A DNA stretch of 64,000 nt from Gordius sp. MW1 (lineage: Eukaryota; Nematomorpha; Gordioida; Gordea; Gordiidae). How positions within the stretch are numbered: the first letter of the stretch is position 1; every line of letters starts with the position of its first letter. A program made the translations under genes and the position numbers. The stretch lies in NCBI GenBank assembly GCA_964036665.1, contig OZ038528.1, positions 2,796,501 to 2,860,500 on the forward strand, written 5' to 3'. Under the pieces are notes generated by a model. It made no database searches and had not been told where the DNA came from. It saw only the letters and a list, made by a program, of their open reading frames with translations. Shown piece after piece: positions 1 to 64,000 of this stretch.

Positions 1-447
1 TTGGCGAGCAAAAGGGGGGGGGGGGGGGGGTTACAGAGCGAATTCGGAAATAACAGGCAATTACGAGAATTTGCAGGCGGATGACGTGAAATGGGGGGGG
101 GGTGCCAAATATTGATCTCGATATGCCTTTTTGGCTTGTGGCTTCTAACACTAATGTAAATAAAACGTGAGAGCGAGCGCGTGCCAAATAGGATAATAAC
201 TCGCACGCATCCTAAGCTAAGATAGAAGGGCTTAAAAGTAAGCTAGGGGGGAAAGAATAATGGGGTTAAAATTTTATAATTAAAGAAAATTTAAAATGAA
301 AATTGTATTATGGGATCATGGAAAAATTTAAGTTGTAACATTAACGTATTTCAAACACGTTTATACGCTTTAAATAATTTATTTCATTTTTATGTTCTCT
401 CTCTCGCATAAAAAATTGTTTAAGAGCTAACCGCGGGCCGGGCATGG

Positions 448-714
448 AAGTTTTACGGGACCGGGTCAAAATAGCAGAAAAAAACAGCCAAATTGGTCAG
501 AACTGATCAAGATTGGTCAGAACTCATCAAGATCAAGATTGGTCAGGAGGGTTAGGGTTAGTGTTGTAGGTCAGCGTTTTAGGTTAGGGTTAGATGCACA
601 TCAAATTCCCTCCCCATTTGAGATTTAATTCTAATATATTGATTATCTAAATCTCATATGTTTCTGCTATTTTTTCATCATTCTGCTGTTTTGACCCCGA
701 TTCGGTTTTACCAT
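448..714. mobile_element. MITE-like element with TTAGGG-like core, copy 1
   Basis: Imperfect inverted ends: GTTTTACGGGACCGGGTCAA at the left and the complement of TTGACCCCGATTCGGTTTTAC at the right. The core GGTCAGCGTTTTAGGTTAGG followed by ATCAAATTCCCTCCCC is shared with the elements at 26.7 and 53.2 kb, though its ends differ. No clear TSD. Confidence 0.6.
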
Positions 715-1179
715 CATCTTTATTTAATACTGGCACACGGGGTAACATTAAGAATAGATATTGTCTAATTACATGTAACCAATATATTGGTCTTTCACAC
801 CAGAAACCCAGGATCCCTAACAATTTGTTTTAATATTCGCATAAATTAAATAATAATATTTTTACTGGTAAAATGACATAGGGCCAGAAAGCGATAGGTT
901 TTACAAAATATATGAGTTTAAATATAGTGTTCGGTCGAAGAGATGGAGTAGAAGTTATTTGAATATTGGTGTCAGTTTGAAGAAAGTGCGCGTCACTGTG
1001 TAGGTAAATAATTCGAAACTATATTTTCGACCTGCCTTAACACTGTCAAAATAGCGAGGTTTCATTTTTCTATCATTAACTCGGGCTCTTTTCATACCCC
1101 AGGCATTTTGGGACTAAAAAGTAACGCACGTTATCCAAATTATAAATTCCTACACAAATCGAAACGAGTGATTTCAAAA

Positions 1180-1390
1180 AAGTGTTGTAAAAAGGGCTGG
1201 GTTTTGTTTGGTCGACCTTTTTGGTATTAGTCGACTAAACATGAAGAGACCCCAAATTTTTTGGTCTATTTTTATTAGTCGACCACAAGGCTTAGTCGAA
1301 ATTTAAAAAATTGACCAGAGTCGATCGTTTCGTTAGTCTTAGTTAAACCAAAAGTCGCCCAAACAAAACCCATCCGTTTTTACGACACTA
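1180..1390. mobile_element. hAT-type MITE (AGTGTTGTAAAAA family), copy 1
   Basis: Left end AGTGTTGTAAAAAGGGCTGG, right end the complement (CATCCGTTTTTACGACACTA). Holds repeated GTCGAC-type boxes. The same family occurs at 18046, 60550 and 61531, two of them with perfect 8-bp TSDs. This copy has no clear TSD and is older. Confidence 0.75.
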
Positions 1391-1680
1391 CTAAGGGTGC
1401 GTCTTAATACGCGATTTAGAATCTATATATTATAAAAGCGGATGCATGTTAAAACATAGCCGCGTCTTAATACGAGCGTCACGTCATTTTTGTTTTGTTC
1501 TATTTTTGTGTTTTTGCTCATAAAACAAATATTTATCCTTTAATTACGCTTATTAATGCATATTCACATGTTAACTAAACTAAAATTGTTGCTTCCACGA
1601 CATGTCATGTGTATCGCATATTTATAGACAAACAAAAATATGGCGCTTTGAAGTTGAATCGTTTATTAGAAGTATGAGGA
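1391..1680. mobile_element. DNA-transposon relic, inverted copy of 29963-30232
   Basis: Begins CTAAGGGTGCGTCTTAATAC. Most of its length matches the complement of 29963-30232, including the segments around TGCATGTTAAAACATAGCCG and the CAAAAATATGGCGC motif. It abuts the previous MITE directly. Its right end is decayed into a poly-G tract. Confidence 0.6.
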
Positions 1681-2284
1681 GGGGGGGGGGGGGGGTACCT
1701 TGAATGATGCAAGCAAGGGTACTGATTTAATATAGGTCTAGGCTAAGCCATAAAAATTGTATTGTCACTTGTCACACATCATTCGGAGCAAAGAATATTT
1801 ATGTATATGTGTTATGAAAATATCATCATTCCAAAAAAGGATGCTATGCAAACAATATTTAGTCGAGGCAAAAAGAGGGGGGGGGGATAAACAAAATAAA
1901 GTTGAGCTATGTGAAATATGTGCGCAAAAAACAAGTGCCCTAAGCTACACGTACTTTGGCATTTAATAAAGCTTCAGGTCCGAACGTGGTAGCGGGGTGT
2001 GAGGAGGACAGAGGGCCCGAAGAAAATTTTCGATCGAGCAAAAGAAAAAAAAGAGCAAAAAAGTTACGAAAAAAATGGAATTAGAGTTAATATTGAAGAT
2101 ACTTTTTCCACGTATTAATTATCTTGATAATATAATAATCTTAATCAATAAAAAAATTGTCATTTAAAAATGATAGAATTTAAACCTGGACACTCACGAT
2201 TTAAAAAAGTTAAAAGCTAAGCAAATTTATAATTACTCGCTTACCGAAAAGACTTATCAATATCATATATATTATATATATATA
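1681..2284. other. No gene seen; poly-G tracts
   Basis: Long G runs near 1680 and 1876, then AT-rich DNA. The open frame at 1757-1966 has no recognisable protein features. Confidence 0.5.
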
Positions 2285-2434
2285 CATGGGCGTAGCCAAG
2301 GCTCCCCCCCCCCTAAATTAAAAAAAATTGTTGAAATTTATTAAAATTATCGGTCAAAATATGGGAAAAAATTCGTTTGCCCTTCCTAAAACATAATTGC
2401 CCCCCCCTCTAATTCCAATGCTGGTACGCCCATG
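2285..2434. mobile_element. CATGGGCGTAGCC MITE (hAT-type), copy 1
   Basis: Starts CATGGGCGTAGCCAAGG and ends CTGGTACGCCCATG, an inverted pair. Family of about 110-160 bp with G-rich or C-rich sub-ends and an AT-rich middle; about ten copies in this window. Superfamily is inferred from 8-bp TSDs at other copies. Confidence 0.8.
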
Positions 2435-2500
2435 CATATAAATAAATGGTGGTTATTTTTAAATTTTTGCAGAATAGAGTTAGGATTCTCAAATTGGCTT

Positions 2501-3052
2501 TGTCGTGTACCCATACACGAAGAATGAAATTAGCGTATCCAGAGATACGATGATGAAGATGTCTTCCCACACACCCCCCCCCCCCCCTCATCTCATCTTA
2601 TTCAAAAATTAAAGTTAAGAGTTCAACACGCGGTACAATCTTTTGATCTTACACGTTGTACACTCATAGCGTAGACCATTATTCTTTTACATTTAATTTC
2701 TAGTACGCGTATACCCCCCCCCCCCCCCGACGCGCTGATACGTATTTGTTATTTTTCTTACGCGTGAGTGATTTTCGATATACGCATCTTATCGTATGCG
2801 ATTTTGACATTGCGATCTTTTAATTATTATATATATTTTCTTGGTTGTGATTATATTAATGCCATGTAATAAAGACAGTTGAGAAATATTTCTGCGTACG
2901 CGCGTGAGCCTGTTCGCGGCCCGGCCATCCCCCAATAATTTATCGTTTTACGGCCCAATTTTCCTTTAAGTTCCCCCAATTAATTCCTAATAACTCTTCC
3001 CTTCTGGACCTTCTTATTTAAATCGTATTCCTTTTTTCGCACGAATGCGATA
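2501..3052 (+). mobile_element. Solo LTR (552 bp) of the 15.6-17.6 kb LTR family
   Basis: About 95% like the two LTRs at 15557-16102 and 17041-17586. Starts TGTCGTGTACCCATACACG and ends CACGAATGCGATA. Flanked by a perfect 5-bp TSD GGCTT (2496-2500 and 3053-3057), as expected after recombination between the two LTRs of a full element. Contains short palindromes (CGTGTACCCATACACG, CGTATCCAGAGATACG), two poly-C tracts and an AATAAAG near 2867. Confidence 0.9.
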
Positions 3053-3631
3053 GGCTTACTTATATATATTTGTTCATGCTCTTTCACATAAGGCAACGAT
3101 AGAGTATAGAGCACAAAATACGGCTTTGTTGATTATGTTATGATAACAAAATAACGGATTGTGGATCGCTAAACGAGAGTTGTAAGGCAATCTCAAGACA
3201 TCCCGAGCTTATAGCCGTCCTGGGACGGAAAATTTTTTAAAGATTAGAAATTAAAACGGACCACAAACTTTTAAATAAATTTTGTCATCCCCCCCCCCGC
3301 CCAAAAAACTATTTTCCTAAGGTTAACAAACGGTGTTAAAATGGACAATTTATGAAAAAATTATATTAATTGCTATCATGGGCGTACGCATTTTATGAGC
3401 TCGTTTTTGGTTGTCCGTCCGTCCTGTCCAACATGCAATTTTTTAATAATTGCTGTGGAAACTTATACGGGTTGTTAAGGGCTGTAGACTTATGCTTCCG
3501 TAAAAGACTTTTACTTTGTTTTCGCATTTAGACGAGCTAACGACCGCTGATTGGCTTATTTTTTCGACCTCGCCCGAGCCCAAATTTCCATTTTTGTGTT
3601 TGTGCTTAACTAATTTATTATTACCTTTACG
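3053..3631. repeat. Unclassified dispersed repeat relic
   Basis: The part 3400-3640 (with TTGTCCGTCCGTCCTGTCCA and ACCGCTGATTGGCTT) matches 39240-39425 in the same orientation. No coding capacity was recognised. The rest is AT-rich with nothing seen. Confidence 0.45.
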
Positions 3632-3769
3632 AATGGGCGTAGCCAAAGGGGGACATGGAAAAATTTGTTAAAAAGTATCATAATTTTGGCTAAAATTTCA
3701 AAAATGTTCATTTTGTCCCTCCCTAAATCATTATTGCCCCCCCCTCTAATTCCAATGCTGGCTACGCCC
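3632..3769. mobile_element. CATGGGCGTAGCC MITE, copy 2
   Basis: Ends AATGGGCGTAGCCAAAGG and CCAATGCTGGCTACGCCCT. Inner right part (TTATTGCCCCCCCCTCTAAT) is shared with copies at 2285 and 41495. No clear TSD. Confidence 0.75.
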
Positions 3770-5951
3770 TAATATATTTAAATTTATTTTGGCAACTTGC
3801 CTAAGCTGTTTCTTTAAATTATACATGATTTTGATAAATAATAAAGTTGAATAAGTTACATCACCTCCAGATGTAAATTGCAATTTGTGCTTTCTCTCTG
3901 CGTTGTTCAATAGTGAAGTCAAACGAGGTCAGCATTTTTAAAAAGAAACTAATATAGCTTGAACAATAGGATAAGGAAAAAAATGAAGGCCAATAATTTA
4001 AAAAGCACAAATTTAATAGCGTTTTAACCAAGTTTTTAACTTCCAAACGTTTTTACATGAGTTGTAATACATCATTTGGCAGCGCTTGTGGCGGAAATAG
4101 ATAATACTGAGATCAATCAATATTATCTTAATAGGTTTGACATCATTTATTGGTGACGTCATATTTGGAACGTCATATAATTGTGAAAGTCGAAAGAAGT
4201 GATAAAAATTGTTTCGTATAGGTCAATATTAACTTAATAAGTTGGTTTATTTAGAAATTCCAAATTTATTAAAATAATATAAGTAATATATATTATGAGC
4301 CAGAGATTGCAAATAGCTAAAAGATTTGATTTATATATCAGACTACAAATCACCCAATTCTTAATTACCATCCAAACTATATTTAAATATTTTGGGCCTT
4401 CAAATTTATGCTTGATTTTTTTTAATTTAAAATTGAGGGTTAATTTTAAATTATAAACGTAGATGCAAAGGTTACAATTAAATTCAATAAAATATACTCA
4501 TACAATCTATTTATCTCAAATATTCATACTATTTAAAAGTTATTCAAAAGTAATTTAATAATTTATATACAGTTTCATTAAGCTAAGCCATTATTAAGAG
4601 AGTAATGCTTAAAATAATTTTATAAATGAAAATAGTGAGCAAAGAGTTATATAAATATATTCCAGTTACAGAGAATAGATAGTAACTTATAGACTTATTA
4701 CTTGCTATTAAACTAATAAAAAATTATAAATGAAACATATACAAAATTGAATTATACTAGAAAAGATTAAAGTAATATTAGAACTTACATTTGTATCATC
4801 AGTATATATGAGAGTAACTACACGTCCAGGCTAAAATATATTACTTGATGTCAAAAAATAATGGGTACTTTCTCAAGTGTGCCTCTATGATCTAAACTGG
4901 CTTGCCAAAATCGCCTAACATATTTTCGAATGTATCCGTTCCTCTTTTCTTGATATGGAAAATTTGTTTTCCATAATAAAGAACCATAACCAAAAATCCA
5001 CATAATGAAAGGTTTAATAAATAAAAATTATGCTTGAATAAACCGGTTTATTGTGGCATTAAATAAAGAAAAAGTTTAAAATTGGGTCACATACGGTAAG
5101 AACAGCTGTGAGTTTTAATTACGTGTAAATTGTGTAGGTGTCACTTAGGAGCATTATACTAATTTAACAAGAGCACTTATTTGATAATTTTACAATGATT
5201 CTATTTTTGAATTAGACCAGAACATGGCTATAAGCACTGACACAGGAATTAGGGATAATTTTTTAAACAATATATACACACACAAATTTTTGATAGTAAA
5301 CATGCAATTTTCATTTTTTTCTATTTTATAATAAACGGATCAATTTTTACCATAAGAATAGGATTTAAAATTGTTTCATAAAATATATAAATGAACTTAC
5401 AAAATTTGATACCTAACTATTGAATGACACTATTTCCATGCGCAACTAATCAGAATATTGTTGATGCATAACGTATTTAGTAAAATGGTACATTTATATT
5501 AAACTTATAAATATTTGGTTGATTCTCATTTCATATAAAATAAAAACCAGTTTTAAGCTAGCTATGATCAAAAACTTGAATAACAAAGTATAGTCAGTTT
5601 TTGCCTATCAATTGCCAAGACAACTGTATGTCGATAATTAAATCAGGACAACTTATGATACAATGTTTATCAGCCCATAAACTATATTTAAATTAAAATT
5701 AATTTTTCCATTCATTATTTTGAAATATTAATCGTTTTCGAGCCGATTCTCAGGTTCTTACGGTTTAATTATCTTTAAACCGTTGTCAGCCAACAATGTT
5801 AATGCAATTGTGCTTTCATAGCTGCTTAACCCCACAGTACACTATTCCAAATCTTTCAAATAGATTCATATTTATAGTTTAATAATTATTGATCATATAT
5901 GTAATGTAATCATAGAGTAATTTTAGTTAAAATATGAAAAGGAAACAATGA
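3770..5951. other. AT-rich DNA, nothing recognised
   Basis: About 2.2 kb without a convincing reading frame, repeat ends or RNA gene. Confidence 0.5.
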
Positions 5952-5959
5952 CGAATCAC

Positions 5960-6116
5960 CACGGGCGTAGCCAGGTTTTGGAAGGAGACAAAACGTTTAA
6001 AATTTCAATTAGGGAGGGGCAAAACAATTTTTTTTTTAATTTTTCAGGGTTTTTGCATTAAAAAATCTTTTTTTCGTCAAGGGGGGAGGGCGGCCGCCCG
6101 CCTGGCTACGCCCATG
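5960..6116. mobile_element. CATGGGCGTAGCC MITE, copy 3, with perfect 8-bp TSD
   Basis: 157 bp, ends CACGGGCGTAGCCAGG and CCTGGCTACGCCCATG. Flanked by CGAATCAC on both sides (5952-5959, 6117-6124). The 8-bp TSD and inverted ends place the family in the hAT group. Confidence 0.92.
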
Positions 6117-6449
6117 CGAATCACTTAAAGGCATTTTGTACAGCTGGCAAATGATTATAGGTAAATATGTATGTATTGTAATTACGAATAGCAGCAATAT
6201 ATTATACAAATTTTATACATATTAAATGAAGTTATTACATACATATAAAAATAAATTACAATTTTATAATATAGAAGGCGATATAAAGTAAATTTTGGTT
6301 AAAATTTATTCTCTCGATTTCGCCATTTAAAAAAGGCCTAAGAACGTTATAAAGGTTTGCAACCTTTTATCAAATGGGCATATAAAAAAATTTCAATAGA
6401 GTGAAAACCATCTTCCTGTCATTTATCCTTTGAAGCTGGCTCTCAAAAT

Positions 6450-6575
6450 CAGTCGGTGGTATTTCGGTCTCGTCTCGGTCTAATAAAATCTCGTCGAGTT
6501 GCGGGTGCCATTATCAAAATCTCGTCGCATAGAAAATTGGTCTCGTCTTAACAATATATCTCGATATGTCAAAGC
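6450..6575. mobile_element. Relic of the TCTCG-type hAT terminal region
   Basis: GGTCTCGTCTCGGTCTAATA and further CTCGTC repeats resemble the left end of the hAT elements at 14991 and 32933. No intact ends. Confidence 0.5.
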
Positions 6576-7734
6576 TTATGTTTTTATACTATCTAAAGTT
6601 TTCCAATATAAAAAAAGGCATTTTATTTTAACACCTTTATAAACACGTGGTATGCATATATGAAACTGGGACACTAAGTTATCACAAAAATGAATAATGC
6701 CTTTAGATAAATATTTAAAACAAGTTTAGCCCCCTGATAGAACCGCCATCAGTGTCTTCCTTAAAATTTATCGCAAGTTTTTTATAATGTTATAAATTTT
6801 GAAAGATACAAGTGGATACTTTTTATCATTATTCATAACATAAGTAATTAGTTGCACGTATTACAGCGTTAACGCCAATAAAATCTATATTTACATTCGA
6901 ATAGAACATAAGATTTTGAGGGTTCAATAAATTGCAAATAATTGTCTTTACAACAAATACTTTTAAATGCAAGAAGCAACCGATTCTGTTATAGTGTAAT
7001 ACACCATTTTATGTCCCAAAATTTATACTTGATCCATTTTTAAAATCATTCAGCCATAAAATATTTTTGCTAATAAAAAGGTTTACTCTCGTATATTTTA
7101 ATGTAGTGAAAAAGCTCAGATAATTCCAATGAATAGAATATACCTGATAACCCTACTTTTATAATGTAAAAGAAAATATAAATGGCAAAACGAATGCATA
7201 AGCGGTCAGTGGTTTGATAGAGGCGTACCATGAGTTCAAGCGAAACAAACTCCCAGTAGACTCAAATTTAATATTTTGCTTTCAAGGTAATCGTTCGGCA
7301 TGCACAGAAGTCGCTGAGTGCTCACAAAATATTTAGCCAAATTTATGAATTTTTATTCATTAATTAGCCACCGATTTAAATTAAAAACCCAGACAAATTA
7401 ATGTAATTATTGTTGTTAAATTTGAAGATGTTTTAGTGAATTTATTACTTTATCAGGACTAAATCTATATGTTTATATTATAAATTAATGCTAAGGATAC
7501 AAATATACAATAATTATGTTTAAAAATACTTACTGCTTAAGAGCCATTTATAATTGATTCAACTCGAAAAAATTCTTAAAATTTGAATTTTACACGGTTG
7601 CTTGGGTATTTGGTATGTTTCGGCCGTAAAATCCTTTAAGTATTAATTTTAACTCTCCGCAGCATTTTCTTTGCTTTCTTGTAGGCTATGCTAATCTTAA
7701 TGGAGCATGTATCTTTCTTTTTAAATGGTCCATT

Positions 7735-7825
7735 AGATTTTGAACGAACGCGTTCTTTTTTTTGAAAACGAACGTGAACGCGTTCGATTTTTGTCAATGA
7801 ACGTTGAACGCGTTCGATTTTTTAA
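7735..7825. repeat. Array of GAACGCGTTC palindromes
   Basis: The 10-bp palindrome GAACGCGTTC occurs with minor variants three or four times in 90 bp, separated by T-rich spacers. Probably one end of a hAT-like transposon; the partner end was not found. Confidence 0.5.
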
Positions 7826-7839
7826 AATGTTTACACTGT

Positions 7840-8500
7840 GACCACAAATATGGTTTTAGTTTTATCCCTATACGTCAAGTTTTTTAACTACTGGCTGGTA
7901 AAGTTGCCAAAAACAGTAATTTTGGCGTTTTTCAAACGTCAATAACTTGCAAATTCAGGGGTAAAATTTTAATCAATAGATTTAATTCGTAGATAAAGGG
8001 GAGCTGAATGTATTCACAATTTTTTTTATCCTAGCAGATTTAATTTTAAATTATATACAAAATTAACTTATCCCTATCTTATTACATTGACAAATTACTC
8101 CAGACTTAAGGTCGCCCTCCCTTCTTAACATAAGGAATTAAGTGCGTGTTGTTGTTTATCTACTCTACCACTACAACACAACTACTACCACTACATTACT
8201 ACCACTGATTTTTATAAATTAAGGAATCTGACCTTCCCCCCTTTCCCCGTCATTTGCCCCCCCCCCACATTTTTTACCCTCTTTTTCATCTGGGGGGGGG
8301 GGGGGGAGAGTGATATACCCCCCCCCCCCCTTTTTTTTTACAACCCCTTATTTTTACCGGTAAAAAATACGGGGCGGGGGTGAAAAAGGAGGGTGAGGGC
8401 AAATCACCCCCCCCCCCCTTGTGAGAAAGAAGGTATAAAATAAGGGGGGGGGGCAAAGTTCTTAATTTATTTATGACTACTGTGCCCGGCCAAGCGTTCC
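7840..8500. repeat. Dispersed repeat (ACGTCAAG...CTTAAGGTCG family) and poly-C/G tracts
   Basis: The segments TTTTTCAAACGTCAATAACT and GACTTAAGGTCGCC recur at 21100-21950 and 49385-49830. From 8230 to 8460 there are many C and G runs of 8-15 bases. No gene seen. Confidence 0.55.
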
Positions 8501-8704
8501 TTTGGCTTAGTTCTTAATTGGCTAAATAATTGGTACCTATCAATAGGAAATATATGAAAGAATTTGGGTCAGCTTATTTCTAGAAAATACTATCAGTGTA
8601 TGGGTATGTGGTTATGATTGAAATAAGAATGGAATACAAATAAAGTCTGTAATTGATGTTATATACATAGCTAAATGTTGAAAACTACATAATTTGTGAA
8701 GATG

Positions 8705-8972
8705 AATGGAATAAATAAAAATGTTAATTATTAATATATTTGGAAAACTTTCAAACTTTGCAACTGAATTATATTCACAAATAGCAATGCCGATATTTTT
8801 CCTTTAAAATAAGATTCGTGTTTATTATGAGATAGCAACATGGAATAAATAAAAATGTTAAGTATTAATATATTTGGAAAACTTTCAAACGTTGCAACTG
8901 AATTATATTCACAAATAGCAATGCCGATATTTTTCCTTTAAAATAAGATTCGTGTTTATTATGAGATAGCAA
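8705..8972. repeat. Tandem duplication, 2 x about 134 bp
   Basis: The unit begins GGAATAAATAAAAATGTTAA and ends GAGATAGCAAC. The two copies differ by only a few bases. A diverged single copy lies at 21415-21560. The flanking piece 8520-8635 is repeated at 9185-9300. Confidence 0.8.
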
Positions 8973-9439
8973 CGAAAAGTGTTTCCCTAAGTCTTAAAAT
9001 TTTTAAGCCGCCTAACCTACACACTAAAATAAAATTATCATGATTATTTACTAAACGAAGAAATGCATAAAAAACATTATTTTACAAACATGATTTAAAA
9101 AATTAGAGTTTTGAAAAAAAATGATCAAATTTTCTCCCATTTCCGCACAATATTGCCTTGCCACAATCATTATTAGCCTTAATAATTGGCAAAATAATTG
9201 GTACCTATCAAAGGAAATATATGAAAGAATTTGGGTCAGCTTATTTCTAGAATACCATCAGTGTATGGGTTTGTGGTTATAATTGAAATAAGAATGGAGC
9301 GCTGTGACAATGTTGGCCTATAAAATAACAATACACTGATCATATATTGAATTCATTCTTTATACTTTATTAAATCATTTTTGATACCTATATATACATC
9401 AAATTATGACGATTAAAAAATAATTCATCATCAATCTTT

Positions 9440-10010
9440 AAGTGCGATGAAGTATATAATATTTTTGGGTAGTCCATCTTTAGTCAACACAAACAAACTA
9501 AATGGTTTACCCACGCGAGAACATGCCACATATAGCTGTCCGTGAGAAAAACATGGTGTGACAAAATCTAAGCTACAAATAGACATCGTTTAGCCTTGCG
9601 CCTTATTGATTGTCATTGCGAATGCCAACCTAATTGAAAATTTAATGCGTTTGAATTCAATCGGCACATGGGGGGAATCATAGGGATTCGTGGCAGCATA
9701 CATGTTCACCTCGGAACTTGCCATTTAAAATGCAGACTTCGGGTTATACATTAATATTTTAATGACACGGCCAATGCGATGCCATATTTATATCGTATCT
9801 CTGCAAGAATTTTCGAAATGAGAAATGTTTTGCTAGTTCCACCTGATGCATCCAAAAAAAAGAAACCCCTTGTCCTGCCGAAACTATCAGCATAATGCGG
9901 TCGTAAATAGTTTTTTGTTCATAAGTTAGTGGTGAAACATTGCGAGTGACAATCGCTGCCATTTCTAAAATATTGTACTGCAGTTGAAGACTCATATCAA
10001 TGTTGAGTAA
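9440..10010 (-). pseudogene. Helitron helicase fragment (PIF1-like), frameshifted
   Basis: The first frame (9759-9995) reads through LTYEQKTIYDRIMLIVSAGQ, then loses frame exactly where the P-loop should be; the neighbouring frame continues with a GGTSKTFLI-like P-loop. Then come the TINKAQG-like region, degraded, and QLYVACSRVGKP. Typical order of Helitron helicases. Confidence 0.85.
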
Positions 10011-10326
10011 ATCAGATGTACATCGATTTGGTTAACTCATACCAAAATGACAAATTTTAAAATTAGCAATGACAATGCAAAGATCTATAGCTATCAAAAT
10101 GCTTCATGATACATTGCGTCGCTAAATGATAACGTTAGATCGTTGCACCTTGAAGGATGTCGATATGATTAGTCATTAAATCTTTGCTTATACCACAACG
10201 TTTGTGCTCGGGGTGGGAAACATGCAGTCAACACTATAGCGAATAGTAGACGAATTTGTGTTGATGTACAGTTTAATGCTGCTTTAGTAAGAATACTGTC
10301 CCGTTGGTTGTGGTTTTCTAGCAAGC

Positions 10327-10536
10327 TTAATGCAAGGCATGCATCTTTATACGTGAGTGTTGTCCATTTACTTTACATATATTGTGAAATGACAATGAAT
10401 CGGTGACATTAACCAACAACTGTCGCAGTTGAAAGCACCTAGTCTGCCTTGGATTCACTATATATACACGATTCAAATTGTTTGATTTGAATAAACCGGG
10501 CCATTTATCAATTAATGTGCCTTGCTTGTGGGGCAT
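10327..10536 (-). pseudogene. Helitron replication-protein fragment
   Basis: Frame with KQGTLIDKWPGLFKSNN, NRVYIVNPRQTRCFQLRQLL and the end KVNGQHSR. This is the Helitron segment between the Rep and helicase parts (GRVYTV...YLRLLL...TVNG in better preserved copies). Confidence 0.82.
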
Positions 10537-11059
10537 CCATTTTTTCGATTGAGTTTACGTAAAATAGCCTGGTACTTCTGAATAGAGTAGTGTTTGTGCG
10601 AAGGCACCATAACCATCGGCACGATTAGACAATTAAAATAAAATTGGTGAGTGCAGTTTTAGGTAGATTTATAGCAAGATCAAGCGCTGTTTGTTCGTGA
10701 AAAATACGCGCTGGCCGTTTTCAAGATGGACAGCTAATTGAATAACTACTGTATCCCGTTCATGAATTGTGAACCCGAATATACGCTAAACAGCTTCATT
10801 GGAGCTGATTTACCCGCCAATACGGTAGTTCGTTATTTCATCATTGTTATTTAATGGAGGATCATGTATTTTCAATTCTAAATACATCCATGTCAATTCC
10901 AAAACTCACATACCTGCAAATATATTTGATGCTCTTCACCGAACTTCAGAACTAAACATTAATATGAGAATTAAGTTGTCAATGTCTGCGTTACTGATAG
11001 TTTTAGTAAATGATTGTCCGCCATTATCGCTTCTTCGATGATTTATTGGATATCCGTCG

Positions 11060-11456
11060 GTATCGTTTCAATTGACAAAAGTTCATATGTAAAAATCTCT
11101 AAATCTCTAAACTCCCGTTCTTTAAAAAAATCGCTTCTGTGCAAAATCTAACATAGTCAAAATCTAATATAGACAATAATTGCTTATGCGCATGCTAGTT
11201 TAATAACTTTTTTATGTTTTTAACTCCACAAAATCTAATACAGGCAATAAATGCTTATGCGCATGCGCAGTTATAAGTGTGACTTAAAACCCTCTGCGTT
11301 TGGTAAGTTTTCCAATATTATTATCATTTATTTTGTAAATTTCACTTCTGTGCAAAATGTAATATAGGCAAGGGTTAGATTTAGATATAGGGTTAGGGTT
11401 AGATTTAGATATTTAGAGATTTTTACAAATGAACTTTTGTCAATTGAACCAGATTC
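11060..11456. mobile_element. MULE-type MITE with 9-bp TSD
   Basis: Flanked by TATCCGTCG (11051-11059 and 11457-11465). Inverted ends share TTTCAATTGACAAAAGTTCA and GTAAAAATCTCTAAATCT. Inserted into the Helitron frame at VDGYP: removing one TSD restores the reading frame across the junction. The middle has repeats of CTTATGCGCATG and TTAGGGTTAG. Confidence 0.85.
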
Positions 11457-11699
11457 TATCCGTCGACATGTGTGACCGTATCATTGGTGAAATCTTTAGG
11501 ATAACGCTTTGTACATTTACCATCTAACATGCAAAGCGATGATCATTAAAATATCTACATGAGACTGAATCATGTTTGTATTACTAGTAACAATAGCAAA
11601 TAATATTTTATCAGTAGAAAGTTTTGGAATTTCTGCGTCGATGTCTTCAGGACGTATTTTGCCGATTAACTAAATCAAAATGTTAGCATGTGCTAATCC

Positions 11700-12485
11700 T
11701 CGCATTTACCACTCATTCGAATACATCCAGCAACGCGCGGGGCCAAATATTATTGCTGATATCTAATAAATAGAATACTTCAGCCCTTATTATATATGAA
11801 AGATTATTTACATTGTTGCATTTTGCAGTATCACTGTATGACGTCATGAAGTTTCGTATGATCGAAATTTATTAAATGATTGCCGCATTTTACAATATCC
11901 CTGTATGACGTCTTTATTAAGTGTCAAAACGTATGTGAGCATGTGCTAATCCCATAGACTAATAGACTGCTCATTCCCTTTTAAAAAGTGTACCCCATTT
12001 TGGCAGCCATTTTAATAAGTGAAACATAAATTTTGGCCAATTCATATGGTTTGATAAATTTTTAAAATTGTTATAATGATTAAAATGGGTTGTTTCATAT
12101 TATAAGATCAAGGATTATTGTCCAATGCAATCCATCGCTATACAAACTCTACTTCACTTATCAAAATGGCGGTCGTTTTTGGCAACACTTTTGATGCGTG
12201 TATATATAAGAGATGAGCAGTCTATTAGTCTATGGCGAATCCTTTACCACTCATTCGAATACAACCAGCAACGTGCGGGGCCAAATATTATGGCTGATAT
12301 CTTAATAAATAAATACTTCAGCCCTTTTTATATATAAAAGATTATTTACATTGTTGCATTTTGCAGTATCACTGTATGACGTCGTGAAGTTGCGTATGAT
12401 CGACACTTTATTAAGTGATTGCCGCATTTTACAATATCCCTGTATGACGTCATATGACGTCTTTATTAAGTGTCAAAACGTATAA
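11700..12485. repeat. Direct duplication (about 240 bp) inside the Helitron, split by a MITE
   Basis: 11700-11935 and 12243-12485 are about 90% alike (share CACTCATTCGAATACA, GCGGGGCCAAATATTA, CATTGTTGCATTTTGCAGTA, ATATCCCTGTATGACGTC). The MITE at 11953-12234 separates them. Confidence 0.85.
11953..12234. mobile_element. hAT-type MITE (CATAGACTAATAGACTGCTC family)
   Basis: 282 bp, ends CATAGACTAATAGACTGCTC and GAGCAGTCTATTAGTCTATG. TSD GCTAATCC / GCGAATCC (7 of 8). A fragment with the same end is at 24628-24720. Confidence 0.85.
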
Positions 12486-12853
12486 AACAAAAAAACTTGA
12501 CCGTCTTATTACTTACGTCGATAAAAAAAAGTATATATAAACCATCTAAGATGCTACGGCAATGATCTGGCCAAATTTGGTGGCAATAGGTCGAGAACTT
12601 TAGGAGTAATTAGAGGTGAAAGAAAACGGAGTCTTTTTTTATATATATAGATATATAATATGAGCAAATATTGTTATTATAACAAATAGCAATTAAATCT
12701 GCTATCTGCTCGAGTTTCCTGCTCAAGCTATCTGCTTAATGCTTTAATAGATTTTGCTGCTTAGACCAACCTCTTGAGCATTTTTACATGCTATTGTTAA
12801 AACTATTGCACCTAACAGCGAGCACTCATTGTGCTAAACTTGCATATTAAGTA

Positions 12854-13017
12854 CAGTGCCCTATCAACTCGCCGAAAACCATCTCGCGGAATTTAATGTC
12901 CCCCGGTTAAAAAAGGTCCCCTAATTTAAAATCATCCCCCATTAACCAATCTCAACCAATCAAAAAACGTCCCCCGTGAATTCGGCGAGATGGTTTTCGG
13001 CAAGTTGACGGGCCACC
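12854..13017. mobile_element. Palindromic MITE (CAACTCGCCGAAAACC)
   Basis: About 160 bp. Left arm CAACTCGCCGAAAACCATCT pairs with right arm AGATGGTTTTCGGCAAGTTG. Outer ends AGTGCCC and GGCCACC suggest a hAT element starting CAGTGCCC. TSD not clear. Confidence 0.75.
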
Positions 13018-13600
13018 ATTAAAAACAGCTCAGTGTGTGTGCTCGAATAAAGCACATAGTTAGCAATTAGCATTGCTAACACGAGCAATTTAACAACTCT
13101 ACTACTACTACTACTACTACTTTATTACTAATCACTGCTTTTCATAAATAAATTAAGAAGTTTGCCCCCCCCCCTTCTTTTTTTGTCCTAGTGATTTGAC
13201 CCCACCCCCCCCCCCCCTTTTTACCCTCTTTCTCACCCGGGGGGAGTCAGTTGCTCCCCCCTTATTACCGTATCACTCTTCCAAAAAGGGATTTGCCACC
13301 ACCCCCTTCTTACCCTCTCCCCCTCTTAGTGGGGGGGGGGGGTGATTTGCCTCCCCATCTTTATTACCCTCTTCCTCACCCAGGGGAGGAGGGGGAGGTG
13401 ATTACCCTATCACTCACCTAAAGGGGGATTTAAGACATATATGTGTACCCCACATAAATATAATTGTTGCGAAATTTGAATGGTTTGAAACAGCTGCCAA
13501 TGTAGCCCATGAAATCGGACACCTGTAACCAAGAATTATCATCTATTAATAGATAAAAATTTTATATTTCTAATTGCTTCAAGTAACTGAAATACAATCT
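13018..13600. repeat. CTA microsatellite and poly-C/G stretch
   Basis: A (CTA)n tract near 13100, then many C and G runs to about 13420. No gene seen. Confidence 0.6.
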
Positions 13601-13606
13601 TATATT

Positions 13607-13727
13607 CATGGGCGTAGACAGGATTAAAATTAGATGGGACAAAATGATAATTATTTGAAGTTTTAGCCATTATCATATTATATTTTAAAAAATTTATAAA
13701 TTTACTACCCCCTTGCTCGCCTATGCT
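13607..13727. mobile_element. CATGGGCGTAGCC MITE, old copy
   Basis: Starts CATGGGCGTAGACAGG; the right end is decayed (GCTCGCCTATG). Possible TSD CTTATATT / CTTATAAG (6 of 8). The DNA from here to 14.98 kb holds nothing recognised. Confidence 0.6.
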
Positions 13728-15556
13728 TATAAGAAATAACATTGCAAAGTTGCGTTGTGTGCAATAATTGATTTAGTGAAATAAAAGAAATTTATTTCAC
13801 CAAGCCCTCTTATGGTCATTTAAAATGGATGTAAAAATAATGACAAGCTTTACTATAACTTTCCACTGTATAATAAAGTTATGGGTGGGGAAATTTACCA
13901 TTTTTGGATTTAAATTAAATAACCCTTAACAAAACATATAATAGATTGATAGTGTAATAGGTCGGATATCGAACTACATTAATCTAGGATAGGGGCCATA
14001 CACGATATGGATACGGCTTGTAGCCATCTTGAGAAACGAGGATTAATGCATGACTTAGTCCACGGCAATCACAGATTTCGGTGGACAAATTGCAGCGCTG
14101 GCAACATAGCAGCTTTTCTAAAGTAACATTTTGCTCTTTTTAAATGTAGCATAGTTAAAACATGCGCCTAAATAGATGCGATTGGGTTCACCAGACACTC
14201 TCCATATTTATTTTGATCATTAATTGTGTTTTAAGGTACAAAGTCTTTAAGGATTGATATGACCTTAGAATTGATCGGGCGTTTATAAAGTAGTGCTGCT
14301 CAATTATTCATAAATATTTACAGAATTTGCAATTATAAATTAAAATACCTATTAGCTCCTCAATGTCCTCATGTTTATCAACCAACAACATCGCTCACGG
14401 TTTTAGAGATATCGTAGAATTACCCGGGTTTGATCTGTCATGAACAATGCGTATCTAATAACGGTTATGTTATAACTAAGGTAAAACTTTTCAAATTTTA
14501 CCTTTATTGATTATTTTAAATTTAAACCAAGAATTGTCGTCATGTAAACTCAACAAAAACTTAAAAAAACTCATTTTAAAGTTACTTATTTAAATGTGCA
14601 AGTAGCTATTATGCAGCGAATATTAATATTGTAATGAGTTGTGTTATATTAAGTATGATTAAGTCAAAATAAAGTGTGCCTTGTACTATAATATAGATGA
14701 CACTGTCAATTAATTGATTAAAAATTATAACTTTTTGAGGGGTGTAATGTAGCTATATAGCTCAAAAGATAACAATAGGCAAGAACCTTTGTTTATAGCA
14801 AAGGGTCTAGATTGCTAGTCTCTCAAACAAAATATAAATATTCGCTCAACTAAATTTTAATTTAGTGGCGCTAGCTTTTTGAGGAACAATCTATACCTGA
14901 TTAATTGTGGGTATGCACATGATTTCTACGAGTGAATAGCACATTTAAAAACTTTGTTTTATTTTGTAATCAGGAATTAAATTGCAGCACTAGTGTTTCG
15001 ATCTCGTCTCGGTCTCGAAAACAAAATCTTGTCTCGTCTCGGAAGCATTATAAAAGTCTCGATCTCGTCTCGGTCTAGAAAAATCTCGGTCTCGTCTCGA
15101 CTTTAAAAAAAATTTATACGGAATAAAAATTTATCCTGTTTTATTAAAAATATTAAATAAGTATTAAGAAATTCAAATGGCAAATTTCTATATTTTTGAA
15201 AAAACTTTAATACACAAACTTTTTAAAGATTTAGCGGGACACGACATCTCATGACAATACAAAGATATGAATTAAGTCATAAAGATAACATTTTATATGG
15301 AAATAGTAGACTAAAAAAACTTTAAATAAATTTAAACTATAGAAAATTAAATTTTACTGTTTTAGCAAATCATACCATTTGTATCAAATTCACCGTGTTT
15401 GTCAACTACATAATGACTTAGAAAATAATAAGTTCACTTATAGTTAATTTGGTTGCATAATTGAGACCCAACCCTGGCTAAAACTTCAAAGTAGACCTTG
15501 ACATATTTAAGGCAAACGTTTAAGTCCATTGATATTACCATCATCAATTATAGCCT

Positions 15557-16102
15557 TATCGTGTACCCATACACGAAGAATGAAATTAGCGTATCCAGAG
15601 ATACGATGATGAAGATGTCTTCCCACACACCCCCCCCCCCCCCCTCATCTCATCTTATTCAAAAATTAAAGTTAAGAGTTCAACACGCGGTACAATCTTT
15701 TGATCTTACACGTTGTACACTCATAGCGTAGACCATTATTCTTTTACATTTAATTTCTAGTACGCGTATACCCCCCCCCCCGACGCGCTGATACGTATTT
15801 GTTATTTTTCTTACGCGTGAGTGAGTTTCGATATACGCATCTTATCGTATGCGGTTTTGACATTGCGATCTTTTAATTATTATATATATTTTCTTGGTTG
15901 TGATTATATTAATGCCATGTAATAAAGACAGTTGAGAAATATTTCTGCGTACGCGCGTGAGCCTGTTCGCGGCCCGGCCATCCCCCAATAATTTATCGTT
16001 TTACGGCCCAATTTTCCTTTAAATTCCCCCAATTAATTCCTAATAACTCTTCCCTTCTGGACCTTCTTATTTAAATCGTATTCCTTTCCCACGAATACGA
16101 TA
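15557..16102 (+). repeat. Left LTR
   Basis: Starts TATCGTGTACCCATACACG, ends CACGAATACGATA. Nearly identical to the right LTR; the visible differences are in poly-C length. Contains palindromes and an AATAAAG at about 15922. Confidence 0.9.
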
Positions 16103-16287
16103 TTTGGTGTCAGATATTCTACTCACGCCCGATGGAGGAAACCAGGAATTATTCTACAAAACGAAAAAGGAAATAATTTATACAGAAAAATTAATTTGGA
16201 ATTCAAATTGCCGCCCCCCCCCCCTTCTTCTGAATGGAATGGATAAAATTATTCGGATAAAATTATTCCAGGAACATCCCGTTTGCC

Positions 16288-16620
16288 ATGAAAAATCGTC
16301 ACAGTGCAGGGATATTGAATAAAATTATTCCAATCCCGTTTGCCATGAACAACCGTCACAGCGCAGGGATATCGGATAAGATTATTCTACTAAAACAATC
16401 GAACCAATCCATGATTCGGAAATATTGGGAGACGGAGGAAGAAAACAATTCCTTCGACCAATTGGCTACCAAATTTAAACCGCAACATAATTCAGTGGAA
16501 ATTCCAATATGTCTGAGAACATATGACGGAATTCTTCGAACGAATGAAAATCCCGAAACTGAAAATATCAATTATGCAAAATCTTCCCTCTCAAGGCCTA
16601 AATTCTTAGTGTGCCGCTAA
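16288..16620 (+). CDS. Small open frame inside the LTR element (110 codons)
   Basis: Reads MKNRHSAGILNKII, then a near repeat MNNRHSAGISDKII, then a Lys/Asn-rich tail ending KFLVCR. The doubled segment reflects a 60-bp direct repeat in the DNA (16281-16380). No gag or pol motif is seen. It could be a remnant of a polyprotein or chance. Confidence 0.3.
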   Translation: MKNRHSAGILNKIIPIPFAMNNRHSAGISDKIILLKQSNQSMIRKYWETEEENNSFDQLATKFKPQHNSVEIPICLRTYDGILRTNENPETENINYAKSSLSRPKFLVCR

Positions 16621-17040
16621 AATGTTATTGTAAGACAGAATTATACACTTGGTTTATTTACATATATTTATTATATGAAAATTATATTGTTAACCAATAT
16701 TTAAACCCCCCCCCCCCGCTGTTTCTTTGACTATTATTTGACAGTCTGCGCGTGGGCAAGAAAGGATAATTTTCAAGATAGCAGTTTACAATCTATATTA
16801 TTTATAAGTTTTGTCAAGGCTGTTGCTAGGTGAGTCACAGAGCTGGAAGAAAAATCCGTTAGTCATGACGTTGCCTTTTTATTACTGATTTTTACATATA
16901 TCCGTGTGAGCAAAGGCCAGAGTTGGTATTCGATGCCAGATGTTTGAAACTTATAATGATAACGCCGCCTTGATAGTTGCACTGAGCTCTTAGAACTCTA
17001 TCGAAAATACATTAAGTCTTCGACTTTTAAAAGGATAAGA

Positions 17041-17586
17041 TATCGTGTACCCATACACGAAGAATGAAATTAGCGTATCCAGAGATACGATGATGAAGAT
17101 GTCTTCCCACACACCCCCCCCCCCCCCTCATCTCATCTTATTCAAAAATTAAAGTTAAGAGTTCAACACGCGGTACAATCTTTTGATCTTACACGTTGTA
17201 CACTCATAGCGTAGACCATTATTCTTTTACATTTAATTTCTAGTACGCGTATACCCCCCCCCCCCGACGCGCTGATACGTATTTGTTATTTTTCTTACGC
17301 GTGAGTGAGTTTCGATATACGCATCTTATCGTATGCGGTTTTGACATTGCGATCTTTTAATTATTATATATATTTTCTTGGTTGTGATTATATTAATGCC
17401 ATGTAATAAAGACAGTTGAGAAATATTTCTGCGTACGCGCGTGAGCCTGTTCGCGGCCCGGCCATCCCCCAATAATTTATCGTTTTACGGCCCAATTTTC
17501 CTTTAAATTCCCCCAATTAATTCCTAATAACTCTTCCCTTCTGGACCTTCTTATTTAAATCGTATTCCTTTCCCACGAATACGATA
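17041..17586 (+). repeat. Right LTR
   Basis: Same ends and length as the left LTR. Follows the purine tract and is followed by the TSD AGCCT. Confidence 0.9.
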
Positions 17587-18045
17587 AGCCTATTGCATGT
17601 TTACTATAGCGTTATAAACCACAAGTGCGAGTGACTTTTAATGATAATATTATTATTTACAGAATTGATAACTAGATGCACATATTAAAACGTTGTAAAA
17701 ACAACAATAAAAGCAGCATAATTATAGGATTAAGAATATAAGGTTTTAAACCTTAAAATTAAAGTTCAGGTATTTAAATTTATGACAAAAATCATTATAA
17801 TCAAATTTATATCCAAATGATTACTTTCCAATTCTAACTGACTTTGCCATTAAATAGTTATGTATGGAATACAGTAGAGGTTCGTGTACATATTTTATAT
17901 TGCACAATTATGGAAATATAGTAAATTTGAATGCACCTGCCAACCCAGCTTATACTGTGAAAAGTAATGCACATGACAAATCTATATATTCACAAAATGT
18001 CTTATTAAAATTCAAAAGTTTGGGAGGTATAGTATCAGTTGAAGC

Positions 18046-18246
18046 TAGTGTTGCTAAAGCGGCTGGGTTATGTTTGGTCGACCTTTGGTGTTAGTCTACT
18101 AAACCTAAACAGATCAAAGGTTTTTTGGTTTAATTTTCTGAGTCTACCTTTAGGCTAAGTCGAAATTTGAAAAACGGACTTGAGCTAATCGTTAATCTTA
18201 GTTAAACCAACGGTTGACCACACAAAACCCAGCTATTTTTACAACA
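18046..18246. mobile_element. hAT-type MITE (AGTGTTG family), copy 2, with perfect 8-bp TSD
   Basis: Flanked by GTTGAAGC (18038-18045, 18247-18254). The paralogous hAT copy 2 has the empty site (ATTAGTTGAAGGATG near 34680), which proves the insertion. Confidence 0.9.
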
Positions 18247-18995
18247 GTTGAAGCATAGAAACTTCTAGAAAACTCATGATTTAGATTTAATCTCATACGG
18301 TGTCAATAATTACTCTATTGTAGTTTTGAAATCTTTAGCCAGGTGCCAAAAATCTCGAGCCACCTTAGATTAACTTGTTTAATTATTCAAACTGATTGAC
18401 CATAAATTTATAATTACCGCATTATGCAGGATGAGTAACTGCGAAATTCAAATATGCTTTAGTAATATTTATTATTCCATCACATTCTAAGCCTAAAATT
18501 TTGTAATATTTAATAATGCTATGGATACAAATATGTAATAGAGATATTATAAAATTATTCACACACCCTAAGTTTCAACCATACTTAGGTAAATGATTGC
18601 CAAATTTTAATTTATTTGCAAAAATATGTTATATTTACTACACTTAGGAATTTTTTCACTATCAAATATATTCGATACATATTGATTTACACTTAATACC
18701 TTAAATGTAAATCATGGAATTAAAATACACAATAATTTACTAAAATCTAACGGTCGCCGAAAAATCTCGTATCGTCTCGACATCAAAATTCTCGTCTCAA
18801 TCGCGACTCCATTTTTCAAATTCGCGTCTCCGTCTCGTCTGAGACCAGATTTTTCCGCATCACTAAGATTGTTGCAAACTTAAAATTTAAATTTGTCACA
18901 TTGTCATGGTCACAATTGTCGTTTATGAGGAAAATAATTGATCTTCATTTCGATAGCATTGTTTTGTTAAGATCAATCAATATAAAAAAATTTCA

Positions 18996-20510
18996 TCTAT
19001 GTATATAAAAATCTAAGTCCCTTTTTTTTGAACGCTAATAACTTTTAGAGTTCTTAACCGATTGCCACCAAATTTGGCGGCCAGATTATTGCCTTAGCAT
19101 TGTAGATGGTTTATAGATACTTTTTATCAACCTGCGACAGCGAGAACCCTGTTTTTTGGTAGTCTATACTGCCATCTAGCGGAATATTTATACTACGTTT
19201 TATCGTTATGGTGCTACTTATTGTCTTAAACTCTTTTCCACGATAGCTTTATCTTTTTTGTCTCAATTTTTTACTCAACTACGCCCGTTTTTTTCACAAT
19301 ATATAAAGCTGTAACAAATAAATATTCTCGATACCGTAAAACATCACCGTTTTCTTAAATAAATATAACGCGCGCTTTTAGTAACATTCCCACGTTTCCT
19401 GGTTTTTTGCTATTTTAATGAAGTTCGGTAATTAATTATAACTACCAAAAATTCACATATCTATATATATATAAATGTAACTCCGTTTTCTTCGGCCTAA
19501 CTCCTAAAGTTCTCTACCGATTGCCACCATATTTGGTCAGATTATTGCCCTAGCATCCTAGATTGTTTATATATACTTTTTATCGACCTGCGACAGCCTT
19601 AACCCTGTTTTTTGGTAGTCTCTACCGCCATCTAGCGGATTATTTATACTTGACTGGACCTTTCACGGGAGAAGATGTCTTCATACCACGGATCCCTTTA
19701 ATTCCAACAGATATACCCTTTGAATTTACAAGATTGCAATTTCCTTTTAAACTCGCATTTGCTATAACCACTAACAAAGCTCAAGGCCAGTTTCTTGCAA
19801 TTTGTGGAATCGATTTAAAACAGTTTGTTTCTCACATGGACAATTATATGTTGCATGTTCGCGCGCCGGCAATCCACTAAATCTCTATATCTACACAGAA
19901 AATAACATGACCAAAAATATTGTCTATCCCCAAGCATTATAGCAATTTGTTCCTTTCTAAGGCAGAAGTTAAGCTGCGAAGCATCTCTTACCCGAACCTA
20001 CAACCCTCTTTATAACGCCTCACTACTTTTCTGCATGAATAATTAAAGTTAGTATTATTTCTATTTATCCACTAATAACTTTTAGCAATTACCATTAAAG
20101 CCCATTGATTTTACTCGCGTATAATCACCTTTTAAATTCAATAATTTTATACATCTTTTAGCATTTATCCCCTGTTTATTACGCCAGAGTATTATAACCA
20201 AATTTGACGAGACATTCACAAGAAGCTATAATACTGTACGTGTATTACCTTATTCTTCATGAGACCTATCTTTGAATTACCCTTTATCCATCAACTTTCC
20301 CTTGCAGGTTTTATTTTACTATTTACAACATTTTTACATTATACTTTCAGCCAAAATCTTCATACAGCTCTTTATTACCCATACATTATTATAAGCTTTT
20401 TATATTTTATTTCATATATGACACCATTTTAGATAAATCTTATTAATAGGTTATAATACTTATTTAACCACTTAAGGACGCCAAAGCAACACGTGGCCGG
20501 GGGCAGCTAG
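18996..20510 (+). mobile_element. Helitron debris: two 5' ends and one 3' end
   Basis: 5' ends TCTATGTATATAAAAATCTA at 18996 and TCTATATATATATAAATG at 19460, each followed by the same CCGATTGCCACCAAATTTGG leader. A helicase C-terminal fragment follows the second. The 3' end is GGCCGGGGGCAGCTAG at 20510, before T, the CTRR-T pattern of Helitrons. The second leader is joined directly to helicase coding DNA, so a large internal deletion has occurred. Confidence 0.85.
19650..19878 (+). pseudogene. Helitron helicase C-terminal fragment
   Basis: GEDVFIPRIPLIPTDIPFEF, then LQFPFKLAFAITTNKAQGQF and ICGIDLKQ: the region just before PIF1 motif VI. It loses frame where CFSHGQLYVACSR should stand. Confidence 0.88.
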
Positions 20511-21099
20511 TTTAATTACAAAGTTAAATTGTTCCCGAACTTGAAATTCTTAATAAGCAACAAATGATTTGTTGTAAAGTCACATAAGATAACAATCTTA
20601 TGAATAAAGTTTAATAGTATCATTAATTTTGTTCACATTTACGACAATAAGTCTCTATAATAAATAAATGCATTTTATAAGGAGTATGATTAGGTGCGAC
20701 ATGAAGTTTTTCGACCATCGGGATAAGTGACTTCTTTGCTTTGTCCATTTGCAAACACCATTTTAGTTGTGCCGTCCGGGTAAATTTTTTTCTAAACACA
20801 AATAAGCTTAAATTTAAATAACTATACATTTTACTAAAAATAACTGCTTTATCTATGCATTATAAAACACACTAAGGGTCCCACTTTCACACATGATACT
20901 ATAGCCCTGAAACGTTGCTTTCTAACTGCCCGAACCCGAAATTTTGAAAATCTAAATTTCTAACCAAATCTGACATCAAGTATTTAGCATTATATATATA
21001 TGACATTAAATAACATTGCTCAACAAATAATGGACTTATAAAATCAAACTGTTTGCAGATTCTGGCAGTTTTTTACTGCGAAAACAAAATATTTTTTAT

Positions 21100-21970
21100 T
21101 TTTTTTTCTTTATGTGTCAAGTTTTTGAAACATTTGCTGTCAAAGTTGCTACAAGCGATTTTAGCGTTTTCAAACGTCAATAACTTGAAAATGAAAATTT
21201 TAGTAAATTTTTTTACACTAATAAAGGTTTATTTCAGAATAATTGTGTAAAAATATATTAGATTAATGAGCAGGCTTAGAGCCACGGATTGAAATTGTAT
21301 TGGATTTTACAACTTCCATAGTCATTTTCTGCTTGTTGCAAAAAATTCTTTAATATCGGATGTAATTGACTTGTTTTATTTTAATTTATTAAGGTAAAAC
21401 TACATATTTTGTGAAGATGAATGAAATAAATAAAAAAATTAAGTAAAATAAATATATGGAAAACATTTTAATAGTTCTATTGAATTATAGTTACAAATAG
21501 TAATGCCGATATTCTGTCTTTTTAAAAAAGATTCGCGATATCACGGGATAGCAATGAAATTTGTTTCCTTTTTTTTGAAATACTTTATAAGGCTTCGGGG
21601 CCTGAGTTTGTAATAGTGACCGTAATGGGACAGAAAATCATAGTATTGATAAGCTCCAAGTTTTTTGCATTTTTAGTGCCCCAGCTGAAGAGAGAAGATC
21701 TTTATTTTATCAGAGTAGTATGAAAACAGGTGAATAGAATGCATTAAGGAATGCGGATATAAATAAAAGGGAGAGGAACCCAATAAAAATTTTTTTACCC
21801 TAGCTTTATTAATTTTTCATATATATTCAAAATCAACTCATCTATATCTTTTTACATTAACAATTTGCCCCGGACTTAAGGTCGCCATACCTTCACTTTA
21901 ACAATAGGAATTGAGTGCGTGTTGTTGTTTATCTACTACTACAGATCTGCACGGTGCCGCTCAGGCCCAT
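21100..21970. repeat. Second copy of the ACGTCAAG...CTTAAGGTCG repeat family
   Basis: Shares AGTTGCTACAAGCGATTTTAGC-type and TTTCAAACGTCAATAACTTG segments with 7850-7950, the 21415-21560 piece with 8705-8972, and GACTTAAGGTCGCC with 8105 and 49808. It runs into a hAT-like end AGATCTGCACGG at 21944. Confidence 0.55.
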
Positions 21971-22810
21971 GGGTCGGGCTTCTGCTTTAAAATAAAACAG
22001 CCGTAATAAAACTTACGGGCTCGTGCTGGGCTTGGATATACATGAGGCTTCGGCAAAAGCATGTTACAAAATGAATTAGATTTTTATTTGTGTTATATAA
22101 AGTATAAACAAAAATTTGTTTTTATAATGTTCCAACTTATAATTAAAATTGATGTTTAAATAACAAGGATTTAATGAATTCCTCTCCCATTTATTTATAA
22201 ATCCGATTTATCAAATTACAATTTTACCGATAAATTTGCAAGTACTTGACGTTTGAAAACGCCAATATCGTTGTTTTTAGCAATGACCGCAAATAAAATC
22301 TGACGTAAAGGGAAAATTAAAAATACCGAAATCTGCTATTGCCGGTCAATTTTTCTTGTCGAACCGCGTAGTTGATTTGAAACAAGGATTAGTATAATAA
22401 TCAAAAAGTAAAAATCCAATTAACGTTAAAATTAATAATTATTTAATTGCAATGAAACAGAAAATTGTAATCTAACGATCAAATATAAATACTTCTTATG
22501 TTTGTTCTTATAGCTTCAATAGCTAATAAGAAATTTGTATATTTAATACACTTAAAGTGTGGAAAAAATTGATTATCGATAGGGATAAGCTATATTATGA
22601 ACGCCAAACGATAGGGTTTTTTGTAAAATATTTTCTAAAAGGTTTGCGATCAGGATTCGCTTTACTCTAACCCATCACTCGAACCTCAATTATTTATTTA
22701 TCTTTTTGTCAGAGCCCGGCCCGTAACCCTTTTAGGGCAAGGGCTATCAAGAAACGCACATATTCAATGCATTGTATGTACAATTAAATATAATATATTG
22801 ATAAAATCAA

Positions 22811-23050
22811 GATTTTAAAAACGATTCCGGTTGGAATTTTGTAAAGAGGGCCCGATTTACGACGGATGGTAACCGTGAATCAAATAAGAATAACTCTAGT
22901 TCACATGCCATCTAGGACACAATTTAAATTAGAGACTAAATGGCATAGTGAGCGAAAACGTTATTTGTCTTTTATTCTGAAAGAGATAGGGATAATTTAG
23001 TCAAACTAGTCCCTAATTACAATTTAATATACATTAGATAACAAATCACA
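22811..23050. repeat. Repeat shared with the piggyBac right arm
   Basis: CGATTCCGGTTGG, GATTTACGACGG and AATAAGAATAACTCTA match 55480-55690. The second half can fold back on the first (GAGACTA...TAGTCCCT). No coding capacity. The DNA from 23.05 to 24.6 kb is AT-rich with nothing recognised. Confidence 0.55.
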
Positions 23051-24796
23051 GGTTAAAAAATAAAATTGACAGAATGACACACTGTGACGACTGCGACTTA
23101 CAAAAATTCCACTCTGTACTTTGCCGCTCGAAGAAAGTTATTATAAAATGCATATAGAGGTCACCAAATACTCAGTGTTAACAACTTTTTAACACATGAT
23201 TAAAATAAACTATATTAAATGGCCACGAAGTCTAAAAACCATATGTAGGATGATTCCAATTAAGCTATAACGATATAATAACTTAGTTAGAGAGTTAATT
23301 CTTTTTAGTCTAGCGTAAGTGCAAATTATATAATTTGTGTAGTCAAGAAATCACTTTAAGCGCGTTAATTTTCGGAAATTAGAGCTAACTGTTGGCAAAG
23401 AGTAAAAAAAACTCATCTATATAGTCTAAAGCCTTCTAGTTTCAGTTTTAACATTTATTTTCCTTCTTTAAAGGTCTAGGTAGGTATTTTGGGCAATACT
23501 TTTTAATTTTGAATAAATTTAAAACTGAAATAAAACATTTTTGAGTGATAGGCCTTTAGATCAATTGTTATAGATTTTTTTAAGACTACTGGTCCTGGTC
23601 TAATAAAATAATCAGACCTCGATCTCGGGCGTCGATTCGGGAACTAACCATTTATAGAATATGATATAAATAAACCCAACTCGATATGTAATAAATATTT
23701 TCGTACGGCGTACATACATAATATAGCTTTTAAAATGTAGTCCCTGCTCTCATGTTCATATTAATTTTTTGATTAACATCAAACTTTATTCAAGTATTTA
23801 TAGATAAACAACAACTATTAGGACACCAAAAATAAAATAAGTAAATACTTTAATACTCTTTAATTTTGAGCAGTTAAATAAAATCAATTTTCATAAAGTT
23901 AGATTTTTAAGTCAAAATTATAAATTGGATTCTTTATTTGGCCGGGCTTGGATCGGGCTAAAAATGAAGAATACATTCAGGCTCGGGTTGGGCTCAGACA
24001 AATAATAAATAAAAACGTCGGTTTCTGGTTTAAAAATCCATTTACAGGGTTTTAGACACCTGAGATTCATCACAACTTTAAATAAGCCTAGGTTTTTCGC
24101 CATTTTGAAATGTGCACCGATAAGGGAAGGACACATAGATTATAGTAATTTTGGTTAATTAAAGTGATTCTAGACCGTAATAAAAAGATATTGATCTAGT
24201 TAAACATTAAAAAAATCATTTTATAATATACGAACATATACAAAATTAAAAAAATACTGTAGTGATATGTTAAAACAATTTAGTCAATGCCCATTCTTAA
24301 TGAAGATGAAGAAACGGATAATGTGTTTTAATCTTTTTTTTTATAAATGTTTTTCGTTCTTGTATTTTTTATTAATTCCACTTTATATTTAACACTTCTT
24401 TTTTAATAAAGCTTGTCAATTCAAAAAAAAAATTTAGTGCCATCTGTATTTTATTAAATTATCATTTACTAACATTCTTTTCTATTTTTAACTAATCAGG
24501 AAGGTAAATTCACCTTTTATGTTATAATAATGATTTACACTGCAGAAAGGCATGGAAGGTAGTTAAAATTAAAATGATGGGCTTAATGATATTTTTTATG
24601 AAACATATGGCATGAGCAGTTTATATAGTCCATAGACTAAATAAATAGACTGCTCCTTGAGCATGCATAATACATATGAAAAATTTGATGCCGAAAATAC
24701 CGCCATCTTGAACTAAGTAAAAAGGTATTTTATATGCATGTTATATAAGCATATTTATTGTTTATAGGCACAAGAATATAGAAAGCTACAGTAGAA

Positions 24797-24935
24797 GGAG
24801 AACAAATTATTGTGCTCTTTAGAGTAAATTTTTGCTCAGTAGAATATTCATTTGCTCAGTAGAATAATTAAATGTTCAGTAAAATATTCAAATGCTCATT
24901 AAAAATGTTGCTCAGTAAATTTTTGCTCAATTCAA
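24797..24935. mobile_element. Solo terminal region of the TGCTCAGTA MULE
   Basis: Starts GAGAACAAATTATTGTGCTC and continues with several TTGCTCAGTAGAATA units. It matches the complement of the right end of the element at 57657-58904. The partner end was not found, so this is a broken element. It lies just downstream of the last SAS-4-like exon found. Confidence 0.75.
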
Positions 24936-25014
24936 TAACTAAAACTTATTTTTGAAATAAAATAAGTAAAGAAATTATCTATATAACACTTCGTGCAGAC
25001 CTATACAGACCTAC

Positions 25015-25221
25015 CTTCCATTCACGAGTGTGTATTTCGCGTCGGCCATCTTGAAATGTATATATTTTCCCGAGTCCATCAATCGTTTTACTCACTAAAG
25101 TTCCGTCCTTTAATTGCAGAGGGTAATTTCTATGAGAACTAGGTTGATCTGAATTCATTTCCAATGATTCTGACTCCAACCATAGGTTCTTATTTGTAGG
25201 TGGCTTAACTATCACAGGTTT
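25015..25221 (-). CDS. SAS-4-like G-box exon
   Basis: Acceptor GCCAG before 25221, donor TGGAAG|GTAGGT at 25014, 69 codons. The residues after an acidic Ser-rich lead form beta-strand repeats typical of the G-box, with DG at two of the expected turns and REIHTREWK at the end. In CPAP more repeats (PDGTxK type) follow; no such exon was seen between 24.9 and 22 kb, where a MULE end and AT-rich DNA lie. Confidence 0.75.
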
Positions 25222-26564
25222 CTGGCATGTTAATTATTGCAATTAGTAAAATGTCAATTACAGCTTAAAATATTATCAAACAAAAGACCTTTAATATAAA
25301 GGTTATTGTTTGAATATTGGATAGGTTTTGGGGCTAATTATCAATTTATGCACAAGTAATGGTTTAAATAAGTAATTGAGGAAAATATTAAACAGTCTAT
25401 TTAAACATAATTTTTGTATACAAAATCACATCAATAAAATATTTAGAACGCTACAAAATTTTGAGAAAATTATGAAAATTTATTAAAGTAAATAACGTGT
25501 AAAAATTTGTTCTCTATAAGTAAATTATATTTTTAGATTTATAGGATAAAGTATTTTCATTTAACTACAAATATTTTTTTGACTAAAGGAATATGATTTT
25601 TAAAAGGGTTGCATTATTTTAAAGGTAAATTAATGTATTTAAAGTATAATACTAAATTTAGTAAAAAAATAAAGATGTCACCAAGGTCTAATACAACATT
25701 CAATAGGTTGTTTTATGTTAGAGATTAAAAAAATTATAATAAATATAAAAAATATTCTGCCATAAAAATTAAGACGTACATCATTTTGCAAGCATTGATT
25801 TTGATCCTTTATAATTAAATATGAAGAGGCTTTTATCCTATTGTTAATTAATGTTCTGTTCTTAGCTTTCTCTCTTTCTAAATCAAGCTCTAATAGTTTA
25901 ATCTAACCAAAATATAAATTAACATAATTCTATTTAGGTACAATGATAAATAATGGAAAGAATTTTTTTAACCTTGTTTTCCAAATCTTGACTTTTCTTT
26001 TGATTGTTATTTTGATCTTTTGAGGTTCTCATCATGTATTTAACATTGTTTCCTTGTAATTTGGCTAATCTATTATGCTGCTCCACTTCTTTTATGAGTT
26101 TGACTGAATGTGTTTTCCTAAAAACTTCAAATTCCTGCTTATCTTTTTTTAGTTGCATCATTTCCTAGAAAATAAGAGTTAACATCTTAAAAAGCAAAAT
26201 TATACTTTTTCATATTTTTTGCGCAAAGCAAAGCTTTTTTCCTTTTCTTTAACCAATATATCTGCTTGTAATTTCATTTCCAAATATTTTTTCATCAATT
26301 TACTAGCTAATTCTTTAATATGACAGGACTGCGGGCTATTGATAGCATTCAAGTCAGTGGTACTTACACTATGCAATTTAATGTTAGTTTTATTATAATT
26401 TGATGAAGGGCTCTGATTTATAATGGAAAGATTTTTTGGGGTTGAAGATATATATTTGTCGATTGAATTGTTGAATGCATTATTTGAGTTGGTAATGCTA
26501 TAAATATTTGTTTCTTGTAGAAAGGTACCCTCATCTTTCTCACGGACCATTTCACCTTGCTTTT
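25015..26564 (-). CDS. SAS-4 / CPAP (CENPJ)-like centriole protein, partial (4 exons)
   Basis: Exons in transcript order: 26564-26206, 26164-25973, 25902-25780, 25221-25015, all phase-compatible, coding 293 residues. The family builds centrioles by controlling growth of the centriolar microtubules. The first exon has a low-complexity Ser/Asn region then a Lys/Glu-rich helix (KEKEKSFALRKKYEK). The second and third are coiled coil (EVFRKTHSVKLIKEVEQHNR resembles the conserved CPAP segment before its central coil). The fourth carries LKDGTLVSK and DGRREIHTREWK, the GxxEIHT signature of the TCP10/CPAP C-terminal G-box. The rest of the G-box and the N-terminal half were not found. It could be an intact gene with distant exons or a captured fragment, because it lies inside the 15-35 kb hAT-bounded block. 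Confidence 0.72.
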
Positions 26565-26721
26565 CTAACAAATTTAAACACGTTTAATAAACATTTTCAA
26601 ATTTAAATGTATAAACTAATTGCTTTTTACGACCTTTGGTAAAAAAGGTAGTCCTCTCATTTATACAGCAATGTTCCGGATTTATTAGAAATGTGGCCAT
26701 ATGATACACGTTATTTTAAAC

Positions 26722-26974
26722 GGTATCGTTTCAAAATGTCACAGTCCAAAATGTAACAAAGCCACATCGTGAGATTCACGGATCTCACGATCGTGAGATT
26801 CGCAATTACTCATTGCGCAAGCGCATAATTTCCATTGGGTAGTGTTTTAGGTCAGCGTTTTAGGTTAGGGGTTGGGTTAGGATTAGATGTACATCAAATT
26901 CCCTCCCCATTTGAGATTTAATTTTTCGTGATATTCGTGTGACATTTTGGACTGTGACATTTTGAACCCAAGAC
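26722..26974. mobile_element. MULE-type MITE with TTAGGG-like core, copy 2, 9-bp TSD
   Basis: 253 bp, TSD ATTTTAAAC (26713-26721, 26975-26983). Ends share TTCAAAATGTCACAGTCCAA inverted. Inside are the palindrome ATCTCACGATCGTGAGAT and GTCAGCGTTTTAGGTTAGGG. Confidence 0.85.
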
Positions 26975-26983
26975 ATTTTAAAC

Positions 26984-29205
26984 TTCGCGGTTGTTGTTGA
27001 GGCGCAGCTATATATTCTCTATTCCAAGTGGTATATAATGAAGCGTAAAAACGCATTTCTTATACGTCAGAGCGGAACATGGCATTTGTGCAGACTTAAT
27101 TCAGCTGATAAATACAATTGGCCTTCGCTTCCGGTGTATGAAGTTGGAAAAAGAAGTTGTGCTGTGTAAACAACAAGATTAATAAAGGAACGATAAAATT
27201 ATTAATTATGCTCAGACTTTCTTGAAGACTTGTCAAAGTAATTTTTAAAATTGTTGTTTTTTTAGGCTCACCTCAAAAATATGCAAATGTCTTCTTTTGT
27301 TTATACCCACAAAATGTGATGTGTAGCTATTACTCTCAAAGGAGGTTTTATAAGCTAGTGTAATTGTTATTCCTTTCCCAATTATATTAAAATAAATTGC
27401 TAGTTGTCAACTCTATTATTACATATCAATTTACATATAATCATAACTTAACTTTATAAACCATAATTTATGTTTATTAAAAATCCAAAACATTTTATAT
27501 ACTAAAGATTTAAAGGAGGTCTTAATCTTTGGCTTCATTTTGTTAAAGTTATCATAAATTTTCTTATGTCAACATTAATAAGAAACATGGACTTTACAAT
27601 TTTTTTAATAATCCTAGCTACACCCATTTGCTTTTGTTATTCTTTTATGCTGTAATATCCAACCCTCTATTAACTATAGTTGATTATTTTTATCTTAAAG
27701 TCGATACTGTGTTTAAAACAATATTTATTTTTGTAAAATTCCCTTGCTTGTTAGCCTACAAATTCTTGACCAGACCTCATCTAAATTTTAATTTTGTTAT
27801 ATAAATAAGTAAATAAAAAGATTTGTACCAAACATCTTGGTTTTATCAATCACAAACCTTAAAAAATTATTTATTTCAAATTTGAACAATGCTTTCTAAA
27901 ATCTATTTGTCATGTATAACTAGTATTAAAAATTTTTGATCCAAATTCCCATATCCCATTTCTTTTAGCTTTATTTACATCTATACAATTTTTCCCTATA
28001 TAAATCTGTGATAATGACAAGTAATTGTTGAACTGTGTCCAAAGAAGCCAAGTTAATGCTTTCGACATGCCCAACGTCATTATACTTGTAACATTACTCC
28101 TCTTTCCCACAACTTGTTGAGCTTTGTTAAATTAAAATATCATTGAGTTTTTTTTGCATCTAACCACTCACAAGCCTTATTCTTTACCTCCTTACTAAAA
28201 ATATACTTACCCATTACGGACTCCCTGATGGAAAATTTTTAAGTTACTGCAAACTGCTCTCCCTCCCATCAATCATGATTTAAATTTTACTTATCTCCCC
28301 AAACATATATATATAAATATTGTGGTAGATCTCAGAATAATAACGACTCGTTATCGCCTCCCCCTTTTGATATTTGTCTATGAAGTAAATTGTAATTCAA
28401 AATTTGAGCTTCGGGCTTGACATCGAGCTGGTCTATCAAGTCCCACCAGAAATATTTACTTTATTCTTTTGTTCTCGCTCGGGCTCCGCATGGCTCTACC
28501 TGTTCCGCATATATCTCTAAACTTTTGCTCACGCTCTTAGTCTAACGCTCAATCCTTTGCTTCTATGATCGATAGTGCTATTGTGTTAGTTTTTCCCCAT
28601 CTCATCCCCCACCTACCATAACGGGTTTATTGATCATAATAACTATTTGCAAAAAGGACATCTTGTATATAATCTTGATATTTGCTTATACTTTATTACT
28701 TTCCTCTTTCTCGCTCTCTCTCCTTGTCTGCCCTTTTTATGCTAACCGGGGCGGACATTGACACCTAAATCAACAAGCCTCGGCAACAATTGAAAAAAAA
28801 TGTCCTAGCAAACTGAATTTCACAAAATTTTTATGAAACTCTTTGTCGTGATGAAGAGAATGGACTTACCTTCCCATACCATCATCTATCCACGAGTATG
28901 AGCCCGAATCCGACACCCAAACTAATGAACCATGAAGAGCCTTCCAGTCATCTTACCAGAGTTTCAAGGGAGAATCGTATCATTATTTATATGCTTTTAG
29001 TAGTTGCATGCATGTATATGCGTTTGCTTTTCCTTTATTGCTCCCTGCTACTAACATAATAATAAATTACGCTTCCACTTACTAACACACTAACCTACTA
29101 ACAAATGAACACGTAACCTCTGGCTATCGTGGCCCGAGATGCACCGCTTAGGTGTCAGATGACTCAATCTTAGCTTTAGCTAAGCTCTTGAATGTCATCG
29201 GGGCA
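26984..29205. other. No gene recognised
   Basis: AT-rich with a pyrimidine-rich part near 28.5-28.75 kb. The frame at 27910-28110 has no known motif. The missing 5' exons of the SAS-4-like gene could be here but were not identified. Confidence 0.45.
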
Positions 29206-29211
29206 AATACA

Positions 29212-29682
29212 TATATACATACATACATACATACATACATACATACATACATACATACATACATACATACATACATACATACATACATACATACATACAT
29301 ACATACATACATACATACATACATACATACATACATACATACATACATACATACATACATACATACATACATACATACATACATACATACATACATACAT
29401 ACATACATACATACATACATACATACATACATACATACATACATACATACATACATACATACATACATACATACATACATACATACATACATACATACAT
29501 ACCATACATACATACATACATACATACATACATACATACATACATACATACATACATACATACATACATACATACATACATACATACATACATACATACA
29601 TACATACATACATACATACATACATACATACATACATACATACATACATACATACATACATACATACATACATACATACATA
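29212..29682. repeat. (ACAT)n microsatellite, about 470 bp
   Basis: About 117 tetramers with a single interruption (an extra C at about 29502). Six long open frames across it are artefacts of the repeat. Confidence 0.98.
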
Positions 29683-29962
29683 CGTCAGTTTATGTATAGT
29701 TTACAAAAATAACACGCTTTCCACTTATTTTTAAATCCGCCATTGAATTTTAATTCTACTCCATATAACATCAATTATTAGTTTTACATTAAATAGTATT
29801 AAAGATATGATGCATGAGGGCTTCCCGAATTTTATGCTCATATTGCAATGTCGGACTTCATATCCAATGTTGGTCATAGATGCATTATAATTAACTACAT
29901 TCTAATGTCTTTGTTATTTAATAAAATTTTAAAATTTGCATATTTTACGTCTCCCAGTGTAA

Positions 29963-30232
29963 CCTTTAGGGCACGCCTAATATACGATTCAACCTCAAAG
30001 CGCCATATTTTTGTTTGTTTAAATATGCGCTATATATACATGTCGTGGAATCAACAATTTTAGTTTAGTTACCATCTGAATATGCATTAATAAGCGTAAT
30101 TAAAGGATGAATATTTGTTTTATGAGCAAAAACACTAAAACAAAAATGAGGTGATTAAGACGCGGCTATGTTTTAACATGCATTCGCTTTTTTAATCTAG
30201 ATTCAAAATCGCGCAATAAGACGCACCCTTAG
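29963..30232. mobile_element. MITE, inverted relative of 1391-1680
   Basis: Left end TTTAGGGCACGCCTAATATA, right end complement of CTAAGGGTGCGTCTTATTGC. The ends pair imperfectly. TSD not clear. DNA from 30.23 to 31.74 kb holds nothing recognised. Confidence 0.65.
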
Positions 30233-31745
30233 ATGACACCCCTTTATTTTCGAAAGTAAACATTTTTTCCAAATTTTTTAAATTGTTTGGCTATATAGAG
30301 CATGTTGGGATGTCCCAATAATATTTCATAGAATTAATTCGGCCAATCCGATAGTGGTACCTGTCGGGTTAACGGAAAAACCTCAACCATAAACATAGAA
30401 GGGTCAATTCAAACTTGCTGAACGATCTTGTAATTTTGATATGGTATTATTATATTGTATAACTCCCCGCATTCAAAATAATAATAGGTTGATGCCACCT
30501 TTTGGATTTTTAATAAGCTCAGCTGTGAAAACCATTTATTAACAATTCTACACTCAAAATTTTTAGAATTATATTATAATTCAAAAATTTTAATTATTAG
30601 GTTTAGGACACTTGAAAGCTTATTTTATCATTAATTTATGGACAGCAAACTTTTGTTGGGATTAATCAAATGTTTTTCAATTATATTTGATATGAATGAC
30701 AACTTGTAAAATATATGCTGCTGTGGTTGAGATTTATTTATAACTTTTTTATTTAAATGACGTTAAAATTTTTCTATTTTAAGTAGGAATCCATTTTGAT
30801 TTGCATTAGATTTTACCTGAAAGCTTTTATGCTCAATTTTTTAATCAATCATTACACCTTTTAATCAAAGAATATTAATAAATTAATTTTTTTGAAGATA
30901 ATACTTCACATATTTGGCTAAAGGAACTAAAATTTTAGTTTCTTATTATGCTATTGTAATAGTGCCAAGAGATTAAAACGATTTGACATTATATAATAAT
31001 AGGTCCAAGCTAATTTAATTTACATATAAATTTTGAGTTAATATATACAAAAAGATTTTAGTTTATGTAAACATACGCGCATGTAGAAATGCTGATCATT
31101 GATTAAAGCAAATTAATTACAAATTTTTGATCAATTTATCACCAGAAACTTTTAGGTCAATTATTATTGACAGAATATCTGAAAATTGCTGTGGTGGTTA
31201 AAGTTTGACTAGCAGTGGTCTGTCATAGTTAACGACATCCGATAGGTTCATTAGGCGAGACATTATGCAGCTACTCGTTCCGTTATTTAAGTGAAGGTGG
31301 CTATCTATCTTGATCTAGTATAAAACAAGAAAATTTGTTTAGGTTATCCCAATACAGGTTAATAATAATAATATGTTAAAAGGACGTTTATGTAGAAAAG
31401 CTATTATGCTCACCATTTGATAAACAATATTAAACTCAAATATAAACCTCTACTTAATAGTTAAATTGTTTGCTATCACTCATTTTATTAAAAATTACCC
31501 AAGACGGGTCATGGTTTAAATACAATTTTTGTTGTAATTTTCTAACAAGAGTGCGTTTAACTCTTTTTTTAACTTACATATTTCAGGGTGTGCCAATAAG
31601 CGATTCAGTTTATCGGGACATTCATGATGCGACGCGAATTGCGAATTAATTCGCCCGAAAATAATGTATATATTTAATAGGAGGAGGCCTTCGTAGTGAG
31701 ACCGCAGGCGACTACATTCGCCCGCGACAAAAAATGAACAAAAAT

Positions 31746-31963
31746 ACAGCGTTTTTCTTTACTTTTGCACATCTTAACTCCTTCTTGCACATTAGTAGGA
31801 GAGAAAAAGGGTGATCAATCATAGCTTTTAAAAGAGAACGCTCTTTCACTCTCCGAGTAGAGAAAAAGAGCGTTCTTTTTCAAACGCCATGATTGATCGC
31901 ATTTTTCTCTTTCACTATGTGCGGTAGGAGAGTCAAGAGGTGCAAAAGTAAGAAAATTGCTGT
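31746..31963. repeat. Hairpin / small foldback, 218 bp
   Basis: Left arm ACAGCGTTTTTCTTTACTTT and GATCAATCATAGCTTTTAAA with GAACGCTCTTTC pairs with the right arm (GAAAAAGAGCGTTC, ATGATTGATC, GGTGCAAAAGTAAGAAAA). The arms are about 100 bp and the loop is near 31852. Confidence 0.8.
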
Positions 31964-32549
31964 AAATCATTTAGTATTTTCCGCGCGATAGTTTTAAATT
32001 GAACTTGGTGTGAAGCGAGCCCTATTATATTTTTCATAATAAGCAATTCACATTTTTCGGACTCAGAAACAGTATTGCGTCTTTATTACGGCAATAATTA
32101 GTAGTATGAAATTGCTTATAATTGTATAAAATTATAATTTTACTCATAAAGCCTCACTCCTGATTGTTTAAGGGCTCATTTGAGCCAATTTAAGGATGAG
32201 ATCTAAGCCTAATAAAGACATGCATGTCTAATCGTATGCATATTTGCAAATAAATACTTTATAAAAAACAGCTTACACATGCATAAATTGGCAATAAATT
32301 TCTTCCTAATTTTGAATAAGCACATCCACTATAAAATGATTGTTAAAATTTACACTATCTAACCATTTCTTAAAATATTTTATAACTAAGATATGACTTT
32401 AATTGCGATTCTTCCAAAAATATATAAATTTAAAATCAAGCTTAGCTAGAGTTGAGATTAAATGCTTTGCCTTTCATAATCATAAATAATGTTAGTAACA
32501 TTTATCAGTGGCGTAGCTAGCCTTTTTGCCTTGGGGGCTGGGTTAAAAC

Positions 32550-32659
32550 CATGGGCGTAGGTAGGTGGGGGGACAAAAAATTTCCTACTAAAACCCTTGA
32601 AATTAAAAATATTTATGCTTTGCTCCCCCCCCCCATTCCAAAACCTGGATACGACCATG
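32550..32659. mobile_element. CATGGGCGTAGCC MITE, short copy
   Basis: Ends CATGGGCGTAGGTAGG and CCTGGATACGACCATG. 110 bp. No clear TSD. Confidence 0.7.
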
Positions 32660-32932
32660 GGTGAAATATGCAATTGAAAATCTTTTCCCTAATAAACGTT
32701 GGACAAACTTAAAATTCCGCTACTACTTTGTGTATTTTTTCTAATAACATCACGCTAGTATGTCTCAAACCTTCATGTTTATAGGGCATAATACAAATAA
32801 AATTTATTCATAAATAAAACAAAGTAATGTAGTTGAAACAATATAAAAAATTTCACATGGTATAATAAGTTTTGTATAAATAAAATTGTAAGGGCACAAA
32901 GTGGAACGGGGATATTGACAAGTAGTGTTTCG

Positions 32933-35221
32933 ATCTCGTCTCGTCTCGGTCTCGAAAGCAAAATCTCGTCTCGTCTCGGGAGAAATCATAAAAATCTCGA
33001 TCTCGTCTCGTCTCGGTCTAGAAAAATCTCGGTCTCGTCTGATCTCGACTTTTTTGAAATTTTTTTTATTATTTTATTAAAATTATAAAATAAGTTTTAA
33101 AACATTTAAACCTTTATTTTTGAAAAACCTTAATTCACATCAAGCTTTAGCGCGACACGACATCTCACTGACAATATAAGGATATTAACTAATTTCTAAA
33201 GATAACATTTTCTTTGGAAAGTGCAAATTAAAAAACTATAAAAAAATTTGAAATAAAATACGAAAACACAGCTTTTTGTTAAAATATAATATAGTATAGT
33301 CATGCATTAAATTTAAAATTTAATGGTGGTGTTTATTAACTCTTTTTAGATATGAGCTTAGACCGGTACTCTTGTGAGTGTTTTATAGCTGAAACTTATA
33401 TGTAATTTATATACTAACTAATTGCTAGTTTAAAGATCTGACATTTGTATCAAATTCACTGCATCTGTCAAATTCAAATAGACTTACAAAATTTTAAGTT
33501 CACTTATATTTGACTTAGGTTTTATTTGGGCATATTGAGACCCCTTATTAACCCTGGCTAAAGGCCCAAAATTGACCTAAACATATTTAAGACAAACGTT
33601 TAAGTCCATTGATATTACCTTCATCAATTATATCCCATAGAGTTTATTGCATATTTATTATAGCGTTATCATAATTAGCTGCACATATTAAAAAGTTGTA
33701 AAAACAATAATGAAAGCAGCATTAATATAGGATTAATAACATAAGGTTTTAAACTTTAAATCAAAGTGCACATCTTTTATTATATGATAAAAATCATTAT
33801 AATCAACTTTGTAATTGTTGTAGTCCTACACGAAGCAGAACAGTTGCTTATATCTATTCCCCGTTGCTCTTACGCATTTTAACTCGGATCTATATATAGA
33901 CGCGTAGATATACATCACGTGTAGATGTAGATATCCATACGCGCGTTTTCATTGGTCAATTATTATCTTTTGTTCGTATAGATGTAAAATATTCATCCGC
34001 AGCAAAAACAGCTGCGTTTAGAAGGAAAGTACGGGGCATTGATTCTGTGAACTCACACACACACACCAAAACCCCCTCATCATATCTCTCTCTTATTTAT
34101 TAATGTATACGCGTAGTCCCTCTCCCCCCTATTGATCGCTATGCGATATATTATAGTTAACAAGATCTATTTGTCGACGCGCAATAATATTGAGGTAGAT
34201 ATCAATCCGCGTATGTGGATTGGATATACTTTTTCTTTGTTCACATATATATTATCATATGATACATATCATTTTCTCGCGAATTCTTGGGCATTTTTCT
34301 TAAATAAATAAATGAAAATACGTAAATGGATCTTTAAGGTAAGGCTTAAACTAACACATAATCATAATAGTAATATTGATTAAACAGTAATTCATTTAAG
34401 TGCAATCTTTATCTCTAATAATTTTCTTGTTGTTAATAATGGAGTTGTTAATAGTAATCTAGATAATTCCTTTCAATTTTAACTAAATTTGCCATTCCAT
34501 AGTTATTTATCTAGTACAATATAGGTTCGTGTATTTATTTTATATTGCACAATTATAGAAATTAGAGTAAATTTGAATGTACCTGCCAACCCAGCTTATA
34601 ACGTGAAAAATAATGCTTATGACAAAACTATGTATTCACATGATGTCTTATTAAGGTTCAAAAATTTGGGAGGTACACCATTAGTTGAAGGATGAAAACT
34701 TCTCGAAAACTCAAGATTTAATCTTTAGGGTGTCATTAAATACTCAATTGTACTTTTGAAAAATAGTTAGCCAGGAACAAATGACGCTAGTGTGCTCAAA
34801 AAATCTCGAGCCACATTAGCTTAACTTGTATAATTATTCAAACTAATTGATCACCAATTTGTAATTACCACATCATGCAGGATGAGAAACTGCCATATTC
34901 AATCAAAACTCATTCAAAGTCTAAAGTGATGAAAATATTATTAAATTATTCACATACCCTGAGGGCCATCCATACTTATGTAAATATCATATTAACTACA
35001 CTTAGGTGTTACTTTATAATCAAATATATTCCTATCATATTGATTTATATTTAATACCTTAAATATAAATCATGCAAATAAAAATACGCCATAATTTACT
35101 AAAATCTTATGATCAATAAAAAGCCGAGATTTCGCCGAAAAAATTCATCTCGTCTCGTCTCGACCTCAAAAAACCGAGACGAGACGATACCGAGAATTTT
35201 CTCGGTTTTTCCGCATCACTA
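32933..35221 (+). mobile_element. hAT element with TCTCG-rich ends, copy 2
   Basis: 2289 bp, same ends and orientation as copy 1 (TAGTGTTTCGATCTCGTCTC / TTTTTCCGCATCACTA). Collinear blocks: AAGTCCATTGATATTACC, CCTGCCAACCCAGCTTATA, TTTGTAATTACCACATCATG. It lacks the nested LTR element and MITE of copy 1 but carries its own insertion at about 33822-34455. No transposase frame. Confidence 0.82.
33822..34455. mobile_element. Insertion in hAT copy 2, LTR-like, uncertain
   Basis: About 630 bp absent from copy 1 at the matching point. Starts TGTTGTAGTCCTACACG and has ACGCGTAG and CACGTG palindromes, CA repeats and TATA-like runs in the style of the solo LTR at 2501. GTAAT stands on both proposed sides (near 33820 and 34452), a possible 5-bp TSD. 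Confidence 0.4.
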
Positions 35222-35269
35222 TGCAGCACTTTAAGTTATGTTGTATGTCTGAAGGTGAACCTATAATAA

Positions 35270-36138
35270 CACAGCTCTACAAATATTAATTTTGTGATTG
35301 TATCCCGCAATCCGACCAATAATTCTGATAGAGAATTTTGCGCTGAAAAATAATATGTTTTTAGTTTTTTCTACGATTACCAGTTTTTTAGATATACGAG
35401 GTTGAAAGTGCCAAAAATGCCCTTTTTAAGCCTTTTTGAGGCTATATGGCCACGGCAATTTTAATAATTAGCGAAAAATAGTAATATATTCCTAGGTCCA
35501 TTCTTTTATTTTTTATATCACCCTTCTACTCAAATTTATACGCGTTTGCGTAAACCTCTTCTCCTTATCAAAATTCGTCCCACTATGTCTGGAAAAAAGA
35601 GTTCAGTAGAGTTCATACTACACACGCGCTGTTTACTAACACATATATCTCTCCCTTTACCTACTCTCCTCTCTTTCCCCTCCACTCCCGCCCCCTTCAT
35701 GTGTGCTTGGATAGATATGGGGGCGGGAGTGGAAGAGATGGAGAAAGGGGAGAGATGTGTTAGTAAACAGCACGTATGTAATATGAACTCTAATGAACTC
35801 CTTTTTCCAGACATAGTGGGACGAATTTCGATAAGGAGAAGGGGTTTACGCAAACGCGTATAAATTTGAGTATAAGGGTGATATAAAAAAATAAAAGAAT
35901 GGACCTATGGATGAAACTTTAATCTACATGAATATATTACTATTTTTCGCTAAATATTAAAATTGCCGTGGCAATATAGCCTCAAAAAGGCATAAAAGGG
36001 CATTTTTGGCACTTTCAACCTCGTATATCTAAAAAACTGGTAATCGTAGAAAAAACTAAAAACATAATATTTTTCAGCGCAAAATTTTCTATCAGAATTA
36101 TTGGTTGGATTGCGGGATCTTTTTTTTGTAGACCTGTG
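35270..36138. mobile_element. Long foldback element, arms about 420 bp
   Basis: An inverted repeat centred near 35705 with a loop of about 25 bp. Outer ends CACAGCTCTACAAA and the complement of TTTGTAGACCTGTG. Both strands carry near-identical 105-codon frames (35536-35853 minus, 35546-35863 plus), simply because the arms mirror each other. A half copy is at 40247-40470. Confidence 0.92.
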
Positions 36139-36570
36139 TAATGAATGATCCACCTTTGGAAGGCACTTCGTGTCAGATTGTCAATAAACATAGCCACATC
36201 CTTACCCCCCATAGATACAATCGGGTATAGTTTGTGATTGCATTAAGTGATCGAGCTTATCTATTACTTGAATGCTTGTAAAATTTAACCACAATTTAAA
36301 ATAGTTTCATAGTAATTTTATAATATAGCTTTTTTGTGCAAAGTCTATTGAGCCAGGCCCCAAACAAAGTTTAGCCTAGCTCCGTTCAAAATAAAACACT
36401 AATATTTTGAGCTTGGCTCAAATAGCTTGGATAAGAAAGAATTTTAACAGTTTATTAGAAACTCTAATTTATGTTGATAAATTGCTTATTACCTTAACAA
36501 AACGCCATTAGAAGATAATAAAATTTGTATGAATCTATGATTAACTGAACCTTATAAATTATATCTAAAG

Positions 36571-36699
36571 TTGTGTTATGGGGGAAAATGTATAGCAAAG
36601 TCATCTCTAGCAAAGCAACTAAACCTCTGGACATCTTGGGGAGAGTGGACCTCAGAATTTAAAGTATATCTACAAGCAAGAACTAGAACATGTCTAACA
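36571..36699 (+). CDS. Possible thrombospondin type-1-like exon
   Basis: The frame reads LWTSWGEWTSEF...QARTRTC, which resembles the WxxWxxW...RxRxC core of TSP1 repeats. However, the first two core cysteines are absent, and no partner exons with clear splice joins were found. An AG acceptor (CATCTCTAG) lies at 36602-36610. It may be a decayed exon or chance. Confidence 0.22.
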
Positions 36700-37768
36700 A
36701 ATAAGTTAATATTTTTGTGTTTTCCAATATATAGACAACCCATCGTTTACCAAAAACGTCTTTCTACATTCCAAATCTTAGGACTCTTCCGTGACGTTAA
36801 TCAATTTAGACTTTAAACTAGACAAAAAAGGGAACAAAATTTTTATATATGAAGCGTAAAATAGATTAACGGTGAGGCCTGGCTTTTATAATAAATAGAA
36901 ACATGTAGGTATAATTGGAAAACAATATTATGAATTAATATTTTCTTAATAAATGCTTTTTAATTTTTTTTATTATTGCAGATGTAATCGCTATTTTATT
37001 ATTATTTATTCGAAAAAGTTGTTAATGCATAAGGCCGTGGCATCGATAACATTTATAATACTTGTTAATCATCTCAATATAAAAAGGATAATTTACTATT
37101 ATGTTTCTTATTAGCAAAGCATTCTGTCACGGTGAAAGTAAGCAAGTGCGCTCGAGAGAAATCACAGATGAAGATATTTTGTCTTAAAAATAACATCTCG
37201 AGTTTTTTATAATGTGTAAAAAAAATATAACAACCATTTTTTATTAATTATGATATAAATTTTGCACACCATTATTGTATTTGTTATTTTAATTTAATAA
37301 ACAGTGACCCTTAATCACTCTTTAAAATTTGATAATTTTAACAACCATTTGGCATTTTTTTGTTACGAACGTTTTCAATCATCAATTCTTAATTTGCAAT
37401 GACATTTTCTGTAAATGAAATTTATAATACATGTTTAGGATCAGTTTTCTATGAAGTATATGTGGGAAAAGCCTTCGTATCGTTAGAATCTGGCATAAGA
37501 CCGATGACCATCCAGAAATCTAGATGTGACTTTATTTATTGATTTTTAGGCTTATTATATTTTAATGGCTAAATCAAACATTGACTCTAGCGTTTAGAAC
37601 GTACAGTTTATCAAATAATCATTAAGGATACAAATTAAAACAGAGTCATGTTCACGACAAAAACTCCATAATTAGCGTTTACTAGTTGCTTTCACAAGAC
37701 CATAATTTGTTGACTTGTAAAATTGCAATATAATACCAATGATGAAAGAAGTATATGACCAATATAAG

Positions 37769-38555
37769 TAGAGATGCACCGATACCAAGTATCGGCATGG
37801 TATCGGCGCCGATACCTTGCCAAAAGAATCGGCCCGATACTTTGCTGGTATCGGCAATTACCAAGCCGATACCTTTTTCAATATGAAACTCAAAAAATAA
37901 TATTTATAGTATCTCCTACCATTAAAAAATAGAGGACTTTTTAAATTTTTTGAAAATTGTTTCATTTGATTGGCTATAAATATTTCTATGTGGAGTATAA
38001 TAAACTCATTGACCATCTGTTCCGAATAACTGCGCTTTTAAGTAAATATTGTTTTATTTTAAAAATTATTATATATTAAGCCTTAGATGGATTCTTTAGA
38101 TACACTATGGAGTTATTTTGTTGTGTCAGCAGATGAAAAATTTGTAATCTGTGAATTATGCAAAGCTAAAATAAGTCGTGGGGGCAAAAACAAACATTAT
38201 TTACTTTTTTATAAAATAAATTTATGTATTAATAAAATATAAAGTGTACCATAATAAAATTTAAATTTCTTTTTTGATCAATTAATCACAATACTTTTGA
38301 ATTAATTAATAACAAAGTTTATTATTATAAATTAATATTATATTATAAATTATAATTACAATTGTTTTATCGTCAAAATTCTGATCTACCAAAATTTGGA
38401 TGTGACTTAATTTATAATATTTAATTTGCATATATTTTTTAGTATAAAAATTTTTTTTATTATAAGTATCGGCATGGTATCGGTATCGGCAAAAAAATCT
38501 TAAGTATCGGCTGGTATCGGTATCGGCATAAAATAGTGGTATCGGTGCATCTCTA
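37769..38555 (+). mobile_element. hAT element, internally deleted, perfect 8-bp TSD
   Basis: 787 bp, ends TAGAGATGCACCGATACC and GGTATCGGTGCATCTCTA, flanked by AATATAAG (37761-37768, 38556-38563). Arrays of GGTATCGG and CCGATACC follow inside both ends. Only the first part of a transposase remains (38087-38242). Confidence 0.95.
38087..38242 (+). pseudogene. hAT transposase N-terminus: half a BED zinc finger
   Basis: ATG start, 51 codons. WSYFVVSADEKFVICELCKA with C22 and C25 in CELC, then KISRGGKNK: the first half of a BED finger as in ZBED/hAT transposases. The His pair is missing because the DNA is deleted right after GGKNK. Confidence 0.85.
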
Positions 38556-38591
38556 AATATAAGAGGCATATTCATGATAAGTATATGTATT

Positions 38592-38751
38592 CATGGGCGT
38601 AGCCAGCAATTAAAGGGGGGGGGCAATAATGATTTATGGAGGGGTAAAATAATAATTTTTTGAAATTTTAGCCACAACTCTAAAGAATTTTAAAAATTGG
38701 ATTTTTAGAGGGGCAGTCGCCCCTCCTTGCCTCCCCCCGGCTACGCCCATG
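38592..38751. mobile_element. CATGGGCGTAGCC MITE
   Basis: 160 bp, ends CATGGGCGTAGCCAGC and GGCTACGCCCATG. Only 29 bp from the end of the hAT element at 37769-38555. Confidence 0.85.
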
Positions 38752-39239
38752 TATTGAGATGCCACTTATATTTTTTGGTCTTTAGTCAGAAGAGATATAT
38801 AATGTTTGAAATTTAATAACGCTCGTAAAAGGATAATGAGCATTACAATTGTATTTGCTATGTGTCCAAACTTTAAAATGTATTTTATAATATGATGATA
38901 ATTTATTCGCTTGCTCTTAATTTGAGCACTCATAAAAGAACTCTATCCCCTTTTATATTGTCAATTTTGCGTTGCTATTTTTATGGTTGCAATGAGTCTT
39001 GCAAGTAGACATGTTAATCAAAATTCCTTAATTTTTGGTCATTATATGATAACAATCTTCAGATGTAGTCTGATATCTTAAAAAAAGTAAATTTCTATAG
39101 AAATAAGCAATTAATTTCCTTCAATATGATTTGCCCATTAAATATATTGCAACAAACTGTTAGCTCAGTACTTTGAAAAACCTTAATTATTCAGATTTAT
39201 TTTGTAAAATAAAAAATTAACTTTGCGAATCCTATTTTT

Positions 39240-39425
39240 TATTGTCCGTCCCTTCCTGTCCTGTCCAACTTGATTTTTTATACTCGCTAAGGACTTATGC
39301 TTCTTTAAAAGACTCTTCTTTTGCTTTCGCATAAATTTGTTAATTACCGCTGGTTGGCTTTCCGAGCCATATTCCATTATTGTTTTTGTGCCCGACTGAT
39401 TACCTTTATATATAATTTCTTTTGA
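39240..39425. repeat. Second copy of the 3400-3640 repeat relic
   Basis: TTGTCCGTCCCTTCCTGTCC, ACCGCTGGTTGGCTT and TGATTACCTTTATA match 3410-3635. Function unknown. 39.43-40.24 kb holds nothing recognised apart from short C runs. Confidence 0.5.
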
Positions 39426-40246
39426 CAACTTGTCTAGGTTGTTGCTTTATAGTGGATAATTGCTAAACTGGCTAAATAAACTCCTACGAATTATAATGAT
39501 CGTTGCTTACTTCTAATTTTGATCCCGACCCAAGGTTAAAATTCTTGTTTAGTTTTAATATTATTTATTTCTGGTGATTATAAATCTTACTTTTTGAAGC
39601 TCGTCCCACATTTTTTTCTGACCCCGATCTGAAGCCAAACTACGATTTTGCTTTGGTATTTGCGGCAGATCTACTAGTGACCGCTGGTTAAAATTAATTT
39701 GTCTGATCTCGGTCAGAGGCCAAAATCTTTTTTTTCGTACCTGCAGCTTTCGGTCATTTTAATACCTTAGCTTCAAACATTTTTCCCCATTTTTTTGGCT
39801 AAAAGTAAAAGTTGCCCGTTCTTCGGACAAAGATCAACCATTTTTTACTTTTTCTAGGCCTCACTTGATTTTTCATTTTTTGTGACTTCTTATGTAAATT
39901 AGTCCATTTTGTTAATGAGGGTGGCTAACTTTTAGGCCAAAAATATATGTATTTTTTGACCCCAAACCCTCGGCCTTCAACACCGTCCCTAGAACGCGCC
40001 TTGCCTCACTAATCCCCCCCCCCCTTACATCACTCACCTTTACTCTAGCGTCGACGCGGCAAGCTGCACAATCATCGTTATAGTCGAGCAACTAAAAAAA
40101 TAATATGTAATTTGCCGGCTATTAGATGAGAATTATTTTAATATTGAGCCATTTTGCTTGTGCTTTTTTTACCTTTAAAATTTGTTCAGATTTATATTTT
40201 AAGGGATTTTTATACCAACGTTCCCTTTCTCCGGTTTTATAATAAA

Positions 40247-40470
40247 CAGCTCTACAAATATTGACTTTTTGATTACATCCTGCAATCAGACCAATAAATC
40301 TGATAGAGAATTTTGGGCTGAAAAAATCTGTTTTTAGCTTTTATCCACAATTACCAGTTTTTTAGATAAACGAGGTTGAACGTGCCAAAAATGCCCATTT
40401 TAAACCTTTTTGAGGCTTTTTTGCCACGGCATTTTTAATTTTTAGTGGCAAATAGTAATATATTCAGGTA
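40247..40470. mobile_element. Half copy of the 35.3-36.1 kb foldback
   Basis: Matches the left arm (CTCTACAAATATT, CAGTTTTTTAGATAAACGAGG, CGTGCCAAAAATGCCC, AATAGTAATATATTC) and stops before the loop. It lies 440 bp downstream of the FSTL-like stop codon. Confidence 0.8.
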
Positions 40471-40911
40471 GATTAGATATATATCATGATTGAAGTATTT
40501 ATTGGCATAAAGTGTCAGACCACATTTATTGTATGAAAAGTAGATCGAAGATTTACTATTTAATGAAACTACGAATAAAGTAGAACTAGTAGGTAATCCA
40601 ATGGTTTACATTTACCTATGTAATTATACTTGTTTTAGTAATTATACCTATTGAAAATACCAAAATCTATTCCATTTATTTGAATAACCCTTAGTTTATA
40701 TCATTAGTTAACTATTTGAAAAGAATTTGTATTATTCATATTGTAAATGCAACAGTTTAGTACATAATGGATGTGATTATAGGTATAAAAAATTATAAAA
40801 TGCAAGGCCAGCTGTTCAAATAGGAAACTATAAGCTACGAAATAAAAGATATTTAGCTATTGCATGGCTTTAAAAATAATTAAAAAAATCATTTTTTGAT
40901 TTTATATAACT

Positions 40912-43364
40912 TTAAGTGTGAACCCATTGGATAGTTAAATTAGAACCACTGGATTCATTGATTTGACAATGGATCCTCTTTCGCTTTGCGTCAACTATAA
41001 TAATAATTGAGCCTTTGACAAGTGCTATATAATCTCCAAAGGGTCCACTGGACGTCATTTCCACATCCGAGTTAAGTTCATTCCTTGTTTAAGAATATTA
41101 AAAATATACAAAAAAGCGAAAGTTTTAAATAAGATAATTAAAAGACGCAATTGATTTAATACCTATAGTCGTGAAGACTGTACTCATTAATAATGTCAAA
41201 ACTTTGGTGGTTATAAACGTTGAAAAATACTATTCCAGTCTGTTGATTCGATGCAAATATAAAATCATAGGTTCCAAAAGTGAATGACAAGTGAAATATG
41301 CTGCTGGTAGGGTTTATGGGAGCCACAATGTCGAATAAGTATTTGACACCTATAATAATAACAACGACATGTACGTGTACAAGGGTAGGTAAAACAATTA
41401 ATCTCCCCTAAATCGAATAATTATCTCACTTTAAACTCTATAATTATGGTTAGAAATCAAAAAAAAACTCATTATTAACCCTCCTTAAATCATTCCATGG
41501 GCGTAGCCAAGGGGAGGGGGCAGGGGAAGGCGGCTGCCCCCTTTAAATCCAATAATTTGTTAAAATTCAAAAAATGATTAATTTGCCCCTCCCTATATCA
41601 TTATTGCCCCCTCTAATTCCAATGCTGGCTACGTCCATAAATCATTTCCCCATCTGATAGTTTAAATTTTGGCTATGCTCAAGTACAACGAATAAAACTA
41701 TAATAAATAATGTTTTATTGACCTGTTTGGTTTAGTTTTTGAAACTTTACAATCCGTGTAACGCTATCTACGCTGGCGACGTAAGACTGATCAGGAGATA
41801 CATAAGGTACCCCGTGAATTCCAGAATCAAAAGCTATTACGGTGTCCAGTAAATAATCCAAAATTATCTGCCCTTTGTCATATCCAGCCAGATTTATGCA
41901 ACGAACAAAGACAAATCCACCTAATATAAAATTATTTTAGGGCAAACTTTGCTATATTAATGATTTTGTCTATTTATAATTATATAGTGAAGATATTTTT
42001 TTATAAACTGCCGCGTTATTTTAGGCCAAATTTAGATTTATAGTATCTAATTTTTTAATCGTTCAGCATAGAAGTTATTCGAAATTCAATAAGCTCTATA
42101 TATAACTTAAAACTTGATAACGGATGACTTTAGCTTTATAACAAATTTGGCCACTATTAATTTTTAGACTATATTACAATTTATAATAAAGTTTTACTAC
42201 TCTACTTTTTTTTGTCTTTATATGTTTTGGGTTTATTAAAGTTCTATTATTATATAAACAACTCTATTTTTGTGAACAAGTTAAAAACATCTAATTTAAT
42301 ACATAGTCCCAATAAAAAATTATAAGTGAGATTGATTAATCTTTTGTTATCATATCAGATTTTAAAAACAATTTGTCATAGAGACCACCTTATTAAACTT
42401 ATATTTAATGTTATTGTCATGAAATTATAAATGAATTTTACCATAAATGTAAAAGGCAACATCTTTGGGTATACATTTATAAGCACTTAAATCCACTAAG
42501 CTTTCGTATCGCAGCAACTCTAAATCCAATTTATACATGTACATTTTCGTGCTGTGTATGGTGTAGCCATATTTAGGTTTTATGGATACGTCCTCAGCAC
42601 TCTCTGGTACAAACAAGTTCTCTACCTTAAATTAAATTACATATAATGTGTAATATACTTAGAGTAATAACAGGTTTAATTGACTAATAAAGTGGTATAA
42701 TAAAAAGACACACAAATTAAGGCATAAAGAGGTACAAAGCACCTTATTTACATTTACATTGTTTTTCATATGGTATTCACGAGCTGATTAATAATTATAT
42801 TGGTTTACTTGGTCAAATTTCCCTTGAATTGGCTCAGTATGCATGATGTCATGTGCAACGGGTTTTGACGCCAACCTTATGACTTGGATAGTTTTACCTG
42901 TTTGTGATTTATTTAAACCAGCGTCAGGTTGGCATACAACCCATATTTGATCATGACTATGTATGTATTTCAAAGTTTGCGGATTCAGATCCGTCATTAT
43001 TTTCTGTATAAATAAATATAATAAATAAAAACGACATAAGCAAAGTTTTAGATTACTTCTTTAAACGCATGCGTACTTAAGTCAAACACCAAGATACCGC
43101 TCATCCCTTTTTCGATTATATATAGAAACTTATTTCTGACATTTATCGACGGTCCCCAATGACATCTCTCTGTTCCGCGTTCATTGCATACTACCTCGTT
43201 ATCAGAATTAAATTTAAGGTCCGACATGTGATATTGATCCCACATCTTCAACTTCAAATCAGGCCTTATCCGCTCACGTATTTGACAAGAAGAGGCGTCA
43301 TAAACTTTAACTCCAACATCATCGAAAACTAATAAATCCACTTTATTCGCATGTTTTTGTTCTT
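40912..43364 (-). CDS. FSTL-like exons: C-terminal propeller-like domain and stop
   Basis: Six exons (43364-43057, 43003-42809, 42625-42442, 41920-41723, 41349-41163, 41083-40912) code for residues 588-1001. Recognisable blocks include LLVFDDVGVKVYD, CHWGPSINV, HDQIWVV, GGFVFVRC, HGVPYVSPD, a FDIVAP segment and SGPFGDYIAL. These align block by block with the C-terminal half of vertebrate FSTL5. A MITE lies in the intron at 41495-41638. The stop is TAA at 40914-40912; no clear poly(A) signal was assigned. Confidence 0.92.
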
Positions 43365-45776
43365 CTGTAAAATTTGCATTAATTAGAAAAAAATGGACGT
43401 TATATTTTACCGAAATCTACATTGATACTGTCGTCTTCAACGACAAATATATCCGAATGTGCTTTAACGCTCTCTATCTCGCTCTCAAATTGACAAGTGT
43501 AAGCTCCGGTGTCAAAATAATGAATATCCGTTATGGACAAAATGGTTCGGTTGCCTTAATTATCAATATAATTATTAATAATAGATTAATAACCATTAAA
43601 GTGATAGTTCTTCATTGGCTCAATACTGGTAGAGTTCTCAATTTTTGCTATGGCAGTCTCATTATAAATTCTTAGAGGAATGGGAATGTTATTTTTAAAC
43701 CATAAAACTTCTGTTGGAGGAGGATAACTAAGCGCCCGACATTTAATTGTGACTGTAGAGCCTGGTCTAGCTAATTGGCTCCTTTTGGGTTCTATCCTAA
43801 TCGTGGGGTTTGTTAAAACGGTAACTATATACGTTTGATACACAATTTTGTTTTCAGCTAATTCATAAGAGTAATTTCCGCTCAAGTAAGGTTGTATTCC
43901 AACAATGTACAATGACCCATCCGAAAATATCTAAAAGTAGTATGAAACAGATTTTAAAATCCATAGACAATTAAAAGTGTAAATTTTATTTTATTACCTT
44001 AACATTTTGTAATTCTCGGTTGTTCAATGGGCTTCCATAACGCTTCCATATAACACTTCCTGGGCTAAGGTATTTAGCGTTGCAGGTTAATTTGACATTG
44101 GAACCAATTCTTACCCTTTCATATAGTGTGGGTAGCAAGGTGTGACTGATGTTTGGTAATTTTAAATCTGCTTACAATAATGACAAATTTTGTAATCCTT
44201 AATTCACACAAACACATCGGAGATATAAATAACAAATAATCAATGTGAAATATTTTAATTTAGCTTTTTTATCACGGATTGATTCTGGAAAATTAATTTA
44301 GCCTATAAAGATCGTAATTAGCATATAAAAATACTGTGCTTAAAAAATTAATTGTATAAAAAAATGTTAATTAGATTAATGTTTAAATTGCAATTTTGTG
44401 TTACGATTATCTTTTGTTCAACATTATTGGAAGGATCTAACATAATGTTTTACCAAATGCCATGTAAAATTCTTGCGCATCTAGTTTACTATCGCCATTG
44501 TCATCATATTTTTCTAATAATTCCAATATATCAAAAGTTTTGTCATTTAATTCATTTAATCCCATCTCAAATTCCGACCATCTGTCATAAAATAAAGTAA
44601 GTTCGTTTGCAGCTATTGAATTATCGTTATTGATATCCATTGTGCCAAACATAAGATTAACGGCGTAGGGGTCTTCATCTAATAAAAAAGGTCATTTTTA
44701 TAAAATTTGACGAATAACTTAGATAGTGGTAAAGTAAATTTTTTGATTTACAATTGAAAGATACTACGTCGAAACAAAATTGTTGATATAATATTATTAC
44801 TTATAAAGGGATCATTAGCATCGATGTACTGATCTTTGTAAAAGTTTTTTAATTGATTCTTGAATACCTTAAACTTTTCTAGCAGCACAAATGAATTATC
44901 TATCTGGGAATCTATGACGTCTATATCTCGTTTCATACTTTTACTAGCGGAAAGATTTGTTTGGTTGCTATATAATCCTTTAATCGTTTAATAAAAGTTA
45001 CACATTAATATACTATTTATTTTCAAATGATTAACGTGTAGGCTTGAAATGTTGCCAATGCGTTTATGTTTATTAACAACTATTGCAAAGTTAGATCTCT
45101 GTGTCGAATTTTCGGGTTTAATCTTTTTCGATTCATCAATATCATCTTCAAAAATATCTTTGTCATCATTTATAATAGATTTTAAGTCTTGGTATTTAAT
45201 TTCACGACTGGCGATGTTATCTAACTGTTTTATTGGCTTGGGAGTCATTGCTTCTATATCATATTTAATTAAGCTCAAATTCGGTCTATTTTTATAAGAC
45301 TCTGTTTCATTTGGTGTTTGATTAAGTTTCGTAATTATATCTAATATTATAATCGTAAATATTATAATGTTTTGAACATCGTTTAATTTACACTTGATTA
45401 AAGCAAATATAGTTTCTGTTAAAAGCAATCTATATTATATTACGAGTATATTTTTTATTTTCCTTTGTGTGCTTAAAAGGTTCCGAAGCATCACCACATT
45501 TATGTTTGGGAAGGATTTTTATATTTATCCCGGAATTACAAGATTGCCTATGCAGTTCGCACCGGTTAGCATACCAACGGCCATCAGATCCACAAATCGC
45601 CCCCTTTCCATGGTGAATTTTACATGACGATTTACAGGAACAAATAGGGAAAAAACCATCGACAATCTTGCATACTTGATTTTTTGGGCAATAAATGTCT
45701 TTACATAATGCGTTTGAGCTACTTCGCTTAATAATTGATGCCCTGTGGCTCCTTAAATCAGGATTTGTATTTAGTG
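40912..45776 (-). CDS. Follistatin-related protein, FSTL4/FSTL5 type (13 exons, N-terminus missing)
   Basis: Secreted multidomain glycoprotein family of extracellular signalling. Exons in transcript order: 45776-45444, 45415-45004, 44943-44801, 44678-44454, 44167-43998, 43930-43594, 43554-43411, 43364-43057, 43003-42809, 42625-42442, 41920-41723, 41349-41163, 41083-40912. All joins use GT-AG and keep phase, giving 1001 residues to a TAA stop. Domain order is follistatin/Kazal (24-93), two EF-hands (310-321, 354-365), two Ig domains (about 372-587) and a propeller-like C-terminal half (588-1001), the FSTL4/5 architecture. The C-terminus keeps family signatures such as PYVSPD and the end IQWVHT. 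It is longer than the vertebrate proteins (about 850 residues), mostly because of a 136-codon linker exon. The exon(s) for the signal peptide should lie above 45.8 kb but were not recognised. FSTL4 versus FSTL5 cannot be decided. Confidence 0.93.
41495..41638. mobile_element. CATGGGCGTAGCC MITE in an FSTL-like intron, perfect TSD
   Basis: Flanked by AAATCATT (41487-41494, 41639-41646). Ends CCATGGGCGTAGCCAAGG and TGGCTACGTCCAT. Confidence 0.9.
43411..44170 (-). CDS. FSTL-like exons: two immunoglobulin domains
   Basis: Three exons: 44167-43998, 43930-43594, 43554-43411. Ig1 has C399 in VKLTCNA and W411, but the second disulphide Cys is replaced: the motif reads SGNYSY, with Tyr449 where family members have Cys. 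Ig2 is complete: C491 (TIKCRA), W504 and C560 in DTGAYTC. The first exon's acceptor is a tandem AAGCAG, so two in-phase starts, 44170 or 44167, differ by one alanine. Confidence 0.93.
44454..44943 (-). CDS. FSTL-like exons: helical lead-in and two EF-hands
   Basis: Two exons, 44943-44801 and 44678-44454. The first codes for a charged helical segment. The second has two EF-hand loops that keep every usual calcium ligand: DINNDNSIAANE (310-321) and DDNGDSKLDAQE (354-365). Both have Glu at position 12, so calcium binding looks intact. The spacing of about 44 residues between loops agrees with the EF-hand pair of FSTL4/5. Confidence 0.92.
45004..45415 (-). CDS. FSTL-like exon: long variable linker between Kazal and EF-hands
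   Basis: An in-phase 412-bp exon (residues 112-247) with no recognised domain. It is rich in Lys, Asp, Ile and Asn and holds an acidic cluster (DIFEDDIDESKK). Vertebrate FSTL4/5 have only a short segment here. The acceptor is TTTTAACAG; the donor AT|GTGTAAC is the only candidate near the end that keeps phase with the next exon (phase 2). A hydrophobic stretch near the start (IIIFTIIILDII) is odd for an extracellular linker, so part of this exon might be intron. Confidence 0.68.
45444..45776 (-). CDS. FSTL-like exon: follistatin/Kazal domain
   Basis: Residues 24-93 of the partial protein form a follistatin-type module. An EGF-like part (C24, C29, C35, C45) is followed by a Kazal part with C47, C51, C61-GSDG, Y68, C72, C79 and C93. 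The fold is known from follistatin and SPARC as a binding module. The 5' edge is chosen at the AG before 45776, because an in-frame TAA lies just upstream; two other AGs further in (TTAAG, CACAG) would shorten the start. The 3' donor is C|GTAATA at 45443, phase 1, matching the next exon. Confidence 0.88.
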
Positions 45777-47496
45777 CTATTGAACAATGTTTTAGAGATT
45801 ATGATATATTATATAAAAAATTAAAGTTATATGACTATGAAAAAATAGTTCATAGTGATTATGTATATGAAATACGCAATATACCGTTTGAAAATTCAAA
45901 TGATGGAATTGCATATAATCCTATAATAATGGTAGTCTATACCAAATACAAATATATGAATTAACAACAAATAATATCGGCAGAGAATATATATTAGCTT
46001 AATTTTACGCGTTAAAATATTAATAAGTTATTTTGTTTTTGCACATATAACTAATAGCAGTGTTTTATTCACAAACCTTAATTTAAATAGCTTAAATGTA
46101 TTTTTTATAAAGTTAATCTAAAATATATAAGTTATATATTAGATGAATTTAGCTATATAAAAAAATTGTAAATTAACAAGTCTGATTTAACGTGATGCAG
46201 ACGTACACATAGCTTACCCAAATCATTAGATTGCAACAGTTAGATAGGAATGCTTTTCGGTTCAAGTCTATATAAATATTCTCTCTTTGATTCATAAGTA
46301 TCATTGTGGGAAGACTAATCGAAAAATGAGATTTGTATTGGTTCGTGTGAGACTTTAAGATCGAATTAGCTAATATGATAAAACAATGCTACTCGTCCGA
46401 TAAATGTATCGCGTTACTTATAGCCTTAACATGCCTATGACCCTTTGCACAAGTGAACGTTAAACGAAAATATCGATTTTATTTAAAACTTTAAGGAGAA
46501 TTTTGGTACATTTATTCCAAATGACGGCAATCGGATAGCCCGGATGTGGACATTAATATGCAGCTACGATAATCGTGGTAATATAAAAGTGCTTGGCTTT
46601 TTTGTTTGAGAAAGTATGAACTCTAGTAAATTATAACCAACATTGATTTAACTTTTTTGAATCTCAATACGCTAGAGTGCTTATATTAACGGAGATTTTA
46701 ATAATGTAAATAAGTTATAGTGAAATATTCTAGCCAATCTATTTAAATTGGTGCTTTTATTTATATTTATTTTTATCAATATAGTAAATATTTAAAAATT
46801 ATGACTATGAAACAGAAACAAGTAAATTTGGAGCACCATAACATATTAAGTGTAGCATGTTTTGAGGTATAACAGATAAGTTTAATGGTTATAAAATTAA
46901 TTGTTTGCCACTTTATAACACGACCAATTATGAATAGAAATTACGCTAATCATGTGAAAAAGTTCAGACACGGAGACTATTTTTACATTAACCATTCGAA
47001 ACGTGTCGTTTCCTATAAAAATAAGACTTTGGTTGCGCACATGCTTATTTGGTTGTGTTTGTTCATTGATTTTTTTAGAAATTTATTCAAGCCATAGCCA
47101 ATGATGTATTATAATAATCGAATCGCATTCATCGCTAGCCGTCGTCATCTAACTGATTGAAGATGTGATAAGACTTTAAACGTCGATAGACTATTGCTGA
47201 TATATTACATATGGGAGACACTCTATTATTTGTGACTCAAATAACTATTTTTAATCAATAATATTTAAGATGTATATAGTTATATTAATGCAACATTTTT
47301 AAAGTTATATTTAATCTGATTGTATTTAATATTAATTTGTCACATAAAATTAAATTATGCATAAGAAATCCTATTTATTAAGCCTTTTTATTTTAAAATT
47401 ATAATTATGTCATCTAGATTTTTATTTTAAGTCTACCATAATAATTGTTTTGACTCCATAGATTTAAAATTTTAACCTTTCAAGTGTCAATGTGCT
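45777..47496. other. Upstream of the FSTL-like gene; nothing recognised
   Basis: AT-rich. The first exon(s) and promoter of the FSTL-like gene are expected here or further up, but no signal-peptide frame with a matching phase-1 donor was identified. Confidence 0.4.
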
Positions 47497-47627
47497 CATG
47501 GGCGTAGCCAGAATTGGGATTAGAGGGGGACTGAAATGATTAAGGGAGGGGCAAAATGAACATTTTTTAAAAATTTGGCTATAATTTTATTACATTTAAA
47601 CAGATTTTTGGATTTAGCTACGCCTAT
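47497..47627. mobile_element. CATGGGCGTAGCC MITE, decayed right end
   Basis: Starts CATGGGCGTAGCCAGAATTG; right end TTTAGCTACGCCTAT. Confidence 0.7.
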
Positions 47628-48139
47628 CATTTTTTTAAAGTTTATTTTCACGAAACAAAGTTACTAAATAAGCGAAATAAGACATATTGGTTAAATACAA
47701 AGATCTATATCATTATCTTCTAAAATGGGCCATGAGTCGGCAAAGGATTTAAAGTTATATCGTACATAAAGAATCCCTAGTTGTTGCCTGAGTTAAAAGG
47801 ACGCAGAAATTTTAGATTTCGGGGTGCATTTTCCGATTTCTTTAAAAAACCCCATTGCCTGTTTGCCAAAGGGACCGGAGCACGAGGCAAGATATTATAT
47901 TAATGTCAATATAGAATATTTTGTTGTATCGATGTTTATAAAATATCTAATTATAAGAATAGGCCCTTCGGGCGTAACCCCCCAAACCCCCTCCTGGGGG
48001 CTCCGCCACCAGTCCGCCGTTGGGGGCTACGCCCTCAAACCCCCGTTTAGCCAAGGACAGTCCCTGTTTCACATACCTTTGCTTAAAATCCTCATACACA
48101 TCTATTACTCTTTTATACTACGTATAAACAAAGCATTCT

Positions 48140-48960
48140 ATGCAATTAATGTTGGAGAGCTATTGCCCGTTACTACTCCGCATCTAAAAATGTCACAAGT
48201 ATCGTAAGTAGATCTCAAAAAACTTAGAGATGCTAAATTGTTCCATTGGTCAGTCTTAAAAGACAGTCTATTAAAACATAAGAGTCTAAAAAACGCATAG
48301 GCCTTTGTAGGGGGTGGGGGGGGGCACATAGTAATTATCAATGTCAGCCAAAAAAAACCTTTGAGAATAATATAAAGGGTTTGCGACGAAACGAGCAGCG
48401 ACATGCAATAGCTCCGCTATTGCCCGTTACAACCGCGCATCACAAAATGTCACAATGAGCGGCGACATCTCAAATAATTTACAGAGGCTAAATTGTTCCC
48501 TTGGTCAGTACCAATAGACAGTCTTTTAATACATAAGAGTCAAAAAAACGCATAGACCTTTGTAGGGGGGGGGGGCACAGAGTAATTATCAATGTTAGTC
48601 AAAAAAAAATGGGGAAAAAAATTTCGATTCACAATTTGGCCAATGGTCATTTTTTTCCATTGGTCAGCAGCCAGGACACGGTGAAAGTGGATATAAATAC
48701 ATAAGAGTCAAAAAAAACGAAAAAAAAAATTCGATTCACAATTTGGCCAATGGTCATTTTTTTTCCATTGGTCAGCAGCCAGAGGACGGCCAAAGAGTCA
48801 TATTAGCAATGGTAATAACAAGAACAATCATAAGAGTCAAAAAAACGAAAAAAATAATTACAATTCACATTTTGGCCAATGGTCATTTTATTACATTGGT
48901 CAGCAGCCATCGCACGGCCAAAAAGTCATATTAGCAATGGTAGTAACAAGAACAATATAT
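48140..48960. repeat. Tandem repeats: 2 x about 255 bp, then 3 units with paired CCAAT boxes
   Basis: 48150-48355 is repeated at 48410-48610 (CTATTGCCCGTTAC, TTGGTCAGT, GACAGTCT, AAACGCATAG, poly-G, AGTAATTATCAATGT). Then three units start near 48635, 48740 and 48868, each with TTTGGCCAATGGTCATTTT and CATTGGTCAGCAGCCA, so CCAAT and its complement alternate. A GC-rich piece (GGGGGCTCCGCC) precedes at 47965-48045. Confidence 0.8.
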
Positions 48961-48977
48961 TAATTTAAAAAAAAAAA

Positions 48978-49062
48978 ATTGGCCTCCCCGGGATTCGAAC
49001 CCACATCCAAGCGGTCTCAGTGGTAAACACGACGAAAAGCGTGACAAGACATTCGGTGCAAG
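48978..49062 (-). other. tRNA-like sequence (B box), probably a SINE or tRNA relic
   Basis: On the minus strand GTGGGTTCGAATCCCGGGG has a perfect pol III B box and a partial T-arm. The acceptor end GGAGGCC has no 5' partner, so a functional tRNA is unlikely. Confidence 0.4.
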
Positions 49063-49379
49063 ACATTCGGTGCAAGACAAGACATCGGAAAATGGAAAGT
49101 GAGCCCATAAATTGCATAGCAATTAATAATTTTTCATGCCGCTTTTAAAAACAATATAGTTCTTCCAACTTGTTTTAGAACGATCTTACAAATCTTAAGA
49201 GCCATCCGTAAAATTATATAAAAGGAATTCTACTATTGGGACTATATTGTGGCAAAAAGCAATATTCGCATAAAGCTCAACAAGGAAAATCGATCGGCAA
49301 ACTGTTTACAGATTTTGGTAGAGTTTTTCGTTGTGAACATAATATTTTTATTTTTTCCTTGTACGTAAGTTTTAATGTC

Positions 49380-49960
49380 GAGGTTGATAACAGCACTTTT
49401 GGCGTCTTTCAAACGTCATAACGTGCAAATTACGGTAAAATTTTAGTTTAATAAATTAGATTTATAAATAAAGTGAAGAGGAATCTATTCAATCCTTGTT
49501 AATTTAATGAACATAAGACATAATTATGAATTGGAACATTATAAAAACAAACTTTTGTTTATACTTTACTAAACACGAATATGGATGTAATCGATATTGG
49601 AACGGGCATTTAGCAGGCCTTAGGTAAATATAGGTCCGTCCTGAGCTAATTAGGTTATATTATAAGGCCCGTCCAGGCCACATCCGTTGTTTTATTTAAA
49701 GCAAAGCCAATCCAAGCTCAGCCCGCGGGCAGGACCATGCAGGTCTCTAGTTGTAGTAGATAAATAACTACAAGCACTTAATTCCTAGTGTCAAAAGGAA
49801 GGAAGGGCGACCTTAAGTCTAGGGAAATTTGTCATTGTAAAAGATAGAGATAAGTAGAGCTAGGTTAAAAAATTGTTTAATGGATGGATTACAGCTAAAA
49901 TTTTAAAAACTTGACGTATAGGGAAAAAACTAAAAATATATAAGGGTTTACCCTCTCTAC
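49380..49960. repeat. Third copy of the ACGTCAAG...CTTAAGGTCG family, with inverted halves
   Basis: TTTCAAACGTCATAACGTGC is forward; GGGCGACCTTAAGTCTAG and TAGTAGATAAATAACTACAAG are reverse relative to the 7.9 kb copy. Between them is a GC-rich hAT-like end (GCAGGACCATGCAGGTCTCT). Confidence 0.55.
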
Positions 49961-50022
49961 TAGAATCTGGAAACAGTTTGCCAATTAATATTGTGTTCAT
50001 TCATTGTTCTTCTTCTTCTTTA

Positions 50023-52575
50023 TCAGTTATTTGGTCCCACATTCGTGTGGTTAGTTTTGATAAGCTTCTTCCATCTTGACGGGGTGAGTGCCATGTCTTG
50101 ACTAATCTCTTTAATTTTCATAACTTTATCGACTTGCCCTTTCCACGTGACACGGGGTCCCCCTCTTCCTCTCTTCCCCGGTACCTCCATGTCCAGTACT
50201 TTTCGATTTAGGTCATCCGTGTCCCTTCTTAGTATCTGCCCATACCACCTTAGCCGATTTTCGTTAATCATGTCCGCCATAAGTTGAATACTCATTTATG
50301 TCATGAGAAAGTCTTTCGTCATATGGTCAGCTCCACCCTATCATTCTCATCTCAGTGGCTTGTAATAGCTTTCCTTCCGTGGTGATTAATGCCCATGCCT
50401 CACTTCCATAGAGTAACACCGGTCTTACGATGGATTTATAAGCTTTGCTCTTCAACCATATTGGCATTTTCTTGTCGCACATTACACCGGATATACTTCG
50501 CCATTTAAGCCATCCTTTTTGGATCCGGACATTGACTTCTGTTGAGCAACGTCCCTCTTGATAAAGCATCGAGCCGAGGTATGTAAACCTGTCTACTTTT
50601 GGGTACTTTAGAGGGTGATCCAGCGATGGGGTGCTAGTACCGTTCATTTCCATGTATCACCGTTTTTCGATCGTTGACATTTAAACCATATCCAGCTAAG
50701 CGCTCCGACCACTTTTCGGCTTCTTCGATTACTTTCTCCCTTGTTTCCTCGCATAGTACTATATCATCGGCATATAGCATACACCATGGCGATGGCTTTT
50801 GAATGTCCCTCGTTATCGTGTCTATAATAATATTAAATAAAAAGGGACTTAAAGCAGATCCTTGATGTAATCCAATTTTAACCCGAAAAGATTTAGAGTG
50901 TCCAACTGTCGTCCTAAAGCAAGAGTTTGAGGCTTCGTATATATTTTTCATAAGCCGTATATATGCGTCCATTTTTTTTTCTCAAGCACCACCATATAAA
51001 ATCGCGGGGGACCGTGTCGTAAGCTTTGTTCGATAAAGACCATATGTAGGTCTTTCCTCTTTTCACCCTACTTATCCATCATTTGTCTTAGTGCGAAGTG
51101 TCGATTGAGAATTGGCCGGCCACAAATGAATTGATTAACCGATATTTCCACCTCACTTTTCAGCCTTGTTACTAAGATCCTTTCCATAAGCTTCAAGGAT
51201 TGGCAAGTTAGCTTGATACCTCTGTAATTGCCACAGTCTTGAGGGTCTCCTTTGCCTTTAAATAAGGATATAATCGTGCTTGCTCTCCATTGATTAGGAA
51301 TTCGCTCTTCTACCAATATCTTGTTAAGGAGGTTCGTCATGGTGGTGACTCCTTCTTCACGACATCCGAGCAATGATTCCATAGGTATTCCATCTGGGCC
51401 ATTTGCTTTTCCTTTTTGCATCTTGTTCATTTGTGTCCTAACTTCATCCTCCTGAAAGAGTTTGTGGTGTTCCACGTTGGTTTTATTAGCTGATTTGTTT
51501 TTCGTTATTTGTTCCCCCCCCCCGCTTACTAGTTTTAATTATCTTTTCGATTGGCTTTTACCACTAGGATAGAAATAGATTTTATTACCCATCTCGAGCG
51601 AGCGATTTTAATTACCATCGCGTTATGGTTTATTATTATATCGAATAAGATCGTTATTTTATTAACGTGATTTAGCAAATATATTTGATAACCTCGATAT
51701 CGCTCGTAGAAAAATAATTATTTTATTTCTGGTGTGATAGTAAATAAAGATTAGTCGGTAGAAATAAAAAGGGAACAAAAAATTCGTCCTCCCTTTTGGG
51801 GGAGGACCGAAATGATTAATAAATCCCCGTTTAATAAATTTCCATCCATCCGACCTTTTAGGTGGGGATTTATTATATAATTATTTTTCTACGAGCGATA
51901 TCGAGGTTATCCAATATATTTGCTAAATCACATTAATAAAATAACAATCTTATTCGATATAATAATAAACCATAATGCGATGGTAATTAAAATCGCTCGC
52001 TCGAGATGGGTAATAAATTCTATTTCTATCCTAGTGGTAAAAGCCAATCGAAAAGATAATTAAAACTAGTAAGCGGGGGGGGGGGGGGAACAAATAACGA
52101 AAAACAAATCAGCTAATAAAACCAACGTGGAACACCACAGAGTTCGACCATACTTATATTTGGCTCAATTTTGGGGAGGGAATCCTTGTCATTTGCAATA
52201 TTCATAAGTTTCTTAAAATATCCTTTCCACCTTTCCATCACTTCTTTCGGCTTGAATAAGGTTTGACCCTTCTCGTTTTTGACTATTTTAAGAACTCCGA
52301 CAGGTGACTTTTCTTCTCCCTTATCTAAGCCAATTTGTACATAAGCCTATCGCCCCCTTTATGTTCCAGTTTGTTTGCCATCTCAGTGTAGGCGGCATTT
52401 TTCGCTTTTGCAACGGCCTTTTTGCGGCCCTCTTTGCGTCCCTATATTCTTGATAATTCTCCGAATATTTTGATTTATACCACCTTTTATATAGAGCTTT
52501 CTTTCTTTCAAAGAAATCTTTAACCGATTGATCCCACCACCATAGCAAAATGGTAATTTTTAAAAATCTAGTCAA
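50023..52575 (-). pseudogene. Non-LTR retrotransposon pol (RTE/BovB-like), dead and split
   Basis: Reverse-transcriptase pieces in transcript order: 52575-52321 (post-endonuclease linker, FFERKKALYKRWYKSKY), 51475-51068 (NGPDGIPMESL; STIISLFKGKGDPQDCGNYR), 50972-50634 (GLHQGSALSPFLFNIIID; catalytic YADDIVL), 50653-50327 (FTYLGSMLYQEG; RPVLLYGSEAWAL) and 50295-50023 (NRLRWYGQILRRDTDD). Pieces lie in different frames, and a 675-bp foldback splits the gene. No endonuclease remains, so the copy is 5'-truncated. The clade call rests on the C-terminal RWYG and RPVLLYGSE blocks and is moderate. Confidence 0.88.
51464..52138. mobile_element. Foldback element inside the retrotransposon
   Basis: 675 bp. 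Left arm GTGGTGTTCCACGTTGGTTT pairs with right arm AAACCAACGTGGAACACCAC; arms run about 300 bp with a loop near 51.8 kb. Flanks AGAGTTT and AGAGTTC suggest a 7-bp TSD with one change. Poly-C in the left arm (about 51515) faces poly-G in the right arm (about 52076). Confidence 0.9.
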
Positions 52576-52655
52576 AACTATATCAAATTTTAAAGAAATT
52601 CTAGATTTACAGGGGGCAGCCGCCCCTCCCTGCCATCCCCTGGCTACGTCTATGA
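52560..52655. mobile_element. Truncated CATGGGCGTAGCC MITE
   Basis: Only the right half: GGGGGCAGCCGCCCCTCC and CTGGCTACGTCTATG, joined directly to the retrotransposon's truncated 5' side. Confidence 0.7.
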
Positions 52656-53001
52656 CTATTTAGATTTAACAGTCACATATAACATGTAGTGTATGTTGGG
52701 CTCGCAATAATACCATGGACATCTAAACAGTTTGTAATAAAGTACCTAGGCCTCCATATCCACTTTTTGGTATATATCACCAGGTATGCACCGTAAAAAA
52801 TATAGAAAGAGAATAATGAAAATGATATAAATTAATTTATTCCTTTTTTACTAAATTTTGTGGAGTGGCCAGAGAGGGACGTGGTTTTAAGATCAAGATT
52901 AAAAAAGACAAAAATAGAACAACGGAAATAAGTGTATTTTAAGCAATGCATCAGAAATAATAGCTCAGCTTTGTTACAATAATGAAATTCACAGTTGTGA
53001 A

Positions 53002-53147
53002 CATGGGCGTAGCCAGCATTGAAGTTAGAAGGGGCAATAATGATTTTTGGAGGAGCAAAATGATCCTTTTTAAAAATTTTAGCCAGCAAACTTTCTAATT
53101 TAGAGGGGGCAGCCGCCTCTCCCTGCTCCTCCTTGGCTACGCCCATG
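53002..53147. mobile_element. CATGGGCGTAGCC MITE with near-perfect TSD
   Basis: 146 bp, ends CATGGGCGTAGCCAGC and TTGGCTACGCCCATG. TSD GTTGTGAA / GTTATGAA (7 of 8). Confidence 0.88.
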
Positions 53148-53583
53148 GTTATGAACAACCCTCACGACTCTTAAAATTGGCGTTTTGTACTCGATAGCTA
53201 ATGGTATCATTTCAAAATACCACAGTCCGAAATACCACTGAATCTCACGTTTTACGAATTTCACGATCGTGAGATTCGTAAATCAAATTACTCATTGCGC
53301 AAGCGCATAATTTCCATTTTTATAATGCGCATGCGTATGCATTTAACAGACCAATCAGATAGCTGCGCATTTTAATAATGCGCATGCGTATGCATTTAAC
53401 AATTATTGCTGCACTATAAAACTTTAAGGGACAGGGATAAGGTTCAGGGTAGTGTTTTAGGTCAGCGTTTTAGGTTAGGGTTAGGGTTAGGATTAGATGC
53501 ACATCAAATTCCCTCCCCATTTGAGATTTAATTTTTCGTGATATTCAGTGTGGCATTTTGGACGGCATTTTGAACCATATTAA

Positions 53584-55792
53584 CCCATTAACGCCCAAAA
53601 GAAAACTACTTGTGAAAATTATTTTTTATATTTATTGTGAGGTATTGAGCACAGTAAAATATTAGGAAAAAAAAATTAAATAAAAACATGAAACAATGAA
53701 AATAAGGGGGTGTACACGGCTGTGTACAATGGGCGGATTAGGAGTGATATTGCCCAAAGCAAGTTCGCTCTACACACAACGTTTTCTCGCAAAGCACGCA
53801 ACGCCAGCGACCTCGATTGTGGCAAATGACGCAACGCACTGGTTTTTCGATGCGCTCGGGGTTGTGACCGTTATTTTTCCGCTCCAGTCCAAGTTTTGCT
53901 GATGACGGTGGACGACTTTTAGTTTTTTTCGTGTATCCTCGAGCAATCGTCCGTCTGTAAAATAATTGATCCATGTATGTCACCTGTCCAGTCTTGCTGA
54001 GTAAAACATGCAGTCTCCAAGCGTTAGATATGGCCATATCTAGGATGTAGGTAAATATTACAAAATATTTAATCATGGACTCATCCACAGACAAATTTTT
54101 ATGAAAAACTCCCCACTGGCACGAATTTCTTTGAATGAGATTATATAACGGTTTCACTTTGAACATTTTATCAGTCGAATCTGCAGCTAGAGAATTGTCG
54201 ACGAAGTGCAGGTTTCTTTTTATGTCCAAAACCTATTACGCGACATGCAATTTGCGAAATGGAACTCCAAGATCTTCATCCAAACTCCAGTAAGCCTTCG
54301 GTAGGCAATTTATGATATCAAGTTAGCATCAATATTCCCAAAAAACTTTTGAAGTCTTCACGATTCAATTCAAAATTATGGCGATTATTTTGTCCTGCGT
54401 ACAAAACACTATTTCCTGCTATCAAGTCCATAACATCTTTATCAAAGAATTTTTTTAACAACATTGTAGGATTGTGATCAATCATTGATTCTACAATATT
54501 TTTTTGTCTGCTTTGAATGGCTTCGGTAACAGTATGGGTTATGCTGTATGTAGGTGAAGTTTTTCTCCACCCAGGTGTGTCTTGACTTTTAGCTCGTTAG
54601 TCTTATGTGATTAGAAAGTGGTTCTTCATCACTGTAGTCCCAGTCAGAAACATCATCGTCGGGATGACGTGGATTTACTTCAATTGTACCTGAAACATCT
54701 TTTGAAAAAGTCGAGGATATCAAATCATCATCATTCCCTTTTTCTTCGTCACTCAGAACATCAAGGTTTGGTGGCACTATTACTATATCGTATTCGATAT
54801 CTTCGTTATCATCGGACATTATCGATTCAAGGGCTTCTTCTAACCTTTTATAGCTATTGTTTTTTGTGAAAGCGCGACGGGTCGCCATTGTGGGATCTTT
54901 GTAAACTTAAAATTCTCTATAGTTTCAACACGTGCGAACTTTGCAAGGAGCAAAAGCGAACTGAAACTGGTTTACTTCCGTTGAAAATACGCAAATCCGT
55001 GAGTCACTGTTAGGCCAAAGTATGTATGAGCGCAATTTACAACAATACAAACTAAACAATTATTGCCGGCAGGTGCCCATTGTACACGCTTGTGTACAGG
55101 GCAATAAACAATAACCCAGCACACCGTAGTTAAAAAATATTGTCATACTAATAGTACATAACGTAATAGTAGGGTCCATATATACATAACAACAACAAAA
55201 AAGTTAAAATATTTTATTATTTATAATAAAAAAAGATAATAATATCTTACCTAATTAATTGTGTTTCAAATCCATATTACGATGATAAACCAATTACATT
55301 TATCTAAGCCTTATTGCCAAATTTTATTTTTTTACAGTTCATTAATATCATATAGTTTTAAAATGAGCAATTATTTTCATAATTATCATAGAAAGAATAC
55401 ACGAAATGACCCTCCGAAGAGGTGTACACAAGCGTGTACGGCGGGCGGTTTGAAATTTTGTTGAAATAAAGATTTATAATACGATTCCGGTTGGGGTTTT
55501 TATAAAGATAACCCGATTTACGACGGGTGGAAACCGCGAATCAAATAAGAATAACTCTAATTTATATGTCATCTAGGACACATTTTAAATTAGAGACTAA
55601 TTTGACTAAATTATCCCTATCTCTTTTAGAATGTGACTTGAAAATGAACAGACATATAACGTTTTCGCTCTTATTGGAGCTCATCAGCATGCCATAGTTA
55701 ATTCTCTAGTCACATAGTAATCGAGATAGCTATATATAAGGCCAAATTAGATTTTCACGTTTACGGTGTTTAAGGATAAAACTCATAATGGG
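53584..55792 (-). mobile_element. piggyBac element, decayed, TTAA target
   Basis: 2209 bp, ends CCCATTAACGCC and the complement of CATAATGGG, flanked by TTAA (53580-53583, 55793-55796). Near-palindromes of the type TGTACAC...GTGTACA occur inside at about 53710, 55081 and 55423. A broken transposase lies on the minus strand. Confidence 0.92.
53738..54888 (-). pseudogene. piggyBac transposase pseudogene
   Basis: ATG at 54888 opens an acidic N-terminus (54888-54589), then a stop; the reading continues in the next frame with QNNRHNFELNREDFKSFLG and shifts again near 54300. 54229-53738 reads DIKRNLHFVDNS, LSVDESMIKYF (one catalytic Asp block), then jumps to DMAISNAWRLH and ends in the Cys-rich finger RCVICHNRGRWRCVLCEKTL. 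The middle of the catalytic core, with the other acidic residues, is deleted. Confidence 0.9.
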
Positions 55793-56246
55793 TTAATAGC
55801 TAATATTCTAGTCAGCTGATGTAAAAATTTTCAAACAAAAGATGCTAAATGCAATCTGCATATTTGGATGGTAGACTAAAATCTATTAAATTTTCTATTA
55901 GCTTATAGATCCAGTTAAAAATTTGCAGGCTTTAGTTTCAATTATTATAGCAAATTTACAAAATATCCAAACAAATGGTATATTATTTATGTAAAATTAA
56001 TAAACTTATTTAGTAAATTCACTTAAAAAGTGTCATGAAAATTATCAAAAAAATGTGATATCATTACCTTTTAATAATATGTAAGCATGATTATGTTTGT
56101 TAGTACGTTCTGCTGGTAATCATATATATTTTTAGAATTATAATTTATTTTTTATGGCATTTATTCATATAAAAAAATTATGTAATAATTTATGTATAAA
56201 GATAAAAGGTTTTATTGATAATTATATAAAAAACTTTTTAAATTAG

Positions 56247-59200
56247 TGTTGAAATTCAAGATGAAATTAACAAGCAAACAAAGTCAACTACGCTTATATT
56301 CAAGAAAGTTCTGCAATCTTATTTAAAATTTGAAAAGGTAACTTTTTTATATTTTTTGTAGCATGACAATTTTTATTTTATTTTTTTTACTCTAAGTTAG
56401 ATAGAATTAGACTTGAAAAGATTCGAAATGAGTTTCATGATCTTGTCAAGGAGTATGGACGTTTACAGGTGATTTTAAAAATATTTTTATAAATTATGTT
56501 TTGATATATAATTTCATAGCAAATGATTTTTTAACTTAAGGGTTAATGATCTTTTAATACTTTACACGTCAAAGTCTGTCATTCTAACTTACCAGCAGCG
56601 TTCATTTTATTTTCATTATTTTTAGATATACAATATGTGTTAAAAATCATAAAATATTTATTATGCCTCCTTCTTGTCCCCAAATACATTGTTGCCTTAT
56701 AGACTCCTTGAATGTTCCCATTGCCCACACCCTAATCAGAACACCCATAACAATATAAGTTGCTAAACGTTTTTAAAAACGCTTAATTTTTCAAATCTAT
56801 TATCAGAGATAATAATAAGATTTTTCAGTTTATATTGATGAAAAATTGAGCATTTGGCATTATGGCAACATCCTTAAAATGAATTGATGTAAAACCCAGC
56901 ATCTTATCTTTACTTTCTATAAAACCTGGCTACCCATTTTTTATATTAATGCTGTACTCCTAGCAAAATGTAAAAATTTCAAAAAACTCATACTTTTAAC
57001 TCTACCCTTACTTGTAAACTGCCAATTTGCCTTTTTTATTAAACTCATGCAATTTAACCTACCTAAGTCTACAATCTAAGTGTAATGGATAATAAGCCAT
57101 AAAAGTTATTTAAAAAATCAAAATAATCTTTAAGTTACATCATTCATGTGCCTTGTTTAGTGTTCATTCATAGACTAACAATACAATAGTCTGGTGAACG
57201 CCTACTCTTTGCACCAAAATTTAATATGTAACTTTGGCCCTTTTTGGGAGTTTTTCATTAAAAATTGCAAAATTCATGGGCGAAAATCAATAGAACATTA
57301 TCCGTCTCGCTCTCCTCTATACATAAAATTAACATGCAATTATATTCAATTAAATAAAATAAATAGCGTTGAATTTGTTCATATTTGCCATAATAAGCAG
57401 TTGTTTTATGCCTGTCTTTTGTATTATGTGTCAATAGGCATTTAGCTGATAAAACGATTAAAGCTCCAAAAAGAATCTTTTTAGATAGCTAAAAGCTTCA
57501 CTCATACACGTTCTGTCGTAATCTAAAAAAATATTTTAAACTTTAAAAACATTTTATTTGTTAGTTTTTTTTAGATAAAAATTAGTTTATTGACATATAT
57601 CTGATCATAATGCGATTAGCTTAAAATGCATTTATTATATTATTATATAATAAAAGGGATGTTATTTAAATGCTCAGTTAAAAAATCAAAAATGCTCAGT
57701 AAAATATGCTCAGTATTTTATTAATGTGCTCAGTAAAAAATTCAAAAATGCTCAGTTATAAATCCAAAGTGCTCAGTAAATAATCTTAATATTGCTCAGT
57801 TATAAATCCAAAATGCTCAGTATTTTCAAAAAAAATGCTTATTAATTTTAATAAATAATACTCAATCTTGATCTATTTAACACTAATATTTTGTAATAAT
57901 GAAGTTAAATTGAGTGTGTGGAAATTGAAATAGTTTATTTTGATTTTTAAATTTTTAAAGGTTATAAGGTATCTTAGTGTCTTGAAATTTTCCCTTTAAG
58001 TCCTCCCTTCTCTCAATTCAAATAAATAAATGGCAAGTTAAAAAATCTATAAAAAGTAATGACCTATAATTCCAATTTTAAATGCTCTCCCTTTCCCTTC
58101 GTAAATTTTACATGTTTATAATGTATTTTTTTGCAAACTTTGTTGAGATTTATCAATCAAAGGGAGAATATAAAATTTTTATTTGAATATAATCACAAAT
58201 ATTTACAAATACAGATTAATAATAATAATTAACAATTTAAAATGAAAAATAGACAAATTTTGCTGGAGACAACTTTCATTTCAAAAACCTAAAATTTGTT
58301 ATATAATCAATGTTAAATAATCTAAACTCCATTACTGCACAATAAAGGCTGATTTAGCCTTTGAGGGTCTGCCTCGTTTTCTTTTTTGCCCTATAGGCAC
58401 ACTTTTTACTTCTTTAGGTGGTTGGCAAAATTTAAGTATAATTGCCAACCCAACGACATGTTTGCAAATATATTGTTTACAAAACGATAGACAATTGCAC
58501 TTGGGGGGGGGGGGAGGTAGTTTATGAAATAAAATTTATTTTAATTAACATATAAACAAAAATAAACCATTTTTCAGGCGAGCGCTTTGACTCCATGGGA
58601 AACACGCAAGACTCTTACGTGGATATCTTGGGTTCGAATCTCGCTCTAGGATTTTATTTTAAAAACTAATTCTTAGTTACTTTGCATAAATAAAAAAATT
58701 ACTGACAAGATTTGAATAAAAAACTGAACAAATGAATATTATACTGAACAAATAATTAAATTACTGAACATTAAATTATTTACTGAGCATTTAATTATTC
58801 TGAGCATTTAATTATTCTACTGAGCATTTGTTTATTCTACTGAGCATTTGAATATTCTACTGAGCAAAAAATGAATTAATTACTGAGCATAATAATTTGT
58901 TCTCTAATAAAAGCGTTATATGAGTAATATGTCTTCATCCATGGGCCTCTAGCCTGCATAGGAATTAGAGGGGCCAATAATGATTTAGAAAGGGGCAAAA
59001 TGATCATTTTTTAAACGATATTTTAATAAGTTTCAACACTTTTTTGAATTTAGAGGGGGGCAGCTGCCCCCCGCCCCCCCCCCCCCCCCCCCTGGCTCTT
59101 TTAAAAAGGACAGGAATCCAAAAAGCCTTGAAATTAAATTTTGCGCTTAAAATTGTTATAGATTGTTTCAATAAAATGAGGAGTAATATTTAGGGGGAGG

Positions 59201-61366
59201 GGATTGCTTGCCTATTTCTTTTAATAAAGCTAAGGCCAATTTCCATAAGATTCCCGACGTTAATTGATATGCAATTTATGGGCTCACCCCTCGTTAGGAA
59301 AAATGTCCGCCCTGATCTGTCTTGTCCAGCTTATTGAATTATACATATATATAAAAATAGGCAAAACAATTTAAAATACCATATTATTATTAAAAAAAAA
59401 ATAAAATAGAAAATTACAGCGCTTATAAATGTGCTTTCAACGTTCTTTCTTCAATTTAAGGTGGCTTTAACATCAACTCCACTAAAGAATGTCAGAGAAG
59501 ATCGAAAAACTAACCTACAGGCCAACGAAAGGACTCCTCTCTTAACAGCCGGTAAACACGATTTTGGAAATAATAGTTATACTTTTTGTTTGCAAATTTT
59601 ATCTGTCAATTTTCCACTAATTTAAATTAGTTTAAGCTTTATTAGTGAATAAAGTTTATTTTTCCAAAACTAATAATTTTGTTTGCCTATTGAAATCTGA
59701 TGTTATCTTATTTTGATGCCACCCTTGCATTTTGTTCATATAGATGCTGACACAAGTAACTCTAAGCGAGTTTTGAAACTTCCATTTATAAAATTAATTG
59801 GAGTCCCAGTTAGAATTATGAGTTTATAAATTTAAACAATTAACTAAACTAAAACACCATAACATGATACAGTGGTACAGACCCATAATAAGCTTAGCGA
59901 GCTAAGAATTAGTTTCTAAGTGGGTCTCCTCCAAAATTTTGTACCCTAAAGTTCTGCAAACTCGATATATATAGGGGTTGATTTCTAAAAGACTTTTTTA
60001 TATCAAAACCTAAAAATCAACATACTAAAACTTAGGTATAAAAGCCATGCAAGTTTATTAATATAAATTTATTCGTTATATTTTAAAGTTTTTTTTATAA
60101 ATCAGTTAATGCATATAACGTTAAATTTAAGGATAAATTATTGGTTAATTTGGCGTTCGTTTAGGAAGTAGTAGTGGAAATCCCTTCGAAGAAAGTATAG
60201 CGTTAGAACGTGAACAACAACAGCAAAAACAGAGGGAAGTCGCGAGGGCAGCCAATTTAGATTTTGAAAGGGGCCTAGCGGTTGAAAGGCTGTGCAAGGT
60301 TGAAGATTTAGAAGCCATCATACTGGATGTAAATCAAATTTTCAAGGATTTAGGGTATATGGTTAGGGAACAGGGCGAATCTCTAGATACCGTGGAAAGT
60401 CATGTGGAAACTTCTAATGCCGAAGTTGAAAATGCCAATCTTGAGTTACACACGGCCTCTCACACCTATAACGTACGTAGGAGGGTTTCGTTTTTTTGGC
60501 AGTTTTAACGGAATCCAGTTGCGAATTGACCCTTTTTATAACCATAGACTAGTGCGGTAAAAATGGCTGGGGTTTTTTTCGAATTTCGACCAAGCCTAGT
60601 GGTCGACTAAGAAAAATAGACCAAATGCTTAGTCGACGTAAACTAAAGGCTAACCAAACAAAACCCAGCCGTTTTCACAACACTACCATAGACTTATACT
60701 ACAATAGACTGCCAAATAGCTGATTTTTGCATTACAATTTATTAAGCAACATAGTCTGTCATGTGCAGTGTGTATTGAAAAATATCAAAAGTTAGAAAGA
60801 AATAATAATGAAATCAATAAAGGATTATCTTTCCACAATTGTTTAATATTATCAGTTGTTAGCCAGTCTATCTTATAGTCATAGTCCATGTTTATGGCTC
60901 AAAAATTTTTTAAGACCGTTTAATATTGAAGGACATTCAGTGTTTCTCGTTTTTGAAAATGACTATTTTCTCGGCCACCTTTTATTTTGCAATATATTTT
61001 CGACACCCCTCACTATAAAGTAATTGTGGGTTTAGTTGAATAATTTTGTTGTTAATATTTTAAAAATGTTTTTTATTTAGCATTTAATATCGTAGGTTTT
61101 AAATGAACAACTTTCTTTATAAGAGATCTATCGTTAATGATCTTTAATTTTGAATGTAATTTTATATTAAAAATGCTCATTTAAATTAAGCCATGAACTA
61201 ATATTGATTATTATTTCTCGATATTTTATTAATTATATATCAATCGATATAGAGCAAGTACAAAAGAAAGGTATGCGTTCTGGTCATAATATTACTGGTC
61301 ATCTTAGCGATAATAGCCGCAGTCGTCGCAACGAAATTTAAAACACTACCTCGTCTCTACTATTGA
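56247..61366 (+). CDS. Endosomal syntaxin, syntaxin-7/12 type (5 exons, N-terminus missing)
   Basis: Qa-SNARE expected to drive fusion of endosomes and lysosomes, anchored by its C-terminal tail. Exons: 56247-56337, 56397-56468, 59461-59551, 60165-60472, 61253-61366. All junctions are GT-AG and in phase, giving 224 residues to TGA. Residues 1-54 look like the end of the Habc bundle (EKIRNEFHDLVKEYGRLQ matches the Hc region of syntaxin 7). Residues 55-115 are the linker. Residues 125-182 are the SNARE motif with ILDVNQIFKDL, identical to syntaxin 7, and the zero-layer Gln154 in REQGES. Residues 194-213 are the membrane anchor. The start codon and Ha helix must lie upstream, beyond or beside the piggyBac insertion ending at 55.8 kb. 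The intron from 56469 to 59460 carries a MULE, and the last intron a MITE. Confidence 0.9.
58332..58502 (-). pseudogene. MULE transposase C-terminus with SWIM zinc finger
   Basis: 56 codons to TAA. CNC...ICKHVVGLAI is the CxCx(n)CxH SWIM motif, followed by VPIGQKRKRGRPSKAK, a common tail of MULE-type transposases. Upstream is a poly-C run (poly-G on the plus strand) and non-coding DNA, so the catalytic domain has been lost. Confidence 0.88.
58577..58653 (+). other. tRNA-like sequence inside the MULE
   Basis: GGCGAGCG at the 5' side, TTGGGTTCGAATCTCGCTCT at the 3' side with a pol III B box; GAGCG/CGCTC can pair as a short acceptor stem. The arm structure is imperfect. Captured tRNA relic or SINE piece. 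Confidence 0.4.
58940..59097. mobile_element. CATGGGCGTAGCC MITE, decayed
   Basis: Starts CATGGGCCTCTAGCC; the inner parts AGGGGCCAATAATGATTTAG and GGGGGGCAGCTGCCCCC match the family. Starts 36 bp beyond the end of the MULE. Confidence 0.65.
60165..60472 (+). CDS. Syntaxin SNARE-motif exon
   Basis: Acceptor CGTTTAG at 60161-60164; donor AAC|GTACGT at 60473. Starts with two bases that complete the Gly codon split from exon 59461-59551. Contains a QQQQ run, the heptad pattern of a Qa-SNARE and the zero-layer Gln. Reads open through the donor, but the following residues lose the syntaxin pattern, so the splice call is firm. Confidence 0.93.
60550..60685. mobile_element. hAT-type MITE (AGTGTTG family), copy 3, perfect TSD
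   Basis: 136 bp in the last syntaxin intron. TSD CCATAGAC (60542-60549, 60686-60693). Ends TAGTGCGGTAAAAATGGCTG and CAGCCGTTTTCACAACACTA. Confidence 0.92.
61253..61366 (+). CDS. Syntaxin tail-anchor exon with stop
   Basis: Phase 0 after acceptor ATATAG. The basic patch SKYKRK is followed by about 20 hydrophobic residues (from VCVLVIILLVILAII) and a luminal tail TKFKTLPRLYY before TGA. This is the expected end of a tail-anchored syntaxin. Confidence 0.92.
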   Translation, partial: SKYKRKVCVLVIILLVILAIIAAVVATKFKTLPRLYY

Positions 61367-61530
61367 TCCTCGAATATTTATTTTGAAAATTTTAAGTTTC
61401 AAATATCATACATTTTATTTTGTGTGCGAAACGCTTATGCTGTTTATTTATTGATAACATTATGTAATTAGAAATCAAACATGTCGCTTTTAAATAATAC
61501 TATATGTTTATGTGTTCTCTTAGTCTTAAT

Positions 61531-61660
61531 TAGTGTTGTAAAAAGGGTGGGTTTTGTTTGGTCGGCCTTGGTTTTAGTCGACTAAACATAGACAGATCAA
61601 AGATTTTTTGGTCTATTTTTTTAGTCGACGACTCAGCTTGGTCGAATTTGAAAAACAGCT
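61531..61660. mobile_element. hAT-type MITE (AGTGTTG family), copy 4, truncated
   Basis: Starts TAGTGTTGTAAAAAGGGTGG, follows the family through TTAGTCGACTAAACATAGAC, and breaks off after GTCGAATTTGAAAAACAG. Lies 165 bp past the syntaxin stop codon, possibly in the 3' UTR. Confidence 0.8.
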
Positions 61661-61666
61661 AGGTGA

Positions 61667-63001
61667 AAAAATCAATTTCACTTTAATAAACATTTTTCCA
61701 TTACGAATTAAACGTGTCTAATAAGAAATGACTTCTTTTCAAATTTCGTAACCACATTCTTACTTATATAAACAATTTTTATTCTCTTTCAGTTAGTTGT
61801 GCGAAGGTACAAGTTAAATTTTTTGCAACTATTTGATGTTTAAATTTTTTTGGTTGATTTATAGCCATTAAAGTCCCTTTGAACCGATTTTATAGACATG
61901 CGTGCTAACATAACATCTGTATGAATCATTTTGTATTTAGAACAAGGAATAATTTATAAACGGAATCTTTCGTAAAGGCTGATGTCATTAATTTTGTGTA
62001 AATAAAATTGCGACCTTCGTCCTCACCCCTTAAAAACATTTAGGTACCCCTAAGATCAGACAGCCCACAAGATTGCATTTATTTAATAGGGGCTAAATAA
62101 ATAATCCCTCTTAATTCCTTTTTCCAATTTTGTGCATATATTTGATCATTTTTTATAGAATTCTATATTTGAATAGTGAAGATATTACGATATTCCATGC
62201 CCGATCTCTTATTATTGTTCCAGCATATGGTAACATATTTTTTCCAAGCTTTTATTATTATGCAATGAAAAAAACTCAAGACGAATGTCACAATTTAAAT
62301 TTAAAAGATTTTGTCTCTTGTAAAGAATAAGAGATTTATTCTTAGATGCTCCTGAGAATAAATTTCTTAAAAAAAGTTTTTAAATGTTTAATTGAGTTAT
62401 ATTTATTTAAATGACTAATTGTTTAAATTGAATTTTACTATTTTATATTAAATTCTTTTCAGATCAAACAATTTTTAAATATTTTCAATCCAATTGGAAA
62501 CATTTCTTAGGAAGCCACTTTAATTTTAATCTCATAAAAATTAAATATTTTATATCTCTCATTCTTAAATGAACATCAATATAAAATTGAGAAACCTGTT
62601 TAAACATCAAACATTTTTATTTTTTTAACAAATTAATTGTTATTTATATAGCGTACTAATTAAACTTGGCAGTCCTAGTTTTGTAGATAGGAAGACTTAA
62701 ATGTTCAAATAAGGATGTTATTTTAATAGGCGTCTGTTTAAGATTTCCCTTTGTCCTATTTAAAATATATTCGATGTTATTTACCTTGTAACTGCTGTCA
62801 TTTTAAATCAAATGACACGTATTAAGTTTTTCATTTCTCCGCTTTAAAAAATTAAAATACTTTAAATTTCTATAGAAACCATTTAAAATCTTGATAAAAA
62901 AATATATAATTAATTTTAACAATTATATTTATGCATTTATAGTTACACGCATCAACGAGCCTCTGGAGTTCGTTGTATACAGGACAACCCATTCTAGGTT
63001 A
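61667..63001. other. Downstream of syntaxin; nothing recognised
   Basis: AT-rich. AATAAA at about 61999 is a possible poly(A) signal. The frame at 62130-62330 has no known motif. Confidence 0.4.
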
Positions 63002-64000
63002 TCTATATATATAAAGTAAAGTGTATGTATATATGTATGTAAGAGCTAAATTCTGAAACTACCGGTCCGATTCGCGCGAAAATTTACCCCTAGGTTCCCA
63101 GGGCGGCCAGGGGTAAAATAGCTTTTTCAGAATCCTAAAATTCCTTTTAGTTTTCGAGATATTGGGTTTTATGCGTTTTGACGTTCAATAAAATGTCAAT
63201 CAAACGCACCTCCTCGCGTTCGTCGAAAATTTGAATATACAGACAGTTCTGTAGTAAAAGTGTATCACTTATAGTAGTTTGTAAAACGTAATCTTTTCTT
63301 AACGGTGACAACATAAAATTTATGAATTAAATTTCTTAAACGTCATCTTTTCTTAACGGTGACAATATAAAATTTATGAATTAAATTTCTTAAACGTCAT
63401 CTTTTCTTAACGGTGACAAGACAACATAAAATTTATGAATTAAATATCTTAAACGTCATCTTTTCTTAACGGTGACAACATAAAATTTATGAATTAACCT
63501 GAAATAAATAAAATTATAGATTATTTGAGAAACCAAATAGGTGAAGAAGATGAATTTTTCTCATTATCATTAAATGAGATATTTTAAATGAGAAAGATGA
63601 AAGTATATATAATTTAAATGTAATATAAAATAGTCCAACGTTGATTATTCTGAGTAAATGCTATTTATATATAAATGTCATTATTTATCTATCATTAATT
63701 TTTATTCAATGAGATATTTAAATGAGAATAAATTCTGAAACTACCGGCCCGATTCGCGCGAAACTTTACCCGTAGGTTCTCAGGGCGGCCAGGTGTAAAA
63801 TAGCTTTTCCAGATTGCTAAAATTCCTTTTAGTTTTAAAAATATCGGACATTTCTCGGCTTTTTGGTTTTAAAAAAGGGCTAAATTCTGAAACTTCAGAT
63901 CCGATTCGAGCGAAAATTTAGCCGTAGATGCCCAGATAGGCCAGGGGTAAAATAGCTTTTTCAGATTCCTAAAATACCTTTTTGTTTTAAAAATATCTGA
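63002..64000 (+). mobile_element. Helitron 5' region, runs off the window
   Basis: Starts TCTATATATATAAAGTAAAG after an A. The leader GAGCTAAATTCTGAAACTAC with CCGATTCGCGCGAAAATTTA and GGGCGGCCAGGGGTAAAATA is repeated three times (about 63046, 63728, 63880). Such leaders are typical of Helitron 5' ends. No coding part in view. Confidence 0.82.
63285..63498. repeat. Minisatellite, 4 units of about 55 bp
   Basis: Unit: AAACGTCATCTTTTCTTAAC, GGTGACAACATAAAATTTAT, GAATTAAATTTCTT. Units are nearly identical; one has an extra GACAA. Lies between the first and second Helitron leader repeats. Confidence 0.9.

Follow-up and report, generated by a model that had tools for sequence, protein, structure and literature searches.

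At one locus of Gordius sp. MW1, two same-direction copies of a hAT-like element border non-transposon DNA, and a target site duplication (TSD) is present at the outer ends of the pair alone, which is the layout of a macrotransposon. A natural hAT macrotransposon of the Ac/Ds type, whose left end was contributed by copy 1 (E1) and whose right end by copy 2 (E2), is the probable explanation of this locus. The first-pass annotation had proposed that these two ends moved together with 14 kb of cargo; this proposal is supported, and its main rivals fit less well. If it is true, abundant non-autonomous hAT copies can shift, by cut-and-paste, stretches of DNA the size of a gene and perhaps an essential gene in its entirety, and single genes gain a route of relocation that involves neither retroposition nor segmental duplication. 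A simple genome-wide test is offered by TSD-less hAT pairs that share their outer flanks.

Structure of the Locus

In the window, the whole 64-kb stretch of DNA that was analysed, E1 occupies positions 14991..18865 and E2 positions 32923..35221, both on the plus strand and both with complete ends. E1 is a non-autonomous hAT-like element with the termini TAGTGTTTCG...CCGCATCACTA. By direct reading, identical termini in the same direction were identified for E2, which belongs to the family of E1 and is about 82% identical to it across the shared core. For the two same-direction hAT copies described in the first-pass annotation, the direction, the extent of copy 1 and the end of copy 2 were correct, whereas the start of copy 2 had to be moved from 32933 to 32923. 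Nested within E1 is an LTR-like element (15557..17586) with two 546-bp terminal repeats, which are 99.6% identical, and with AGCCT on either side. This element is younger than E1.

The flanks follow each other in the order TGCAGCAC, copy 1, AGATTGTT, and then TTGACAAG, copy 2, TGCAGCAC. The outermost 8-mers of the block, directly left of copy 1 (14983..14990, plus strand) and directly right of copy 2 (35222..35229, plus strand), were read directly and are both TGCAGCAC. On the inner side, the flanks are AGATTGTT (18866-18873) and TTGACAAG (32915-32922), which differ from each other. The earlier observation that neither E1 nor E2 has a TSD of its own, while the outer flanks of the pair are identical, was thereby borne out by direct reading of all four flanks.

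The cargo between the two copies comprises 14,057 bp (18866..32922). A dispersed repeat is located at 18995..19700, with 84-94% identity in long matches (40 scored of 810 first-look candidates). At its right side, the cargo ends with the left 417 bp of another hAT-like repeat, R (32506..32922, plus strand), with the end CAGTGGCGTAGC preceded by the 8-mer ACATTTAT. E2 interrupts R at TTGACAAG, 417 bp into the repeat, and the left flank of E2 is the interior of R. In all seven of the other R copies inspected (40 scored; 711 first-look candidates), R runs on from TTGACAAG directly into A[AG]ATCTTTGACATTT. The right part of R was not found in the window, as searched with seven R copies, or in 10 kb on either side of it, as searched with one R copy. 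Since the right part of R is missing from this range, the present right junction of E2 is not the original one. A donor pattern, consisting of the right part of R without the left part, gave 0 matches in a run without a positive control.

The hAT-Like Family

In the genome, 832 strict left ends and 611 right ends of the E1/E2 family were matched. The short terminal inverted repeats (TIRs) of hAT elements start with YARNG. The left end TAGTGTTTCG and the reverse complement of the right end, TAGTGATGCG, are alike at 8/10 positions and are of this YARNG type. Among the ends listed, an 8-bp TSD with 0-2 mismatches was identified for 37 of the 43 copies on contig C1 for which both ends were found; it was exact in 33 and carried 1-2 mismatches in 4, while 3 copies had a shifted TSD of about 6 bp, as judged by eye, and 3 had none. 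In an overlapping sample of 20 copies, the TSD was exact in 14, had one mismatch in 2 and was absent from 2. TSD-less copies are thus uncommon in this family. For right ends, 80 of the 100 listed (of 611) were used, all on C1 below 26.9 Mb; 4 C1 and 16 C2 entries were excluded, because the left ends listed (100 of 832) extended to 26.9 Mb.

For Hermes, excerpts of PMC2803484 give the target preference nTnnnnAn. Among 100 listed left flanks of the Gordius family, T at position 2 was present in 47, A at position 7 in 45 and both in 21, which is a mild preference; TGCAGCAC has the A at position 7 and lacks the T at position 2. The ends and the 8-bp TSD fit an assignment of the family to hAT, and the mild T2/A7 preference may do so too. 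The hAT domain PF05699 is abundant in the genome, with 150 matches scored, all above the cut-off. For an autonomous partner, no PF05699 match was seen by eye within 4 kb of strict family ends when the listed matches were compared to the listed ends on C1. A second macrotransposon was sought on C1 among the ends listed, and 0 of 23 same-direction strict-end pairs 7-150 kb apart had exactly matching outer flanks; such macrotranspositions are not common on C1.

Probability of the Flank Match

On either strand of the 64-kb window, TGCAGCAC occurs twice, both times at the outer flanks. In shuffled windows 0.66 occurrences were expected, and at least two were reached in 13 of 100 shuffles, so that it is the position of TGCAGCAC and not its count that is improbable. 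With base frequencies taken from 100 listed of the 832 left flanks, the probability that two random flanks agree at 8/8 positions is 7.3e-5 (1 in 13,600), and the probability that a random flank equals TGCAGCAC is 1.1e-5 (1 in 94,500). Among the ends listed, 0 of 7839 unlinked pairs of a left and a right flank matched at 8/8 positions and 9 matched at 7/8, in a census whose end patterns barred a C as the first base of left flanks and as the last base of right flanks, and in which TGCAGCAC-like right flanks were not countable.

The Cargo and the SAS-4/CPAP-Like Gene

The cargo looks like it holds at least part of what seems to be the genome's sole copy of the centriole gene SAS-4/CPAP. The putative last exon, which includes the stop codon, is located on the minus strand at 20690..20791. 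It contains the only match to Tcp10_C (PF07202) in the genome, at 20708-20785, with 33 bits and an E value of 1.4e-5, which is below the Pfam cut-off of 36. A further SAS-4/CPAP-like exon is predicted at 25015..25221 (minus strand, splice sites by eye). The ORF around it (24982-25233) had no Pfam match; in the PDB, CPAP-named chains were retrieved with E values of 0.004-0.006 and unrelated chains from 0.013. Further exons, probably from an upstream part of this gene, lie at 25681..26564 on the minus strand (A, 26206-26564; B, 25973-26164; C, from 25902; splice sites by eye), for which no Pfam match above the cut-off was obtained. The part of a SAS-4-like gene that the first-pass annotation had placed in the cargo can thus be narrowed to C-terminal exons through the stop codon.

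A probe covering 24900-26650 has a single full-length place in the genome; its 37 other matches are short repeat matches and all fall into the first 75 bases. The single-copy probe and the single Tcp10_C match imply that the cargo was moved or is a relict, and was not duplicated. For the 5' exons of SAS-4, no CENPJ match in Pfam was identified in 30 minus-strand ORFs, 20 of them located within the cargo on the upstream side of exon A and 10 to the right of the block, or in four further ORFs upstream of exon A, and text-motif scans for the missing exons returned none. It is conceivable, at somewhat less than even chances, that cut-and-paste macrotransposition involving two non-autonomous hAT copies took a whole working single-copy SAS-4/CPAP gene away from its ancestral location, and that the gene became fixed at a new site, with a ChaC-like gene and a follistatin-like gene as its neighbours.

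Model for the Origin of the Block and Alternatives

In the proposed mechanism, two non-autonomous copies of the same family would have shared a donor locus and an orientation, separated by about 14 kb, with E2 having landed earlier inside a resident R. A transposase of the hAT type, supplied in trans, would have brought E1's left end together with E2's right end, and the 20,231 bp between the paired ends would have been excised and inserted at TGCAGCAC, with the new 8-bp TSD outermost. AGATTGTT and TTGACAAG would each be one half of the older TSD of its copy, and at least the C-terminal exons of the single-copy SAS-4/CPAP-like gene would have been taken along. The donor, presumed to have been lost later, may have kept a scar of the form AGATTGTTN{0,12}TTGACAAG (AGATTGTT, at most 12 bases, TTGACAAG) or of the further form CCACTGACATTTAT. 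When an empty site was sought in the animal's own genome, the outer left flank proved to be single-copy and the outer right flank to be unique as far as about 35257, the start of a palindromic repeat.

The same four flanks are predicted by homologous recombination, in which a circle of cargo and one copy, made by a crossover, entered a resident copy flanked on both sides by TGCAGCAC, and with 832 strict left ends there are hundreds of family copies for such an exchange. However, E1 and E2 would then be expected to be reciprocal chimeras. For Galileo, excerpts of PMC2775673 describe exchanged TSDs together with chimeric copies as marks of ectopic recombination. When the two are compared to a consensus built from 20 other copies, E1 is nearer to it than E2 in 15/15 bins (0.91 vs 0.84) and in both halves (+33, +31), so that neither copy looks like a crossover chimera, although a crossover in the terminal 60 bp or so would escape. 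As a check of coherence, 61 other copy pairs differing at 30 or more sites were identified, and among the 25 listed the halves shared the sign in 25/25. In addition, the reciprocal product expected at the donor, in which TTGACAAG follows a family right end, was not found: CACTATTGACAAG has 13 exact matches genome-wide, 0 of them with a family end, a search that a mutated form would escape. Recombination is therefore considered improbable. Composite insertions can also arise through alternative transposition with re-replication, as described in the available parts of Zhang et al. 2014 (PMC4270019): facing donor ends insert elsewhere, the re-replicated flanks fuse inside, and the donor stays. 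By our own stepwise reasoning, this route, too, is expected to leave a TSD at the outer ends and inner flanks that do not match, as found at the locus. The retained donor would make the cargo two-copy, however, whereas the probed gene-bearing part is single-copy, and this origin is judged improbable to the same degree, although it would be masked if the donor had been lost afterwards.

A coincidence, in which two unrelated copies lost their TSDs via nearby deletion or rearrangement and have outer 8-mers alike by chance, could draw on the 3/43 TSD-less C1 copies (among the ends listed), for one of which 10 kb of sequence in each direction yielded no strict family end. It requires, however, that two neighbouring copies both lack a TSD, for which the chance is about 0.5% under independence, in addition to a flank match of 1e-5 to 7e-5, which makes it more doubtful still. 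Least likely of all is an assembly error that joined two loci at the hAT copies, since E1 and E2 are, at their level of identity, a poor bait for collapse, and the contig spans 26.6 Mb.

Comparison to Known Systems

Macrotransposition by hAT ends is already established in maize genetics. The 2008 study of Huang and Dooner on maize macrotransposition names direct-orientation copies in its title, and a direct orientation is shared by the copies in Gordius. In the excerpts consulted, maize Ac/Ds macrotransposons (Huang and Dooner 2008; Wang et al. 2022, as cited in PMC3260210, PMC9910405, PMC4270019 and PMC10175614) resemble the macrotransposon proposed here in that hAT ends of two neighbouring copies act as one transposon with cargo. 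8-bp TSDs are described at the endpoints of maize Ac/Ds rearrangements in parts of PMC9910405, and up to 100 kb were reportedly mobilized by a Ds/Ac macrotransposon, according to a passage in PMC3260210. Unlike the maize system, the Gordius locus is natural and lies in an animal. Its two hAT copies are both non-autonomous and belong to a single family, a single-copy host gene is at least partly enclosed in its cargo, and no excision footprint was seen. In the portions available of the open-licence literature, no example of a natural hAT macrotransposon in animals was found.

The reversed-ends composite insertions, as far as they are described in excerpts of PMC4270019 and PMC9910405, likewise consist of two hAT copies that border foreign cargo with an outer TSD, but originate by re-replication and contain an internal fusion, whereas the probed cargo in Gordius is single-copy. 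TSDs that mismatch across each copy are also reported for the Galileo inversion of Drosophila buzzatii in the sections available of PMC2775673. There, the copies are inverted, chimeric and located at inversion breakpoints, while those in Gordius are in direct orientation, give no indication of being chimeric and have matching outer flanks. For an Anopheles P-element MITE, the accessible text of PMC1562414 proposes en bloc transposition from two copies in an animal; that case concerns the P superfamily, has no gene cargo and was put forward as a hypothesis for the origin of the MITE.

Structure of the Block and Its Flanks

In the genome of Gordius sp. MW1 (211.8 Mb, 12 contigs), the window (C2:2796501-2860500) contains two copies of one non-autonomous hAT-like family, E1 (14991-18865) and E2 (32923-35221), both read directly. 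Their termini are alike, starting with TAGTGTTTCG and ending with CCGCATCACTA. The first-pass annotation had correctly described two hAT copies in the same direction, but its start for E2 at 32933 has to be moved 10 bases earlier. It had also described copies without TSDs of their own and with identical outermost 8 bp, and this is borne out by the flank order: TGCAGCAC, E1, AGATTGTT, followed by TTGACAAG, E2, TGCAGCAC. In the window, TGCAGCAC occurs only at these two outer flanks. Since at least two copies of TGCAGCAC were obtained in 13 of 100 shuffles of the window, it is the position of the 8-mer, not its count, that matters. E1 contains a nested LTR-like element (15557-17586; terminal repeats of 546 bp, 99.6% identical, 5-bp flanks AGCCT), and a near-identical piece of its terminal repeat is located at 2503-3017. 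A long palindromic foldback repeat, multi-copy in the genome, adjoins the right flank (35258-36118).

Genome-wide, 832 left and 611 right ends match the exact end patterns of the family, 100 of each being listed. On contig C1, 43 copies have both ends at most 7 kb apart; 33 carry an exact 8-bp TSD, four a TSD with 1-2 mismatches and three, as judged by eye, a shifted duplication of ~6 bp, while three have none. A second sample, overlapping the first, held 20 complete copies (out of 37 loci): 14 had an exact TSD, two a TSD with one mismatch, two a shifted 6-bp duplication and two none. TSDs are thus the rule, and two neighbouring copies without them are unusual. The outer flank match is rarer still: agreement in 8/8 positions was found in 0 of 7839 pairings of left and right flanks from different copies, and its chance probability is 7.3e-5 for any 8-mer and 1.1e-5 for TGCAGCAC. 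These TSD and flank rates refer to exact-pattern ends from a single contig and draw on 80 of the 100 right ends listed.

The Repeat Interrupted by E2

Another repeat, R, begins at 32506, and its first 417 bp (32506-32922) reach up to E2; of 711 first-look candidates for R, 40 were scored. R starts with CAGTGGCGTAGC, preceded by ACATTTAT, and a PF05699 hAT domain lies ~544 bp past the matched left part at three places on contig C4, so R itself is hAT-like. Beyond TTGACAAG, all seven other R copies examined read A[AG]ATCTTTGACATTT, and several are similar for at least 1 further kb past the E2 insertion point. Since R runs on in these seven copies and is cut here at TTGACAAG, E2 landed inside R. 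The right part of R was not found in the window or in 10 kb on each side. The original right junction of E2, TTGACAAG plus the rest of R, is lost, and the intact right end of E2 abuts TGCAGCAC. The interrupted R is an independent sign that E2 has moved. hAT transposase domains are very abundant in the genome (PF05699; 3413 first-look candidates, 150 scored), some of them in open reading frames as long as 573 aa.

The Cargo

The DNA between E1 and E2 comprises 14,057 bp and includes C-terminal exons of a SAS-4/CPAP-like gene on the minus strand, in line with the earlier description of ~14 kb containing part of such a gene. The sole PF07202 match of the genome (20708-20785; E 1.4e-5, 33 bits, under the curated 36) falls within the final exon, which has a splice acceptor and carries the stop codon. 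The exon before it (~25.0-25.2 kb) matched no Pfam family and weakly matched PDB chains named CPAP (E 0.004-0.006, with unrelated chains from 0.013). Splice sites were assigned by eye. The probable upstream exon at 26206-26564 (-) opens with a splice acceptor, so that 5' exons are expected; none was found by Pfam among minus-strand ORFs of the cargo upstream of it and right of the block. A probe of 24900-26650 matches the genome over its full length at a single location, and the outer 100-odd bases of the left cargo edge and 32100-32471 near the right edge have no second place among the scored candidates. A long ACAT-type microsatellite lies within the cargo (29106-29690).

Proposed Mechanism and Alternatives

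The block has probably moved by hAT macrotransposition, using the left end of E1 and the right end of E2. A transposase acting in trans would have synapsed these two ends, and the 20,231 bp between them would have been excised by cut-and-paste, with presumed loss of the donor, and inserted at TGCAGCAC.

The main alternative is a crossover-based insertion, which would leave E1 and E2 as reciprocal chimeras, like the copies at the Galileo inversion (PMC2775673). However, E1 and E2 show no sign of chimerism: against the consensus of 20 other copies (859 shared columns), E1 reached 0.91 and E2 0.84, E1 was nearer in 15 of 15 bins, and its lead over E2 was +33 across the first half and +31 across the second. 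Allowing a single switch raised the score only slightly, from 64 to 66 at best; a change-over within the last ~60 bp would escape detection. A reciprocal donor product was searched for by exact match and not found, and this origin is considered very unlikely. A composite formed by re-replication is hardly probable either: such a composite (PMC4270019) would keep its donor, whereas the cargo probe has its single full-length place.

As in maize, where two hAT copies acting as a single transposon are established (PMC3260210, PMC9910405), macrotransposition would make the Gordius pair one transposon. Joint transposition of two copies has been proposed for an Anopheles P-element MITE (PMC1562414). 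No natural hAT macrotransposition in animals was found in the literature searched, which included few subscription journals. The kind of event is already known; the cargo is unusual.

Neighbouring Genes and Tandem Duplications

The left neighbour is a gene that we take to be ChaC-like, with its first exon near 5.0 kb on the minus strand. The right neighbour, with Kazal and Ig domains (Pfam), is presumably follistatin-like, and the end of its last exons appears to lie near 40.9 kb. The observed parts of both genes lie outside the block. A piggyBac-like transposase fragment is present at 53738-54232 (-) (DDE_Tnp_1_7, E 1.5e-5).

At G000:C1:9328826-9365824, two left ends of the family, with flanks GTCGTCAG and TCCTCGTT, reappear, flanks included, after 28,518-28,519 bp, which marks a tandem duplication of ~28.5 kb. 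Another tandem duplication is suggested at G000:C2:4545050-4579535, because right ends sharing the flank GATGTGAT lie 22.8 kb apart and repeat matches in the same stretch are spaced 22.7 kb.
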